From Symbiodinium sp. CCMP2592 (Eukaryota; Sar; Dinophyceae; Suessiales; Symbiodiniaceae), in assembly GCA_905221615.1 (NCBI GenBank), contig CAJNDT010003113.1:601501-665500 (forward strand): a stretch of DNA of 64,000 nucleotides. The letters run 5' to 3'. Shown piece after piece: positions 1 to 64,000 of this stretch (positions within the stretch are counted from its first letter, which is position 1; each line of letters opens with the position of its first letter). A program made the translations under genes and the position numbers. The notes beneath the pieces are model-generated. The model saw nothing but the letters and a program-made list of their open reading frames with translations. It was not told the DNA's origin and made no database searches.

Positions 1-1804
1 AGGCCTTTTCCGGATGGAGCTCGAACTGGAAACGAAGATTGCGCATCTGAGGTAAGGACATGAGAATGGGAACATGCCCTTGTTCCACAATGTCGAACTC
101 TGTGGATTGAACTGCAAAGTCCCGGTCGTACATGCAGATGACCATCTTCTGGTTGCATTTTGTCGACTCGGAATTGGCAAAGGTGAACTGAGAAGTGGTC
201 TCAGCAATGGTGTACCATATGCCGCAGTTCTGATTCTTGTCACAGAACTCCATGAGGTCCTGTGCGGCCACTCTCGAAGCCATTGCTCTCGTACATCCCA
301 AGTCCAACACCATCGCGGTTGGCGTCAAGGGCTGAGAGATGAAGGCTTCCTCGATCTCATTGATCTTCTCTTCGGTGGCCATGAAAGAAAAGTTCGGAGT
401 GTTGAGATGTTCAACAAAGAAGGTCGTAGCGGCTGTGGTGCCGCTCGGGGCAGCATCAGCAAGCTGGCTCTGTCCATCCTTTCCGGACTTTCCATCTTTT
501 CCATCTTTGCCAAACTTGCTCTTTCCTTTGCCCTTCTTTCCTTTCTTACCTTTTCCTTTGGCTGCATAGGATTCCTCAGACTCGTACCAGGACCAGTCAT
601 CCCAGGACTGATCGTTCCACTGGTAATCTTGCCACTGTCCTTCTGCTTGCCATGCTTCTGATTCTTCGGCAAGATGAGACCTGCCTTTCTTCCTTTTGAA
701 AAAGCGCCTTCCTTTTGATCCTTTGCCACCCTTTCCTTTGCCTTTGCGGTGGCCTTTGAATCCGCGCTTCATCTTGCGGCCTTGGAAACGCCGCTGGAAC
801 CATGAGTAGTTCTCGTCGTCGTAGACCCAGAAGGCGTCCTCATCCGCTTCGAGGAAACCTTCCGTGCCATCCTCCTCGTCCTCGACCCAGTAGCCTTCAT
901 GATTGTCAAGAAATCCTTCATCGATCACAAGGAACGTCTTCCGGCCACCGTGGCCCGAAGGAGCGAGAAGTGGATTGTCGACGGTAGTCTTGGTCGTGCA
1001 GAAGATCTCCAGGTAGACTTCACGCAGCTCGGTCGTGGTGTAGTCAGCTAAGACTCGGTTCCGATGTGCCATCAGTGATGTCAGCACCTGCCGTTGATCC
1101 TGTGTCAAATCAGACAGAGACACAAAGATCAGGGCGACCAGGTTGGCTGTGATCGGAATGGTCCGAGCATGCTGCTCTCTGAGCCGATCGTTGGCTCTCT
1201 CCAATGCCTGAGCTGGTGTAATATCTGCCTGTTCTTCTTGAGGAAGCCCTACTATGAAAGCTCTGACCTCTGCGTTGTTCGGATCCTCAATCGGCAGGTA
1301 GGTGTCGTTCCACGCTTCTTCCATTCTCCGAACAGAGAGTTGAAACCTGGTAATCCAACGAAGCATGTCTCCGTTCCCACGGTGCATGTTCATGAACTGC
1401 TGGAAGCGGTAGAGAAAGACATTCGCTGCTCCCTTCACGAAGAGCGGCCGCAGGAAGCTCTTGAAGTACTTAACTCCGTTGTTCGGGTCCTTCAGGCGAT
1501 CTCTGTCGAGAAGCCTCTTGTGGATTGCTGCTTCACCTTCTAACCGATTTCTCAAAGCTGGTCCACGCTTGTCATTGTCTAGCTCAGTAATGTCACACCA
1601 GTCATCGATCGCATCTTCATAGGCAAACCAACTGCTTCTACCATCATAAGATGGAGGTACTTTGGTGGTCACCTGCTGGAAAGCTGAAAGACGGTGTAGT
1701 TCATTGAGATGACGATGATTCGTCGCGTAAGATTCATTGCCTTGAAGGAGGTAGTCTTCATCTCCTCCATCATGCTCAAAGATAGTCGCAGAGTGGCTAG
1801 CCAT
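1..1804 (-). CDS. Gag-protease polyprotein, partial (no stop before the window edge)
   Basis: Translation starts at the ATG at 1804-1802 (MASHSATIFEHDGG...) and runs about 601 codons without a stop to base 1. The first 340 or so codons are a Gag-like region without a zinc knuckle. They are followed by a basic G/K-rich stretch, a tryptophan/acidic patch (near 600-680), a second lysine-rich patch, and an aspartic-protease-like motif LDLGCTRAM (near 275-300), where D-L-G replaces the usual D-S/T-G. The same start exists at 47192 in element B, but that copy carries a +1 shift near 47360 and a 1-base loss in an A-run near 48310. Expected role: capsid and polyprotein processing in cytoplasmic virus-like particles. 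The start is chosen because it follows the LTR, primer site and leader in the normal order. Confidence 0.8.
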   Translation of the reverse strand, partial: MASHSATIFEHDGGDEDYLLQGNESYATNHRHLNELHRLSAFQQVTTKVPPSYDGRSSWFAYEDAIDDWCDITELDNDKRGPALRNRLEGEAAIHKRLLDRDRLKDPNNGVKYFKSFLRPLFVKGAANVFLYRFQQFMNMHRGNGDMLRWITRFQLSVRRMEEAWNDTYLPIEDPNNAEVRAFIVGLPQEEQADITPAQALERANDRLREQHARTIPITANLVALIFVSLSDLTQDQRQVLTSLMAHRNRVLADYTTTELREVYLEIFCTTKTTVDNPLLAPSGHGGRKTFLVIDEGFLDNHEGYWVEDEEDGTEGFLEADEDAFWVYDDENYSWFQRRFQGRKMKRGFKGHRKGKGKGGKGSKGRRFFKRKKGRSHLAEESEAWQAEGQWQDYQWNDQSWDDWSWYESEESYAAKGKGKKGKKGKGKSKFGKDGKDGKSGKDGQSQLADAAPSGTTAATTFFVEHLNTPNFSFMATEEKINEIEEAFISQPLTPTAMVLDLGCTRAMASRVAAQDLMEFCDKNQNCGIWYTIAETTSQFTFANSESTKCNQKMVICMYDRDFAVQSTEFDIVEQGHVPILMSLPQMRNLRFQFELHPEKA

Positions 1805-1850
1805 TGCGCTGTTCTTGGATCGAGCCCCGGGAGAAAACTCTTCCGGTTAT

Positions 1851-1974
1851 CTTCACCTGTGTGAAGTGTGCCGGAGAGACTCCGGCTACCTTCACCTGAG
1901 TGAAGCACACCGGGTATTCCGGTTGCCTCCACCTGTGTAGAGTGTACCGAACGGGTACCTCCACAAGTGTGAAG
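1851..1974 (-). repeat. Array of four short stem-loops in the element leader
   Basis: Four 16-nt hairpins lie at 1851-1866, 1890-1905, 1927-1942 and 1959-1974, every 32-39 bases, between primer site and gag start. In sense orientation they read CTTCAC/GTGAAG with loop ACAG, the same stem with loop TCAG, CTCTAC/GTGGAG with loop ACAG, and CTTCAC/GTGGAG with loop ACTT. The two imperfect stems contain G.U pairs only in the sense strand. GC-rich inverted repeats (for example GCCGGAG...CTCCGGC near 1870-1886) alternate with them. Confidence 0.8.
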
Positions 1975-1991
1975 CTTCCCGTTTCCCGGGA

Positions 1992-2003
1992 GCTCCGCTA
2001 CCA
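1992..2003 (-). other. tRNA primer binding site (initiator Met type)
   Basis: In sense this is TGGTAGCGGAGC, starting three bases inside the LTR. It resembles the complement of a eukaryotic initiator tRNA-Met 3' end (...CTCTGCTACCA). The same 12-mer follows the LTRs at 46999 and 46709. Confidence 0.7.
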
Positions 2004-2006
2004 CGT

Positions 2007-2190
2007 TGAGATGTAACCTGGACGTGTATCCCCTCGCTAGGCGTACAGGAACACAGGCACTCAGGTGTCTCTTTTACTACAGGCGCACAGCTGTAGTCCA
2101 CTGCACTAGAACCTTGAGCAACAGGCATGGATACATGCAAGTGATACGTGAAACAGACAGGCACCTGGATGTGTAACATTCAGTGTTTCA
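2007..2190 (-). repeat. 5' LTR of the family B element, 184 bp
   Basis: In sense the LTR runs from TGAAACACTGAATG to ACATCTCA. Its length equals that of the LTR at 61791-61974, and most positions match. Boundaries come from the match between the copies and the adjoining primer site. Confidence 0.8.
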
Positions 2191-3294
2191 CCCCTCCCCG
2201 CCTCTGGGGGGGGGGGGGGGTCAATACTCCGGAAGAACTAACCCCCCCCACCCGTGTCCTAGCGGCGCGGTCTCAAAAGATACAGACCCCACAAATCCCG
2301 CAGACACTGCAAACACCACAATAGCAGAACGCAGCGTCATAAACACAAAGCACGCATCACAAATATTCAGAATATTTTTGGCCGGGGAGTGTCGTCTACA
2401 ATCTTCGTGCAGACGCCACAAGCTGCAAACCACAGACCCCAGAAACTCCGCAGACTCCACAAAATCCCTCAGACCGTTACCCCAGAAACTCCACAGACCC
2501 CACAAGACCCCGCAGACCCCGCGAACCGCACAGAACATACAGAACCCACAAACCCGGCAGACACTACAAACACCACAAAACCCTGCGACTCCGCAGATCC
2601 CACAAACCCTCAGCACCTCCCACGAACCCACAGAATATCTAGACCCCGGTTACGGGGTCGAAGTCGACCGCTGCGTTTTGCATATTTTAGGAATATGCTA
2701 AAAATTGTGTGCGTGTGTATGTGCGTATGTGTGTGTGTGTATGTGGGTTATAAGGAATTCAATGAGAAAAACTGCGATTCTTCGATCTGATACGGCAGCG
2801 TCAGATAAGCAAGTTTCATTGTCATGTGCATGCGAACAACGAGAACTACGACATGTATGGCAGCGAGATATTTTGGCGGTGGCAATTCGTTCTCACGCGG
2901 TATGTGGCTCGGAGATGCTAGCACGGCATTTAATCACAATAGAAAACTTTCAGAATTTCTGATGACTGTACAGTTGTGATATGCCTATAATCAAAAGACT
3001 GCGGAGCCTTGGCCTTTAAAATATTTCTTGCACGGTATTCGTTCACAAGCACACGCCACTTGGTACGGTCCGAGTGCGTGGGCAGTCGTCCGACATTTCG
3101 GGCCCTGATCTATCTTTTGATGAGAGACCACTTGGATTCGATAGGATTTGTGGGGAAACCGTTGTTGTTCTTTAGCTCATCTTTGCTATGATTTACGATT
3201 TCGTGTTTCACGTCTGATGAAGATAAATTGTGCTCACGCCTAGACGATTTCATTGTAGAGATTGTTGCCTGCTATTTGTCACTCATGAAAATAT
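2191..3294. other. Gene-free spacer with simple repeats
   Basis: The stretch holds a run of 15 G (2206-2220), a degenerate C-rich minisatellite built on CCACAGACCC-like units (about 2280-2635), a short hairpin with arms GCATATT/AATATGC (2680-2698), and a GT-rich microsatellite (about 2708-2750). From 2760 to 3294 I see no coding signal or recognisable repeat. Confidence 0.6.
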
Positions 3295-4121
3295 TGTTCT
3301 AGGAAACCCCAGATGTCCATGATGCTTTTATATGCTCAATGATGCCTTGGCTGGGCTGTTGAGCTACGTGTTTGAAGTATCTAATTAATATCTCTTGCGA
3401 ACCAATTCTTTTATCTACTTTTTGAACACCGCACATGCATACATGACACACGTACGTGTTCGAGTGCTGTGCGGTAGGAGTAGGGTGATGGGCACTGGCC
3501 CGAAACAAGAAAAAAGAAAGCGGAAAGGCTAAGGGGCAGCCATGTAAAGGTCTAATGCAAGGGATTTTCACTTCTGTTCGCGTGCATGTTTTTGCAGAAG
3601 ACATATGCTTGTCTCGAAGGCGCCAAGCATGTCTCAAAGCCATTACACGACGAAACTGCGATGGCTCAAGAACGACAAAAGGCCACTGACCGTGAGAGGG
3701 GTTTTGGAAGTTCGGGGTTTTGTCACAGCGTCCCTTCGGTGAACACCTTCGCGAAGCTCTAATTCCCTTGGAAGCCAGAAGCACTGAAAGCCCGTCTGCA
3801 TTAGATCACGACATTGCAGAGTTCCTTCAGTGCATCAGACAGAGAAGCACGACATTGCAGAGTTCCTTCAGTGCGCGGGCGCACTGACTGGCATTCGGGT
3901 TGTAGTGATTCTTTAGGTCGTTTGGTTTCCCTAGTGTTTTTCCCGATCCCGGTTTAGGCGGTCCTTATCGTACCCTAAAAGGCTCAAACGTTCAAGCTGT
4001 GACAGCTGGTCGGCGACAACGGTCGCGATCAAAGAACTGAACTACTTAGTATTGCTATGGAGCTATCGCCTGTTCCTACGCATTATTCTGTAGTCACCGA
4101 TGGAAGCCCATATCAACAACA
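3295..4121 (+). repeat. 5' LTR of element A, 827 bp with an insertion
   Basis: It begins TGTTCTAGGAAACC and ends CATATCAACAACA. It aligns with the 634-bp 3' LTR except for about 214 extra bases at 3661-3874, and it lacks a short A-rich stretch present near 12015-12035. Scattered substitutions are visible between the two. Confidence 0.85.
3661..3874. other. Insertion inside the 5' LTR of element A
   Basis: This block is absent from the 3' LTR, where CGAAACTGCG is followed almost directly by GCGGGCGC. It begins ATGGCTCAAG and holds an exact 27-bp direct repeat (3807-3833 and 3848-3874). No coding signal is seen. Confidence 0.65.
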
Positions 4122-5262
4122 GGTTATGACTGCCCAAGCTACCCAAGAGAACAGCAGTTCACCAGGGACTTATCATGCCACCATGAATGTGCAAACTCTT
4201 CAGAGAACGCAGGTCGAGATTCCAGTAGAGGTTTTGCGGAGTTTCCAGCAAGCAACTGCTTTTGATCAGGCAGCATTGTCTGACTTGAGTGCCGCTGTGC
4301 AGGAGCTGCATGATCGACTCCAGTATCGCACTGGGCTTCTGGGGTCCGCCGTAGAAAATGTTCATGGTGGGTATCAGAGGGTTCTTGATGAATTGCAAGC
4401 CGTAAGCGTTGCCGTGGACGCACAGCATCGCGTGATCCAGACATTGGTTCGGAGCCGTGATGAAATGCATGAGCAGATAGAATCAGTGAAACATGATCTT
4501 CAGACTAGGGTGGATCTTCTTGAAGGTGCGCAGATGGGTACTAAGCAATGGCAGGCCCAGGTCGAGGCACACATCCAGAAGATTGACAACACCTTGTATG
4601 TCATGAATGAACGCCAGCAAAGATTGGATGCAAAATCCGACGCAGTGCTTCAGGCGTGCAGTGATCAGCAGACTGATGCAGCATCTTCCAGTGCAAATGC
4701 TCGTATTGCAATGCTTGAGAAGGATCTGTCAGAGCTGCAGAACAAACACGAACAGTTGCTTAATCTTGTAGGTGATCTGTATGCAGAGGACACCACAGGT
4801 CCTGCAACCGCACCGTGGCCAGATTGGAGCTGGCCGGAACAGCATGGAGCGGCGTGGCCCACTTTTGAGGCTCCCCAGTTTGCAGTTCCTCCAGGTTTGA
4901 GTGGAAATGCTCAAGGCGTTGGCGGCCTAGGTCAAGCGCAGTACTTCAACATAGGTTCACCAGGCCCTGGAGGGAATAATCAGCAAACATGTGCAGCAGA
5001 GTTTGATTTGTGGGGTGACGCGCAATATGATGCAACGGCAGCTGGAATGGCTGCTGATCCCGGCGGGGAAATTCCGTCTGCAACTGCAGCTGCAACGGCT
5101 GCCAGTCAGGGTGGAGGTCAACAGGCGAGTGCCACTACCCAGAATGCAAATGCAACGCAGGATGCAGGTACCAAGCAAGATGCTGATGATCTTGATCTTA
5201 TCCCCAATGAGAGATGGAAATGCTTGTTGGAGGTGCGACTTTCGATCCTAAGGATGGTGTAG
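4057..5262 (+). CDS. Element A Gag, N-terminal part (coiled coil)
   Basis: The frame opens at an ATG inside the LTR (4057); the ATG at 4126, just past the LTR, is an equally likely true start. The protein has a long helical, glutamine-rich segment with heptad spacing (roughly residues 50-260). An A/Q/G-rich region with several tryptophans follows (about 265-380). This fits the assembly part of a Gag. The frame ends at 5262, but similarity of composition and the immediate overlap suggest that Gag continues in the next frame from about 5214. Confidence 0.65.
   Translation: MELSPVPTHYSVVTDGSPYQQQVMTAQATQENSSSPGTYHATMNVQTLQRTQVEIPVEVLRSFQQATAFDQAALSDLSAAVQELHDRLQYRTGLLGSAVENVHGGYQRVLDELQAVSVAVDAQHRVIQTLVRSRDEMHEQIESVKHDLQTRVDLLEGAQMGTKQWQAQVEAHIQKIDNTLYVMNERQQRLDAKSDAVLQACSDQQTDAASSSANARIAMLEKDLSELQNKHEQLLNLVGDLYAEDTTGPATAPWPDWSWPEQHGAAWPTFEAPQFAVPPGLSGNAQGVGGLGQAQYFNIGSPGPGGNNQQTCAAEFDLWGDAQYDATAAGMAADPGGEIPSATAAATAASQGGGQQASATTQNANATQDAGTKQDADDLDLIPNERWKCLLEVRLSILRMV
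4122..4135 (+). other. Probable primer binding site (anticodon-loop tRNA-Met type)
   Basis: Directly after the LTR comes GGTTATGACTGCCC. Its GGTTATG is complementary to CATAACC, the CAU anticodon and following bases of initiator tRNA-Met. Drosophila copia is known to prime from such a tRNA-Met half molecule. The inner bases do not match the animal tRNA well, so the exact primer is uncertain. The ATG at 4126 lies inside the site. Confidence 0.45.
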
Positions 5263-5825
5263 GGTTGCCTTGGGAACTAGGACTTCGGTTTGATGTGTGG
5301 AAGAAACAATTCCTTACACTAGCCTCCAACGTACATCCCCGGTTTGCCGATTACGTCTCTGTGTGCTTCAAGACAGCGCAAGAACGGCATGACATCCAGG
5401 CCGAGGGAAGACAGGCGCCTCCGTTTCAGCCAGTTGCGGGGTATCCGGCGATGTTTGAGTCTAGACTTGTGTTACTTCGAGTGCTCCCTGATGGAGTTAA
5501 GACGCCTGCACTTGAATCAGACGAAGGCGGCCAGAAGATCACATCTCAGCGCCTGCTTGAAGAATTGTACCTGTGTGTCAGGCCAGGTGGTTTGGAGGAG
5601 CAACAAACCCTGGTTAGATTCTTGAGGCAAGTGAATCCCGTTGCAACAGCTCGCGAGGCCATAGAATTGTTGCGTCGGTGGAGGCTCGCCAAGAATAGGA
5701 TTGCTTCACTGTCCTTGCCAGAGGTGCCGGCGTATGAGCAAATTAGCGGCATTCAGAAGATGCTTAAGAACCTGGAGCGGAAACATGACAGCCTTAGGAC
5801 CCGTCTTTCCTCGCATACACCCTGA
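5214..5825 (+). CDS. Element A Gag, central part in a shifted frame
   Basis: About 200 residues, beginning MEMLVGGATFDPKDG and rich in Arg/Leu helices, resemble the capsid-like core region of copia Gag (retrotransposon Gag family, by character only). The frame overlaps its upstream neighbour by 49 bases and the downstream polyprotein frame by 125. Its last codons (SSHTP) sit where the downstream frame reads IHPDVQLARPQG. A second shift near 5822 is therefore needed to rejoin the main frame. Whether the shifts are programmed or damage cannot be told here. Confidence 0.55.
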   Translation: MEMLVGGATFDPKDGVGLPWELGLRFDVWKKQFLTLASNVHPRFADYVSVCFKTAQERHDIQAEGRQAPPFQPVAGYPAMFESRLVLLRVLPDGVKTPALESDEGGQKITSQRLLEELYLCVRPGGLEEQQTLVRFLRQVNPVATAREAIELLRRWRLAKNRIASLSLPEVPAYEQISGIQKMLKNLERKHDSLRTRLSSHTP

Positions 5826-8800
5826 CGTGCAGTTGGCTCGCCCGCAAGGGGTGATGATGGTTCTGGAGACCGTGGAACAGGAACTTCGGCAAATTGCTGC
5901 CGACGAAATGGCCAGGGATAATGCGGGGGATGGTTCAGGGCAACCTAGTGGAAATCAGGCAAAGGGTTCAGAGCAAAAGGGTCAGGATAAAGGGAAAAGT
6001 GAGGGGAAAGGGAAGCAGGCTGATCAAAAAACCAACCCTAACCCTAAAGAACATCCCAAAGGCAAGGGCAAAGGCGACAAAGGTGCAAAGCCGGAGGCAC
6101 AGCCTAAGAGGAAGTGCATTTTTCACGGCCGCAAATCTGGGTGCCGGCTCGGTGATGCTTGTAAGTTCTTGCACGAGGGGCCATCAGGTGCTGCTCAGAG
6201 CGATCCGCAAGGGAACAATGCACAGGCACTTCTTGGTGCTGAGGCGCAGAAGGCGAATGCAAAGGCCAAAACCAAGCCGAAACCGGCAGCTAAGGCAGCT
6301 GTTACATCCGTCGTCAGCTCATCCTTCGCAGGCATGATTATGTCTGCACCGCGTGAGGAGAATCCTTTCCCGCATCGTCAGATTCCTGAGTGGCCGTTGT
6401 GGATGTGTGAACTGACCCTTGAGCAATACCTTGAGTGGCAGAGGCATCCCTTTGGTATGACAGGATACTTCAATCAGGTAGACCATCCTCGAATCAGTCC
6501 CAAGCGTAAGGACCTTGAGGCCAATTTGTGGATCCACTTGAGTGAGTGCGAGATTGAGGAATGGATTGAAGGATGGATGGATGGAATGGTGATGAAGATG
6601 TACACTGATGCTGGGTTAATTGAAGCTCAAGTGGTATCGGCATGGCAACATGAGACATGTGTTCATGAACCCGGATTCTTGGTAGCGACAGGCTTGGAAT
6701 CAGATGAACCATGTTACAGGGTTCTGGTGCTTGCGGCCAACCGGCCTGGGTCACCAGTACCTTTCAATGCTATGCAGCAGGCTCGGTTGGAGGATGATCG
6801 GAGGATTGAAGATCCGAGAGCATCGAGCGTTGCGGACAATATCACAGGAGCTGCTGATCTTGAATCGGACTTCCAAGAGTCTGAGGAGGAGTCGATGTCC
6901 GACTCTGAAGTGCGCACACTTTCATCTTTTGAGACCCTGTCCAGCCAGTCTTCGGATTATGAGATGCCCAGAAGGGGAATGATTTGGGGGATCCACTTAG
7001 CCGAGGAGGATTTTCGCGCGTGGATTAGGCCCGGAGTCCTTGGGGTAAATCATGATGAAGCTTTCATTCCTGTGATAGGCGATGAAGGGTTGGAGATGCG
7101 TGCATGGAGGACTTTGATGATGTTCCGAGGCCGTCCTGATTGGCATGAGGATCCCATTGACATCAGTTACGGACAGCATATCACTTTTACGCAAGAGGTT
7201 CAGGTGCAAACTGCTCCGAGGGTGTTTAGCACAGCTTATGCAGTGTGTGTTCACGATTCTAGACAAGGGCGAGAGATCTTGTTGGGATTGTGCGCGTATC
7301 CAACTAGGCCGTGGATCACTCTAGAACCGATCCGTGTGGAAGGGCATGCAGGTGTATTTGAAGCCAGATCCCCCACAGTTCCACCACCTCCAGGATACGG
7401 TGGAGGAGATTATGATCATATCCCTGAGATCAACCAACTTCATAGCGCTCAAAAGGGCGTGTCAGGACACAACGGAGTTCTTCTGGACTCTGGAGCGAAT
7501 GAGATTCTTCGCCAGCAGGAGCACCGTCCTGCCAGATCCGTGCCACTGCCACTTACTTTGGCGAATGGGGCGTCAATCGATGCTTTCCGCACCAAGGAAG
7601 GGGAGGTTGTGGTTGTAGGAGTTGAGAATGGGGATATCATTTGTGGGGTGAATAGGCTAGTGCAAATAGGCTGCAAGTTTGAGTGGGACTACATCAATGG
7701 TCCCCGACTGCACTTACCATCGGAAGTCGGAGGTGACGAGGAGCAACTGCGCGAAATCAATGGATTACCCTTCATGAGCCGTAAGACTTTCCTTAAGCTT
7801 AGGCCCTTGATGACCCAACATTGGAAGCATCATCACACCGCTTGTGTTGCTGCCAGCGCGGAATCGATGTCGGAAGTGTGTAACATCTTGAGCTGGTCAG
7901 ACCTGGACCATGTGATCAACGCCCAGGAGGAGACAGCTGTTCAGGCATTGGTGGCAGAGCATCCTGGAGAGATGTTTGCTAAGAATATGCTTGAAAAAAC
8001 CGTGCTAACACATAGCGATGTGCTGGAGGCAATCAATCGTGCCGACCTGAAGCCCATGGTTTCAAATCGTATGAACAAAATAGAGGGTACTCAGGAGAAG
8101 GTTTCTTTGTGGGTTTTCGGAGCTTGGGTGAAGGGAGGTTTGAGGGGGATAACAACATTGACGCGACATCATCCCTACCTTACGAAGGTTCTTGTGAAGT
8201 ACATGAGGGCGAACACATCAACTCCTTTTATGTCGGTTGTGATTTCACGGGATTGCGTGTTTCGACCACATAGAGATCCCAACGATTGCAATCATCAGAC
8301 TACATTGATTGGCTTAACCAAGCATGCTGGAGGAGAACTTTGGATTGAGGACACGAACGGTACCGAATTGCGCACTGTGTCTCAAAACGAACCTCCGAAG
8401 CCAGGAAGCTTGTTTGCTACATCAGGAGGCAAGGTTGTGACGTTCTGGGGCAACAAGCTTCATGGAACAGAACCTTACACAGGATCCCGAGTTGTTCAGA
8501 TTGCATATGTGCCGCGCAGCTGGGACAAATTGTCCAATGCTGACCTGGCGATGCTTGACGAATTGGGTTTTCGGTTACCTAGTGGTTGTAATCCTAGGGC
8601 TAGTTCCTTGACCCCAGGTCCAGCCGGATCACCCGATGACCCTAGTCACTCTAAGCTTGCGCCCCATGGTCCAGCCGGATCACCCGAACCACATAAGGAT
8701 CCTAGACCTCTTAGTCTGTCAGGGCAGCCTGGTGAAGGAGGCAATCCGGAGCAGAGCGACGCCGATTGGGACGGGGATATTTTCAGGGAGTTCGGATTGG

Positions 8801-11685
8801 TTGGGGATGAAATTTCGGAGAATCTAGCTGGAAGCCATGGAGCCTGCGCCGCAGCCGTTTGCCATGGACTTGAAGAATACAAGGCGAAGGGTTTGAAACG
8901 GCCACATAGACGTGTTCGCATTGAGGATCTTTCGACTGGAGTCCTCTCGATTGACATTGCAGGACCTTACACAACAGCTCCAGGAGGAGAGCGGTTTGTC
9001 TTGATCGGAGCGTATCGTTCTAAAGAGAATCAAGTGTTACCATTCGTCCGCTGCTTGAAGCGACGCTTGTGGGAGAATGTTGATGCTGGGATCTCTTCTA
9101 TCTTGAGTGAGCTGTATGCGATTGTGGGTCATCGAGGGCTAGTTCGGATTCATTCGGACAGGGCGAAGGAGTTCTTAGCGACGAAAGTTGTGCAACACTT
9201 GAGTGAAGCTGGGATACATCAGACGACCACGTCGGGACATGATCCGGCGGCGAATGGGCTTGCGGAGAGAATGGTCGGGCTCTTGAAAGAGAAGGTCAGA
9301 GAGTATCTCATCACGGGAGCTGTGCGGCTATGCTATTGGCCATACTTGTTCCCTGAAGCGGCTAGGTGGATGCGGGATTGCATACTTGGAACATCTTGGC
9401 AGGGAGAGCTGCCATATCCTGGTGAGGCGGTGGCTGTGAAGGTCATTGACCCTGCACCTCTGGAGGCCCGGGCTGAACCGGGAGTGTTTCTGGGAAGAGC
9501 AGACAATGCGACGCATGGAGCATTCGTACAAGTACAACGAAACAGCAAACCAGCAGTTATCTTGACTAGGTTGCCGGCAGTGCTGAAGGAGACAACCAAG
9601 CAGTGGCGCACGTTTACTTCAGAGAGTGGTGACTTGATTTGGATTTCTAGCACAGGAGAGGCAAAGCACGCAGAGGCAGTGAGAGACATTGGGTTGGACC
9701 TGGGACTGATCACGGTGGAGGAAACTCAACGTGGATACAGTCCATCAGAGGGTTTTCCAGTGGCAGCCGCTTTAGCTTCAAAGACTGGAGGTTCGGACAA
9801 GTATACCATTGTGAATGCTGCAGCTGAAGATGAGATGACGGATGCTGAGGAGATGCTTCGAATTCTTGCGGGACAACGGGCATCGGCTGAAATCGTTGAC
9901 ACAAGTGTTTTCTTCAAGGGATCAGAAGCAGATAGGACCAAGTGGTACGAAGCCGCTAAGAAGGAGATGAACACCATGCATGAGCAAGTTGTTTGGCATG
10001 AGCTGCGGGAGTCAAAGCTGCGCGAGGACTTGGGTCTGGGACCCAAGGAACAGCTGCCGAAAATCCTTCCGATGAGATTGGTGCTGGCGAAAAAACCAGA
10101 CCTTGAGGCAGAGGCCGACATCAAGAATGGAGCGACTCTGGGAGCAGCTGTTGCGGAGGCAGCGTTCAAGGCTCGTGTCAGATTGGTGGCATGCGGAAAC
10201 TTTCAGCCGAATAGCGAAATTGAGGAGTCTGAGATTACGTGTGAAAACTTGAGTCCCGAGACTTTGCGATTGGTGTATGGAAGATTGGCTAATGAGGAAA
10301 CCTGGGAAGGATTATCCTTGGACATATCAGCTGCCTTCTTAAACAGTTTGTTGCCGAAACATGAGAGATTTCTTCTTCGCCCACCAACAGTGCTTGTGAA
10401 ACTGGGTTTGGTAGACCCAGACGTGCTGTTCTATGCCAACAAATCCATCTATGGTCTACGACGGGGACCCCATGATTGGCAGAACGAGCCCACCGAGAAG
10501 CTTCACAAGGCTGAGGCAAAGGCAGATGAAACATGTTCGTATGGCACATTGCGACTTGAAGAGCTTGAGGAGTGCAAAGGGCTTTTTATTGTCAGGGACA
10601 CCAATACTGGGAAAATCACGGGACTTCTGGCTATGTTTGTCGATGATGCTTTCATTTGCGGACCGAGAGAAGTGACCTTGAGGGTGAAGCGATTGATTGC
10701 GCAGACATGGAAATGCCAGGTACAAGGGTTTCTTTCACGAAGCTCAGATTCTGAGATTAAGGATGGCGAAGAGGTCATCAAGAAAGTCGACGAGATCACA
10801 TTCTTGGGAACACAGGTCACGCTTGAAAAGGATGGGGTGCATCTTTCCCAACGGAAGTGGCTGATCAGGGAACTTCATCGTCGAGGCTATGTACACCTTA
10901 AGGGGAGCGAATCTTTGCCGCAGATTGATGCTACACAGATTCCTTTGATGCCGAAGGACACGAAGGGTTTTGCAGATCACCTCAAGAAGGCTCAAGGGGA
11001 GATTGGATGCCTTCAGTGGTTGGGCTTGAAGACTCGTCCTGACATCCAGGCATGCGTTGGAATATTGGCATCGTTGCAGACATGGAATCCTGAATGGGTG
11101 TATCATGCTACAAAGGGCGTTTGGAGATACTTGCGAGCTACAGTGTGGTCAGAGATGATTCATCACGAAGGAGGATCCTTGGACATCTATGCCGAGTCCG
11201 ATGCCAGCCTTGGGCCAGCAGGTTCTAGGTCTAGAACGGGGTTGGTTATTAGTGTAGGTCAGAACCTTGTTTTCTGGAAATCGTGTCGTCAGAATCTTAC
11301 AGCGTATTCGACTTGTGAAGCTGAAACCGATGCATGCGCGACAGCTCTTTTCGAAGCCACTCGTATCGCAGGCTTAATCAAAGCCCTGACCGGACACAGG
11401 CCGCGGCTAGTGCTAGCTGGAGATAACGCGGCAGCGAGTACCTCGATCACAAGGAATGACTTTAACCCTCTTACATGGAGAACTCGGCATTACGCCATGA
11501 GGTGTGCTTGGGTCAGGGACATGATACACCGCGGCTACCGTGACGCAGACTTGGCAGAGATTGAATGTTTGTGGAAAGCCGGGGATGACCTGGTGGCGGA
11601 TGCACTTACCAAGGTCTTGCCAAAGGCCCGCTTAGAGAGACTGCGAAAGCGTTTGGGAGTCTTGACGAGTCGGATGGGCCACTGA
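5701..11685 (+). CDS. Element A polyprotein: CCCH finger, protease, 2OG-oxygenase-like domain, integrase, RT, RNase H
   Basis: Numbering is from the first Met of the open frame; the meaningful sequence probably starts near residue 41. A CCCH finger has exact spacing C139-x8-C148-x5-C154-x3-H158. An acidic region of unknown role follows (about 205-560). The protease motif is LLDSGAN (D596). A 2OG-Fe(II)-oxygenase-like domain (about 820-945) has H857-x-D859, distal H921 and R930. The integrase catalytic triad is D1085, D1153, E1189, with 35 residues between the last two. The copia-type RT has FVDD at 1646-1649, where Y is replaced by F. RNase H begins near D1834 and keeps CEAE, DN and a D-A-L-T-K end. 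Together these would make cDNA and integrate it. The frame is uninterrupted to the stop 115 bp before the 3' LTR. The oxygenase is not a usual retrotransposon part. Confidence 0.9.
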   Translation: MLHCPCQRCRRMSKLAAFRRCLRTWSGNMTALGPVFPRIHPDVQLARPQGVMMVLETVEQELRQIAADEMARDNAGDGSGQPSGNQAKGSEQKGQDKGKSEGKGKQADQKTNPNPKEHPKGKGKGDKGAKPEAQPKRKCIFHGRKSGCRLGDACKFLHEGPSGAAQSDPQGNNAQALLGAEAQKANAKAKTKPKPAAKAAVTSVVSSSFAGMIMSAPREENPFPHRQIPEWPLWMCELTLEQYLEWQRHPFGMTGYFNQVDHPRISPKRKDLEANLWIHLSECEIEEWIEGWMDGMVMKMYTDAGLIEAQVVSAWQHETCVHEPGFLVATGLESDEPCYRVLVLAANRPGSPVPFNAMQQARLEDDRRIEDPRASSVADNITGAADLESDFQESEEESMSDSEVRTLSSFETLSSQSSDYEMPRRGMIWGIHLAEEDFRAWIRPGVLGVNHDEAFIPVIGDEGLEMRAWRTLMMFRGRPDWHEDPIDISYGQHITFTQEVQVQTAPRVFSTAYAVCVHDSRQGREILLGLCAYPTRPWITLEPIRVEGHAGVFEARSPTVPPPPGYGGGDYDHIPEINQLHSAQKGVSGHNGVLLDSGANEILRQQEHRPARSVPLPLTLANGASIDAFRTKEGEVVVVGVENGDIICGVNRLVQIGCKFEWDYINGPRLHLPSEVGGDEEQLREINGLPFMSRKTFLKLRPLMTQHWKHHHTACVAASAESMSEVCNILSWSDLDHVINAQEETAVQALVAEHPGEMFAKNMLEKTVLTHSDVLEAINRADLKPMVSNRMNKIEGTQEKVSLWVFGAWVKGGLRGITTLTRHHPYLTKVLVKYMRANTSTPFMSVVISRDCVFRPHRDPNDCNHQTTLIGLTKHAGGELWIEDTNGTELRTVSQNEPPKPGSLFATSGGKVVTFWGNKLHGTEPYTGSRVVQIAYVPRSWDKLSNADLAMLDELGFRLPSGCNPRASSLTPGPAGSPDDPSHSKLAPHGPAGSPEPHKDPRPLSLSGQPGEGGNPEQSDADWDGDIFREFGLVGDEISENLAGSHGACAAAVCHGLEEYKAKGLKRPHRRVRIEDLSTGVLSIDIAGPYTTAPGGERFVLIGAYRSKENQVLPFVRCLKRRLWENVDAGISSILSELYAIVGHRGLVRIHSDRAKEFLATKVVQHLSEAGIHQTTTSGHDPAANGLAERMVGLLKEKVREYLITGAVRLCYWPYLFPEAARWMRDCILGTSWQGELPYPGEAVAVKVIDPAPLEARAEPGVFLGRADNATHGAFVQVQRNSKPAVILTRLPAVLKETTKQWRTFTSESGDLIWISSTGEAKHAEAVRDIGLDLGLITVEETQRGYSPSEGFPVAAALASKTGGSDKYTIVNAAAEDEMTDAEEMLRILAGQRASAEIVDTSVFFKGSEADRTKWYEAAKKEMNTMHEQVVWHELRESKLREDLGLGPKEQLPKILPMRLVLAKKPDLEAEADIKNGATLGAAVAEAAFKARVRLVACGNFQPNSEIEESEITCENLSPETLRLVYGRLANEETWEGLSLDISAAFLNSLLPKHERFLLRPPTVLVKLGLVDPDVLFYANKSIYGLRRGPHDWQNEPTEKLHKAEAKADETCSYGTLRLEELEECKGLFIVRDTNTGKITGLLAMFVDDAFICGPREVTLRVKRLIAQTWKCQVQGFLSRSSDSEIKDGEEVIKKVDEITFLGTQVTLEKDGVHLSQRKWLIRELHRRGYVHLKGSESLPQIDATQIPLMPKDTKGFADHLKKAQGEIGCLQWLGLKTRPDIQACVGILASLQTWNPEWVYHATKGVWRYLRATVWSEMIHHEGGSLDIYAESDASLGPAGSRSRTGLVISVGQNLVFWKSCRQNLTAYSTCEAETDACATALFEATRIAGLIKALTGHRPRLVLAGDNAAASTSITRNDFNPLTWRTRHYAMRCAWVRDMIHRGYRDADLAEIECLWKAGDDLVADALTKVLPKARLERLRKRLGVLTSRMGH
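8158..8535 (+). other. 2OG-Fe(II) oxygenase-like domain inside the element A polyprotein
   Basis: The segment between protease and integrase reads FRPHRDPND (H at 8269, D at 8275), GGELWIED, then LHGTEPYTGSR (H at 8461, R at 8488) and a final strand VVQIAYVPRSW. This matches the double-stranded beta-helix signature HxD...H...R of Fe(II)/2-oxoglutarate dioxygenases, such as the AlkB or prolyl-hydroxylase superfamily. All four expected ligand or cofactor residues are present. Substrate unknown; acting on nucleic acid or protein is guesswork. Confidence 0.6.
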
Positions 11686-11788
11686 GTTTTTTAAAGTTCT
11701 TCAGCGCCGAAGGAATAGTCCAGCGCTACAGTTCAATCATGTGACACTGGAGTTGAAAGTTCCAGCAGGCCGTTCCTCACGAACAGCT

Positions 11789-11800
11789 GGAAAGGAGGAG
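11789..11800 (+). other. Polypurine tract of element A
   Basis: GGAAAGGAGGAG directly precedes the TGTT start of the 3' LTR, the expected place for plus-strand priming. Confidence 0.85.
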
Positions 11801-12434
11801 TGTTCTAGGAAACCCCAGATGTCCATGATGCTTTTATATGCTCACTGATGCCTTGGCTAGGCTGTTGAGCTACGTGTTTGAAGTATCTAATTAATATCTC
11901 TTGCGAACCAATTATTTTATCTACTCTTTGAACACCGCACATGCATACATGACACACGTACGTGTTCGAGTGCTGTGCAGTAGGAGTAGGGAGATGGGCA
12001 CTGGCCCGAAACAAGAACAGAAAAAGACCTCGAAAAAAGAAAGCGGAAAGGCTACGGGGCAGCCATGTAAAGGTCTAGTGCAAGGGATGTTCACTTCTGT
12101 TCGCGTGCATGTTTTTGCAGTCGACATATGCTTGTCTCGAAGGCGCCAAGCATGTCTCAAAGCCATTACACGACGAAACTGCGTTGGCGCGGGCGCACTG
12201 ACTGGCATTCAGGTTGTAGTGATTCTTTAGGTCGTTTGGTTTCCCTAGTGTTTTCCCGATCCCGGTTTAGGCGGTCCTTATCGTACCCTAAAAGGCTCAA
12301 ACGTTCAAGCTGTGACAGCTGGTCGGCGACAACGGTCGCGATCAAAGAACTGAACTACTTAGTATTGCTATGGAGCTATCGCCTGTTCCTACGCATTATT
12401 CTGTAGTCACCGATGGAAGCCCATATCAACAACA
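11801..12434 (+). repeat. 3' LTR of element A, 634 bp
   Basis: It starts TGTTCTAGG and ends CAACAACA and matches 3295-4121 apart from the 5' LTR insertion and small indels. Its end lies inside the minus-strand ORF 12426-13550, which reads only two codons into the LTR before a stop. Confidence 0.9.
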
Positions 12435-13550
12435 ATTGGGAAACTGCTCCTGCAAAGCTTCCAAAACAAGCCAGGTCACTGTCTGGAAGACACCGGAGAC
12501 CAGCAGGGTGTGCATGCTGTCGTGGCAATACTGTGAGACCGGCCGGACCAGCCATCGTTGATCCTCTTGTTGCAGCAGGGAAGAACTATTATAAGTCCAG
12601 CCGGTGGCTTGCTGCCACGTGCTGAAATCTGCAGCATTCAGAAGCATCTTCTTCTCTGCCAGTTTAGCCATGGCCTCCTGGATGGATTGGTCGGTCGCAA
12701 GCGAAAGCTTACTTTCTCGGATCTCAGAGGAACCGACCACGGGGAGCCCACTGCTGTGCAGGATATCACATCGCTGTGCAATTACATTCCTGCATAGCAT
12801 GCACATGCGGGTCCCAGCATCCCCCTTGCAGCTCCATAGAGCTTTATGGGCACCACCGTCTTGAACGATCATTGATAAAACCACCCGGAAGAGGACGGGC
12901 GGACCTCCTGGTCGCTGCAACGATATGCACCCGTGCTCCAAATGGTTGGCCGGTCGCATGAATATGTCTCGCAGGATTTTCGAGATCCATTGAGAAACAC
13001 CTGCTTCGGCCTTGGCCATCAGGCTCGATCGGAGCAATCCTACGCAAAGCCACGACTCCTCGTGCTGCAATGCATAGCTTCCAAGTTCTACGAACGAGGC
13101 ATAGCAAGCCCAGATTTTTCTCTTCGTCTGGACTGCTAATGGATTACCCGGGACGATCTCGTCCGTATACAGGATCAGCCGCCATGCCTTGCTGGGGCTC
13201 GGGGGATTCTTGTCGATGCACGCCCAAAAATATCGGGCAAAGTTGCTCTCGGCATCCGAGATAGCAGCTTGGAGCAGAGCCCAAAAATCGACACTGGGTA
13301 TCTGCAGCTTTGCACCATCTGTCTGCAAAAGTGACAGACGATTGAGGATCCTATTCTCTTTCAGGGGTTGCCAGGCAGCCTCGGCTATATGTTTTCTTTG
13401 TGTGAGTTCCGGGACACCCTCCTCCCGGAGAACTTTGCAAACTTCGGACAAAGCCGAGGCTGTGAGATGGGGCAATTTCCTTCTCAGAACATTCACCTTC
13501 TGAAGCTTCGCTGGTCTTTCAGCAAAAGCATCGGTGCTGCTGGAGGCCAT
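12426..13550 (-). CDS. Uncharacterised protein, cut at its C-terminus by element A
   Basis: The 374-residue frame starts at MASSSTDAFAERP (13550). The last host-derived residues are EQFPN; the final Cys-Cys and stop come from the element A LTR, so the true C-terminus is lost. The N-terminal third is a basic helical region. The middle contains LILYTDEIVPGNPL and an RKIW...Y stretch, loosely like the first catalytic strand of DDE transposases. Later residues include a small Cys cluster (CKGDAGTRMCMLC). I do not recognise the family with confidence. A transposase relic or a dinoflagellate multicopy protein are both possible. Confidence 0.5.
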   Translation of the reverse strand: MASSSTDAFAERPAKLQKVNVLRRKLPHLTASALSEVCKVLREEGVPELTQRKHIAEAAWQPLKENRILNRLSLLQTDGAKLQIPSVDFWALLQAAISDAESNFARYFWACIDKNPPSPSKAWRLILYTDEIVPGNPLAVQTKRKIWACYASFVELGSYALQHEESWLCVGLLRSSLMAKAEAGVSQWISKILRDIFMRPANHLEHGCISLQRPGGPPVLFRVVLSMIVQDGGAHKALWSCKGDAGTRMCMLCRNVIAQRCDILHSSGLPVVGSSEIRESKLSLATDQSIQEAMAKLAEKKMLLNAADFSTWQQATGWTYNSSSLLQQEDQRWLVRPVSQYCHDSMHTLLVSGVFQTVTWLVLEALQEQFPNCC

Positions 13551-13599
13551 GGCCCTATATACTCACCACGGCACCGCACCAACAGCAAATGCCGGAACA

Positions 13600-13611
13600 T
13601 CTCCGTGGAGA
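13600..13611. repeat. CCGTGG-core palindrome
   Basis: Arms TCTCC/GGAGA flank a central GT. First of a series sharing the core CCGTGG with different matched arms. Confidence 0.6.
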
Positions 13612-13657
13612 GTCCCTTCTTCTCCCTGTGCCTGCAGCAGCAAGCAGCCACATACAC

Positions 13658-13671
13658 GCCTCCGTGGAGGC
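13658..13671. repeat. CCGTGG-core palindrome
   Basis: Arms GCCTCC/GGAGGC flank a central GT; perfect. Confidence 0.65.
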
Positions 13672-13679
13672 TTCCACAC

Positions 13680-13693
13680 GCCTCCGTGGAGGC
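13680..13693. repeat. CCGTGG-core palindrome
   Basis: A second copy with arms GCCTCC/GGAGGC, 22 bases after the previous one. Confidence 0.65.
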
Positions 13694-13918
13694 TTCTCGC
13701 ATCCTTGGATGCTGGGTCTCCATGGCAACAACAAACCAAGCAAGAGGACGGGTGACACAACAAATGGCCCCAGGAAGGCATGCCTGTCTGCGAACACAAC
13801 TGCACCAAACCTTCTCCGTGCTCGACTCTGGGCATCTGTATGCATGCTGCACGGCTGCTTGGGTTCGGCTTTCCGCTGCTGAGAGAACACAAACCGGCAG
13901 GGCCGCGAAACCCTCAAA

Positions 13919-14172
13919 ATATGATATAGAAAAAACTAGATCATATAAAAACAAACGCAATCATATGATATAGTATAAACTATATCATATGAGGTCAAAA
14001 TATTGCATATGATATAAAAAATCTATATCATATGACATCTGGCCCTTCAGACTTATATGATATAGTTGAAACTATATCATATGGCCAGTGAGGCCATCAT
14101 ATGATATAGTATATGCTATATCATATGGATTCCTTCCAATATATATATGATATAGTAAAAACTATATCATAT
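13919..14172. repeat. Six tandem AT-rich hairpins, 44-48 bp apart
   Basis: Each unit has an 11-bp arm ATATGATATAG, a 5-6 base loop and the arm CTATATCATAT. Starts are at 13919, 13963, 14007, 14055, 14099 and 14145. Arms are nearly invariant (one base change in units 1 and 3), while loops and the sequences between units differ, so the inverted repeat itself is what has been copied or kept. Confidence 0.85.
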
Positions 14173-14232
14173 TTTCTGTGGTTGGATAAGGTTCCTATCT
14201 TAAGGTTAACAGAAAATTGTTCTTGAAAACAA

Positions 14233-14252
14233 CCCCTAAACCCTAAACCCTA
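14233..14252 (-). repeat. Telomere-like tract (CCCTAAA)
   Basis: Nearly three CCCTAAA units. TTTAGGG is the telomere repeat described for dinoflagellates and plants. It faces the tract at 15694-15710 in inverted orientation. Confidence 0.7.
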
Positions 14253-14343
14253 GAAGAGAAAAAAGCGCGGAGACACTCTTTTTTCCACCAGACGGCAGCC
14301 GGCACTCTGTTTTTTTCGGAAGACGGCAGACGGCTGCGCCGAG

Positions 14344-15641
14344 CTAGTACCGCTGCCTCAGCTCGTGACAAGCTATTTGAAACAAGCTCGTCACGACCTT
14401 GCCGTAGCTCCCCGGGCCTCCTTCCGGATCCTCCGGGTCCTTCTTGTCCGGCATTGGGACGTGATCAACGTCCCGTACCGGCGACTCCTGTCGCTTTCGC
14501 TTGGCCTTAGCCTTGCTGCCCTTCGTCTTGGTCTCCTTTCCGGTCTTGCCAGCCTTAGCTGGCATTTTCCTGGGCAAAAGCTTCACCGGCTTTCGATCCT
14601 CTTTGTCATCCTCGGGATCAAGCAGGGAGATTGTCTCTCCTGCCCCCGGCTTTTTTCTCTTCTTCGTGCCCTTAGGCTGCTCAGGACGAACCTTCTCAGC
14701 TTCCGCATGGGCCTTGGCCCCCGAGGGGCCGGAGTCGCCTCTCACATCACCATAGCCATAGCCATGCTGGGACCCCTGGCCCTGGCCCTTGTTGCCGGAA
14801 TCCCCCACTGTGGGACTTCGGACTCCTCTTCGCTCTCCTCTTGCCTCCCGGGCTGCCAGTGCTCCTGGAACCGCCGCTTTGCACGGGCTGCAGCAGCCTC
14901 CTTGGAAAGCCCTTGGGCTATGTATTTCCAAGTTCGGTGGTAAACCGACAATCGGTGCTGCCGACGGGCGGCCGCATGCTCCTGGATCCACCTCCAGCAA
15001 ATCCCGCACTTCTTGGACGGGCCCTTGGGCCCGTCCGAAGGCTTCTTGTCCTTCTTCTCTTCTGCTGCCTTCTCATCCGCCCCGTTCTCCTTCTCCTTTT
15101 TCTCTGCTCTCTCTTCTTTTTTTTCTTTTCATCCTTCTCCATTTCCTTTTTCTCCTTCTTTCCCTTTTTTTATCTTTCTCCTTCTTTTCCTTTCTGGCCT
15201 GCCGTCTTCTGCCCAGGACTGGAGAGCTGCCTGGGATGCCGCGATCCTGGCTTTTGCAAGCCTTTGCTCCAGCCTCTTCCTGCCGGCGGCACTTATCGGC
15301 CATTCAGGAGCGGTCGGCTCACCCAGAGAAGGGACTCTGGGCTTCGAGGCCGCAGCCTCCGAGGCCGCCTCCTTTGGCTTCGCCTCCTCCGGCTGCTCCT
15401 CCGGATCCTTTTCTTTGTCCTCGGACTCAGTTGCCTCCTCGGAGGCCTCAGTTTCCTCCTCAAACTTCTCCTCCTCCTCTTTCTTCTTCTCGTTCTCCTC
15501 TGGCTTTTTGTTGCCATCCTCCTCCTTTTTCTTGTGGTCCTCGGACTCTTCATGAGATCTCGACCGTGGTCTTCGCCGTTCTTTTCTATCCTCTGAGCTC
15601 GAGCTCCTCCTCCTTCTATCCTGGTCCCGCTGCTTGGGCAT
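14344..15641 (-). pseudogene. Lysine/acidic-rich protein with a Cys-x2-Cys segment, frameshifted
   Basis: The reading begins MPKQRDQDRRRRSSSS at 15641, an SR-like start, followed by a highly charged E/K stretch. After about 15130 the frame must change to read DGPKGPSKKCGICWRWIQ near 15005-15040, a C-x2-C segment followed by aromatic residues. A further change near 14750-14800 leads to a basic tail ending CHELRQRY at 14344. The two clean open pieces are 15641-15129 and 15009-14344. The gene occupies almost exactly the interval between the two telomere-like tracts. Family not recognised; a nucleic-acid-binding role is only suggested by composition. Confidence 0.4.
15015..15036. repeat. Perfect 22-bp palindrome with TT centre
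   Basis: Arms GGACGGGCCC/GGGCCCGTCC flank TT. It lies within the coding region of the minus-strand gene. Confidence 0.6.
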
Positions 15642-15693
15642 GGCCGACGACTTCGCCTGGCCAGGACAAAAAAAGGGTTTAGAGGATCGGGGA

Positions 15694-15710
15694 GGGTTTA
15701 GGGTTTAGGG
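15694..15710 (+). repeat. Telomere-like tract (TTTAGGG)
   Basis: Two full repeats plus GGG, with another GGGTTTA at 15675. Together with 14233-14252 it gives the orientation of a segment capped at both ends. Confidence 0.7.
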
Positions 15711-15786
15711 AAGATCCCTTATCCCTAAAAACCTTAGACTCTTTTTAGCACATGTATATATATATATATACATATAGTATATATTT

Positions 15787-15808
15787 GGTGCATGCCGTGG
15801 CATGCACC
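15787..15808. repeat. CCGTGG-core palindrome, 10-bp arms
   Basis: Arms GGTGCATGCC/GGCATGCACC flank GT; perfect. Confidence 0.75.
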
Positions 15809-15813
15809 CACGA

Positions 15814-15829
15814 GGAAACCGTGGTCTCC
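15814..15829. repeat. CCGTGG-core near-palindrome
   Basis: Arms GGAAACC/GGTCTCC flank GT; six of seven positions pair, with one A/C mismatch that recurs in related copies. Confidence 0.55.
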
Positions 15830-15850
15830 ATATACTTCTCTCCCAAAGCA

Positions 15851-15870
15851 AAGCAAACCGTGGTCTGCTT
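15851..15870. repeat. CCGTGG-core near-palindrome
   Basis: Arms AAGCAAACC/GGTCTGCTT flank GT; eight of nine pair, with the same A/C mismatch. Confidence 0.55.
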
Positions 15871-16002
15871 GCTTTGCATGCTTGCCAGCAGATGCAAACA
15901 AACCTTGGTCTGCCTGCATTCTGCCGGCCAGCACGGTTGCCGAAAAGCAACCCCTGCCTGCATCACTGACTAAGCAAACCGTAGTCTGCTAGCCAGCTCT
16001 GC

Positions 16003-16020
16003 AGGAGACCGTGGTCTCCT
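16003..16020. repeat. CCGTGG-core palindrome, 8-bp arms
   Basis: Arms AGGAGACC/GGTCTCCT flank GT; perfect. Confidence 0.65.
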
Positions 16021-16061
16021 CTCACAGACAGATGGCAAACCGTGGTCCACCACAATTATAA

Positions 16062-16105
16062 GGAAACCGTAGTCTCCCGGCTTTGTCCAGGAAACCGCAG
16101 TCTCC
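16062..16105. repeat. Two decayed CCGTGG-type near-palindromes
   Basis: Copies at 16062-16077 (centre GT) and 16090-16105 (centre GC) have arms GGAAACC/AGTCTCC, with two mismatches each. Confidence 0.45.
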
Positions 16106-17066
16106 CGGGCTGCCACTATAATATATATATATCTATATCTGTATATGTTTCGTTTGAAAGAAACTTAAAAGGATCCCTTGCCTGGCCTCGTAAAAAAGGC
16201 CAGCCCGCATCCAAGGGCTCCCTACAGGAGCCCAAACAGCTGCAAACACCGGCGCAAACTTCACAACCTGCACATGCGAGGCTACAAGTCAAACAACTGC
16301 ATGCACATGAGACAACAAGGCTTTGCATGGTTTTCCTGAAGCAAACGAACCTTCAGTCCACTAGCACCCCATGCTTCCTCCGTTTGGAGGGCTGCCCCTG
16401 GCTTTTTGCTGCCCTTTTGGCAGCCGCAGTCGCCTCAGCCTCATGCAGCGGCAGGGGATCCAAGGGCCGGGCCTTGGCCCCGGCTTTTTTGACAAGCAAA
16501 TACCTTCTGTCGTCGCCTGTCCGTTGAGCCTGGCGGCCTTGGCCGATTTTCACGACTTTGTCCTTCGCAGCAGTTCCCTTAGGAAAGCTTTGCCGTGCTC
16601 TAGTCTGAAAAGACTCAGCAGTAAGCACGGCATTTTGTGTTGCTTCAAAGAACAGTGCCATATCATCCAAGTGGACTTTGGGCACATCCGTGACATGGCC
16701 CGCCTCCAGGACACGGATCTCCTTTTCCATCCAGGCAACCTTGAGCACATTCTTTTCTGCTCTTGCTTCCCTGGAAGCACGGCGGGACAAGCGAGTCTTC
16801 GCTGCTTTTCTCGGAGAGCTGCCTGTTACAGACACTAAAGCAGCCTCGCTGTCTTCCCCGCCGAAAAGGCCAGAGCTCTGTTCTTTCAGTTTCTCTGCCT
16901 GCCGCTTGGACTGCTGCTCCTTGGAGGCATCGTTTCGGGAGCCCACGAGCGATAGATAAACATCGCTCTGGGACAACGACGACTTTGCCGGGTATTTTGG
17001 CAGTTTTATGCTATGCTGCTTAGAAAGCAGCTTGCACAAGCCCGGGCTCCATGGACGAAGTAACAC

Positions 17067-17086
17067 AAACGGACCATGGTCCGTTT
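17067..17086. repeat. Perfect 20-bp palindrome, CCATGG core
   Basis: Arms AAACGGACC/GGTCCGTTT flank AT. It lies in the coding strand of the minus-strand gene (encoding TDHGPF). Confidence 0.65.
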
Positions 17087-19158
17087 CTTCTAGCTCCTTG
17101 TCACCCAGAGTCCAGCTGGCACCATCCAGCTTCAGGACATATTTTCTTTCGATTACCAGCGGCATTGTACCTATATATAGCCTTGAGCCGAACTTTATGG
17201 AAAGATCAACAACACGTGCCTGCAAACCATCCTTGAATTCATACTTGCAAAAAGCGTCAAAAAGTTCCATTGCAGACATCAACCTTGGCTCCTTTTCCCG
17301 GAAAACTCAGCAAGCGAGAACTCTCGAGTGACTCAAGAAGCCTTTCGCTTTCGCGAGGCAGTGGCTCCGGATCCTTGATCCAGCTCTTGGGCCGAGGCCC
17401 TCAAACTTTCGGCAGGCTTCGGCCTGTACAGGATGCACTCCTTCGGCGGAGCAGTGTTCTTCAAAATGGGAATCTTCCAGCCCTTCTCGTTCAGAAGGAC
17501 TGTCGCCAGATTCGGCTCTGAGCCGACCGGGATCTGCCAGAAGGCAGATAGCAAACTTGCGGCTGCAGCCGGGGGTGAAATAATTTACAAGCTTGTGCCC
17601 GAGGCCGAATGCCAAACCTCCACACTGCCAGCTGCCGGCTTTAAGCCAACCTTTGAAATCTGATCCGTGAAGGGGAAGATCGTCAGCTTGCCTGTCTTGG
17701 CTTTGCCCTCCAACAGACAGCACGTGGGATTCTTCAAAAAGGTCAACTCCTCTTCACAGTGCGAGTACTTCAGGAAATACTCGCAGCAGAGCTCGAAGAA
17801 CTCTCCTCGGAGTCTCTCTTGGCTGCAAGCCTCCGGGCAGTCGGTCCACAGAGTCAGACACCACTTCGGGTGCATCTCCGCTATACAGCTCGAAAAATTT
17901 CTTGAGCTCGCTCAGAGGCACCTCGACCTTCTTGTCCCAGCTCACTGGGCAAGACAGCGAGAAAGAGCCGTGGCTCTGGCCGATTTTCTCCAGCTTCCAA
18001 GGCCAGATGTCCTGATACTTCTGCTTGCCTTTGTACAGGTTCCCCTCTGCGAAGCCTTGCAGCTTCATCAGGAAGGCCGGGTCCTGCATGTTCTCCAAGG
18101 TCGCAGGGGCCGCATCAGACGGCCCATCTTTTGCAGCAGCAGCCGGTGTTGCACCGGCACTCTTGCCACCCATCTCGTGTTCGTACAAAGTCAGCAAATT
18201 GGCCAATGACCCGTGCTCAATGCCGTCTTGCCCCGACTTCTCTTTCTTGCACATGAACAGGGTGCTGCGAACCATCAGGCGACCGAAGCACTCAACTGCC
18301 TTGGCACGTGCACTTGCCTCCGTCACATTCTGAGTGCACGAGCAAGAAGCTCCTCCCAATCCTTTACAGCATCTTCCATGCCTTTCGCACAGAGCCTGCT
18401 GACATCGCTCTTGTTCAGCAGCCGAGCCACACCGTCTACCACTTTTGTGGCTGTCAGGTTCGTCGCGATCATCGCAGCCCTCGCGAAAGCATGCGATCGC
18501 TCCTGCCCTGCAAACCGGAGGCCGGCGACCGTGGACATGAATTCCTCTCCCAATCTTTTGCTTGCCCCATATTTCAAGGAAAAGTCGTGCAAAAACTTCA
18601 GCAGAGGTGCTTCGGTTCCTCCTGCATAGAATCTGCAGAACAACCCGCAAGCGGCCACGGTCTGTGGCGAGGCATCCGGCACCGTGGCTGCTACATCAGC
18701 TTGCACAACATCCCAGTCGATGCACAAACCTTGCTCTGCCAGCAACTTTGCTCGGGTCACCATCGCCATGGCGAGCTCCAGCTCGCCTGCCGTTCTTGCA
18801 ACTCCTTGGGCTGCATTCATGACTTCCTGAACGAAGGAGGCCAGCGAGGGCAGTACTGCATCAACTTCCGCTGACAGCACCAGCCACTCCCATCCATTAT
18901 CCACGGCCTGCCGAAAGTCCGTAGACAATCGCTGCAACGTGAGCTTGCCGTTGTCCGACACCGTCTCTTGGTCCGAGGGACATGCTGCAATGCAGGCACG
19001 GCAAAATGCCGTAAAGTGACTGCATGCTAACGACATGTATCGCTCATCGCCTCGCACCTCAGCTAGCAGCCCTCCATTCATATCCACTTGCCGCTTGTTG
19101 AAACTAAAGGCCTTTTGGCTCAGAGCTCTATCCGTGGATATTTCCATGCAAACACTTC

Positions 19159-19182
19159 GCTTCAGCTCCATGGAGCTGAAGC
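19159..19182. repeat. Perfect 24-bp palindrome, CCATGG core
   Basis: Arms GCTTCAGCTCC/GGAGCTGAAGC flank AT, within coding sequence (encoding GFSSMELK). Confidence 0.7.
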
Positions 19183-19492
19183 CTACAGATTGCACTTGGG
19201 CCCCTGTCTTGTGAACTTGGGCTCCATTCAATCCTAACCCTGAGCGATTCGACGGGTGCACCAGGACTTGACCCGGCCGCAGCACCTGCCTGTAGCACTT
19301 CCTGCTCTCCTGCAGGATAGTTTCGATCTCCGTCCATCTCTCCAATGCCGGAGCATCTTTCTTCAATGCCTGCTCCACGGCCGTAGCCCAGGCAGGCTTC
19401 ATCTTTTCCAAGTTCTCTTGAAAAAAACGGCTGCATGGCAACAGGATATGCATTTCTTGTCCGCCCTGCCCCCCCCTGTATACACGAAACAC

Positions 19493-19756
19493 CCTTCAAA
19501 CACAAGTCATTTACGTGCCTAACATAGTCATTTCCCTATATAAGAACTGTACTTCAAAAAGTTATGTTAACTTAGCTAAACTTTAGCTAAACCCCCTAAC
19601 CTTTGTAAATGTTTAACATACTTACACCACTTATGTAAACACTTAGCTAAGTCTCTTAACAGTTGTATTTGTTTATCACAGTTATAAGTGATTTGCAATA
19701 TAGATACAACCGGGTTGCAAGCTATTTAACAACATGCTTGCAATCTATATAAACAC
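19493..19756. other. AT-rich spacer
   Basis: Base composition changes sharply to AT-rich, with repeated TTAGCTAA and TGTAAA-like words and TATATAA near 19541 and 19748. It lies 5' of the minus-strand gene at 19492 and could hold its promoter, but no specific site can be assigned. Confidence 0.4.
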
Positions 19757-20266
19757 TTACAAAGCCACGGTTCTTCCCAGTATACCTCCAGTTCCGCCTC
19801 CGGTTCCGGCGCTCGCGGATCTACGAGAAGACCCTGCACGGGAACCCGTGCCACTGGAGTGGCCGCGGCCGTCGCCGCCACCTGCCTTTCCACCGCCTTT
19901 GGCCCACTGCGTGAAGCCACCCATCTGGTCCGGGCGACCAAGCAGAGGTCCGCCACGGGACCTTGGCAAAGGAAAACAGGAAGAGCAGGGGCGGGCGTCG
20001 CGACACCCGTTCTCTACAAGCACAGTTGAGAGGAAGTGCTGCGGCGGCAGAGGGGTTTCCTGAGGGGTCTGGGGGAAGCAAGGCACTCGCACAGACAGAG
20101 CTACCCTACACTCCTGCCTACACCTTGCAACCTGCAATGACCTTCCAGACCTACACACCACACTGCTGCAGCACTCACGTCCTAACGACCCTAACGAAAA
20201 CGACGAAACGAGCCGCAACACGGAAGGCGTACAGTGAGACCTGCCCCGCGCGTCCAACACGAACAC
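19757..20266 (-). CDS. Low-complexity ORF of uncertain reality
   Basis: This 169-codon frame has an Arg/Ser/Cys-rich first half and a G/S/K-rich tail (WAKGGGKAGGGDGRG). It lies directly downstream of the RT fragment on the same strand and overlaps it by 76 bases. It could be a piece of the same broken element, or a chance frame in GC-rich DNA. Confidence 0.25.
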   Translation of the reverse strand: MFVLDARGRSHCTPSVLRLVSSFSLGSLGRECCSSVVCRSGRSLQVARCRQECRVALSVRVPCFPQTPQETPLPPQHFLSTVLVENGCRDARPCSSCFPLPRSRGGPLLGRPDQMGGFTQWAKGGGKAGGGDGRGHSSGTGSRAGSSRRSASAGTGGGTGGILGRTVAL

Positions 20267-20733
20267 CGCGAACAGCCCACGCGCAACCCCCCCGAACCAA
20301 CCCCTAAACCCACAACCCCGAAACCCTCCGGATTCGGCACCCTCCCGCGGGGACCCGCCGGGAAAAGCCCGGGTGGGGTGGTTGGTGTCCGCGCGCGCCG
20401 CGTCGTGGTGCGCGCCGCGTCCTGGTGCGAGCGCTTGTCCCCTTCAGGGGCAGGAGGCGCCGCGGGCTCCGCCGCGCACGCACTCCCTTTCGGGTTGGCC
20501 TTGAACCCAAGGGCTTCCATGGCCGACTCCGCGCTCTGGGGAGGCGCACAGGCCTCGCTTATCGCCTGATCGGCGTAGGATCGTCCACGTACGCGATCCA
20601 TTCCTTCGTGTACCGGAGGCGACGCCCACGGCCCGGGGGCGTACGCCCGGTCCACAACGAAGTTAAAGTCGTCCGGCCCGCTCACGGGACCGAACGTCGA
20701 GTTCACCTTGACGAGACGCAGCAGGGATTTCAT
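20191..20733 (-). pseudogene. Reverse transcriptase fragment, C-terminal half (Ty3/gypsy-like), frameshifted
   Basis: On the minus strand near 20700-20640 the text reads TFGPVSGPDDFNFVVDRAYAPG, the segment that follows motif B in gypsy-like RTs. The catalytic box then appears in another frame as YTKEWIAYVDDPTPIR, with YVDD at 20591-20580. One frameshift near 20640 separates them. Downstream sequence is low-complexity. The matching N-terminal half lies in the opposite direction at 20734-22348, so the gene has been inverted as well as frameshifted. Confidence 0.6.
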
Positions 20734-22348
20734 CCTGCGCCTCGGAGAACGCGTGGCCTATCGTGGGGCGCGTGGGGGCCCGAAGTCGTGTAGACTGGGG
20801 CGCGTCACTCAGGTGGCGCCCAGGTGGGCGTGCACCGCAAGGGGCCAGAACTCAGCGGTGTCCGCGTTAGGTGGGCCCTCGCTTACCTGACGGAGGTCGC
20901 GAGGGTGGACCTTGCGGAGGCCTACTCGCAGGTTTTAGCGGCAGTGTTGTCTGAAGTCCCTGCTTCCCCGGAGTTAGCGGCTGTTCGCGCGTGGGTTTCG
21001 CGCCACTTCGAAGGCGGTTGCCTCGACCTGCTGGAGGTTTCCTGGGGCGGTGCGGTCGTCTCTGACGCAGCCCGCTCCTGCGGTTACCGTGTTGGCCCGG
21101 TGGTTCTTCACGGGCAGCCTTCACTTACGGCGTGAAGTGGGATTTGAGCAATCTCACGCACGTCGCGGCCGTGACTGGCGCGATAGACCACCTCAGGCCT
21201 CGGCTTTTGGCGTTCTCCCTCTTGGGCAGGTCCCTGCCCCAACCCTTGCTGCAGGCGGTGGTTTCCCGCGCCTCCGGGCGCGCAGAATACCTCGCCGTGT
21301 GCTTTGCAGCGGAAGACGGGGATACACGCCGTGGGGTCTAGAAGAGTGGAGGAAGTGTTTTGGGACATTGTCCGATCCGGTCTGGCCTTGGGTCTTCGTC
21401 CGGTCGGATACCTGTCAGTTCCTGCGCCCCACGCATCGCGGGAATCCGGTCGTCTGTTTTGGCTCTCCGACTTCGACCTTTCGCGTTTGGGCTCCAGGTG
21501 CTCGAAGCCGGACGTGTTGGGGGCTGTTCCCCACGAGCACGGTAGGGGCAAGGTTACGGACTTTAACTTTCAGGGCACGGCTATCTGCGCGACATCGGTC
21601 TGAGGGCCGGCAGTGATACTTCGCCGGAGGCGGTCTGCGGCTGCGAGCCCTGGGCCGGCGCCTTCGGGCGCGGCGCCAGTCCCGGAGATGCTTCTCCCGG
21701 ACGTGAAGTCAGGAGAAGAGCTCTCCCGCTCACCGCAGAGCGCGCAGAAGTCGAGGACATCGCGGCTCGTGTGGAGGCCTACTGGAAGGCCAAGGCCGAC
21801 GCCCGGGACTGGGATTCGGTCCGGGCGGACCTGATCCTCGCAGAACCGAGGAGTACCGGGTCAAGATCGAGCCCGGGCCGACCAGGCCGCGGGGTTCTGG
21901 GCGGAAGGAACGACCCGGACTACGGTCCGGAAGTTCGCCCATGATTGCATGTTGACCCGGTTGACTGGTTTCGTCCCAGCCGCACGCCCTTGAGGGCGAG
22001 GCGGCCCAGTGAGTGGACGACAGGCTGGAGGAGGAAGTCCAGCGGGGCCAACTGGTCCGCGGACCCTCGGCCTGGGGTTCGGCGCCATTTCCCACAAAGG
22101 AAATGCCACAAGCGGGCGCGGAAGCGCGGCTTGGTCGTCGATAATTACCGGCGCGTGAACGCCCGGGTCAAGCGGTCGACGTACTTCTGCAGGCGGAGTA
22201 CCGACGTACTCGCCGCGGCGGTTGGCAGCGTGTGGTACACGTTTGTCGACGCTGTTAGCGGGTTCAAGCAGATCCGCAACACGAAGCGAGCGCGGGAAGT
22301 GCTCGCTATCGTGGCCCGCTCGGGAAAGTACCTTCCCGTGGGGCTGAC
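20734..22348 (+). pseudogene. Reverse transcriptase fragment, N-terminal half, ending abruptly in satellite
   Basis: The clearest part, 22100-22348, reads RGLVVDNYRRVNARVKRSTY, then WYTFVDAVSGFKQIRN and VARSGKYLPVGLT. It matches gypsy-like RT motifs 1-4, with the first catalytic Asp in FVDAVSGF (about 22242-22265). After GLT the DNA changes within a few bases to the 43-bp satellite. The upstream 1.3 kb is GC-rich and carries several open frames in all phases (for example 21132-21341 and 21304-21603) that probably belong to the same decayed polyprotein but cannot be named. Confidence 0.6.
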
Positions 22349-25300
22349 TTCGAAGCGACAAAACTTGAGACATCCCAGCCAAGATCTTAACCACAAACCC
22401 ATCAAAGTTGAGGTATCCTAACCGGGATCTTAACCACGAAGCCGCAAGACTTAAGGAATTCCAGGCGCATCTTAACAACAAAGCCACAAGATTTAAGGTA
22501 TCCCAACCGGGATCTTGACCACGAAGCGACAAAACTTGCTATCTCTAGTCCACGAGACCGCAACACTTGAGGTACCCCAACCGAAATCTTGATATGTAGA
22601 CAACGGCACCTGAGATATCACAGCCTGGATCTTGATCACGAAACCTCAAAACTTGAAGCGTTCCATCCGGGATCTTGAACACGAAGCCACAAAACTTGAG
22701 GTATCCCAACCGGGATCTCAACTGCGAAGCCACCAGACTGGAGAAACTCCAACCGGGATCTTGAGCACGAAGCAACAAAACTTGAGGTATCCCAACCGGG
22801 ATCTTGACCACGAAGCCACCAAACTTGAAGTAACACAACTGGGATCTTGACCACGAAGCCACAAAACTTGAGATATCCCATTCGATATCTTGACCACGAA
22901 GCAACAAAACTTGAGGTATCCAAACCACGATCTTTTCACGAAGCCACAAAACTTGAGGTATCGCAACCGAGATCTTGGTCACGAAGCCACAAAACCTGGA
23001 GGTATACCGACCGTGATCTTGGCCAGACCACGAAGCCACGAAACTCCAAGTATCCCGATCTTGGCCACGAAGCCACAAAATTTGAGGTATCCCAACCGGG
23101 ATCTTAACCAAGAATCCACAAAACTTGAGGTATCCCAATCGGGATCTTGTCCACGAAGCCGGGTCTTGACCACGAAACCTCAAAACTTGAAGTTTGCTAG
23201 GCCGGGATCTTGACAACGAAATCTAAGTTTTGAGGTATCCCATCCGGGATCTTGGCCAGGAAGCCACAAGACTGGAGGTATCCCACTCGGGATCTTGATC
23301 TCGAAGCCACAAAACTTGAGGTGTCCCAACCAGGATCTTGACCATGAAGCCAGCTTACTTGAGGTGCCCCAGCTGGCATTGTTTCGACGAAGCCCCAAAC
23401 CTGGATCTTGATCACGAAGCGACAAACCTTGAGATATCCCATCCGGGTTCTTGACCACGGCGCCACATAGCTGGGCGTATTCTGGCCGTAACTTGGCCAA
23501 CTGGAATCTTGATTACGAATTCACAAGTATCCCACCTGAGTTCTTGGTTACTACAACCGGTATTTTATCGCGAGCCACAGGTATCTATACCACGACTACA
23601 CAAAATTTGAAGTATTTTCAACCGGGATCTTGATCATCTTGACAAAGAAGCCACCAAACTTGAGGTATCCCGGTATCCCGATCTGGATCTTGGCCACGAA
23701 AAACAAAACTTGAGGTATCCTGATCGAGTCTGGGCCACGAAGCCACGTCACTTGAGGCATCCCAACCGGGGTCTTGACCACGAAGCCTCAAAACTTGAGG
23801 CATCCCAACCGGGGCTAGACCGCGAAGCCACAACATTTGAGGCATCCCAACCAGGATCTTGACTTCGAAGCGACAAAACTTGAGACATCCCAGCCAAGAT
23901 CTTAACCACAAATCCACCAAAGTTGAGGTATCCTAACCGGGATCTTAACCACGAAGCCGCAAGACTTAAGGAATTCCAGGCGCATCTTAACAACAAAGCC
24001 ACAAGATTTAAGGTATCCCAACCGGGATCTTGACCACGAAGCGACAAAACTTGCGATATTTCTAGTCCACGAGGATCTTGACCACGAAGCCACAAACGCC
24101 ACAAACCTTGAGGTATCCCAACTCGGACCTTGACCACCATCCGGGATCTCAACCACGAAGCCACCAGACTGGAGAAATTCCAACCGGTATCTCGACCACC
24201 GAGCCACAAATCTTGAGGTATCCCTACCACAAATCTTGAGGTATCCCAACCGGGATCTTGGCCACGAAGTCGCACAACTTGAGATATCCCAACGTGGATC
24301 TTGATCAGAAAGCCACAAAACTTGAGATGTCCCAGCCGGGATCTTGATCACGAAACCTCAAAACTTGAGGCATTCCAGCCGGGATCTTGGCGACGAAAAC
24401 ACAAAACTCGAGGGATCCCAACCGGGATCTTGACCACGAGGTCGCACAACTTGAGATATCCCAGCCGGGATCTTGACCTAGAAACCTCAAAACTTGAGGT
24501 ATCCCAACAGGTCTTAACTGGGATCTTAACGACGAAGCCACTAGACTTGAGGTATAGCAACCGGGATCTCGACCACGAAGCCACAATTTTTGAGATATCC
24601 CAACAGCCGGGATCTTGACGACGAAGCCACACAACTTGAGGTATCCCACCGGGATCTTGACCACGGAGCCACAAATCTTGAGGTATTCCAACCGGGATCT
24701 TGGCCACGAAGCCACAAAACTTGAAGTATTCTAACCGGGATCTTGGCCACGAAGCCACGAAACTTGAGGTATTTCAACCGGGATCTTGACGACGAAGCCA
24801 CAAAACTTGAGGTATCCCATCCGCGATCTTGACCACGAAATCTCAAAACTTTAAGTGTCCGAGCCGGGGGTCTTGACCAGGAACTTGAGGTATCCCGACC
24901 GGTATCTCGACCATGCCAGCCGGGATCTTGACGACGACGGCGCAAAACTTGAGCTTCCCCAACCGGGATCTTGAACACGATTTCTAAACCAGGGTCTTGA
25001 TTACGAAACCACCACGTTTGACGTACCCCAACCAGGAGCTTGAACACCAAGCCACAAAATTTGAGGTATCCCAACCGTGATCTTGACCACGAAATATCCC
25101 AACCGGGATCTTGACGACGAATCCCCAAAACTTGAGATATCCCAACCGGTAACTTGGCCACGAAACCTCAAAACTTGAGGAGCTCCAACCGGAAATATGG
25201 CTACGAAGCCACGAAACTTGAGGTATCCCAACCGGCATCTTGATCACGAAGCCACAAAAGTTGAGGTATTCCAACCGGGATCCTGACCACGAAACCTCAA

Positions 25301-26199
25301 GACTTTATGTGTCCGAACCGGGGTCTTGACCACAAAGCCTCAAAACTTCAGCTATCCCATCCGGGATCTCAACCACGAAGCCACCACACTGGAGAAATTC
25401 CAACCGGTATCTCGACTACGGAGCCACAAATCTTGAGGTATCCCAACCGGGATCTTGGCCACGAAGTCGCACAACTTGAGATATCCCAACGGGATCTTGA
25501 CCACAAAGCCACCAAACTTGAGATGTCCCAGCCGGATCTTGAGCACGAAGCCACGAAACTTGAGGTATTACAACCGCAACCGGGGTTTAGTTGACCACGA
25601 AGCCACAAAAATTGAGGTATCCCAACGCAATCTTGGCCACAAAACGCCACAAAACTTGTGGTATCCTAACCGGGATCTTGACGAGGTATCCCAGCCGGCG
25701 TCTTGTCAACGAAATCTCAAAACTTGAAGTATCCTAGCCGGGATCTTGATCAGGAAGCCTCAAAACATGAGGTATCCCAACCGAGATTTTGACCACGACG
25801 CCACCAAACTTGAAGTATATAACACAACTGGGATCTTGACCACGAAGCCACAAAGCTTGAGATATCCCATTCGATATCTTGATCGCGAAGCCACAAAACT
25901 TCAGGTATCCCAACCGGGATCTTGATCACGAAGCCACCAAGCTTGAGATATACCAAAAACCAGGATTTTGACCAACAAAACTTGAGGTATCCCAAACGGG
26001 ATCTTCACCACAAAACCACAATACTTGGGGTATCTCAGTCGGGATCTTCACTACAAAGCCGCAAAGCTTGAGGTATCCCAACAGCCGGGATCTTGACGAC
26101 GAAGCCACAAAACATGAGGTATCTTGACTTCGAAGCCACAAAACTTGAGGTGTCCTAACCGGGATCTTGGCCACGAAGCCACAAAACTTGAGGTATCCG

Positions 26200-26310
26200 T
26201 TAGAAGGGGCTCCCACCCTGTAATAGTGACCATAAGGATTATATAGGATTATATTAGGGCCCTATTATCTTCCTATTATACCACTATTACAGGGTGGGGG
26301 CAGCTTCTAA
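26200..26310. mobile_element. 111-bp MITE, hAT-like (8-bp target duplication)
   Basis: Ends TTAGAAGGGGCTCCCACCC... and ...GGGTGGGGGCAGCTTCTAA form imperfect terminal inverted repeats of about 29 bp. The satellite on either side carries the 8-bp duplication GGTATCCG (26192-26199 and 26311-26318). The inverted copy of this satellite stretch near 34435 has one GGTATCCG and no insert, an empty site. Eight-base duplications are typical of hAT elements. Confidence 0.85.
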
Positions 26311-28260
26311 GGTATCCGGTCCTAACCGGGATGTTGGCCACGAAGCCACAAAACTTGAGGTATTCGGGATCTTGACCACGGAGCTACAATTTTGAGGTAT
26401 CCCAACCGGGATCTTGACCGCGACGCCGCAAAACTTGAGGTATTCCAACCGGGATCTTGGCCACGGAGCTACAAATTTTGAGGTATCCCAACCGGGATCT
26501 TGACGACGCCCACAAACCTGATTGAGGTATCCCAACCGGGATCTTGACTACGAAGCCACAAAACTTGTGGTATCCCACCCGGAATGCTGAAAATAAAACC
26601 TCAAAACTTCTAGATATCCCAATCGGGATCTTGGCCACGATGCCACAAGACTTGAGAAATCCCAACCGGGATCTTGAGCACGAAGCCACCAGACTTGAGG
26701 TATCCCAACCGGTATCGTGACCACGAAGACACAAAACTTGAGGCACCCCACCGGGGATCTTGACCAAGAACCCTCCAAACTTTGAGTGTCCGAACCGGGT
26801 CTTGACCACGAAGCTTGAGGTATCTCAATCGGGATCTTGCCCACGAGACCTCGAAACTTGAGGTATCCCAACCGAAATCTTGGCCACGAAGCCACAAACC
26901 TTGAGGTATCACGATTGGGATCTTGACCACGAAGCCACAAAATGCCACAAGCCTTGAGGTATCCCAACTGGGATCTTGCCCACGAAGCCACAAAACTTGA
27001 GGTATCCGAACCGGGGTTTTGACTTCGAAGCCACGAAATTTAAGGCATCACATCCGGTGTCTTGACCAAGGAGCCACAAAACTTCAGGTATCCCAACCGG
27101 GATCTTGACCACGAAGCCACCAAACTTGAGGTATCCCAACCGGCATCTTGACCACGAAGCCGCGAAACTTGAGGCATGCCGATCTTGGCCACGAAGCCAC
27201 AAAACTTGAGGTATCCCAGCCAGGATCTTCTTGTCCACGAAGCCACCAAATTTGAGGTACCCCAACCGGGATCTTATCCCAACCGCGATCATGACAACGA
27301 AACCTCAAAACTTGAGGTATTCCAACCGGCATCTTGACTACGAGGTCACAAAATTTGAGGATCCCAGCCGGGATCTTGAATACGAAACCTCAAACCTTGA
27401 GGTATCCCAGCGGGGATCTTGACCTGAATACAAAGGCTCTTATCTTGAGGTATCCCCCGAGATCTTGACTACCAAACCTCAAAACTTGAGATGTCCCAAC
27501 CGGCATCTTGACTACGAAGCCACCAAACTTGAGGTATCACAACTGGGATCTTGGCCACGAAGCCACAAAACTTGAGGTATCCCTTTCGGTATCTTGACCA
27601 CGAAGCCACACAACTTGAGGTATCCCAACCGGGATCTTGGCTAGGAAACCACAAAACTTGAGGTGTCCCAACCGCGATCTTGGCTACTTGAGTCTTGACC
27701 ACGAAGCCACCAAACTTGAGGTATCCCAACCGAGATCTTGACCACGAAGCCACAAAAAGCGACAAACTTTGAGGTATCCCAACTGGGATCTTGACCACGA
27801 AGCCGCAAAACTTGAGGTATCTCAACCAACATCTTGACTGCAACACGCTACGAAACTTGAAGGTATGCCGGCTGGGATCTTGACCACGAAACCTCAAAGC
27901 CTGAAGAACGGTAACCGGGATCTTGAGCACGAAGCCGCAAAACTTGAGGTATCACAACCGGGGTCTTGACCACGAAACCTAAAGACTTGAGGCATTCCAA
28001 CCGGGATCTTGACTACAAAGCCACAAAAGTTGCGATGAACTTGGCCACGAGGCCACAAATCTTGAGATATCCAGATCAAGATCTTGCCCATGACACCCCC
28101 AAACTTGCGGTACCCCAACGACCGAGATCTTGACCACGATATAAACCAGGACCTTGAACACGAAGCCACCAAGCTTAAGGTATCCCAACCGGGATCTCAA
28201 CCACGAAGCCACCAGACTGGAGAAATTCCAACCGGTATCTCGAGCACGGAGCCACAAAAC

Positions 28261-29684
28261 TTGAGGTACCCAAGCCGGCATCTTCACGACGAAGTCCCAA
28301 ATCTTTAGGTACCCCCAACAACCGGGATCTTGACCACAAAGCCACAAAACTTGAGATGTCCCAGCCGGGATCTTGACCACGGAGTCACGAAACTTGAGGT
28401 ATCCCAACCGGGATCTTGGCCACGATGCCACAAAGCTTGAGATATCCCAACCGGGATCTTGACCACGAAGCCACAAAACTTTAGATATCCCAGCCGGGAT
28501 CTTGGCCACGAGGCCACAAAACTTGAGGCATTCCAATCGGGAGGATCTTGACGACGAAGCCACAAAATTTTAGGTATCCCAACCGGGATCTTGACCACGA
28601 AGTATCCCAGACGGTACCTTGACCTCCAAGCCACAAAACTTGAGGCATTCCAACCGGGACCTTGATGACAAAACCACAAAAAATGAGGCATCTCATGTGG
28701 GACCTTGAATGCGAAACCACCAAACTTGAGGCATCCCACCCAAGATGTTGACCACGAAGCCACAAAACTTGAGGTATCTCAACCGGATCTTGACCACGAA
28801 ACCTCAAAACTTGAGATATCCCAACCGGGATCTCGGCCACGAAACCTAAAATTTTAGAGGCATTCCAACCGGGATCTTGACTACGAAGCCTCAAACCTTC
28901 AGGTGATCTTGGCCACGAAGCCACAAATCTTGAGATATCCAGATCAAGGTCTTGCCCATGACACCCCCAAACTTGAGGTACCCAAGCCGGCATCTTCACG
29001 ACGAAGTCACAAATCTTTAGGTACCCCCAACAACCGGGATCTTGACCACAAAGCCACAAAACTTGAGATGTCCCAGCCGGGATCTTGACCACGGAGTCAC
29101 GAAACTTGAGGTATCCCAACCGGGATCTTGGCCACGATGCCACAAAGCTTGTGATATCCCAACCGGGATCTTGACTACGAAGCCACAAAACCTTAGATAT
29201 CCCAGCCGGGATCTTGGCCACGAGGCCACAAAACTTGAGGCATTCCAATCGGGAGGATCTTGACGACGAAGCCACAAAATTTTAGGTATCCCAACCGGGA
29301 TCTTGACCACGAAGTATCCCAGACGGTACCTTGACCTCCAAGCCACAAAACTTGAGGCATTCCAACCGGGACCTTGATGACAAAACCACAAAAAATGAGG
29401 CATCTCATGTGGGACCTTGAATGCGAAACCACCAAACTTGAGGCATCCCACCCAAGATGTTGACCACGAAGCCACAAAACTTGAGGTATCTCAACCGGAT
29501 CTTGACCACGAAACCTCAAAACTTGAGATATCCCAACCGGGATCTCGGCCACGAAACCTAAAATTTTAGAGGCATTCCAACCGGGATCTTGACTACGAAG
29601 CCTCAAACCTTCAGGTGATCTTGGCCACGAAGCCACAAATCTTGAGATATCCAGATCAAGGTCTTGCCCATGACACCCCCAAAC
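28261..29684. repeat. Tandem 712-bp higher-order duplication in the satellite
   Basis: Units 28261-28972 and 28973-29684 are nearly identical, although the 43-bp repeats within each are diverged. This indicates a recent duplication of a block of about 17 units. Confidence 0.85.
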
Positions 29685-32600
29685 TTGAGGTACCCAAGCC
29701 GGCATCTTCACGACGAAGTCACAAATCTTTAGGTACCCCCAACAACCGGGATCTTGACCACGAAGCCACAAAACTTGAGGTATCCCAACAGGGACCTTGC
29801 CCCCAAAAACTCAGAGCTTAAGGTATATAAACCGGGGTCTGGAACACGAAGCCACCAAACTTGAGGTATCCACTACGAAGCCACAAAACTTGAGGTGTCC
29901 TAACCGGGTTCTTGGCCACGCAGCCACAAAACTTGAGGTATCCCAACCGGGATCTTGACCACGAAACCTCAAAACTTGAGGTGGCCCATCCGGGTTTTTG
30001 ACCACGAAGCCACAAGACTTGAGGTATCCCAACCGAGATCTTGACCGCGAAGCCACAAAAAGCCACAAACTTTGAGGTATCCCAACTGGGATCTTGGCCA
30101 CGAAGCCACAAAGCTTGAGGTATGTCAACCGACATCTTGACTGCAACACGCTACGAAACTTGAAGGTATGCCGGCTGCGATCTTGACCACGAAATCTCAA
30201 AGCCTGAAGAATGGTGACCGGGATCTTGAGCACGAAGCCACAAAACTTGAGGTGTCCCAAACCAGGATCTTGACCATGACTCCAGCTTACTTGAGGTGCC
30301 CCAACTGGCGTTGTTTCGACGAAGCCCCAAACCTGGATCTTGATCACGAAGCGACAAACCTTGAGATATCCCATCCGGGCTCTTGACCACGGCACCACGA
30401 AGCTGGACGTATTCTGGCCGGGACCTTGGCCAACTGGTATCTTGATTACGGCTTCACAAGTATCCCAACTGGGTTCTTGGTTGCTACAACCGGTATTTTA
30501 TCGCGAAGCCACAAGGAATTGCAGTATCTATACCACGACGCCACAAAACTTGAAGTATTTTCAACCGGGATCTTGATCATCTTGACAAAGAAGCCACCAA
30601 ACTTGAGGTATCCCAATCGGGATCTTGGCCACGAAGAACAAAACTTGAGGTATCTTGATTGACCACGAAGCCACGTCACTTGAGGCATCCCAACCGGGGT
30701 CTTGACCACGAAACCTCAAAACTTGGGGCATCCCAACCGGGGCTAGACTGCGAAGCCACAACATTTGAGGCATCAAACCCACCAAACTTGAGGTATCTTA
30801 ACCGGGATCTTAACCACGAAGCCGCAAGACTTAAGGAATTCCAGCCGCATCTTAACAACAAAGCCACAAGATTTAAGGTATCCCAACCGGGATCTTGACC
30901 ACGAAGCGACAAAACTTGCGATATTTCTAGTCCACGAGGATCTTGACCACGAAGCCACAAACGCCACAAACCTTGAGGTATCCCAACTCGGACCTTGACC
31001 ACCATCCGGGATCTCAACCACGAAGCCACCAGACTGGAGAAATTCCAACCGGTATCTCGACCACCGAGCCACAAATCTTGAGGTATCCCTACCACAAATC
31101 TTGAGGTATCCCAACCGGGATCTTGGCCACGAAGTCGCACAACTTGAGATATCCCAACGTGGATGCTGACCACAAAGCCACAAAACTTGAGATGTCCCAA
31201 GCCGGGATCTTGATCACGAAACCTCAAAACTTGAGGCATTCAAGCCGGGATCTTGGCGACGAAAACACAAAACTCGAGGGATCCCAACCGGGATCTTGAC
31301 CACGAGGTCGCACAACCTGAGATATCCCAGCCGGGATCTTGACCTAGAACCACAAAACCTGAGCTATCCCAACAGGTCTTAACTGGGATCTTAACGACGA
31401 AGCCACTAGACTTGAGGTATAGCAACCGGGATCTCGACCACGAAGCCACAATTTTTGAGACATCCCAACAGCCGGGATCTTGACGACGAAACCACACAAC
31501 TTGAGGTATCCCACCGGGATCTTGACCACGAAGTCACAATACTCGAGATATCCCAAGTCGGATCTTGGCCACGAAGCCACAAAACTTGAGGTAACCCAGT
31601 TTCAGTTGAGGTATGACAACCGGGATCTTGACGACGAAGCCACAAAACTTGAGGTATCCCATCCGCGATCTTGACCACGAAATCTCAAAACTCTAAGTGT
31701 CCGAGCCGGGGGTCTTGACCAGGAAGTCAGTAAACTTGAGATATCCCAGCCGATTTCTTGCCCATCAGACCTCAAACTTGAGGTATCCCGGCCGGCATCT
31801 TGACCACGAAGTCACAAAACTTGCGGTATCACAACTGGGAACTTGTCCACGAAGCCACAAAACTTGGGACATCCGATTCGGGGTCTTGACCACGATGCCA
31901 AACTTCAGATATCCCGACGGGGATCTTTGACCACGAAGCCACCAAACTTGAGGTATCCCGACCGGTATCTCGACCATGCCAGCCGGGATCTTGACGACGA
32001 CGGCACAAAACTTGAGCTTCCCCAACCGGGATCTTGAACACGAGTTCTAAACCAGGGTCTTGATTACGAAACCACCACGATTGACGTATCCCCCCCAGGA
32101 GCTTGAACACAAAGCCACAAAATTTGTGGTATCCCAACCGTGATCTTGACCACGAAATATCCCAACCGGGATCTTGACGACGAATCCCCAAAACTTGAGA
32201 TATCCCAACCGGTAACTTGGCCACGAAACCTCAAAACTTGAGGCGCTCCAACCGGAAATATGGCTACGAAGCCACGAAACTTGAGGTATCCCAACCGGCA
32301 TCTTCAACACGAAGCCACAAAACTTGAGGTATCCCAACCGGCATCTTGACCACGAAACCTCAAAACTTTATGTGTCCGTACCGGGGTCTTGACCACAAAG
32401 CCTCAAAACTTCAGCTATCCCATCCGGGATCTCAACCACGAAGTCACCAGACTGGAGAAATTCCAACAGGTATCTCGACCACGGAGCCACAAATCTTGAG
32501 GTATCCCAACCGGGATCTTGGCCACGAAGTCGCACAACTTGAGGTATCCCAACTGGGATCTTGCCCACGAAGCCACAAAACTTTGAGGTATCCGAACCGG

Positions 32601-33053
32601 GGTTTTGACTTCGAAGCCACGAAATCTAAGGCATCACATCCGGGGTCTTGACCAAGGAGCCACAAAACTTCAGGTATCCCAACCGGGATCTTGACCACGA
32701 AGCCACCAAACTTGAGGTATCCCAACGCAATCTTGGCCACAAAACGCCACAAAACTTGCGGTATCCTAACCGCGATCTTGACCATGGAGCCACGAGGTAT
32801 CGCGTCTTATCAACGAAATCTCAAAACTTGAAGTATCCTATAGCCGGGATCTTGATCACGAAGACTCAAAACATGAGGTATCCCAACCGGGATCTTGACC
32901 ACGAAGCCACCAAACTTGAAGTAACACAACTGGGATCTTGACCACGAAGCCACAAACTTGAGATATCCCATTCGATATCTTGATCGCGAAGCCTCAAAAC
33001 TTGAGATATCCCATTCGATATCTTGATCACGAAGCCTCAAAACTTGAGGTCCT

Positions 33054-33423
33054 AAACTCGGCTCAGTTGCTGCAGCTCCTTCTGCGTTTCTGCGTCGAGC
33101 CCAAGCTCGCATACCAGTTGCGGGCCTGCTCGCCTGACGACCTGGGTGCTCTCCCAGCGGCGGTTGACGGTCAGCTCCGGGCACTCTTCGTGGAGTTCGC
33201 TGGGCTCTCCCACGTCACCACGGCCCAGTCGTTGCAAATGGGGCTGCCAGTCCGGCAAGGGGGCTGCGGTGTGGGCTGCTTGACGGGGCAGCATGCGGCC
33301 GCGTTCGTGGGCAGCTGGGCCCTATGCTTGCAGCCTGTGTTGGCTCGGTTGCCCGCCGCTGACGCGCAAACCTTGCGGGCGGCGTTCACTTCCGCTGACG
33401 AGAGCCACCCGGTTGCACAGCCG
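33054..33423 (+). pseudogene. Non-LTR-type coding fragment embedded in the satellite
   Basis: GC-rich, non-satellite DNA with an open frame reads LRACSPDDLGALPAAV, then SLQMGLPVRQGGCGVG and HAAAFVGSW. The LP-x-R-x-GG-x-G ... AA-F-x-GSW pattern resembles the region after the RT domain in some plant and protist LINE-like proteins. It is about 120 codons long, with satellite fused at both ends. The satellite changes direction across it. Confidence 0.5.
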
Positions 33424-36400
33424 GTGGAATACCTCAAGTTTTGAGGTTTCGTTGTCATGATCGCGGTTGGGATAAGATCCCGGTTGGGATACCTCAACAA
33501 ATTTGGTGGCTTCGTGGACAAGAAGATCCCGGCTGGGATACCTCAAGTTTTGTGGCTTCGTGGCCAAGATCGGCATGCCTCAAGTTTCGCGGCTTCGTGG
33601 TCAAGATGCCGGTTGGGATACCTCAAGTTTGGTGGCTTCGTGGTCAAGATCCCGGTTGGGATACCTGAAGTTTTGTGGCTCCTTGGTCAAGACCCCGGAT
33701 GTGATGCCTTAGATTTCGTGGCTTCGAAATCAAAACCCCGGTTCGGATACCTCAAAGTTTTGTGGCTTCGTGGGCAAGATCCCAGTTGGGATACCTCAAG
33801 GCTTGCGGCATTTTGTGGCTTCGTGGTCAAGATCCCAATCGTGATACCTCAAGGTTTGTGGCTTCGTGGCCAAGATCCCGGTTGGGATACCTCAAGTTTC
33901 GAGGTCTCGTGGGCAAGATCCCGATTGAGATACCTCAAGCTTCGTGGTCAAGACCCGGTTCGGACACTTAAAGTTTTGAGGGTTCTTGGTCAAGATCCCC
34001 GGTGGGGTACCTCAAGTTTTGTGTCTTCGCGGTCACGATACCGGTTGGGATACCTCAAGTCTGGTGGCTTCGTGCTCAAGATCCCGGTTGGGATTTCTCA
34101 AGTCTTGTGGCATCGTGGCCAAGATCCCGATTGGGATATCTAGAAGTTTTGAGGCTTTATTTTCAGCATTCCGGGTGGGATACCACAAGTCTTGTGGCTT
34201 CGTAGTCAAGATCCCGGTTGGGATACCTCAATAAGGTTTGTGGGCGTCGTCAAGATCCCGGTTGGGATACCTCAAAATTTGTAGCTCCGTGGCCAAGATC
34301 CCGGTTGGAATACCTCAAGTTTTGCGGCGTCGCGGTCAAGATCCCGGTTGGGATACCTCAAAATTGTAGCTCCGTGGTCAAGATCCCGAATACCTCAAGT
34401 TTTGTGGCTTCGTGGCCAAGATCCCGGTTAGGACCGGATACCTCAAGTTTTGTGGCTTCGTGGCCAAGATCCCGGTTAGGACACCTCAAGTTTTGCGGCT
34501 TCGAAGTCAAGATACCTCATGTTTTGTGGCTTCGTCGTCAAGATCCCGGCTGTTGGGATACCTCAAGCTTTGCGGCTTTGTAGTGAAGATCCCGACTGAG
34601 ATACCCCAAGTATTGTGGTTTTGTGGTGAAGATCCCGTTTGGGATACCTCAAGTTTTGTTGGTCAAAATCCTGGTTTTTGGTATATCTCAAGCTTGGTGG
34701 CTTCGTGATCAAGATCCCGGTTGGGATACCTAAAGTTTTGTGGCTTCGCGATCAAGATCCCGGCTAGGATACTTCAAGTTTTGAGATTTCGTTGACAAGA
34801 CGCCGGTTGGGATACCTCGTGGCTCCGTGGTCAAGATCCCGGTTAGGATACCGCAAATTTTGTGGCGTTTTGTGGGCCAAGATTCCGTTGGGATACCTCA
34901 ACTTTTGTGGCTTCGTGGTCAAGATCCCGGTTAGAATACTTCAAGTTTTGTGGCTTCGTGGCCAAGATCCCGGTTGGGATACCTCAAGATTTGTGGCTCC
35001 GTGGTCAAGATCCCGGTGGGATACCTCAAGTTGTGTGGCTTCGTCGTCAAGATCCCGGCTGTTGGGATATCTCGAAAATTGTGGCTTCGTGCTCAAGTCA
35101 AGATCCCGGTTGGGATACCTCAACTTTTGTAATCAAGATCCCGGTTGGGATACCTCAAGTTTTGTGGCTTCGTGATCAAGATATCGAATGGGATATCTCA
35201 AGTTTTGAGGCTTCGCGATCAAGATATCGAATGGGATATCTCAAGCTTTGTGGCTTCGTGGTCAAGATCCCAGTTGCGTTACTTCAAGTTTGGTGGCTTC
35301 GTGGTCAAGATCCCGGTTGGGATACCTCATGTTTTGAAGCTTCCTGATCAAGATCCCGGCTAGGATACTTCAAGTTTTGAGATTTCGTTGACAAGACGCC
35401 GGTTGGGATACCTCGACAAGATGCCGGTTAGGATACCACAAGTTTTGTGGCGTTTTGTGGCCAAGATTGCGTTGGGATACCTCAATTTTTGTGGCTTCGT
35501 GGTCAATTAAACCCCGGTTGCGGTTGTAATACCTCAAGTTTCGTGGCTTCGTGCTCAAGATCCGGTTGGGACATCTCAAGTTTGGTGGCTTTGTGGTCAA
35601 GATCCCGTTGGGATATCTCAAGTTGTGCGACTTCGTGGCCAAGATCCCGGTTGGGATACCTCAAGATTTGTGGCTCCGTGGTCGAGATACCGGTTGGAAT
35701 TTCTCCAGTCTGGTGGCTTCGTGGGTGAGATCCCGGATGGGATAGCTGAAGTTTTGAAGCTTTGTGGTCAAAACCCCGGTTCGGACACATAAAGTCTTGA
35801 GGTTTCGTGGTCAGGATCCCGGTTGGCATACCTCAACTTTTGTGGCTTCGTGATCAAGATGCCGGTTGGGATACCTCAAGTTTCGTGGCTTCGTAGCCAT
35901 ATTTCCGGTTGGAACTCCTCAAGTTTTGAGGTTTCGTGGCCAAGTTACCGGTTGGGATATCTCAAGTTTTGGGGATTCGTCGTCAAGATCCCGGTTGGGA
36001 TATTTCGTGGTCAAGATCACGGTTGGGATACCACAAATTTTGTGGAGTTGTGTTCAAGCTCCTGGTTGGGGTACGTCAAACGTGGTGGTTTCGTAATCAA
36101 GACCCTGGTTTAGAATTCGTGTTCAAGATCCCGGTTGGGGAAGCTCAAGTTTTGCGCCGTCGTCGTCAAGATCCCGGCTGGCATGGTCGAGATACCGGTC
36201 GGGATATCTCAAGTTTGGTGGCTTCGTGGTCAAGATCCCCGTCGGGCTATCTGAAGTTTGGCTTCGTGGTCAAGACCCCGAATCGGATTTCTCAAGTGGC
36301 TTCGTGGTCAAGTTCCCAGTTGTGACACCGCAAGTTTTGTGATTTCGTGGTCAAGATGCCGGCCGGGATACCTCAAGTTTGAGGTCTGATGGGCAAGAAA

Positions 36401-37605
36401 TCGGCTGGGATATCTCAAGTTTACTGACTTCCTGGTCAAGACCCCCGGCTCGGACACTTAAAGTTTTGAGATTTCGTGGTCAAGATCGCGGATGGGATAC
36501 CTCAAGTTTTGTGGCTTCATCGTCAAGATCCCGGTTGTAATACCTCAAGTTTCGTGGCTTCGTGGCCAAGATCCCGGTTAGAATACTTCAAGTTTTGTGG
36601 CTTCGTGGCCAAGATCCCGGTTGGGATACCTCAAGATTTGTGGCTCCGTGGTAAAGATCCCGGTGGGATACCTCAAGTTGTGTGGCTTCGTCGTCAAGAT
36701 CCCGGCTGTTGGGATATCTCGAAAATTGTGGCTTCGTGGTCGAGATCCCGGTTGCTATACCTCAAGTCTAGTGGCTTCGTCGTTAAGATCCCAGTTAAGA
36801 CCTGTTGGGATACCTCAAGTTTTGAGGCTTCTAGGTCAAGATCCCGGCTGGGATATCTCAGGTTGCGCGACCTCGTGGTCAAGATCCCGGTTGGGATCCC
36901 TCGAGTTTTGTGTTTTCGTCGCCAAGATCCCGGCTGGAATGCCTCAAGTTTTGAGGTTTCGTGATCAAGATCCCGGCTGGGACATCTCAAGTTTTGTGGC
37001 TTTGTGATCAAGATCCACGTTGGGATATCTCAGGTTGTGCGACTTCGTGGCCAAGATCCCGGTTGGGATACCTCAAGATTTGTGGTAGGGATACCTCAAG
37101 ATTTGTGGCTCCGTGGTCGAGATACCGGTTGGAATTTCTCCAGCCTGGTGGCTTCGTGGTTGAGATCCCGGATGGTGGTCAAGATCCCAGTTGGGATACC
37201 TCAAGGTTAGTGGCGTTTGTGGCTTCGTGGTCAAGATCCTCGTGGACTAGAAATATCGCAAGTTTTGTCGCTTCGTGGTCAAGATCCCGGTTGGGATACC
37301 TTAAATCTTGTGGCTTTGTTGTTAAGATGCGCCTGGAATTCCTTAAGTCTTGCGGCTTCGTGGTTCAGATCCCGGTTAGGATACCTCAACTTTGGTGGGT
37401 TTGTGGTTAAGATCTTGGCTGGGATGTCTCAAGTTTTGTCGCTTCGAAGTCAAGATCCTGGTTGGGATGCCTCAAATGTTGTGGCTTCGCGGTCTAGCCC
37501 CGGTTGGGATGCCTCAAGTTTTGAGGTTTCGTGGTCAAGACCCCGGTTGGGATGCCTCAAGTACGTGACGTGGCTTCGTGGTCGATCAGGATACCTCAAG
37601 TTTTT
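33424..37605. repeat. 43-bp satellite, right block in inverted orientation
   Basis: The same unit runs here as its reverse complement. Copy-specific variants show it to be an inverted duplicate of roughly 27321 back to 23710. For example, the doublet ATCTTATCCCAACCGCGATC at 27271 is mirrored at 33459, and the variant series around 23810 is mirrored at 37490. Indels have changed the lengths. Confidence 0.9.
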
Positions 37606-37910
37606 TAACATTGCCGCCTCGCATCTGCGTGGCAAAGGTTGAGGTCTGTATCTGCAGAAGCATCTGGAACGACATATTCTAGAGAGCACAGGTTTTCCAT
37701 ACAAGAACGCGTCGGTTTCCGAGTCTTCTCGCATAGTGCGGCACAAGGGCCTCGAGCCGCATTCCAGCTTCGGGGCACATGGACCGAACGCGTCGAGTGC
37801 ACAGCTTCTCGCCACGCGCGGCACAAGGGCTTTGAGACACATTCCAGCTTCAAAGCACACGCTCCATAAAGGCCTGCCTTCGCATAACAGTACTCTCGGC
37901 AATAATAGAA
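37606..37910. repeat. Short tandem repeat with 81-bp period
   Basis: GCGGCACAAGGGCYTYGAG...CACATTCCAGCTTC-type blocks recur near 37737 and 37818. No coding signal is supported. Confidence 0.5.
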
Positions 37911-38160
37911 GTAATAGTTAATATCGCAGCAACACTATACTAGTACTATTATGAGTAGTATTCGTAGTATGTCTAGTATTACTAGTACTACTAGCATTAC
38001 TAGTATTGATAGTATTATTAATATTATCAATGTTATTCGAATTATCAGTAGTACCAGTATTAAGTAGTATTTGTAATATTTTTAGTATTACTAGTATTAT
38101 TAGTATTGATGGTATTATTTGTATTACTAGTGTTATTACTACTAGTACTATCAGTACACG
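37911..38160. repeat. AT-rich minisatellite based on TAGTATTAC
   Basis: Degenerate repeats of TAGTATTACTAG words with many inverted versions (ACTAGT, AGTACT). No gene is seen. Confidence 0.8.
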
Positions 38161-38540
38161 ACAGGGCCTCGACAGGGTCTGTGACAGGGGTGGACAGGGC
38201 CTACAGTGCGACAGGGGCGGACAGGGCCCACGCACAGGGTCTAGCGCAGGGGTTGACGGGGCGTGTGACAAGGCCTGTGCTCGGGATGGACAGGGCCTAC
38301 GGACAGAGCCTATGATAGGGGTGGACAGGGCCTGCGGACAGGGCCCATGACAGGGGTCGACAGGGAGGGCCTGTGAGAGGGCTGACAGGGATGGACAGGC
38401 CCCGTCAACAGGCCTGTGACAGGGGTGGACAGGGTCTGCGGCAGGGCCTGTGACAGGGGTGGACAGGGCCTATGACAGGGTCTGTCAAGGGGCGCGGCAG
38501 GCAATACAGCAGGGCCATTCACAGGCAAAGGGCAGGCTGT
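38161..38540. repeat. GACAGGG-type minisatellite
   Basis: About 22-bp units near GGACAGGGCCTGTGACAGGG repeat with variation through the stretch. The interval 38541-38700 shows nothing recognisable. Confidence 0.85.
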
Positions 38541-38716
38541 CGGTGGGGGTTCTTTATGCATCTTTTGAGCAATTTTAACCGTCTTTGACTTCTTCCATCT
38601 TCTTCCTTGTGTGCTTGTTGTGGATGTCGTTGGCTTCTAGTCCTGTGAACGGAAAACTGTTAAACTGACCATTGATTTACAACAGTCGCACTTGCCAACT
38701 ACAAACTCAGGCGCTC

Positions 38717-39010
38717 TCACTCTTTTCCATCTCGCGGTACACGAGGTAGTTTGTTCGGCATAGCTCTTTTCAGAGTCTTTGCAAAAGAACTTTGGCTTTG
38801 TAAGCCTTCTGTACTGGCTCTTTCAGCCTTTTCTTTAAACACGATCGTTGTGCTTTGTCGTGGGACTTTAGCTTTTGCTGTTGATGGCGTTGGACGCCTT
38901 TCCGTGAAATTCCGCTCTTTTCTTGGAATCCACTTACAGCATAGCTTCCCCTGTTTCACATACAAGGATAGGCCTACTGCCCCTTCTTGCATTGATTGTG
39001 AAACATGCAT
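38717..39010 (-). CDS. Small basic ORF at the 3' end of element C
   Basis: A frame of 97 codons rich in Lys/Arg/Ser, ending LPRVPRDGKE. It lies about 90 bases downstream of the previous ORF on the same strand. No motif is recognised. The plus-strand frame over the same DNA (38751-39107) is hydrophobic, as expected for the complement of a basic or charged gene. Confidence 0.3.
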   Translation of the reverse strand: MHVSQSMQEGAVGLSLYVKQGKLCCKWIPRKERNFTERRPTPSTAKAKVPRQSTTIVFKEKAERASTEGLQSQSSFAKTLKRAMPNKLPRVPRDGKE

Positions 39011-39098
39011 CGGCGTTGTTTATACACCTGCCTTTACGGTGTTTGGCTTGGGCCTTTTGATCGCCCTCGCTCAACTTGGTCCTTTAAACCGAGGATGT

Positions 39099-40670
39099 CT
39101 AGTGTAAATCCTCTTGGTCCTTCATCTTCTTCACAGCTTCCTCTTGATCCAAGCTGGAATCAAGCTTCCTCTTCTTCTTGGTGTCTTTGTCCTTGCTGTC
39201 TTTGGCCTTATCAGCCTTCTTCTTCTTCTTTTCATCCTTCTCTTCATCCTTTTTCTTTTCAGCTGTTGCCTTACTCGGCTTCATCTTTTCTTCTCCCCAA
39301 CTGTTCTGTGGCGGGTAACCACTTGCCTTTTCAGCTTCCTTCATCTCTTGGAGTTCATCAGCAAATTTGTTGGGTTCACTTCGAATGTAAGCTTCAGCTT
39401 CGCTTCGGAAAAAGCAAATGTCCGGACTGTGCTTTCCCCAACCCTTGTATGGGGGTTCTTTGTTTCTGCAATAGGTATTAACGATCCAACAATACTTGCA
39501 AAAGATCTTTCTTGCTTCGTCATCTTTCCTTGGCTTCGGCGCATCCGCGCAATATCGGTCGATGGCCTTGAACATCTCCTTGCACTCTGGTGCTTTGTGA
39601 CCATCATTCCGCTTACAGTAAAAACAGGTAAGTTGTCTTCCTCCATACTTGAGCCACTTTTCATTTACACTCTTCAGCTCTTCAGCCGGCGGCTCTCCTT
39701 CAGGTTCATTCGGCTTCATCTGCCCGATATCCACCTTCTTTTCCTTCTCTATCTCCTCCAAGGGAATATCCTTCAGCTTCTCCTTCAACTTCTCCTTCAA
39801 CGCTAACTGCTTTTGCAGTGTGTCTGCAGCTTTGAGCTCTTCATCTTCTCTGCTGCTCTTCTTGGACTGTTCAGGCAACTTCTTCGGTCGAGGTTTCATC
39901 GGTGTTTGTTTGACCGAAGATACCGACGGCGTCGCGGGGTTTGAACTCTGACTTCCTTCTCTCTTCCGCTTAAGGTTCGCCATCAGTTGGGCCAATGCTG
40001 CCCTTTCTTTCGTTTGCTGGTCTTCCGATTGCTTGTATAGGTCCAAATCGAATTCTTCACTCACAGTCTTCAACAACTTTTCAGCTGTTTGAACCATTTC
40101 ACCAAATGCTTGCAGTGCTTCTCTTGCAATCGATGCTCTTTCAACTTCAGCACGTGCACTCGCAACATCTTCTTCCTTTTCTCTGACAACTTTGGCCTTT
40201 TCCTCCAATCGGTCTTCCATCTCTTTCTTCAACTCCTTGGCAAACTTGTCCAGGTCCTTTTGAGCGTTCTTGAACTCCTTGTCTGCAGTTGCTTCATCTT
40301 CCATCAAGATCGATATGCTTCCACTAAACTCACCAACTTCTCCATCGAGCTTGGCAAGCAATTCGCTTGTCTTGATTCCAAAGCCCTTCGGCAATTTTCC
40401 GACTGGCTTACGGAGAATCTCAGACCACTTGACGAATTCGCGTTCGAGGTCTTCACTTGGCAGGTTCCTCTGAATGCTTCGCAGACTGACATCCTCTGAT
40501 AGAGTCTGCCAAATTCCCATTTCATCCACATTGAACTCGGCCTTCAAAGCCTTCCTTGCTCTTTCTTCTCGCTTATCCTCTTCACCTGAGGACTCGATCA
40601 CTTCCTTTTCTGGGTCTGGCTTGTCCTCCTTCATCTCTTCCTTTTCGTCTTTCTTCTCTTCCTTCTCCAC
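39099..40670 (-). CDS. Element C accessory ORF: charged coiled coil with Cys-His motifs
   Basis: The 523-residue protein has a very acidic/basic N-terminus, long heptad-rich helices (about 100-240), and a Pro/Lys linker. Then comes CFYCKRNDGHKAPEC, a C-x2-C-x5-H-x4-C motif like a Gag zinc knuckle, followed by a second cluster CKYCWIVNTYC and a lysine-rich tail. It lies after RNase H, where most copia elements have only a 3' LTR. It overlaps the preceding frame by 40 bases, and its composition continues that frame's tail, so the two may be one protein split by a shift. RNA binding is a reasonable guess from the knuckle. Confidence 0.6.
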   Translation of the reverse strand: MEKEEKKDEKEEMKEDKPDPEKEVIESSGEEDKREERARKALKAEFNVDEMGIWQTLSEDVSLRSIQRNLPSEDLEREFVKWSEILRKPVGKLPKGFGIKTSELLAKLDGEVGEFSGSISILMEDEATADKEFKNAQKDLDKFAKELKKEMEDRLEEKAKVVREKEEDVASARAEVERASIAREALQAFGEMVQTAEKLLKTVSEEFDLDLYKQSEDQQTKERAALAQLMANLKRKREGSQSSNPATPSVSSVKQTPMKPRPKKLPEQSKKSSREDEELKAADTLQKQLALKEKLKEKLKDIPLEEIEKEKKVDIGQMKPNEPEGEPPAEELKSVNEKWLKYGGRQLTCFYCKRNDGHKAPECKEMFKAIDRYCADAPKPRKDDEARKIFCKYCWIVNTYCRNKEPPYKGWGKHSPDICFFRSEAEAYIRSEPNKFADELQEMKEAEKASGYPPQNSWGEEKMKPSKATAEKKKDEEKDEKKKKKADKAKDSKDKDTKKKRKLDSSLDQEEAVKKMKDQEDLH

Positions 40671-42040
40671 TTCTGCTTCACTTGCGACTTGGTTCGCCGC
40701 TGATAAGATCCTTTGTCTCCTTTCCGTAGCTTCTTCTCTTGTCTTTCCAAACGCTGGTCCATAACTTGACCTTGAGCGAGGATTTCTGCCCTGCTCTCTT
40801 CCGATAAGACGATCTTCCCTGACGCTAGGGCTTCAACTTTTTCCTCCATCTTGCTCTCGAGCTCATCTTTCTCCTTCATCAGCTCTTCGGCTGTCTTCTT
40901 GAAACTCTCCACGACTTCGTCCTCTTTACTTTTCTTGTCCTTCTTCGCCTTCTCATTTTCATCATCTTCTTCTGTTTCACTTTCTCCTTGCTCCTCATTT
41001 TCTTCATCGGATTCTGGGTCCGATCCGGCTTCACTTTCTTCTTTCTTCTTTGGATTATTCTTCTCTTTGTCTGGGTTTTCACTTGTGGCTTTGTCTTTTC
41101 TCCTTTCGTTCAACTTTTCCACAAGCTTCCAAACTTCCTCCACTGAGTGCCTTTCCTTTCGCTCTTGCTTCAAAAGAGGTTCAACATACGTCACCGCTTC
41201 GATGCTCTTGCACTTGTCATCGATAACGACCTTCAGAGCTTCATCATCAGCCATTTCTTCAGCTTTCTCTTCTTTCAATCCTTTTCTCTTTTTCCTACCT
41301 CTTCCAAAGAGGTTCTGCTTGAGACTCTTGAGCAAAACGGCACAGGTAATGCATATGTACAACCATGCTGCAATCATGCACATCACTGCGCTTGCTCTTC
41401 CCAGTCCTTGTCCATTTTCTTCTTCACCGACTTTTCTTGCTTCAGCCAACGATAACAACACAGCTGCCGTGACCGTCTGGATAATTCTTGTAATCACCTT
41501 TTCACCGAGTCTTGTGACACTTCTTGATCTTCGCACTTCAACTTCTTCTTGGACTTCTTGCACATCTTGTGTCAAATATTCACCTGTGTATCCTAGGCTC
41601 AGCATGTATTTCCTTATCTCCTCACGTGTCAACGATTTTGTGCCTAGGTCTGACGGATTGTCTTTTCCTGATATCGCCTTTATCATCAACTTCGGAATTC
41701 TTTGGATCCATAGCAGGTCCACGTCTAAATGACGTGCCTTGCCTAAACCTTTTCTGGCGATCAAATGCCGTGAGCTTGACGAATCACTATATAACGTCAG
41801 TCTTGGTTCCACTCCTAGGATTCTTGTCAGTAACCCTTTCAGGAATACACCTTCAGACAATATTGATGTTGCTGCGATTGTCTCGGCTTCGCAGGAACTT
41901 AGTGCTACACTCTTTTGTCTCTTGCTTTGGAAATGCACCAAATTTCCATTGACCATTATCACTCCACACGATACACTTTGTCTTGATTCTCGATCAGCTG
42001 CCCAATCACTGTCGCTTATCACCTCTATCAATGCTGGCAC
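40631..42040 (-). CDS. Element C RNase H followed by a membrane-segment and charged tail
   Basis: Residues 1-150 are copia RNase H: SDSDWAAD, SSCEAE, YSDSSS, and the LGTKSLT end. It continues past the usual terminus with a hydrophobic stretch at 182-200 and a stronger one at 216-238 (AVMCMIAAWLYICITCAVLL, about 41395-41327), then 230 residues of highly charged helix. The upstream RT frame stops at 42057, and the true continuation (IERDNYKVPALIEV) shows a single frameshift near the A-run at 42085. A membrane helix after RNase H recalls the env-like ORFs of Sirevirus-type copia elements, but there is no sequence match I can claim. Confidence 0.7.
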   Translation of the reverse strand: MPALIEVISDSDWAADRESRQSVSCGVIMVNGNLVHFQSKRQKSVALSSCEAETIAATSILSEGVFLKGLLTRILGVEPRLTLYSDSSSSRHLIARKGLGKARHLDVDLLWIQRIPKLMIKAISGKDNPSDLGTKSLTREEIRKYMLSLGYTGEYLTQDVQEVQEEVEVRRSRSVTRLGEKVITRIIQTVTAAVLLSLAEARKVGEEENGQGLGRASAVMCMIAAWLYICITCAVLLKSLKQNLFGRGRKKRKGLKEEKAEEMADDEALKVVIDDKCKSIEAVTYVEPLLKQERKERHSVEEVWKLVEKLNERRKDKATSENPDKEKNNPKKKEESEAGSDPESDEENEEQGESETEEDDENEKAKKDKKSKEDEVVESFKKTAEELMKEKDELESKMEEKVEALASGKIVLSEESRAEILAQGQVMDQRLERQEKKLRKGDKGSYQRRTKSQVKQKWRRKRRKTKRKR

Positions 42041-42056
42041 TTTGTAGTTGTCTCTT

Positions 42057-43598
42057 TCAATCTTTCCGACATCGCTTCTTCTGTTTTTTTACTTCCAGGA
42101 AACTCTTTCCAGGATAGCTTCCCTGATGTACCAACGTAAGTTCAGGTGTTCCTTTCAGATACTTTCCAACGTACCTTAGCAGTTCCATATCTGCTTCAAC
42201 GGGTGATGCTAGCTTTGTTGACAGCTTTTTCAGGACACACATGATATCTGGCCTCTCGGGCGCTAGATACAGTAATATCCCTACTCCTTTTCTGTACGTG
42301 TGGTGATCTTCCGCGCTCAGCGGTTCCATTCCACCTTTCTTTGCTTGAAATGATCTTCCATTATCTGCTGGACACGGTAGTTTCTTCGGATATGCTCCTT
42401 CAAGTTTCAGCACTTCTACCAGTCCTTCAACATATTTTGAGTTCATCGTGATCTCTACGTTTCCATTGTTCATCGACTTGAAACTTCTCTTCAGGAAACT
42501 CATTGATCCTTCCTTTTCATCCAATGGTCCTTCAACCTTGATCTTCAATCCTTTGCTTCTAAGGAATTCAACCAACTTCTTGAACTCTTCTCTTGATGCA
42601 TACAGTTCCATGTCATCCACATGACTCAAAACGATCACTCCGAACCCTTCTTCATCTGGCATTCTTGAGAATAGGGCCGGGAGCCCGCTGTCACTTTTCA
42701 ACCCATACTCTTCCAAGTAACCTTTCAACTTGTTAAACCAAGCTGCACTCCCGATTCGCTGACCGGGGAGCGTATATCCCAGTTCGTAATATTCTCCATC
42801 GACTTCAACCACTGTTGGTTCTTCCTGTTCCACCATCAAATAAGCATCTCCAACGTCGATACTTCCAAGTGTATATCCTTCTGAAGACGCAAATAGGGCT
42901 GATAGTAGCTTCACCGTACTTGCTACACCAGTTGGTGAAAACAAACTTGCAATGTCTGTATCGCCTAGCCATTTGAATTCACGGGCTACTAGTCGTCCTC
43001 TTCTTCTCCACTCCTTTTTTTTGTGTCTCCAGTCATACACTATTTTCGTCGATAGGAACTTATACTTTGAGATGTCTGCTCCTTCTGGCAACTTGTTCAA
43101 CACTGCCATCTTTTCCAGCCTTTCTAACTCATGCTTCTTGGACACACCTTCAACCTTTTCCATTTCTTCATCAGATAACTTTGGCGGTCCGCTTTCAAAG
43201 TCATTTGACCATGTTGGCATGTCAACATATGCCGTTGCTTCTTTTGTCGCTACTGAAATCACATGAACGAACTTTGTTGCTTCATCAACCATAACAAGTC
43301 CGATTGTCAACGCATCCTTGTTGTCCTTTGTGTTCTCTTCGTCTCGCGTTCCAGTGAACTTGAAATCCATTGAAACCAACGATGCTTCATTTCTTTTCTC
43401 TGGCACATCGAAGTTATCTTCTCTTGACCTTGTTGCTTGACAACTTTCGCACCAATCAGCTTTTGGTAAGTGTGTCAGTTCATACTTCTTTCTCTCTTCT
43501 TCTGTTGGTTCTTGCGGTCTCTTTTCTCCTTTTGGTTCTCTCTTAAATTCCAGTTCTAATCCTTTGGGGATTTCAACCAACTCTTTCACCGTTGCCAT
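42057..43598 (-). CDS. Element C integrase N-terminus fused to reverse transcriptase (integrase core deleted)
   Basis: The 513-residue frame starts with a basic lead, the end of an H/C zinc domain (HLPKADWCESCQATR) and the first integrase strand SMDFKFTG with its Asp. After AYVDMPTWSNDF (about 43215) the text is already the segment preceding RT. The second Asp and the Glu of integrase and the C-terminal domain are absent. The copia RT that follows has RRGRLVAREF, SIDVGDAYL and the box SHVDDMEL (HVDD at 42623-42612), all intact. The frame stays open across the junction, so the deletion was in-frame. Confidence 0.75.
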   Translation of the reverse strand: MATVKELVEIPKGLELEFKREPKGEKRPQEPTEEERKKYELTHLPKADWCESCQATRSREDNFDVPEKRNEASLVSMDFKFTGTRDEENTKDNKDALTIGLVMVDEATKFVHVISVATKEATAYVDMPTWSNDFESGPPKLSDEEMEKVEGVSKKHELERLEKMAVLNKLPEGADISKYKFLSTKIVYDWRHKKKEWRRRGRLVAREFKWLGDTDIASLFSPTGVASTVKLLSALFASSEGYTLGSIDVGDAYLMVEQEEPTVVEVDGEYYELGYTLPGQRIGSAAWFNKLKGYLEEYGLKSDSGLPALFSRMPDEEGFGVIVLSHVDDMELYASREEFKKLVEFLRSKGLKIKVEGPLDEKEGSMSFLKRSFKSMNNGNVEITMNSKYVEGLVEVLKLEGAYPKKLPCPADNGRSFQAKKGGMEPLSAEDHHTYRKGVGILLYLAPERPDIMCVLKKLSTKLASPVEADMELLRYVGKYLKGTPELTLVHQGSYPGKSFLEVKKQKKRCRKD

Positions 43599-44221
43599 AC
43601 TTGGGCCTTACTACCAGTCTTTCCTATCTTCAGGAATTCACACGCCGTCCTGAGCTTCTTGAGTGTACTTTCAGGTGTGAGCTCAATTCCTGCTACTACC
43701 ATTGCTTCTTCCATCTTCTCTCCCAAACTTGGTAGTTGCTCTTCAATTTTCTTCCACTCTTTCATTTCCTCTTCTACTGGAGGCTCACTAGGAAACAAAT
43801 TCTCCATGGCCTCTCTGCTTTCTTCTTCGACTTGTTCGGCAGTTTTCTTTGTACTGCTTTTCTCTTCTACTTTCTCCATTTCCACGTCTGCCTTTTCTTC
43901 TTCCTTCTTTTTCCTCTTCGTGGTTGTTCTTTCATACTCACCATATTCTTCAAGTCCTAAAGGCTTCCTTTCCAAGATCGTGATAACCACCGAATTCTCT
44001 TTAACCGAATCAATCACAATCTCTTCACTGCCTTTCCACTCTTCAGCACACTCCACGAACTCCAGTTCGCTCCATACGATGTCTTCACCATCGTATCTCG
44101 ATACCAAAGTAGTTCTGTACTTGAATGTCGTCACGTCATCATTCGTGGGATCGTAAGTTGTGTACTTGTCCCAATCAATCCTTGCTGGCTTCCCATCTGA
44201 CATGAAAAACCATCCCTTCAT
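43586..44221 (-). CDS. Element C linker region between protease and integrase
   Basis: 211 residues: a folded-looking first half (MKGWFFMSDGKPARIDWDKY...) and a strongly charged second half ending LKIGKTGSKAQVWQR. It overlaps the protease frame by 47 bases and the next frame by 13, so the polyprotein has probably been split by indels. No catalytic motif is seen. Confidence 0.5.
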   Translation of the reverse strand: MKGWFFMSDGKPARIDWDKYTTYDPTNDDVTTFKYRTTLVSRYDGEDIVWSELEFVECAEEWKGSEEIVIDSVKENSVVITILERKPLGLEEYGEYERTTTKRKKKEEEKADVEMEKVEEKSSTKKTAEQVEEESREAMENLFPSEPPVEEEMKEWKKIEEQLPSLGEKMEEAMVVAGIELTPESTLKKLRTACEFLKIGKTGSKAQVWQR

Positions 44222-45002
44222 GATACTTCATCTTCTCAAAATCTTCTTCCATCTGTTTGATCAGCGTAAGCTTTCTCACTTGTGGTTCATCCTTTTCAAC
44301 CTTCACTTGAGCTCTATAAATCTTGAGGTTTGTCACTGTTGAGTTTCTTGCAAACCTCACTGGTACCTTTGCAGATCCTTTCTTCAGAAACGCATTGAAC
44401 TGGTCTAGAGGATCAAGTCCCCATCCGACTTTCCACAACTTGCCTACTGCAAATAGTGGTTGTGTCACGTCTCCGAAGACTGCTGAATCTCGTACCTTTA
44501 TCACTTTTCCATCTGTCCTTTGGAACTCAAATGTGATGTTTGCTCGTGTTTCTGTTGTTCTTATTCTGTTGCCTTGGGCATCTTGGATGACCATTCTCAG
44601 CGCTGGGAACTCAACTGTTCCTAAGTCTTCACTGTAATAGCTTAACCGAAGCACATGGCAATCCGCACCACTATCAAGAACGACTTCAACAAGTTCTGAG
44701 TACCTTGAGTTAACGGCTCTCACTTGATGTCCTTGGTTTGATCTTTCCTCTAGTTCTTGGTCTAACAGAACTTCTGTCTCTGACTCTTCACCACTTCCAA
44801 AGATTCTTTCTCTTTCTCTTGCATGCCTGGCATTCTCCTTGCCTACATGCAGATCTTCATACCACTTGTGTAGTTCATCTCTTTCATAATCCTCTTCATC
44901 ACTTTCGTCAGCCATACTTGACCATCGGGCTGAACTGGTCTTCAGCACTGTGTGGACTCTTACTGCGCGTGCAGCGTAATCCATCACCAATTCTTCAAAC
45001 AT
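44175..45002 (-). CDS. Element C aspartic protease
   Basis: 275 residues with an acidic N-terminal region and the catalytic motif VVLDSGADCHVL (about 44679-44650), followed by strands typical of retropepsins (FPALRMVIQDAQGNRI, AVGKLWKVGW). It would cut the element's polyprotein. Gag ends at 45013 in another frame, 11 bases upstream of this start. Confidence 0.75.
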   Translation of the reverse strand: MFEELVMDYAARAVRVHTVLKTSSARWSSMADESDEEDYERDELHKWYEDLHVGKENARHARERERIFGSGEESETEVLLDQELEERSNQGHQVRAVNSRYSELVEVVLDSGADCHVLRLSYYSEDLGTVEFPALRMVIQDAQGNRIRTTETRANITFEFQRTDGKVIKVRDSAVFGDVTQPLFAVGKLWKVGWGLDPLDQFNAFLKKGSAKVPVRFARNSTVTNLKIYRAQVKVEKDEPQVRKLTLIKQMEEDFEKMKYHEGMVFHVRWEASKD

Positions 45003-45012
45003 TCCTACAAGA

Positions 45013-45903
45013 TCATGTAGTCTTCATCCTGTTCATCCTTTTAAGGATCTCTTCAATCACTGGCATAGGTGTTGTCACCAACCTACGCACTTGCTCGCTT
45101 CCTCTTGCTCCTTGCGGTGCTCTTACTTGTGGCTGTGTAGAAGAACTTGCACTTTGCTCTTCATACCATTCTTCCTTACCTGTCTCTTGGACATTCCGAA
45201 TCTTTCCTTTTCCACCTTTTCCTTTACCTTTCAAGTTCGGTGCCGACCAACACTCCGAAGAGTAATGTCCGGTCTTACCACAATTGAAACATACAGGTCC
45301 ATTCTGTCCACTTTTTCCTTTCGCGCTTTCGTAGCCTTTTCCTTCAGCCTGCCTGATGCTCTTTCCACCTTTCTTTCCAAATCCTTTTCCTTTACCATAG
45401 CCTTTTCCTTTTCCTTTCGCTTTTCCTCTGCCAGCTTTTCCTCTTCCATATCCTTTACCTTTTCCTTTGTCTCCTTTACCTTTTCCACTTTTTCCTGTGT
45501 CACCTTTACCCTTTCCATCGCCTTTACCTTTCCTTACATGCAATCTATCAAATTCCATCGGGATTGGTCCTTGGTAAGCCTTGTTGCTTGAGTGTGACGT
45601 TGGGTCTGGAACACTCAGCGATCCTAAAATGTTTTCAGCTGACCATGTCTGATTGCTTCTTTCATATTGCAGCAGCTTTGTTCTCAACTCTTCATATGTG
45701 GTCTTATCAGTGATATCGACCATCACGTGCTGCTTGAGGTGCTGTGGAATCCCTTTCAACAGAGTACCAATTTTCAAGTTGTCGTCGTACTTCAATCCTG
45801 AAATCTTCTCGTACTCTGATGTGAGCTTTTCATACGTCAAGACGTAGTCCATCAGCGATGCTCCTTTGCTCATGGCCGGGAATCCAACCAACACTTGAGC
45901 CAT
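45013..45903 (-). CDS. Element C Gag with zinc knuckle
   Basis: The frame reads a copia Gag core (SLMDYVLTYEKLTSEY, LLKGIPQHLKQHV, TYEELRTKLLQYE), then a long G/K repeat tract, then the knuckle CFNCGKTGHYSSEC (C-x2-C-x4-H-x4-C, 45291-45250). The knuckle binds genomic RNA in Gag proteins. The N-terminal part of Gag lies in other frames at 45830-46468, so the gene is split. Confidence 0.8.
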   Translation of the reverse strand: MAQVLVGFPAMSKGASLMDYVLTYEKLTSEYEKISGLKYDDNLKIGTLLKGIPQHLKQHVMVDITDKTTYEELRTKLLQYERSNQTWSAENILGSLSVPDPTSHSSNKAYQGPIPMEFDRLHVRKGKGDGKGKGDTGKSGKGKGDKGKGKGYGRGKAGRGKAKGKGKGYGKGKGFGKKGGKSIRQAEGKGYESAKGKSGQNGPVCFNCGKTGHYSSECWSAPNLKGKGKGGKGKIRNVQETGKEEWYEEQSASSSTQPQVRAPQGARGSEQVRRLVTTPMPVIEEILKRMNRMKTT

Positions 45904-46468
45904 TGCTAGACTCCTTGAACGGGACCCCGCTTACACTTCTCAGCACTTTCAGAGGTCTGTTCTTCAGATAGCTGCTTAACACTGAGTAAAGCTTTGTTCC
46001 TCTGTTCACTCTTCCTATATCACCCTGGAAGAATGAGTTGGTCACCTCTGAGCTTATCTCTGCTTTCTCTTCTTCTGCTGTCTTCAAATCATTCAGGAAT
46101 TCTTGATCCATGAACGCCAGGAAGTTCTTGAACGTAAACGCCCAATCGCTTCATTGCGACACTTCCTCTTCAATCCTTGCAGGATTAAACACTTCTGGTG
46201 GCTTGGGGATCTTTCCTCCTGTATCAAAGCTTACTGAGGCAGGTTGGTTCCCTGGTGGACTTGCCTTTGGTGATGCTTGGGCTTTTGCCAATTCATTCAT
46301 TGCCGTGGCCAATTGCGCTTGCTGGGCTGCAGTGCCCTGCGCAACTCTTGCCATAGCTTCCGTAGCTTGACCTAAATTGTTCATCAGCTGCTCGAACCTT
46401 GCTTGCTGCCCTTGTTGAGGATTCATGGGCTGCTGAGGTTGTTGAGCTTGCTGTCCTTGTTGCTCCAT
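45830..46468 (-). pseudogene. Element C Gag N-terminal part, frameshifted
   Basis: Two open pieces, 46468-46151 (a Q/A-rich start, MEQQGQQAQQPQQPMNPQQ, then PKPPEVFNPARIEEE) and 46111-45830 (FLNDLKTAEEEKAEISSEV), precede the main Gag frame. The order and spacing fit one N-terminal domain broken by shifts near 46130 and 45905. Confidence 0.6.
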
Positions 46469-46696
46469 CTTTCCAACACTTTGGCAGGTCTGTATGTAAC
46501 TGGCTCAAGGTCTATCACTTCCACGCTTTCCTTTCACCACTGCCAGAGGTTCTTGGCTTCGCCGTAACTTCTCGCTTCTTCTTTCTCTTCAACCTTAGCA
46601 AGACGTTCTTGGATTAACCGTAACTTCTCGCTTTCCTTTGATCTTTGCTTGATCTCCCTGGATCTCTGCTTGTTCAGCTGCTGGCCTTTGCCAACA

Positions 46697-46708
46697 GCTC
46701 CGCTACCA
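46697..46708 (-). other. tRNA primer binding site of element C
   Basis: In sense TGGTAGCGGAGC, directly after an LTR end ...AAACTTTCA. Identical to the family B primer site. Confidence 0.75.
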
Positions 46709-46824
46709 TGAAAGTTTAAACCCTTATACCAGTATACTTCTTATAATCACGGCACGAGCTTCAGATTCTTTTCCAGTCTAAGCTCCACTGCTGGGCCGTG
46801 CTTGAGCCTTAGTTTGACCTGCGG
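46709..46824 (-). repeat. 5' LTR of element C (outer limit uncertain)
   Basis: The inner border, TTTCA next to the primer site, is clear. The outer border is set only by the start of the element B LTR at 46825, because no second copy was found to compare. Confidence 0.45.
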
Positions 46825-46999
46825 TGAAACACTGGATTCCTGTATGTTTCTGTATGTAGGGGAAAATTGAACTATCTGTTACTGTTGCTCAAGGTTCTAG
46901 TGCAGTGGACTACAGCTGTGCGCCTGTAGCAAAAGAGACACCTGAGTGCCTGTGTTCCTGTACGCCTAGCGAAGGGATACACGTCCAGGTTACATCTCA
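46825..46999 (+). repeat. 5' LTR of element B, 175 bp
   Basis: It runs TGAAACACTGG to ACATCTCA. The 3' two-thirds match the other two family LTRs closely; roughly the first 70 bases are diverged. Confidence 0.7.
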
Positions 47000-47002
47000 A
47001 CG

Positions 47003-47014
47003 TGGTAGCGGAGC
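47003..47014 (+). other. tRNA primer binding site of element B
   Basis: TGGTAGCGGAGC lies three bases after the LTR end, like a complement of an initiator tRNA-Met 3' terminus. Confidence 0.7.
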
Positions 47015-47031
47015 TCCCGGGAAAAGGGAAG

Positions 47032-47116
47032 CTTCACACTTGTGGAAGTACTCGTTCGGTACTCTCTACACAGGTGGAGGCAACCGGAATACCCGGTGTG
47101 CTTCACGCAAGTGAAG
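47032..47116 (+). repeat. Leader hairpins of element B
   Basis: Stem-loops at 47064-47079 (CTCTAC/GTGGAG, loop ACAG, one G.U) and 47101-47116 (CTTCAC/GTGAAG, loop GCAA) are clear. A third near 47032-47047 is imperfect. They correspond to the four at 1851-1974; one further copy here, near 47130, has decayed. Confidence 0.7.
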
Positions 47117-47191
47117 GTGACCGGAGTCTCTCCAGTGAAGTGAAGATAACCGGAAGAGGTTTCTCCCGGGGCTCGATCCAAGAATAGCGCC

Positions 47192-48680
47192 ATGGCTAGC
47201 CACTCTGCGACTGTCTTTGAGCATGATGGAGGAGATGATGACTACCTCCTTCACGGCAATGAGTCTTTCGCGACGAATCATCGTCATCTCAATGAACTAC
47301 ACCGTCTTTCAGCTTTCCAGCGGGTGACCACCAAAGTACCTCCATCTTATGATGGTAGGAAGTGGTTGGTTTGCCTACGAAGATGCGATCGATGACTGGT
47401 GTGACATTACTGAGCTAGACAATGAAAAGCGTGGACCAGCTTTGAGAAATCGGCTAGAAGGTGAAGCAGCAATCCACAAAAGGCTTCTCGACCGAGATCG
47501 CCTGAAGGACCCCAACAACGGAGTGAAGTACTTCAAGAGCTTCCTGCGGCCGCTCTTCGTGAAGGGAGCAGCAAATGTTTTCCTCTACCGCTTCCAGCAG
47601 TTCATGAACATGCACCGCGCGAATGGAGACATGCTTCGTTGGATTACCAGGTTTCAACTCTCTGTTCAAAGGATGCAAGAAGCGTGGAATGACACCTATC
47701 TGCCGATGGTGGACCCGAACAATGCAGAGGTCAGAGCCTTCATAGCAGGACTTCCACCAGAAGAACAAGAAGGACTCACGCCAGAGCAGGCAATGGAGAG
47801 AGCCAACGAACGGCTCAGAGATCAGCATGCTCGGACCATTCCGATCACGGCCAACCTCGTTGCCTTGATCTTTGTCTCCCTGTCCGACCTGACACAGGAT
47901 CAGCGGCAGGTGTTGACATCATTGATGGCACATCGGAACCGAGTCTTGGCTGACTACAACGTGACCGAGCTGCGTGAGGTCTACCTTGAGATCTTCTGCA
48001 CGACCAAGGCTACCGTCGACAATCCTCTCCTCGCTCCTTCCGGCCACGGTGGCCGCAAGACGTTCCTTGTGATCGACGAAGGATACTTGGACAATCATGA
48101 AGGCTACTGGGTCGAGGACGAGGAGGATGGCACAGAAGGTTTCCTTGAAGCGGATGAGGACGCCTTCTGGGTCTACGACGATGAGAACTACTCATGGTTC
48201 CAGCGGCGCTTCCAAGGCCGCAAGATGAACCGCGGATTCAAGGGCCACCGAGAAGGAAAAGGAAAAGGTGGCAAGGGATCCAAGGGAAGGCGCTTCTTCA
48301 AAAAAAGAAAGGCAGGTCCAACCTTGCCGAAAAATCAGAAGCATGGCAGGCAGAAGGACAATGGCAAGATTACTAGTGGAGCGATCAGTCCTGGGATAAC
48401 TGGCCCTGGTATGAGTCTGAGGAGTCCTATGCAGCCAAAGGAAAAGGAACGAAAGGAAAGAAGGGCAAAGGAAAGAGCAAGTTTGGCAAAGATGGAAAGG
48501 ATGGAAAGTCCGGAAAGGACGGACAAGCCCAGCTTGCTAATGCTGCCCCGAGCGGCCCGAGCGGCACCACAGCCGCCACAACCTTCTTCGTTGAACGCTT
48601 CAACTCGCCGAACCTTTCTTTCATGGCCACCGAAGAGAAGATCAATGAGATCGAAGAAGCCTTCATCTCTCAGCCCTTGA
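47192..48680 (+). pseudogene. Element B Gag, frameshifted
   Basis: The start MASHSATVFEHDGG (47192) is followed by a one-base insertion near 47360 relative to the intact copy at 1804-1. The main open piece is 47349-48680 (capsid-like helices, WFAYEDAIDDWCDI to LMAHRNRVLADYN, then a basic G/K tract). A one-base loss in an A-run near 48310 shifts the frame, and the ancestral frame then meets a TAG near 48374. Role as for Gag in general: particle assembly and RNA packaging. Confidence 0.8.
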
Positions 48681-49039
48681 CGCCAACCGCGATGGTGTTG
48701 GACTTGGGATGCACGCGAGCAATGGCTTCGAGAGTGGCCGCACAGGACCTCATGGAGTTCTGTGACAAGAATCAGAACTGTGGCATATGGTACACCATTG
48801 CTGAGACCACCTCTCAGTTCACCTTTGCCAATTCCGAGTCGACCAAGTGCAACCAGAAGTTGGTCATTTGCATGTACGACCGGGATTATGCAGTTCAATC
48901 CACAGAGTTCGACATTGTGGGGCAGGGGCATGTTCCTATTCTCATGTCTTTGCCGCAGATGCGCAATCTTCGTTTCCAGTTCGAACTCCACCCGGAAAAG
49001 GCCTTGCTTAGCAGCCCTGTACTGGGAATAAGGATGTGA
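48623..49039 (+). CDS. Element B protease-like region
   Basis: The frame reads MATEEKINEIEEAFISQ, then MVLDLGCTRAMASRV, then a beta-rich stretch to VPILMSLPQMRNLRF. D-L-G-C-T replaces the common D-S/T-G motif, as in the copy at the left window edge, so it is a family feature rather than a private mutation. The frame ends at 49039; sequence downstream continues the polyprotein in another phase. Confidence 0.65.
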   Translation: MATEEKINEIEEAFISQPLTPTAMVLDLGCTRAMASRVAAQDLMEFCDKNQNCGIWYTIAETTSQFTFANSESTKCNQKLVICMYDRDYAVQSTEFDIVGQGHVPILMSLPQMRNLRFQFELHPEKALLSSPVLGIRM

Positions 49040-49149
49040 AGCTGAAGGTTGCACCTAGCTCACACCTGGTTCAGCAAGCACAAGAAGTCGAGCTTCCTCA
49101 CCTACTTCTCCCACTACGAGTACGGTTTCCATCAGAAGAGCGTGGCATG

Positions 49150-49165
49150 CTCTTCTCAGGAAGAG
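49150..49165 (+). repeat. Stem-loop CTCTTC/GAAGAG, loop TCAG
   Basis: Perfect 6-bp stem in coding sequence; translated as SSQEE. Confidence 0.75.
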
Positions 49166-49622
49166 GTACCCGAAAATCTCGTGTTGGCGACGGATGATGA
49201 ACGGGTGATCAATGAAGCCGACATGGAGATGATCCGCATCCACAAGAAGATGAGGAAGGTTAAGTACGAACCCAAGGCGGGCTTCGCGCCTATTCCGTTG
49301 GAGTATCTGGACAACAAGCGCAAGACGATCATGAAGTTCTCCAAGGGAAAGAGCGTTACTCAAGAAGATGACTGGCGTTCTTCTGAGCTTTCTTCATCAA
49401 GGATTACTGATTCTTGGAACGGTAGGACTATCTTCAAGATTTTGCCTGGAGGTATCGAGAGTAGAACCTCGGTACCAGCTAAGTCCAAGGATCCAACCCG
49501 TGCTAAGGTAGGATCCCCAGAGGACATGATTAGCAAAGGCAAGCCTGAAGACAGCTCGAAGAACACAGGAGCATCCGGAAGCTTTCCTCACCGGTAGCGA
49601 GAAGGATTCGAGCCAAGGGAAG

Positions 49623-49638
49623 CTTTCCTCAGGGAAAG
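49623..49638 (+). repeat. Stem-loop CTTTCC/GGAAAG, loop TCAG
   Basis: Perfect 6-bp stem. A half-copy (GCTTTCCTCA) lies 42 bases upstream at 49581. Confidence 0.75.
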
Positions 49639-49657
49639 GCACCCAAGGAACCGGCTC

Positions 49658-49688
49658 CTCCTCCTCCTCCTCCTCCTCCTCCTCTTGC
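49658..49688. repeat. CTC microsatellite
   Basis: About ten CTC units, polyproline in the likely reading frame. Confidence 0.8.
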
Positions 49689-49809
49689 TCCTGAAGATGA
49701 TCCGGATCTTCAAGAGTACGAACCTTCCGAACCGGGGGAATGCAGATTTGCTTCCTCCGAGAGCCCCAGAGGCTCAGTCACTAGAAAACCTAGGAGGATC
49801 GCGCTTCCA

Positions 49810-51266
49810 TTGCCAGGCCACGAGGTCTCAAGGGCTTTTCCACAGTATCAGCGCATGTTGGAAAAGTTGAACAATGATGTTGAGCTTTACAAGTTGCATG
49901 TGAAGCATTACCACATGAGTTCAGCTCAGTTTCGACGAAGGACCAGCATGCTTGGGCTGCCAGGAGAGATCTATGACAAGTACGACCGCATTGTCAAAGG
50001 CTGTCGTGTTTGTAGCACCTCCGTGCCCACGCCTCCGCGAGCCAGAATCGCAGGGTTGAGAGCACCATCCTTCGGTGATCTCATTTTTGTTGATCACGAA
50101 GAGATTAAGTTTGGTACTAAAGCCTACCTGGCTTTGGTCATCATTGATGGTGCTTCGAATCTCCTGTGGGCTACGGCTCTCACAAGCCTGGAAGCGCCCG
50201 AGACTCTGGGAGCTTTTCGACAATGGACAGAGGAGAACAACTGCGTTCCTAAGGGAATCGTAGGTGATCAAGCATTTTTCACGCCACAGTTCATGTCCTA
50301 TTATAAGTTCATGGCATTACTCCGTATCCGTGTGGACCGCGGACTCCTTGACCTAATCGAGCTGAGACCGCAGTGCGTCTTTTCAAGCGCACATGGGCCG
50401 TTATGGCCAAGGCCTTGGCTGATGAAGGTTATGCAGAGAAGGTGACTGTTCGTCAGGCAGTCAAGAAGGTGGCATGGGCAAGGAATTGCCAACTCACCGT
50501 CTCAGGCTATTCTCCTTTGGAGATAGCCACAGGAAGACGGCCACCAGACTTGTTTGACGTTGAGAACAGTTCTCCCGAACAGCTCTCTGCTGATCCTGCT
50601 GAGGAGGATCGAACTACTCTGGAACTCCAGAGGATTGCCATGCGAGCTCATCAAGAAGCCAGACAATCACTTGATCTTCGGAAGGACCTTGCACGCAGAG
50701 TCATGCCGTCTGATGGTCCGTACTCGAAGGGTGATCGCGTGTTTGTTTGGCACAAGGATGAGTCTAAGAAGAAGTCTGAAAGAACCTGGGTCAGAGGTAT
50801 AGTTGTGTCACAAGAAGGAGCCATGGTTTTGGTTGAAGTTCATCGTGCCGTTCTTCGGGTGAATCAGTCGAAGGTCAGGCGTGATGGAGATCCTTGGCAT
50901 GATGTGGCTATTCCTCTGAAGACTGATGAGGTTCCGAGATGCTCTTCTCAGGAAGAGGCACTCGACCGCATCGGCGACGATATTCTTGATCGTGCCGGTT
51001 CTGGGTTCTGTTATGAGCATGAGATCTGTTACCACACTCTCACTTCAGGCAAGAGCGATTTTGTCGAGATCACACCTCGCCTCACTGGGCTTACTGTGTG
51101 CACTGTCCATTCTGGACTTGATGCGAGTGAACCTGTTTTGTTTGGTGAATGGAATGCCAAGTCCATTCAATCTTCGATTGAGTCTGCTTGGCAAGTGATC
51201 TTGAATTCTGCGCCTAATCACATTTTCATTCATCCTGTCATTCCTGACGAGTGGCTTTTGTGCTGA
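49810..51266 (+). pseudogene. Element B integrase, with stop and frameshifts
   Basis: The zinc-binding end is recognisable (H-x-x-x-H near LHVKHYH, then CRVCSTS). The core reads FGDLIFVDHEEIKF, GIVGDQAFF and, after a phase change near 50330, NRAETAVRLFKR with the catalytic Glu. A TGA lies just before it. The piece 50373-51266 continues into an SH3-like tail (KGDRVFVWHKDE, WVRGIVVSQEGAMVLVEV) and beyond. The end at 51266 is another shift; the next phase reads GFCAEVCRWQDDKGDG. The enzyme would insert cDNA into the chromosome if intact. Confidence 0.7.
50942..50957 (+). repeat. Stem-loop CTCTTC/GAAGAG, loop TCAG
   Basis: Perfect; in frame as CSSQEEA within the integrase C-terminal extension. 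Confidence 0.75.
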
Positions 51267-51315
51267 GGTCTGCCGTTGGCAAGATGACAAGGGTGATGGA
51301 TACTTTGTTACCATC

Positions 51316-52167
51316 ATGTATCCTTCTCATTGTGGTTTTTGGCTCTCTCAGAGCAGTCGCGCACTGAAGTGGAGAAGAGGACTTTCATTCCTCACTTTCA
51401 AGAACCGCGATGAGCATCAGCATGGTGAGATTTCTTTTCTCACCAGTCTGCCTGAGGGATCATTTGCTCTCTTGGAGTCGTTGGAAGAAGGCTATGACTC
51501 TACGACCACACTTGATCCTAGGTTTGCTGTCTTGCTGTCACAGTGTCTTTTGGGTGATGAACGATCAGATCTCAGACAGTCTTACTTGTTCGAGGATATC
51601 TTTGAGGATTTCGATGATGGAACACTGTGTGCGTTGTGTTTGCGATCAGACAGAATTTCAGAGGCCTTGCCGGTTCTTCCGTTAGAAGCAGAGTACTCGT
51701 TACTCTCCAACAATGACAAAGGGAAGCTTCCGCCACCTCTGAAGTTTGTCGCTCCACAGCGTTTTGTTACATCGTCTTTAGTCCAGACTCTGTCATATGT
51801 TGACAGTCTCCTTCCGGGTACTGAGCTGGAAGTTCACACTACCACATCTTCTGAGGCGGTCGCCTTGCGACCCATGATTAAGAATGTGCGAGTGTTGACT
51901 CTCCCTTATCTGGAATTCGAGTACTGTAACGTCGACAGGGGGACTCAAGGGAAGACACTTCCTTTGGTTCATCGTCATCCGGATGCTGTTGTGATTTTGT
52001 GGCAAAAGGGTGACTTGGATCATGTGTTTTTCGTGACGATGGCACAGTTGCTTCCTTGCCTTAAGGATATGCAATCAGCTAATTGGTCCATGATAGTGTT
52101 CTGGAGTGACTCACAGCACAACAATTCCAGACGCGGGCCTGATGTTGGTTTGGACTTCACAAACTAG
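51316..52167 (+). CDS. Element B region between integrase and RT, unknown fold
   Basis: 283 residues of mixed helix and strand (CLLGDERSDLRQSYLFEDIFEDF...), with no motif I recognise. It continues the polyprotein across the shift near 51250. A stop at 52165 separates it from the proline-rich segment. Confidence 0.45.
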   Translation: MYPSHCGFWLSQSSRALKWRRGLSFLTFKNRDEHQHGEISFLTSLPEGSFALLESLEEGYDSTTTLDPRFAVLLSQCLLGDERSDLRQSYLFEDIFEDFDDGTLCALCLRSDRISEALPVLPLEAEYSLLSNNDKGKLPPPLKFVAPQRFVTSSLVQTLSYVDSLLPGTELEVHTTTSSEAVALRPMIKNVRVLTLPYLEFEYCNVDRGTQGKTLPLVHRHPDAVVILWQKGDLDHVFFVTMAQLLPCLKDMQSANWSMIVFWSDSQHNNSRRGPDVGLDFTN

Positions 52168-52215
52168 CCAGCACCGGCTCCGGTTGCACCGCAACCACTG
52201 GCCAATGATGATGGT

Positions 52216-53109
52216 GTGGACTACCCTGGGTACGATGATCCGCACGGCGATATGCCTGTGGACGATGAGGATATGCCACCGCGGCATCCTGAACAGGATC
52301 TGGACGATGATCCTGTTGAGTTGCATGTCGGTGGTGACCCTCCGTCACAGCCTCCTGGAGGCGGTACTCATGTACCGGTACCAGGGGGAGATGACGACTC
52401 AGACCTGGATTATGATCCGGACAACGGTGGAGGCCATCTACCAGGAGGCGGTCCTCAGGGACCGGGACCTGGCTATGGCCCTTCGCCGGAAGAGCCTCCT
52501 CTTCCGATGGAATTTCACGAGGAGTCGCCTCCTCCTGGAGGTCCTCCCGACTCTCCTGGGGCTCCGCTTCAATTTGCGAACCCGGATCAGGTTCTCAGTC
52601 CACCGATGCCTTGGCCGGCACCGCCTTCACCTATTGTTCCTGTTCCGATTCCGCCGCGTCCTCACTTTCCGGTGCCGCAAAGTCTGCGACCGCCGTCACC
52701 TCGCAATGTGTCTCAGACACGGGCTCGTGGTGCACATCCTGACGATGTGTCAAAGGCTAAGTCGCGCACTGTTGTGGGGCCTCCGGTTGTGTTGTTGCCT
52801 GGGCAGTCTGCAGGGAAGAAGGATCCCGATCTTTCGGGTGACTTTCCGGGTTCTCATGAACCTGCTTCCTCTTCTTCTGGTCCGGCGCCTGTTCCTGGTT
52901 TGCCGGTGACTGAGGGGGAATTTCCTATCCAGCAAACCCCACTCCCGGAACCCACCCCGGAACCGCCGGTGCCGGAAGCTGGTGAGGACACTGACTCTGA
53001 TGCGACGGTTGACTATCGTGATGAGAGTTTGCTTGCCTTGGCTGTTGGTGACGATGACGTTTTGATTCGCCTTCCGTCGGGTTCCGTCTTTTGTTCCGTT
53101 GGATGGTGA
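52216..53109 (+). CDS. Element B acidic/proline-rich linker
   Basis: 297 residues, low complexity: Asp/Glu with Pro/Gly first, then long Pro-rich stretches. It leads into RT, which begins in an overlapping phase near 53099. At least three stem-loops lie within it. Confidence 0.5.
   Translation: MDYPGYDDPHGDMPVDDEDMPPRHPEQDLDDDPVELHVGGDPPSQPPGGGTHVPVPGGDDDSDLDYDPDNGGGHLPGGGPQGPGPGYGPSPEEPPLPMEFHEESPPPGGPPDSPGAPLQFANPDQVLSPPMPWPAPPSPIVPVPIPPRPHFPVPQSLRPPSPRNVSQTRARGAHPDDVSKAKSRTVVGPPVVLLPGQSAGKKDPDLSGDFPGSHEPASSSSGPAPVPGLPVTEGEFPIQQTPLPEPTPEPPVPEAGEDTDSDATVDYRDESLLALAVGDDDVLIRLPSGSVFCSVGW
52362..52377 (+). repeat. Stem-loop CGGTAC/GTACCG, loop TCAT
   Basis: Perfect 6-bp stem in the proline-rich region. 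Confidence 0.65.
52449..52464 (+). repeat. Stem-loop CGGTCC/GGACCG, loop TCAG
   Basis: Perfect 6-bp stem with the family loop. Confidence 0.7.
52487..52506 (+). repeat. Stem-loop CGGAAGAG/CTCTTCCG, loop CCTC
   Basis: Perfect 8-bp stem with a variant loop, so membership in the family is less certain. Confidence 0.55.
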
Positions 53110-53761
53110 TGGTTTTGCGTCTTGGCTGACCAAGCAGGACAAAATCAAGGCAGGTACCCTGATGCCGGAAATGCAGCGCAAGTACGCCGCCGAAATTCGG
53201 AAGGCTAAGCTTGAGGAGTTCAAGAGTTACTTGGGCAATGATGCTATTCGGCTCACGGACCGCCGCAAGCTTAAAAGCGATGTCAGTTTTCTTACCGGAC
53301 GCTGGGTCCTTACGGTGAAGGTTGACAAAAACGGTTACTTTTCCAAGTTCAAGGCCCGTTGGGTTTGTCGTGGCTTTCAGGACAAGTTTGCCTGGGACCA
53401 ACAAACGGACAGCCCTACGGCTACTCGGTATGGTTTCCGTTTGGTTGCGCAGCGCGCTGCCAATCGCTATTGGTATGTTTTTCATTTGGGTCTTAAGACC
53501 GCTTTCCTTCAGGGGAACACTACAATCTGTCATCTCGCATGGTTGTGGTTCAGTTGCCTCCTGACATCGGTTTGCCTACCTGGATGGTCGGCCTTTGTCT
53601 CAGACCGATGGCCTGAACGATGCACCGAGAAGATGGTGGAATCGTTTGGACAAGTTCCTCCGGTCTGTTGGCATGGAACCGACCAGAGCTGACCGATGCA
53701 CTTATGTCGCATACGACGGCATCGAAGGCAAGAAGGGGAAAAGCCACCTTGCGGCAGGAAG

Positions 53762-53777
53762 CTTCTCTCAGGAGGAG
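53762..53777 (+). repeat. Stem-loop CTTCTC/GAGGAG, loop TCAG
   Basis: One T.G pair in the sense strand; read as SFSQEEE. Confidence 0.7.
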
Positions 53778-53794
53778 GAACATGAAGCAGGAAA

Positions 53795-53810
53795 CACCTC
53801 TCTGGAGGTG
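53795..53810 (+). repeat. Stem-loop CACCTC/GAGGTG, loop TCTG
   Basis: Perfect; 17 bases after the previous hairpin. Confidence 0.65.
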
Positions 53811-55177
53811 AAACCTGCCTACTTCAAGGAGGTTGCCCTTCATGCCATGACATGCTACGCATACGATGAAGGAAACCGTTCTTCCCCCGACCGTGCGGAG
53901 GAAAGATCCTATCTTTCATGTCCCAATACCGCTCAGTGCTTTAACTTTAACACCGATACCAAGAAGATGGTTGACTATGCTTGGAGACCTGTGACTGATG
54001 ATAAACTTCTTGGGTTCTTGGGCAGTGTCGCTTGTAAAAAGAGAGGTTGGTTCCCTTACCAGAACGGGCATGCTCTCGTTTCTCATAGGGCCAGGGCTCT
54101 TCGTACTCCTGCACCTGTCTATCAGGTCAAGGACTACCCTTATCGAGTTTCCATGATCCTTCGTAAAGGGACATGGTGGATCGTCGAAAGGGCCCATGAC
54201 CTGAGGTTAGACAAGGGTGACAAGACCCGCTTCCTGGAAGAAGAAGCTGAGGTTCTCGTCTCCTTGTTCCTTCCTGAGAAGGCTTCATACAAGGTCGAGA
54301 GCTTATCTGAGCTCTCTCCCGAGTTGGTTGATCAGCTTCTTGAACACTTTGTTGACCCTGTGCATGGAAGTCCCAGCAAAGGCCGCAAGACAGTTGGAGT
54401 GATGAGTCTTCATGTTGATGATCTCATCATAAGTGGAACCCCTGAGTTCCTCACCTGGTTCCTCATGAAGATCAAGGAACACTTCACTGTCGGCCATGAG
54501 GACAAGAACGACCTTACGTTCTTTGGACAGCGTGTTCGTTGGGTCTTTGACGCACAAGGCAAGAAGAAGTACATATCGAGCGATCAAAAGCTGTGCGTTT
54601 CTGAGCTTGAGGAGATCGTCATACCTAAGCATCTTAAGGATGCTGATGCGTGTGACAAAGCTCTCCACACCTCTTACCGCTCTTTGCTAGGTAGCATCAA
54701 CTGGCTTCAGTCGAGGACGCAATTTCAGGCATGCTATCAGTTCTCTCGCCTGGCTTCGGCATCTGCTGCTCCGACCGTCGGTCACTGCAAGGAGTTGAAC
54801 AAGTTGCGTCGACAGATACGCAGTGAAGAGGTGGAGTTGCGGGTGTGGCCAGTGAAGGGATCACCGAGGATTCTTGGAATTCCTGACGCAGCTTTTCGTA
54901 ACAACAGCGACAAGTCCTCACAGAGGGCGATGACTATTTTCATCGCTGATGAAAGGGTCAAGAATCGAAGGGACACCCGAGGCTCTTTGGTCTTCTTCGA
55001 ATCAACCAAAATCAAGAGAACGACCCTTAGTACCACTGTCGCTGAGCTTTATGCTTTCATGAAGTGTTTTGGTACCTGTCAGATCCTTCGTGGTTTGTGG
55101 AAGGATATTAGTGGTCTTGACGCTGAGATCCACATGCGCACCGACGCTAGCAATCTCGTGTCTACTGCTTCTACTAC

Positions 55178-55909
55178 CCGTTTTGCGTGTATTTGACGCC
55201 ATGCTTTTCCTGCTTTTGGGACATCTGCGACTTGGTTTCAGGGCCTAGATATACTGGTATTTACAGCATTTCCGTGGTTATTCGTTTTTATCTCTTTAAA
55301 GAAGGACCATGCAGACCCGAGCGCCAGAACGACCTAAAATACAGTCATCATCATCATCATACTCATCAACATCATCTTACTCATCAACATCATCATTGAC
55401 CTGGGTGGGGGGGGGTGGGGGGGGGGGCTAATCGCGAGCATGTTTGACATCATCATCATAACAGTAACATTCAAAACCGTCAAATTCATTGTCGCCATCA
55501 ACATCATCATCACGGTGATAAACAATATCATCATACTCATCAACATCATCATACTCAGGGCCTAGATATACTGGTATTTACAGCATTTCCGTGGTTATTC
55601 GTTTTTATCTCTTTAAAGAAGGACCATGCAGACCCGAGCGCCAGAACGACCTAAAATACAGTCATCATCATCATCATACTCATCAACATCATCTTACTCA
55701 TCAACATCATCATTGACCTGGGGGTGGGGGGGGGGCTAATCGCGAGCATGTTTGACATCATCATGGCATGACTTTCACTTGAGCCGATAAAACCCACGAT
55801 CCAGGGCGCTCGGCTCACAACGACATGCGCATGCGGAAATGACGTCCCTGCCGTGTGTTTCGGACATGCATGCACCAAAAAACACAGCGTCAAATACACG
55901 CAAAGCGCG
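55178..55909. mobile_element. 732-bp MITE in RNase H, Mutator-like (9-bp target duplication)
   Basis: Inverted ends share TTTGCGTGTATTTGACGC (55182-55199) with its complement (55887-55904). The 9-bp TTCTACTAC occurs on both sides (55169-55177, 55910-55918). Removing the insert and one duplication joins the RNase H frame exactly (...STASTT / HSPEQQET...). Inside is a 165-bp direct duplication (about 55238-55402 and 55557-55721), CAT/ATC microsatellites and G-runs; no transposase is seen. Nine-base duplications are typical of Mutator-like elements. Confidence 0.85.
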
Positions 55910-55918
55910 TTCTACTAC

Positions 55919-56306
55919 TCACTCACCCGAGCAACAGGAAACCATTCACATGATTCAAATGCTGAGGAAGGAAGCTTGTTCAGGGGCGATTGCTGATCTT
56001 TCTCACGTTCGAACCGAACATTGTCTTTCTGACTGCCTCACGAAACGAAGCGCTAATCCTAGAAACCTCCTGAACTCTGTTCAAACTGGGTGGTTAAAGG
56101 AAATCGATTCACATCCTCCTTTTCGTTCTATGATCGAGCACAAAGCCTTCTTGAACGCCTGGCTCCGTAAGGAGTACGCGGTTTTGAGCGCAGTGCAACA
56201 CGTCATGTTCATGCAGGAGCGTTTGTGGGTCATGTCGGCTTCATGTGTGAGCTGTCAGAGCAATTCAATGCATGTGCTTCATGAAGAGTTTTTGGTCTCT
56301 TTTTAA
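55919..56306 (+). pseudogene. Element B RNase H, C-terminal part
   Basis: It reads HSPEQQETIHMIQMLRKEA, then ADLSHVRTEHCLSDCLTKR, the closing motif of copia RNase H. About 60 further residues follow to the stop TAA at 56304. That stop lies inside the 17-bp repeat found again just before the 3' LTR. Confidence 0.75.
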
Positions 56307-56317
56307 ATTTGTGCCTG
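56301..56317 (+). repeat. 17-bp direct repeat, left copy
   Basis: TTTTAAATTTGTGCCTG, containing the RNase H stop codon. An exact copy is at 61772-61788, two bases before the 3' LTR. The pair bounds the accessory module. Confidence 0.8.
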
Positions 56318-56421
56318 CATTGCTCAAATCAGCTGGTTCAAACTTAAGTGAGAAAGTAGCCCACAACTTCCACTTTTGTTACCAGCATGGCTGCGGCAGG
56401 ACCCTCTATGGATGCTGGACG

Positions 56422-56437
56422 CTCCTCTCAGGAGGAG
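56422..56437 (+). repeat. Stem-loop CTCCTC/GAGGAG, loop TCAG
   Basis: Perfect; read as SSQEEA in the N-terminus of the phosphotransferase-like ORF. Confidence 0.75.
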
Positions 56438-57687
56438 GCACCAGTGCAGGTCTTCTGGACACCGAACAATGGATGCAACTTCAAGGTTGACGTTCGTACT
56501 GGTATTCCTGACCTTTCCATGTATCTGAAGAGCGCGTCCTGGGTGCCACGTCGTGTACTCCGATCAGTTGGAGATGGCGGCGTGGTTACCTACCCTATAC
56601 AAGGGGTTCTCGAGCCTTTCCTCGTGATGCACCGGCGGCCTCCCTCAAGATCATTCGGGAACCTGTTCCACGTTTCTTCGGGCAACAGGACACCACGGCG
56701 TACTTCCCTCAGGGGGCGATGGCCGCGGCGGACATTCTGGAAGGACAGTTGGCGTTTTTGTCGCATGTCCGGGACTATGAGGCGAGCCACCCTGGAACCC
56801 ATGTACTGCAGCGGCATCTCGTATGGAAGTACGAGTTCCTGTGCTCTTTCCTGGGCTGCCTGGACTCTTCGGAGTTGGGCGTGCTGGACAGGGAGATCTT
56901 CGAGGTCTCCAGGCTGAGGCACGACCATGGCAGCTGGGCCGTAAAGTCGCCCAAGCAGCTCTCGAAGCTGACTCGGCACGACGAAAGGGTCATACCGGGG
57001 AAGTACATGGAGATCACCCTGGAGACGATGATGAAGCACCCTCTCAGGCCTTTTGAGTGGTCGCCGAAGAAGTTCTTCTGCTTCTTGATGGCGAACTCGA
57101 AGGGCCGCTTCAACATCTGGGTGGCCCCGACGGCTCTCCAGTATGGGCGCTTCTGAGACTTCGACTTCTACATCGGGGTCTCCGCCGCCCAGGGTCAATC
57201 TCGGGTTCCAGAGCAGGTGTCGGATGTCGCCCTCGGGGAGAAGCTCACCAAAGAGCGATGCCACCAGCTCGGCATGATCTTTCTTGCCTCGGATAACTCC
57301 AACTACGAGAGTATCCGGGAAAAGGGCTTGCTGGCTGCTGGAGGCAAAGAAGGCGGCGTGGCAGCGGCACAGGAGAGCCATCCACTTCGTTTACGCGGGT
57401 GGAGAGGTTTCTCCAGGGCCTGGGACCGTCATTAAGTACGGCTCCTACGTCTTCTACGCCAAGCTCGACTTTGAGAGCTTCCTGAACCACGGCCACGATC
57501 TGTATCTTACAGACAACGGCGTGGTGCTCTCATACCAGGACGTGGCGCCAATGTGTTTGTCGTACCACTATCGTCCGCCCCACGAGCAGGATCCGGGTGG
57601 CCTTCGCCACGAAAGGAAGCAGCAAAGCGCAGGGGCAGGCCCCTCCCACGAAGAAGGAACCTCGGCGTCTGCTTCCGCTACCGGAGG

Positions 57688-57703
57688 CTCTCCTCATGGA
57701 GGG
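57688..57703 (+). repeat. Stem-loop CTCTCC/GGAGGG, loop TCAT
   Basis: One T.G pair in the sense strand; in the linker (SPHGG). Confidence 0.6.
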
Positions 57704-57798
57704 GGACCGGGAAGCAGTACGGATCCAAGGCCTTCGAAGCCAGCTCCTAAGAAAAGGCCAAAGACATCTCAGGATGCCGGCCAAGCGTCTCAGGGAAG

Positions 57799-57814
57799 CT
57801 CTCCTCAGGGAGAG
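57799..57814 (+). repeat. Stem-loop CTCTCC/GGAGAG, loop TCAG
   Basis: Perfect; read as SSPQGE. Confidence 0.75.
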
Positions 57815-58502
57815 GTACCCACTTTGGACGCAGCAGCTCTCCAGAAGCTTATTCGTGATAATGAGCTAGAGGAAGAGCAGGAGCGGCAAGCCACAGCCTC
57901 CGAAGGGGACACCAGGTATGCGTACCAGTCTGGGGACACCGTCCACGGCAAGATTGATGTGCATAAGTCCCAGCAGCAAGAGGAGCTCAACGAGGTTCTC
58001 CGTAAGGCAAGGACCAATCCTTGGCATCTTTTTGCCCATGGTCTCTTGCACATGGTGAACGCTTCTGGCCAGCGGATGCTCAGCACCTATGGCGATGCCC
58101 TCGTTCAGGTCACCCCCTGGCATGCTTTGACTCCGTCTATGAGGGAATCCTTGGGTGGTGAGTATACTTGGGCATCCTGGCTTCAGCATCCTTTGTCGGG
58201 GTATTCCTTGCACTTTTTCTTGAAAGCCTTTGAGATGGGAAAGTTGCATGGGAACTACCTCGTCGAGCTGGACAAGAAACCGAAGGTTTACTTCAACGGT
58301 TACACTTCACCATGGATGAACATGAAGCGTCACCCAGGAGGCCTCGCATCTATGTTGAAGCAAGTCACCATTGCGGCGGAGAACGAGTTCCGACCTTCTG
58401 TCGGGAACATTGGTTTCGATCGCCCTCGTGACGATGATCCTCGCTCAAGGATGCCCAAGACAGAGGATCCTGATTACTCTCGCAAGCTCGAGGCGCACAA
58501 TG

Positions 58503-58518
58503 CTTTCCTCAGGGAAAG
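58503..58518 (+). repeat. Stem-loop CTTTCC/GGAAAG, loop TCAG
   Basis: Perfect; read as FLRERD, a different phase from most copies, a few bases before a frameshift. Confidence 0.7.
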
Positions 58519-58530
58519 GGATGTGTACTC

Positions 58531-59325
58531 ATGCTCGTCCGCATCATCAATGAGGCCTATGGTGTGGACTTCTTCTCCTACATCCAGCGCCATGCACATG
58601 ATGTGGAGGTTCGCCGAAAGTACTTGGTGCGAACTCCTGAGGGTTGCGGTCATCATGACTCTACTCTCAAGCAACCCTTCAATGGTCGCTATGTGCTGGC
58701 AGCTTTGGGTAAGGTTTTCTCTACAGCTGACAACAAGGACTTTAAGTCAGCCTTCGCCCGCAAGGCGAGAGCAGATTTGTTGGCCTATGAGAACCTGCGC
58801 GAGAAGAAGGAGGCAGAGTTGAATGAACTCTACACGCGACCCTATGAAGACCTTTTGGTTGAAGAGTTCATCGAACGGCTTCCTGGTCCACAGGTCGAAG
58901 AGATTGAGGAGCCTGCCGCGGCAACTCAGATGGACACCTCCGAGCCGGCTTCAGGATCAACCGATTTGCCACAAGGCAAGAAAAACGATCCAGTGAAGAC
59001 CGAGCCGACCGATGTGCCAATGGAGACTGATGCTCCAGAAAGCTCTCCTCAGGGAGAGGCATCTGGGGCGAATGTCGAGCCAATGGAGACCGAAGCTCCG
59101 GAAGGCTCTCCTCAGGGAGAGGGATCTGGGGTCAAGGCCGAACCTGATGAGCACATGGGTCAAGACGGAGGAAAGTCCGAGGACAGTGAGATGGCTGAGG
59201 AAAGCTCACCACAGGGTGAGGAATCCATGCCTGATATTTCTCCAGAAAAGGATGATGAAAGTGAACTTCACGATCAAGGCATCTGGGGGAAATGCAAGAC
59301 TGTTCCGGATCCTGAGTACTATTAG
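58531..59325 (+). CDS. Element B accessory ORF, helical then acidic repeats
   Basis: This probably continues the preceding ORF across a shift near 58525. The first 110 residues are helical (MLVRIINEAYGVDFFSYIQ...). The remainder is acidic with repeated PMET-x-APE-SSPQGE units, each encoded partly by a stem-loop. Stop at 59323; the following in-phase text (AKDAEEKNENAFEEMG) suggests that the stop is a late mutation. Confidence 0.5.
   Translation: MLVRIINEAYGVDFFSYIQRHAHDVEVRRKYLVRTPEGCGHHDSTLKQPFNGRYVLAALGKVFSTADNKDFKSAFARKARADLLAYENLREKKEAELNELYTRPYEDLLVEEFIERLPGPQVEEIEEPAAATQMDTSEPASGSTDLPQGKKNDPVKTEPTDVPMETDAPESSPQGEASGANVEPMETEAPEGSPQGEGSGVKAEPDEHMGQDGGKSEDSEMAEESSPQGEESMPDISPEKDDESELHDQGIWGKCKTVPDPEYY
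59043..59058 (+). repeat. Stem-loop CTCTCC/GGAGAG, loop TCAG
   Basis: Perfect; read as SSPQGE in the acidic repeats. Confidence 0.75.
59106..59121 (+). repeat. Stem-loop CTCTCC/GGAGAG, loop TCAG
   Basis: Perfect; read as GSPQGE, 63 bases after the previous copy. Confidence 0.75.
59205..59220 (+). repeat. Stem-loop CTCACC/GGTGAG, loop ACAG
   Basis: Perfect; still read as SSPQGE although two stem pairs and the loop differ from the neighbouring copies. Confidence 0.75.
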
Positions 59326-59370
59326 GCCGCGAAGGACGCAGAGGAGAAGAACGAGAACGCGTTTGAAGAG

Positions 59371-60032
59371 ATGGGCAAGGCCAAAGAGAAGATTGAGCTC
59401 GCCGACACCGACGAGTATAAACATTTTCTCGCTGAGCTCGTCGACATCGAACGGGAAAGCCCCATGCGGTTGCTTTCCAAGCAGGCGCGTGGATATGGCT
59501 ATTCCAGCTTGTATCATACAGGCCTGCGTGACCCTACGTGGGAGCCCGTTCTCGCATTCAAGGTGCAGCATATGAGCTGGAAGGTCAATGTTCCAAGGGA
59601 CAGAAATACTCTCTTAGCGCAGGAGACCTCTTCGCTCAACTCAACAAGATGTCTCCGATCTATGAGCGGCGTCCCGACAGGAACGACGTCGTCTTTCGTT
59701 CTGGAGACGTCCGCAGCACCTTGGATGACAAGCTGATGGAGAAGGCCTCTGACATCCGTGAAGCAGCTCTGGAGGTTTTGGAAGCACTTCTTGATAAAGT
59801 GAAGTCCCTTGACGCGAGCAGCAATCCGGCAACTCGAGAAGAACTCTTGAACGCAATGCTTCATTACTTCTTGAGCACCGGAGTCGATGAAGAGGAGATC
59901 GGGGACTTCTCTCTTGAGAGGATGCCGAATCCTTACATTCATCGTTTTGGTCTAGCGGAGGACGCCAAGGTCCCCCTTTTTTTACAAGTAAGACCAAGTT
60001 CGCCGCGCTCATTGTCAATCTCGGCAACATGA
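59371..60032 (+). pseudogene. Element B accessory coding segment, frameshifted
   Basis: Two overlapping open pieces (59371-59736 and 59538-60032) read as one helical protein: KEKIELADTDEYKHFLAELVDIERE, then LFAQLNKMSPIYERRPDRNDVVF and KASDIREAALEVLEALLDKV. No motif is recognised. It links the acidic ORF to the nuclease-like ORF. Confidence 0.45.
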
Positions 60033-61067
60033 GCAGGGGAAGGAAGCGCACGGCTCCTACCTCTGTTGCCAGTCACATTGACTGGGACGACTCCTCGCCA
60101 TCCAAAGGAGCCTTGATCAAGTCGATCGCTCAGAGCAAATCACACCTCTTCATGTTGTGTGAGGCCTCTGAGATCAACGACTCCGAGAAAGCGTTCCTCA
60201 CAGCTCGCGGGTGGCAATTTCTGCAGAACGAGTCCAAGGACTTGCTCGTCGGGAGTCGTACCAACAATGTCGGGTCTTCGATCACCCGTTTGGCAGGCTC
60301 AACTCTCACTGGGCTTGCTCACAATTCTCTCCCGATCACCTATATGATCGTGGAGATTGTGTACGGGATGACAGTACCGGCGGGGACTCAAAGAAATCGT
60401 GGCGACTTCCCAGATGATGCACTGACCAGGGTCCTGGAGCGCGCCGGCTCCGACCGCATAAGGGTCTGTAGCTTCCACCTCCGTAACGACGCGGCAGCCG
60501 ACAAGGTGGCGTTGGCTCACGAGGCGTTGGGCAACATGTTCGTTGACTGCCTGCACTACCAAGTTGACCTCATCGGCGGCGATGCCAACATGGCCCTGTA
60601 TCGCGCCACAGGCAGAAAGCAGGAGTCAATGGATATTCGTGGCGGCATGTACCAAAGCCTTCTCGACTACTTCTTGGAGGCCTGGTCGGAAAGCCCGAAG
60701 TGCCCACACCTCTGCTCGCCTCGCGCGAGACACGTGTCAGCAAACGCCATGTGGCTTCTGAAGCAGTACGAGGACACGCTTGGTGTGCAGTACCGGAACG
60801 CAGAAGTTGAACAAGGCGCGTGGTTCTGGTTCTTCTGGTCCCGCTGCAGCCGCACCTCAGGGAGCGAGCTCTTCTCAGGAAGAGGCAGCTTCTGGTGCCA
60901 AAGCTTCTGGCTCTCAACGTCCTCCAGAACCCGCACAACCTCCCGGTGGCAAAGAAGGCGGCAAAGGAGGCAAGTCCTCAAAAGGGAAAGGCAAAGAATC
61001 CGACAAGGGCAAGTCCAAGGGCAAATCCAAGGACAAGTCCAAGGGCAAGAACAAGGGGAAGAACTGA
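60029..61067 (+). pseudogene. Endonuclease/exonuclease/phosphatase-like ORF with basic tail, one frameshift
   Basis: From MSRGRKRTAPTS the text shows the EEP-superfamily layout: HLFMLCEASEI (metal-binding Glu strand), DLLVGSRTN, RIRVCSFHLRND, and DLIGGDANMALYR (near 60575-60600, like the G-D-x-N motif). A final strand is less clear. Near 60800 the likely frame changes to that of 60780-61067, giving a G/S/A linker with one hairpin (SSSQEEA) and a lysine-rich tail (KGKSKGKSKDKSKG). Members cut DNA, RNA or phosphoesters; LINE endonucleases belong here, but no RT follows. Substrate unknown. Confidence 0.5.
60869..60884 (+). repeat. Stem-loop CTCTTC/GAAGAG, loop TCAG
   Basis: Perfect; read as SSQEE in the likely tail frame. 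Confidence 0.75.
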
Positions 61068-61328
61068 CTAGGTTCCGATTCGGATGTGGAAATGGACAAT
61101 GGTCTCGACGAAGTTCCTTTGGAACAAAATGAAGATGTTGCTCCTGATCCACAACCTTCGTTGCCTAGATCCCCAGCAGATCCTCGTGGTTACGATCCAG
61201 TTCGCCATGCTCCGGTGATGCCGATTCACAGAGTTGACATCTACCGCTGGTCTGGTGAACATCGTGACACGACCTGGGATCGAGACATAGAGTTCGTCGA
61301 CTGAACTGGCTGAGTGTTTCACGGAATG

Positions 61329-61344
61329 CTTCTTTCATAAGAAG
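61329..61344 (+). repeat. Stem-loop CTTCTT/AAGAAG, loop TCAT
   Basis: Perfect; non-coding 3' region. Confidence 0.7.
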
Positions 61345-61382
61345 GTATCCACTCTGAACATTCGTCATTTCATAGGGAGATG

Positions 61383-61398
61383 CTTTTCTCAGGAAAAG
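61383..61398 (+). repeat. Stem-loop CTTTTC/GAAAAG, loop TCAG
   Basis: Perfect; flanked by GATG and GTACTTCC like several others. Confidence 0.75.
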
Positions 61399-61432
61399 GT
61401 ACTTCCTAAAGAACTCGTCTTTCAAGAAGATA

Positions 61433-61448
61433 CTTATCTCAGGATAAG
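61433..61448 (+). repeat. Stem-loop CTTATC/GATAAG, loop TCAG
   Basis: Perfect; 50 bases after the previous copy, followed by ATACTTCC. Confidence 0.75.
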
Positions 61449-61771
61449 ATACTTCCAATGCCCTTATAAAATTTGCCTTGCCGCAAGATGTCATGCTGGC
61501 ATCAAGTGGAGCTAAGCTCTACACTTTTACGTTGCAGTATGCTTTCCATCTGGAGAGGGAACTGAACACAAGTGGGCAACTTTCAAGCAAAAGTTTTCAG
61601 TGAAGATCCGTTTGCGTTTCGTGCGTGTTCTGCTCTTTTCATGAAGCTGTCTCCAGGCTAGAGAATGTATAGTTTCTCAAGTCGCAGATGTAGCTCAATA
61701 CTCCGCTAATTCGACCGAGAGCAATAACAGGCTAGTAGAATGCCGACTCCACGGCCATGCAGTTCTACGTG

Positions 61772-61788
61772 TTTTAAATTTGTGCCTG
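61772..61788 (+). repeat. 17-bp direct repeat, right copy
   Basis: TTTTAAATTTGTGCCTG, identical to 56301-56317. Confidence 0.8.
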
Positions 61789-61790
61789 GT

Positions 61791-61974
61791 TGAAACACTG
61801 AATGTTACACATCCAGGTGCCTGTCTGTTTCACGTATCACTTGCATGTATCCATGCCTGTTGCTCAAGGTTCTAGTGCAGTGGGCTACAGCTGTGCGCCT
61901 GTAGCAAAAGAGACACCTGAGTGCCTGTGTTCCTGTACGCCTAGCGAGGGGATACACGTCCAGGTTACATCTCA
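61791..61974 (+). repeat. 3' LTR of element B, 184 bp
   Basis: TGAAACACTGAATG to ACATCTCA, the same length as the LTR at 2007-2190. It is closer to that LTR in its first 70 bases than to the element's own 5' LTR. Confidence 0.8.
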
Positions 61975-62870
61975 GGGGGAGGGGGGAGGGGGGAGCGGAA
62001 CGGTTCGGAACGGTTCGGGACCGAACCTTAGGGTGCAGAGCAGGGCAGGGGTTGGCCCCCATTGACACATTGGCTTGACCACTAAGCTTGGGAATGCTGA
62101 TGATGGTAGCTCCCGAACCGTTCCGAACCGTTCCGACCGATCCTCCTAAGGGCCGGACCACTAAGCTTGGGAATGCTTATGATGGCAGCTCCCGAACCGT
62201 TCCGAACCGTTCCTATTGGCCTGACCACTAAGCTTGGGAATGCTTGTGATGGCAGCTCCCGAACCGTTCCGAACCGTTCCGAACCGTTCTTGAGGTTGGG
62301 CCCTATTGCCCTGACCGGAATGTGGGAATGCTTATGATGGCAGCTCCCGAACCGTTCCGAACCGTTCTTGAGGTTGGGCCCTATGCCCTGACCGGAATGC
62401 TTGCGGTGGCAGCTCCCGAACCGTTCCGAACCGTTCCGAACCGTTCCGAACCGTTCCTGAGGTTGGCCCCTGTTGACATATTGGCTTGACCACTAAGCTT
62501 GGGAATGCTTATGATGGCAGCTCCTGAACCGTTCCGAACCGTTCCATCTAGGCCGGCAAAGATCCAACCTCAGGAACGGTTCGGAACGGTTCGGGAGCTG
62601 CCATCATAAGCATTCCCAAGCTTAGTGGTCAGGCAATAGGGGCCAACTTCAGGATCTCGGAACGGTTCGGAATGGTTCGGGACCTGCCAGCAGAAGCATT
62701 CCCAAGCTTAGTGGTCAGGCTAATAGGGCCAACCTCAGCAACGGTTCGGAACGGTTCGGAACGGTTCGGGAGCTGCCAGGACAAGCAAATAGGGTCCAAC
62801 TTCAGGAACATTTCGGAACGGTTCGGGAACCAACTGTGAGCCCTTCTCCCCTGGCTTGGTCACCACCACT
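61975..62870. repeat. GAACCGTTCC repeat array with internal inversion
   Basis: Runs of the 10-bp unit GAACCGTTCC alternate with a spacer containing CCACTAAGCTTGGGAATGCT and GATGGCAGCTCC. After about 62570 the array reads in reverse complement. From 62870 to about 63070 single degenerate copies remain. Confidence 0.85.
62487..62631. repeat. Inverted repeat with 59-bp arms
   Basis: Arms 62487-62545 and 62573-62631 face each other across 27 bases at the point where the array turns round. They would fold into a long stem. Confidence 0.8.
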
Positions 62871-63070
62871 CCGAACCATTCCTGCCCTGCCCCTGCCCTG
62901 CCTGCCCTCCATCTGTGGCTTGGCCTGGATGTCCCGAACTGTTCCCAACACTTCCCAACATTTCCGAATCGTTCCTCCTCCCCCCTGGCCCTCACTGAAC
63001 CGTTCCAAACCTTTCCGAACCGTTCCCCTTCTCCCTGGCCCTCCACCCTGGCCCTGACCTGGCCTGCCCT

Positions 63071-63630
63071 GCCCTTGCCGTGCTGCCCACCTGAGCTCTG
63101 GAAGGATTGAGCGGTGCCTGTGACCCTGAGGCCGCGGCCTGTGACTCGATTGCCAACGGTGTCAACAACGCAAGCAGGTTGTACTATCGCTGTCGAATAT
63201 TCAGTGGTGACATGTCCAAGTCCAAGCACTATTAAGCACTATCGTCGTGCAATACAAGACCGTCTTCCCAAAATGCCAAAGCCGCAGATGATGTGACAGC
63301 AGCATCTGATCAAGTTTGGCCTGACTGCCGACTGCCGCACTGCGATATTGCGAGGTGCACATTACCTCGCAAATGACAACGCAGCTGAACCATCTAAATT
63401 GAATCTAAATCAAGGAACCAATCAGAATCAGAATCATTCATGATTCAAGAGTTTGACTTTGACATACATAACTTGAAGCTGACAAAACAGCATGACTCCA
63501 TGACTCAATGTCCTGGCCTATAGGTTTATGACATGTGACAGGTGGCAGGTGTCATTGATGAGAAGAATAAAAGAGATAACTACATTAAATTACACCAGCG
63601 TAGACCCCAAACAGAATGCATCGAATCATG
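63071..63630. other. Spacer, nothing recognised
   Basis: No ORF of note, RNA gene or repeat is evident beyond short simple motifs (AATCAGAATCAGAATC near 63420). Confidence 0.5.
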
Positions 63631-64000
63631 CAGGTTCAAGTTGGAACGTGTTGCAACCCAATCTGGCTTCACAAGCAGATGCTGCGAAAAGATGCGTAGA
63701 CATATGGACTATTTTGTGCAAAAGAAGAATGGGTAGTGATGACATTCGCACGTGAAGGAAGCGTTCTTTTTTTGGAAAAAAAAACGCGTTTGTGGCGGGC
63801 AGTCATGTATAGTTGCACCGAATATGCTCCTTCTTGCAGGTTCAAGTTGGAATGTGTTGAAAACCAATCTGGCTTCGCAAGCAGACGCTGCGAAACAAAC
63901 GTTTAGACATGTGGACTATTTTTTGCAAAAGAAGAACGGGTAATGATGACATCCACACGAGAAGGAAGCGTTCTTTTTTTGGAAGGAGAACGCCGTGACC
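63631..64000. repeat. Tandem repeat with 206-bp period, continuing past the window
   Basis: CAGGTTCAAGTTGGAA starts both copies (63631 and 63837). AAGCAGAYGCTGCGAAA, a TGGACTATTTT block and GAAGGAAGCGTTCTTTTTTT recur in order. Short open frames here follow the repeat and are not supported as genes. Confidence 0.8.

Follow-up and report, generated by a model that had tools for sequence, protein, structure and literature searches.

The question raised by this locus is why one retrotransposon should carry many small hairpins of a single design whose stems change from site to site while remaining complementary, and whether, as a first-pass annotation proposed, pairing is under selection or both arms are remade together during copying. 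The window analysed is a stretch of 64,000 nt from the genome of Symbiodinium, a coral-symbiont alga, and the carrier of the hairpins, here termed element B, is a ~15-kb Ty1/copia-type LTR retrotransposon.

Short LTRs (~118-127 bp) bound the element, the 5' LTR at 46873..46999 (+) and the 3' LTR at 61848..61974 (+), and together they form a 127-nt direct repeat of 95% identity; 15 of the 21 other stretches contain LTR matches at 92.9-100%. The primer-binding-site-like sequence TGGTAGCGGAGC, read directly at 47003..47014 (+), presumably resembles the primer-binding site of plant copia elements. A reverse transcriptase fragment (RVT_2, PF07727; E 1.4e-8, 35.1 bits, cut-off 31.6) occupies 53066..53692 (+). 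Upstream of it, searches for an integrase in 49549-50445 and 50352-51266 were empty in Pfam up to E 10, the frames of this copy being broken up. An ORF2 fragment at 57278..58822 (+) has a frame with no Pfam match at E 0.001, and Gag, integrase and ORF2 domains gave no meaningful Pfam score in the window frames of the element. The gag frame contains a lysine/arginine/glycine-rich stretch, and Pfam returned no zinc knuckle in it. Relatives of element B were absent from the viral and GTDB contigs searched, and PDB sequence searches gave no match. A partial copy of the same family at the left edge of the window has four leader hairpins (1842..1983, -), with four cores found by our descriptor and three listed by our model.

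In 46873-62000 there are 22 perfect hairpins with a 6-bp stem and a 4-nt loop, against a mean of 4.84 (maximum 10) in 50 dinucleotide shuffles. The loop is TCAG in 12 of the 22 (shuffled mean 0.06, maximum 1) and CTGA in none. Hairpins with a 6-bp stem and either of these loops are absent across 2201-46872 (44,672 nt). Tetraloop hairpins of any kind exceed the shuffled number in that segment as well (27 versus 12.3 in 15 shuffles), many of them in the satellite or in AT palindromes, and hence the generic count by itself is not decisive. In contrast, the count of two-stem structures, described below, is decisive, with 14 in element B against 0.12 in shuffled sequence (300 shuffles, maximum 2). 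The three two-stem matches in 2201-46872 all belong to one AT-palindrome family at 13.9-14.2 kb. A chance origin of the hairpins is rejected by the TCAG-hairpin and two-stem counts against shuffles. Outside the family, what remains of the window and two further loci that were sampled hold isolated weak matches only. The first-pass annotation's claim that element B carries many such hairpins is borne out, and, as it suspected, they are rare in the DNA sampled beyond the family.

Each design hairpin proves to be the tip of a larger two-stem structure of ~32 nt. Its 6-bp inner stem is capped by a UCAG-type tetraloop and joined, through a 3x3 internal loop, to an outer stem of 3-5 bp whose sequence differs at nearly every site. 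The flanking positions of the internal loop are purine self-pairs, either A·A or G·G, in 607 of the 626 cells of a copy-by-copy comparison of sites. At the 12 TCAG sites, which were picked without use of the outer stem, outer-stem pairing is 77% versus 41% with swapped partners, none of 2,000 swaps being as good. The outer stem and internal loop had been overlooked at first, as had the clusters in the 5' leader and 3' UTR and the near-constant coding phase. The hairpins at 50617, 52489 (the 'CCTC' variant), 52519, 57400 and 58008, five of the 22 perfect ones, are not of the design: their outer stems pair at chance level (36% versus 26%; 361 of 2,000 swaps as good). Seven further sites belong to the design despite a mismatch or G·U pair (47064, 53762, 56558, 56703, 57688, 59906 and 61542). 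The design set is larger than originally noted: element B has 24 hairpins, of which the model finds 22 and the descriptor the remaining two, and a decayed copy at 47023. In all, 122 distinct 34-mers of the hairpin were collected. No Rfam family reached its gathering score, and a known Rfam family as their identity is rejected, the four matches in 46800-62100 (E 0.12-0.92) all being sub-threshold. The literature searched yielded no published description of such a hairpin array.

The sites, all on the + strand and, unless stated, recognized both by the model and in other copies, fall into three regions. In the leader, hairpin 1 (47023..47056) is placed by alignment and decayed, its counterpart in the partial copy (1950-1983, -) being paired. 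Hairpin 2 (47055..47088; also by descriptor) has an ACAG loop and one G·U, and hairpin 3 (47092..47125) has a GCAA loop here and TCAG in five of eight aligned rows. Besides the decayed one, another leader hairpin of the window copy has been lost through a 10-nt deletion. Among the coding sites, the first has CTCTTC/GAAGAG or CTGTTC/GAACAG as inner stem across copies (49141..49174), followed by CTTTCC/GGAAAG (49614..49647), CTCTTC/GAAGAG with outer CGAG/CTCG (50933..50966), CGGTAC/GTACCG with outer CCTGG/CCAGG (52353..52386) and CGGTCC/GGACCG with outer CCAGG/CCTGG (52440..52473). At 53753..53786 CTTCTC/GAGGAG is a G·U intermediate, other copies having CTCCTC/GAGGAG or CTTCTC/GAGAAG; it is overlapped by CACCTC/GAGGTG with outer GCAGG/CCTGC (53786..53819; descriptor and copies), which is itself unlisted by the model, unlike this neighbour. 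Next come CTCCTC/GAGGAG with a T-A or C-G outer-stem pair across copies (56413..56446), CTCCGA/TTGGAG in another coding phase (56549..56582; descriptor, not model) and the weak or decayed CTTCCC/GGGGCG (56694..56727). CTCTCC/GGAGGG (57679..57712) contains a G·U, with CCCTCC/GGAGGG or CTCTCC/GGAGAG in other copies, and the site at 57790..57823 shows three alternative stems across copies (CTCTCC, CTTCTC and CTTCCC). A hairpin in another coding phase lies within a conserved peptide (58494..58527). Two more sit on a 63-nt tandem unit (59034..59067, with outer CCAGA/TCTGG, CCAGG/CCTGG or CCGGA/TCCGG across copies, and 59097..59130). The remainder are CTCACC/GGTGAG with loop ACAG (59196..59229), the weakly scoring CTTCTC/GAGAGG with a G·G or A·A internal-loop pair across copies (59897..59930) and CTCTTC/GAAGAG (60860..60893). 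The 3' UTR holds CTTCTT/AAGAAG (61320..61353), CTTTTC/GAAAAG (61374..61407), CTTATC/GATAAG with internal loop ATA/ATA (61424..61457) and CTTTCC/GGAGAG with one G·U (61533..61566; also by descriptor). Of the 29 sites in the reference copy, 21 are coding, and the 5' leader and the 3' UTR hold four each; overall, the retrotransposon carries about 25-29 copies of the structure.

Across copies, 28 of the 29 reference sites could be compared. At orthologous sites the two arms change together, in some cases via G·U intermediates. Paired changes account for 10 of 78 variable pairs versus 42 of 1,259 in controls, which were same-shaped placements nearby (Fisher p 5e-4); a first version gave 9 of 72 versus 29 of 1,105, with one of the nine coming from a replaced segment. 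At least one copy is unpaired for 50 of the 78 variable pairs, versus 1,082 of the 1,259 controls. Covariation is 0.748 versus 0.208 shuffled in 24 sequences (21 from element B and three from the partial copy), some of which were chosen with the outer stem in view, and 0.635 versus 0.189 in the 61 distinct sequences among the best 150 model matches. Of five measures on the latter set, pairs changed on both sides were the sole one without clear excess over its control, the value being reached in 75 of 500 shuffles. The same-site paired substitution in different copies means that selection for pairing, the first of the two options put forward, holds.

The earlier alternative, a copying mechanism that remakes both arms, is unnecessary. 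In this reading, which we consider quite improbable, template switching by reverse transcriptase or during replication would correct quasi-palindromes devoid of function. Deletions of 7-25 nt recur within hairpins, so polymerases may slip there, but such correction leaves unexplained the conserved loop, the conserved non-pairing A·A/G·G columns, the kept G·U pairs, the single orientation and the fixed places. Even less probable is a mobile palindrome that inserts itself, in the manner of Rickettsia palindromic elements, REP or mitochondrial double-hairpin elements. These (RPE, REP and DHE) are small palindromes occurring in many places, and the many similar units scattered in one element do recall them. 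However, the hairpins of element B belong to one family and occupy the same places in the copies compared, with paired substitution and no one-unit gap or lone-hairpin insertion. Furthermore, their outer stems differ, and few matches fall outside clusters among the genome matches listed. Deletions and local tandem duplication alter the number of hairpins, and new copies were observed only within the 63-nt tandem duplication. Mobile insertion is accordingly rejected, the sites being orthologous and free of insertion gaps where compared. The literature lists a further hairpin element, RHE of sponges. A dinoflagellate relative with short inverted repeats is Amoebophrya, in the introns of which these are 8-20 nt long, according to the part of that work consulted (PMC11453091), whereas those of element B lie in retroelement coding sequence and UTRs.

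A single reading phase, which yields S-x-[PS]-Q-[GE]-[EK]-like peptides, is common to 19 of the 21 coding sites and raises the possibility of a protein-level motif (e.g. a polyprotein cleavage site or an SSPQGE linker) that is palindromic by accident. We regard this as very improbable, for eight sites of the reference copy lie in UTRs, two coding sites are in other phases, and the residues vary in base-pairing couples instead of staying conserved. Among the hairpin peptides of Symbiodinium proteins, the couples are P-G in 27, S-E in 14 and mixed in six (n=47), a count in which the first and fifth residues are nearly invariant and windows of one site in related proteins are non-independent. Several paired changes replace amino acids (S/E to C/Q, S/E to F/K), which places the constraint in the nucleic acid; two of the ten, both in outer stems, are silent in the protein. 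The UTR sites and non-synonymous paired changes thus reject a peptide motif as primary cause, while the common phase implies that peptide tolerance or duplication also shaped the hairpins.

The hairpins also have a direction. The family sense strand holds 259 of 260 model matches, as read from the match table. Genome-wide, CTYYYCTCAGGRRRAG has 1,771 matches versus 29 for its reversed pattern and CTCTTCTCAGGAAGAG 612 versus 0; the descriptor count of 294 versus 0 in 26 stretches is partly built in, because the descriptor demands internal-loop purines. Among 100 genome places listed, 91 are pairable and clustered and five are non-pairable and stand alone. Non-complementary arms correspond to the pattern CTCTTCTCAGGRRAAG, and Watson-Crick, G·U and A·C arms to CTCTTCTCAGG plus eight RRR-AG arms. 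Departures from pairing favour G·U over A·C in the inner stem only (13 versus 4; overall 25 versus 15, p 0.15), and strand assignment by this test is only suggestive. When folded at minimum energy (z -8.4), the leader pairs neighbouring hairpins with one another and does not form four separate stem-loops, a point against the docking model set out below.

Selection on a structure of the sense-strand RNA is well supported, and what is selected is very probably an RNA shape read by some partner. On the best reading, the hairpins make up a single cis-acting structure repeated along the genomic RNA of this copia-type retrotransposon. At each of them one RNA-binding protein would dock, recognizing the tetraloop and internal loop, whereas the helices would need only to be helices. 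The likeliest such protein might be the element's own Gag, and we put the chance that Gag or packaging is the reason for the hairpins at about even. The leader sites, positioned after the primer-binding-like site and before gag, could nucleate Gag binding, and the dispersed and 3' sites could let Gag coat or compact the ~15-kb RNA, shutting out host RNAs. This would be the logic of multiple dispersed packaging signals. In the portions of the literature consulted, MS2 and other ssRNA viruses have dispersed stem-loop packaging signals with shared recognition letters and variable surroundings (PMC6281560). The stem-loops of element B are likewise scattered along genomic RNA with recognition letters in common, but the motif is far more uniform and resides in an LTR retrotransposon. 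Ty1 is similarly a copia-superfamily element with leader sequences near the primer-binding site, but its cis-acting sequences lie within the first 580 nt and include a pseudoknot, and the part of the Ty1 account consulted does not describe a dispersed repeated hairpin (PMC8396678).

Rather unlikely, though more plausible than the foregoing rivals, is an RNA-fate element, in which a host protein or a Rev-like protein of the element binds the hairpins so that the RNA is exported from the nucleus, stabilised, localised or shielded from silencing. Binding to the many copies could be cooperative, and the 3' UTR also holds hairpins. In stem IIB of the HIV-1 Rev response element G·G is replaceable by A·A; to our knowledge, that stem lacks a UCAG loop. 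The purine self-pairs resemble this Rev site, where, in the part of the source consulted, non-canonical G-A and G-G pairs in the internal loop widen the major groove (PMC4488727). However, the Rev response element is a single compact multi-stem element of ~350 nt with an asymmetric internal loop, an architecture unmatched by ~28 sites spread over ~14 kb, and no Rev-like ORF came up in the general annotation of the element. Improbable, too, is an RNA-processing role in which hairpins are cut, modified or repaired in connection with Tpt1/KptA, an RNA 2'-phosphotransferase whose domain (PF01885) is carried by some Symbiodinium relatives of ORF2. In two other PF01885 loci that were sampled, the yield was a single weak match (11.5 bits) and a single descriptor match on the opposite strand, which rejects a general property of Tpt1-bearing loci, and the hairpins occupy all three coding phases as well as UTRs.

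Returning to recognition by Gag, we tentatively propose, at somewhat less than even confidence, an 'RNA bar code': a strict module with two symmetric purine self-pairs, repeated ~28 times and kept by compensatory evolution despite amino-acid changes, which an arginine-rich Gag may read as a whole-length encapsidation address. The literature searched held no description of such whole-length genome recognition for retroelements. How LTR retrotransposons, Ty1 included, choose their own RNA is poorly understood, according to the part of the source consulted (PMC8396678). A family that marks its own RNA with ~28 covarying modules offers a ready-made candidate binding site with more than 100 natural variants. 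Exchange between A·A and G·G in the internal loop is covariation of an unusual kind and could define a code for protein-RNA recognition, and here, in a dinoflagellate genome, RNA shape overrides protein sequence.

Element B (46873-61974), a Ty1/copia-type LTR retrotransposon with a reverse transcriptase of the RVT_2 family, is bounded by short direct repeats of 127 nt with 95% identity (46873-46999 and 61848-61974); it is about 15 kb long, yet its LTRs span just ~118-127 bp. The coding region of this copy is broken into many shorter frames, and a second, partial copy of the family lies on the minus strand at 1-2133. The window belongs to an assembly of 1.098 Gb. Four further copies, found via protein and 81-87% identical to B, also have the hairpin motif: the descriptor recovers 10-12 sites per copy in all four, and the covariance model 24 matches in two of them. 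Relatives of ORF2, the 3' ORF of element B (57278-58822), comprise 46 Symbiodinium proteins, including those of S. microadriaticum, S. necroappetens and strains KB8 and CCMP2456. A Tpt1/KptA (RNA 2'-phosphotransferase) domain scores above cut-off in three of the nine database relatives of ORF2 scanned, and such domains have at least 152 matches in the genome. Many of these sit in uniform open frames of ~665 aa, which suggests another repeated Tpt1-bearing family; two other Tpt1 loci sampled were without the hairpin array, the covariance model giving one weak match (11.5 bits). Heat-activated Ty1-copia elements in S. microadriaticum are mentioned in a review (PMC11453091).

The first-pass annotation had described many hairpins of one design in element B. 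Their abundance held up, with 22 perfect hairpins of 6-bp stem and 4-nt loop against 4.84 in shuffled sequence, while the single design did not extend to five of the 22; seven sites bearing wobbles or mismatches raise the design total to 24. The excess is sharpest for TCAG loops (12 versus 0.06 in shuffles), and no hairpins of opposite orientation occur in the element.

Reading of the hairpin flanks revealed an additional outer helix beyond a 3x3 internal loop. When sites were picked by inner stem and TCAG loop alone, with all 12 used, the five positions past the 3x3 gap were 77% Watson-Crick, versus 41% with partners swapped (0 of 2,000 as high); off-diagonal gap sizes all gave 38% or less, the other diagonal sizes overlapping the helix itself. 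Perfect two-stem structures number 14 in element B against 0.12 in 300 shuffles. In an alignment of 24 hairpins, 21 of element B and three of the partial copy, pairing holds in 93.9% of cells, as against 41-56% after sliding, with a covariation score of 0.748 versus 0.208. Knowledge of the outer stem had helped to find some of these sequences, which makes the 12-site test the cleaner one. For the best 150 of 260 model matches (61 distinct) the score is 0.635 versus 0.189, with one of five covariation measures lacking a clear gain over its control. Within 2201-46872, the sole other perfect two-stem matches belong to an AT-rich palindrome family, ATATGATATAGT/ACTATATCATAT, at 13961-14172.

That the stems change as pairs, as first proposed from this single copy, was borne out by aligning copies at orthologous sites. 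The inner stem is CTCTTC/GAAGAG or CTGTTC/GAACAG at 49150; at 53762 it is CTCCTC/GAGGAG, CTTCTC/GAGGAG (with G·U) or CTTCTC/GAGAAG; at 57688, CCCTCC/GGAGGG, CTCTCC/GGAGGG (with G·U) or CTCTCC/GGAGAG; and at 57799, CTCTCC, CTTCTC or CTTCCC, each with its complement. The outer stem is CCAGA/TCTGG, CCAGG/CCTGG or CCGGA/TCCGG at 59043, and CTGG/CCAG or CCGG/CCGG at 56422, where the fourth pair is mismatched in most copies. Of 29 sites tried, 28 retained four or more ungapped rows once gapped rows were left out. At these 28, paired changes affect 10 of 78 variable pairs, one of the ten (L036:3754) being weak; control placements of the same shape, set 60-150 nt from the sites, give 42 of 1,259 (p 5e-4). 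This count omits the row of copy C107b at 56422, since that segment is replaced by other sequence; a first count including it gave 9/72 versus 29/1,105 (p 3e-4; 1e-3 without C107b). Against the paired-change reading, at least one copy is unpaired in 50 of the 78 variable pairs (controls 1,082/1,259). Hairpin number also varies among copies, via a 63-nt tandem unit and deletions of 7-25 nt inside hairpins. The tandem unit, at 59034-59130, bears one hairpin and differs in number among copies; the deletions recur in hairpins (47023-47160 and sites in other copies), as if a polymerase skips them.

In the internal loop of 122 distinct 34-mers, a few chance clusters included, A·A accounts for 102 and G·G for 12 at columns 7/28; at columns 9/26 the figures are 97 for G·G and 18 for A·A, and the middle position is free. 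Over all ungapped rows of the 28 sites, A·A or G·G fills 607 of the 626 cells of these two column pairs. The site at 59906 has one such pair that is either G·G or A·A, depending on the copy. Covariation of this kind, outside Watson-Crick pairing, is what a loop recognised by a protein would be expected to show.

What is conserved is the RNA and not the protein. Several paired changes swap coupled amino acids (S/E to C/Q, F/K or P/G), while two in outer stems, at 56422 and in one pair at 59043, are silent. Residue couples in 47 distinct windows of the 46 database proteins are P-G in 27, S-E in 14 and mixed in six (p 4e-7), windows from one site not being independent. Coding tolerance matters too, since 19 of the 21 coding sites in the reference copy share one phase, the two remaining sites lying in others. 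At 58503 protein relatives have AFLKER or AFNFER, ungapped, and this alignment suggests that the hairpin may have arisen in place.

Genome-wide, CTYYYCTCAGGRRRAG has 1,771 matches versus 29 for the reversed pattern, and CTCTTCTCAGGAAGAG 612 versus none. Among 100 CTYYYCTCAGGRRRAG places listed, 91 are able to pair and have a same-strand neighbour less than 13 kb away; four pair yet are isolated, and five, all isolated, are unable to pair. The covariance model gave its 260 matches in the window and 20 stretches, a non-random sample as these were chosen for core-pattern matches; by reading of the table, 259 lie in the B-family sense strand, the remaining one being at 20794 in the window. This match outside the family (20794-20824) is isolated and scores 19.8 bits. 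Loop letters and purine positions define a single orientation, which the family's sites obey. In the inner stem G·U outnumbers A·C (13 versus 4); over all stems the difference (25 versus 15) is not significant (p 0.15). Folding of the partial copy's leader gives a structure much more stable than those of shuffled sequences (z -8.4), although in the best fold adjacent hairpins pair with one another. Elsewhere in the window, a 43-bp satellite (22331-37562) forms large inverted halves, with arms of up to 1,134 nt that are 98% complementary.

No published description of such a hairpin motif was found in the open-access full-text literature searched. Purine-purine pairs have a precedent in the Rev site (PMC4488727), and in Ty1 cis-acting sequences have been placed inside the first 580 nt (PMC8396678). 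The reference copy has four units in the leader, between a PBS-like site and gag (the window copy keeps two and one decayed), further units spread through the coding region, and four in the 3' UTR, close to the 3' end. The hairpins may be binding sites for one protein, a reading that fits this placement, helices that are free to vary and loop letters that stay fixed. Gag would be the first candidate binder, because its frame (47328-48680) has a lysine/arginine/glycine-rich stretch and matched no zinc-knuckle family. The dispersed packaging signals of single-stranded RNA viruses (PMC6281560) provide the closest working model for the hairpins of this retrotransposon family.
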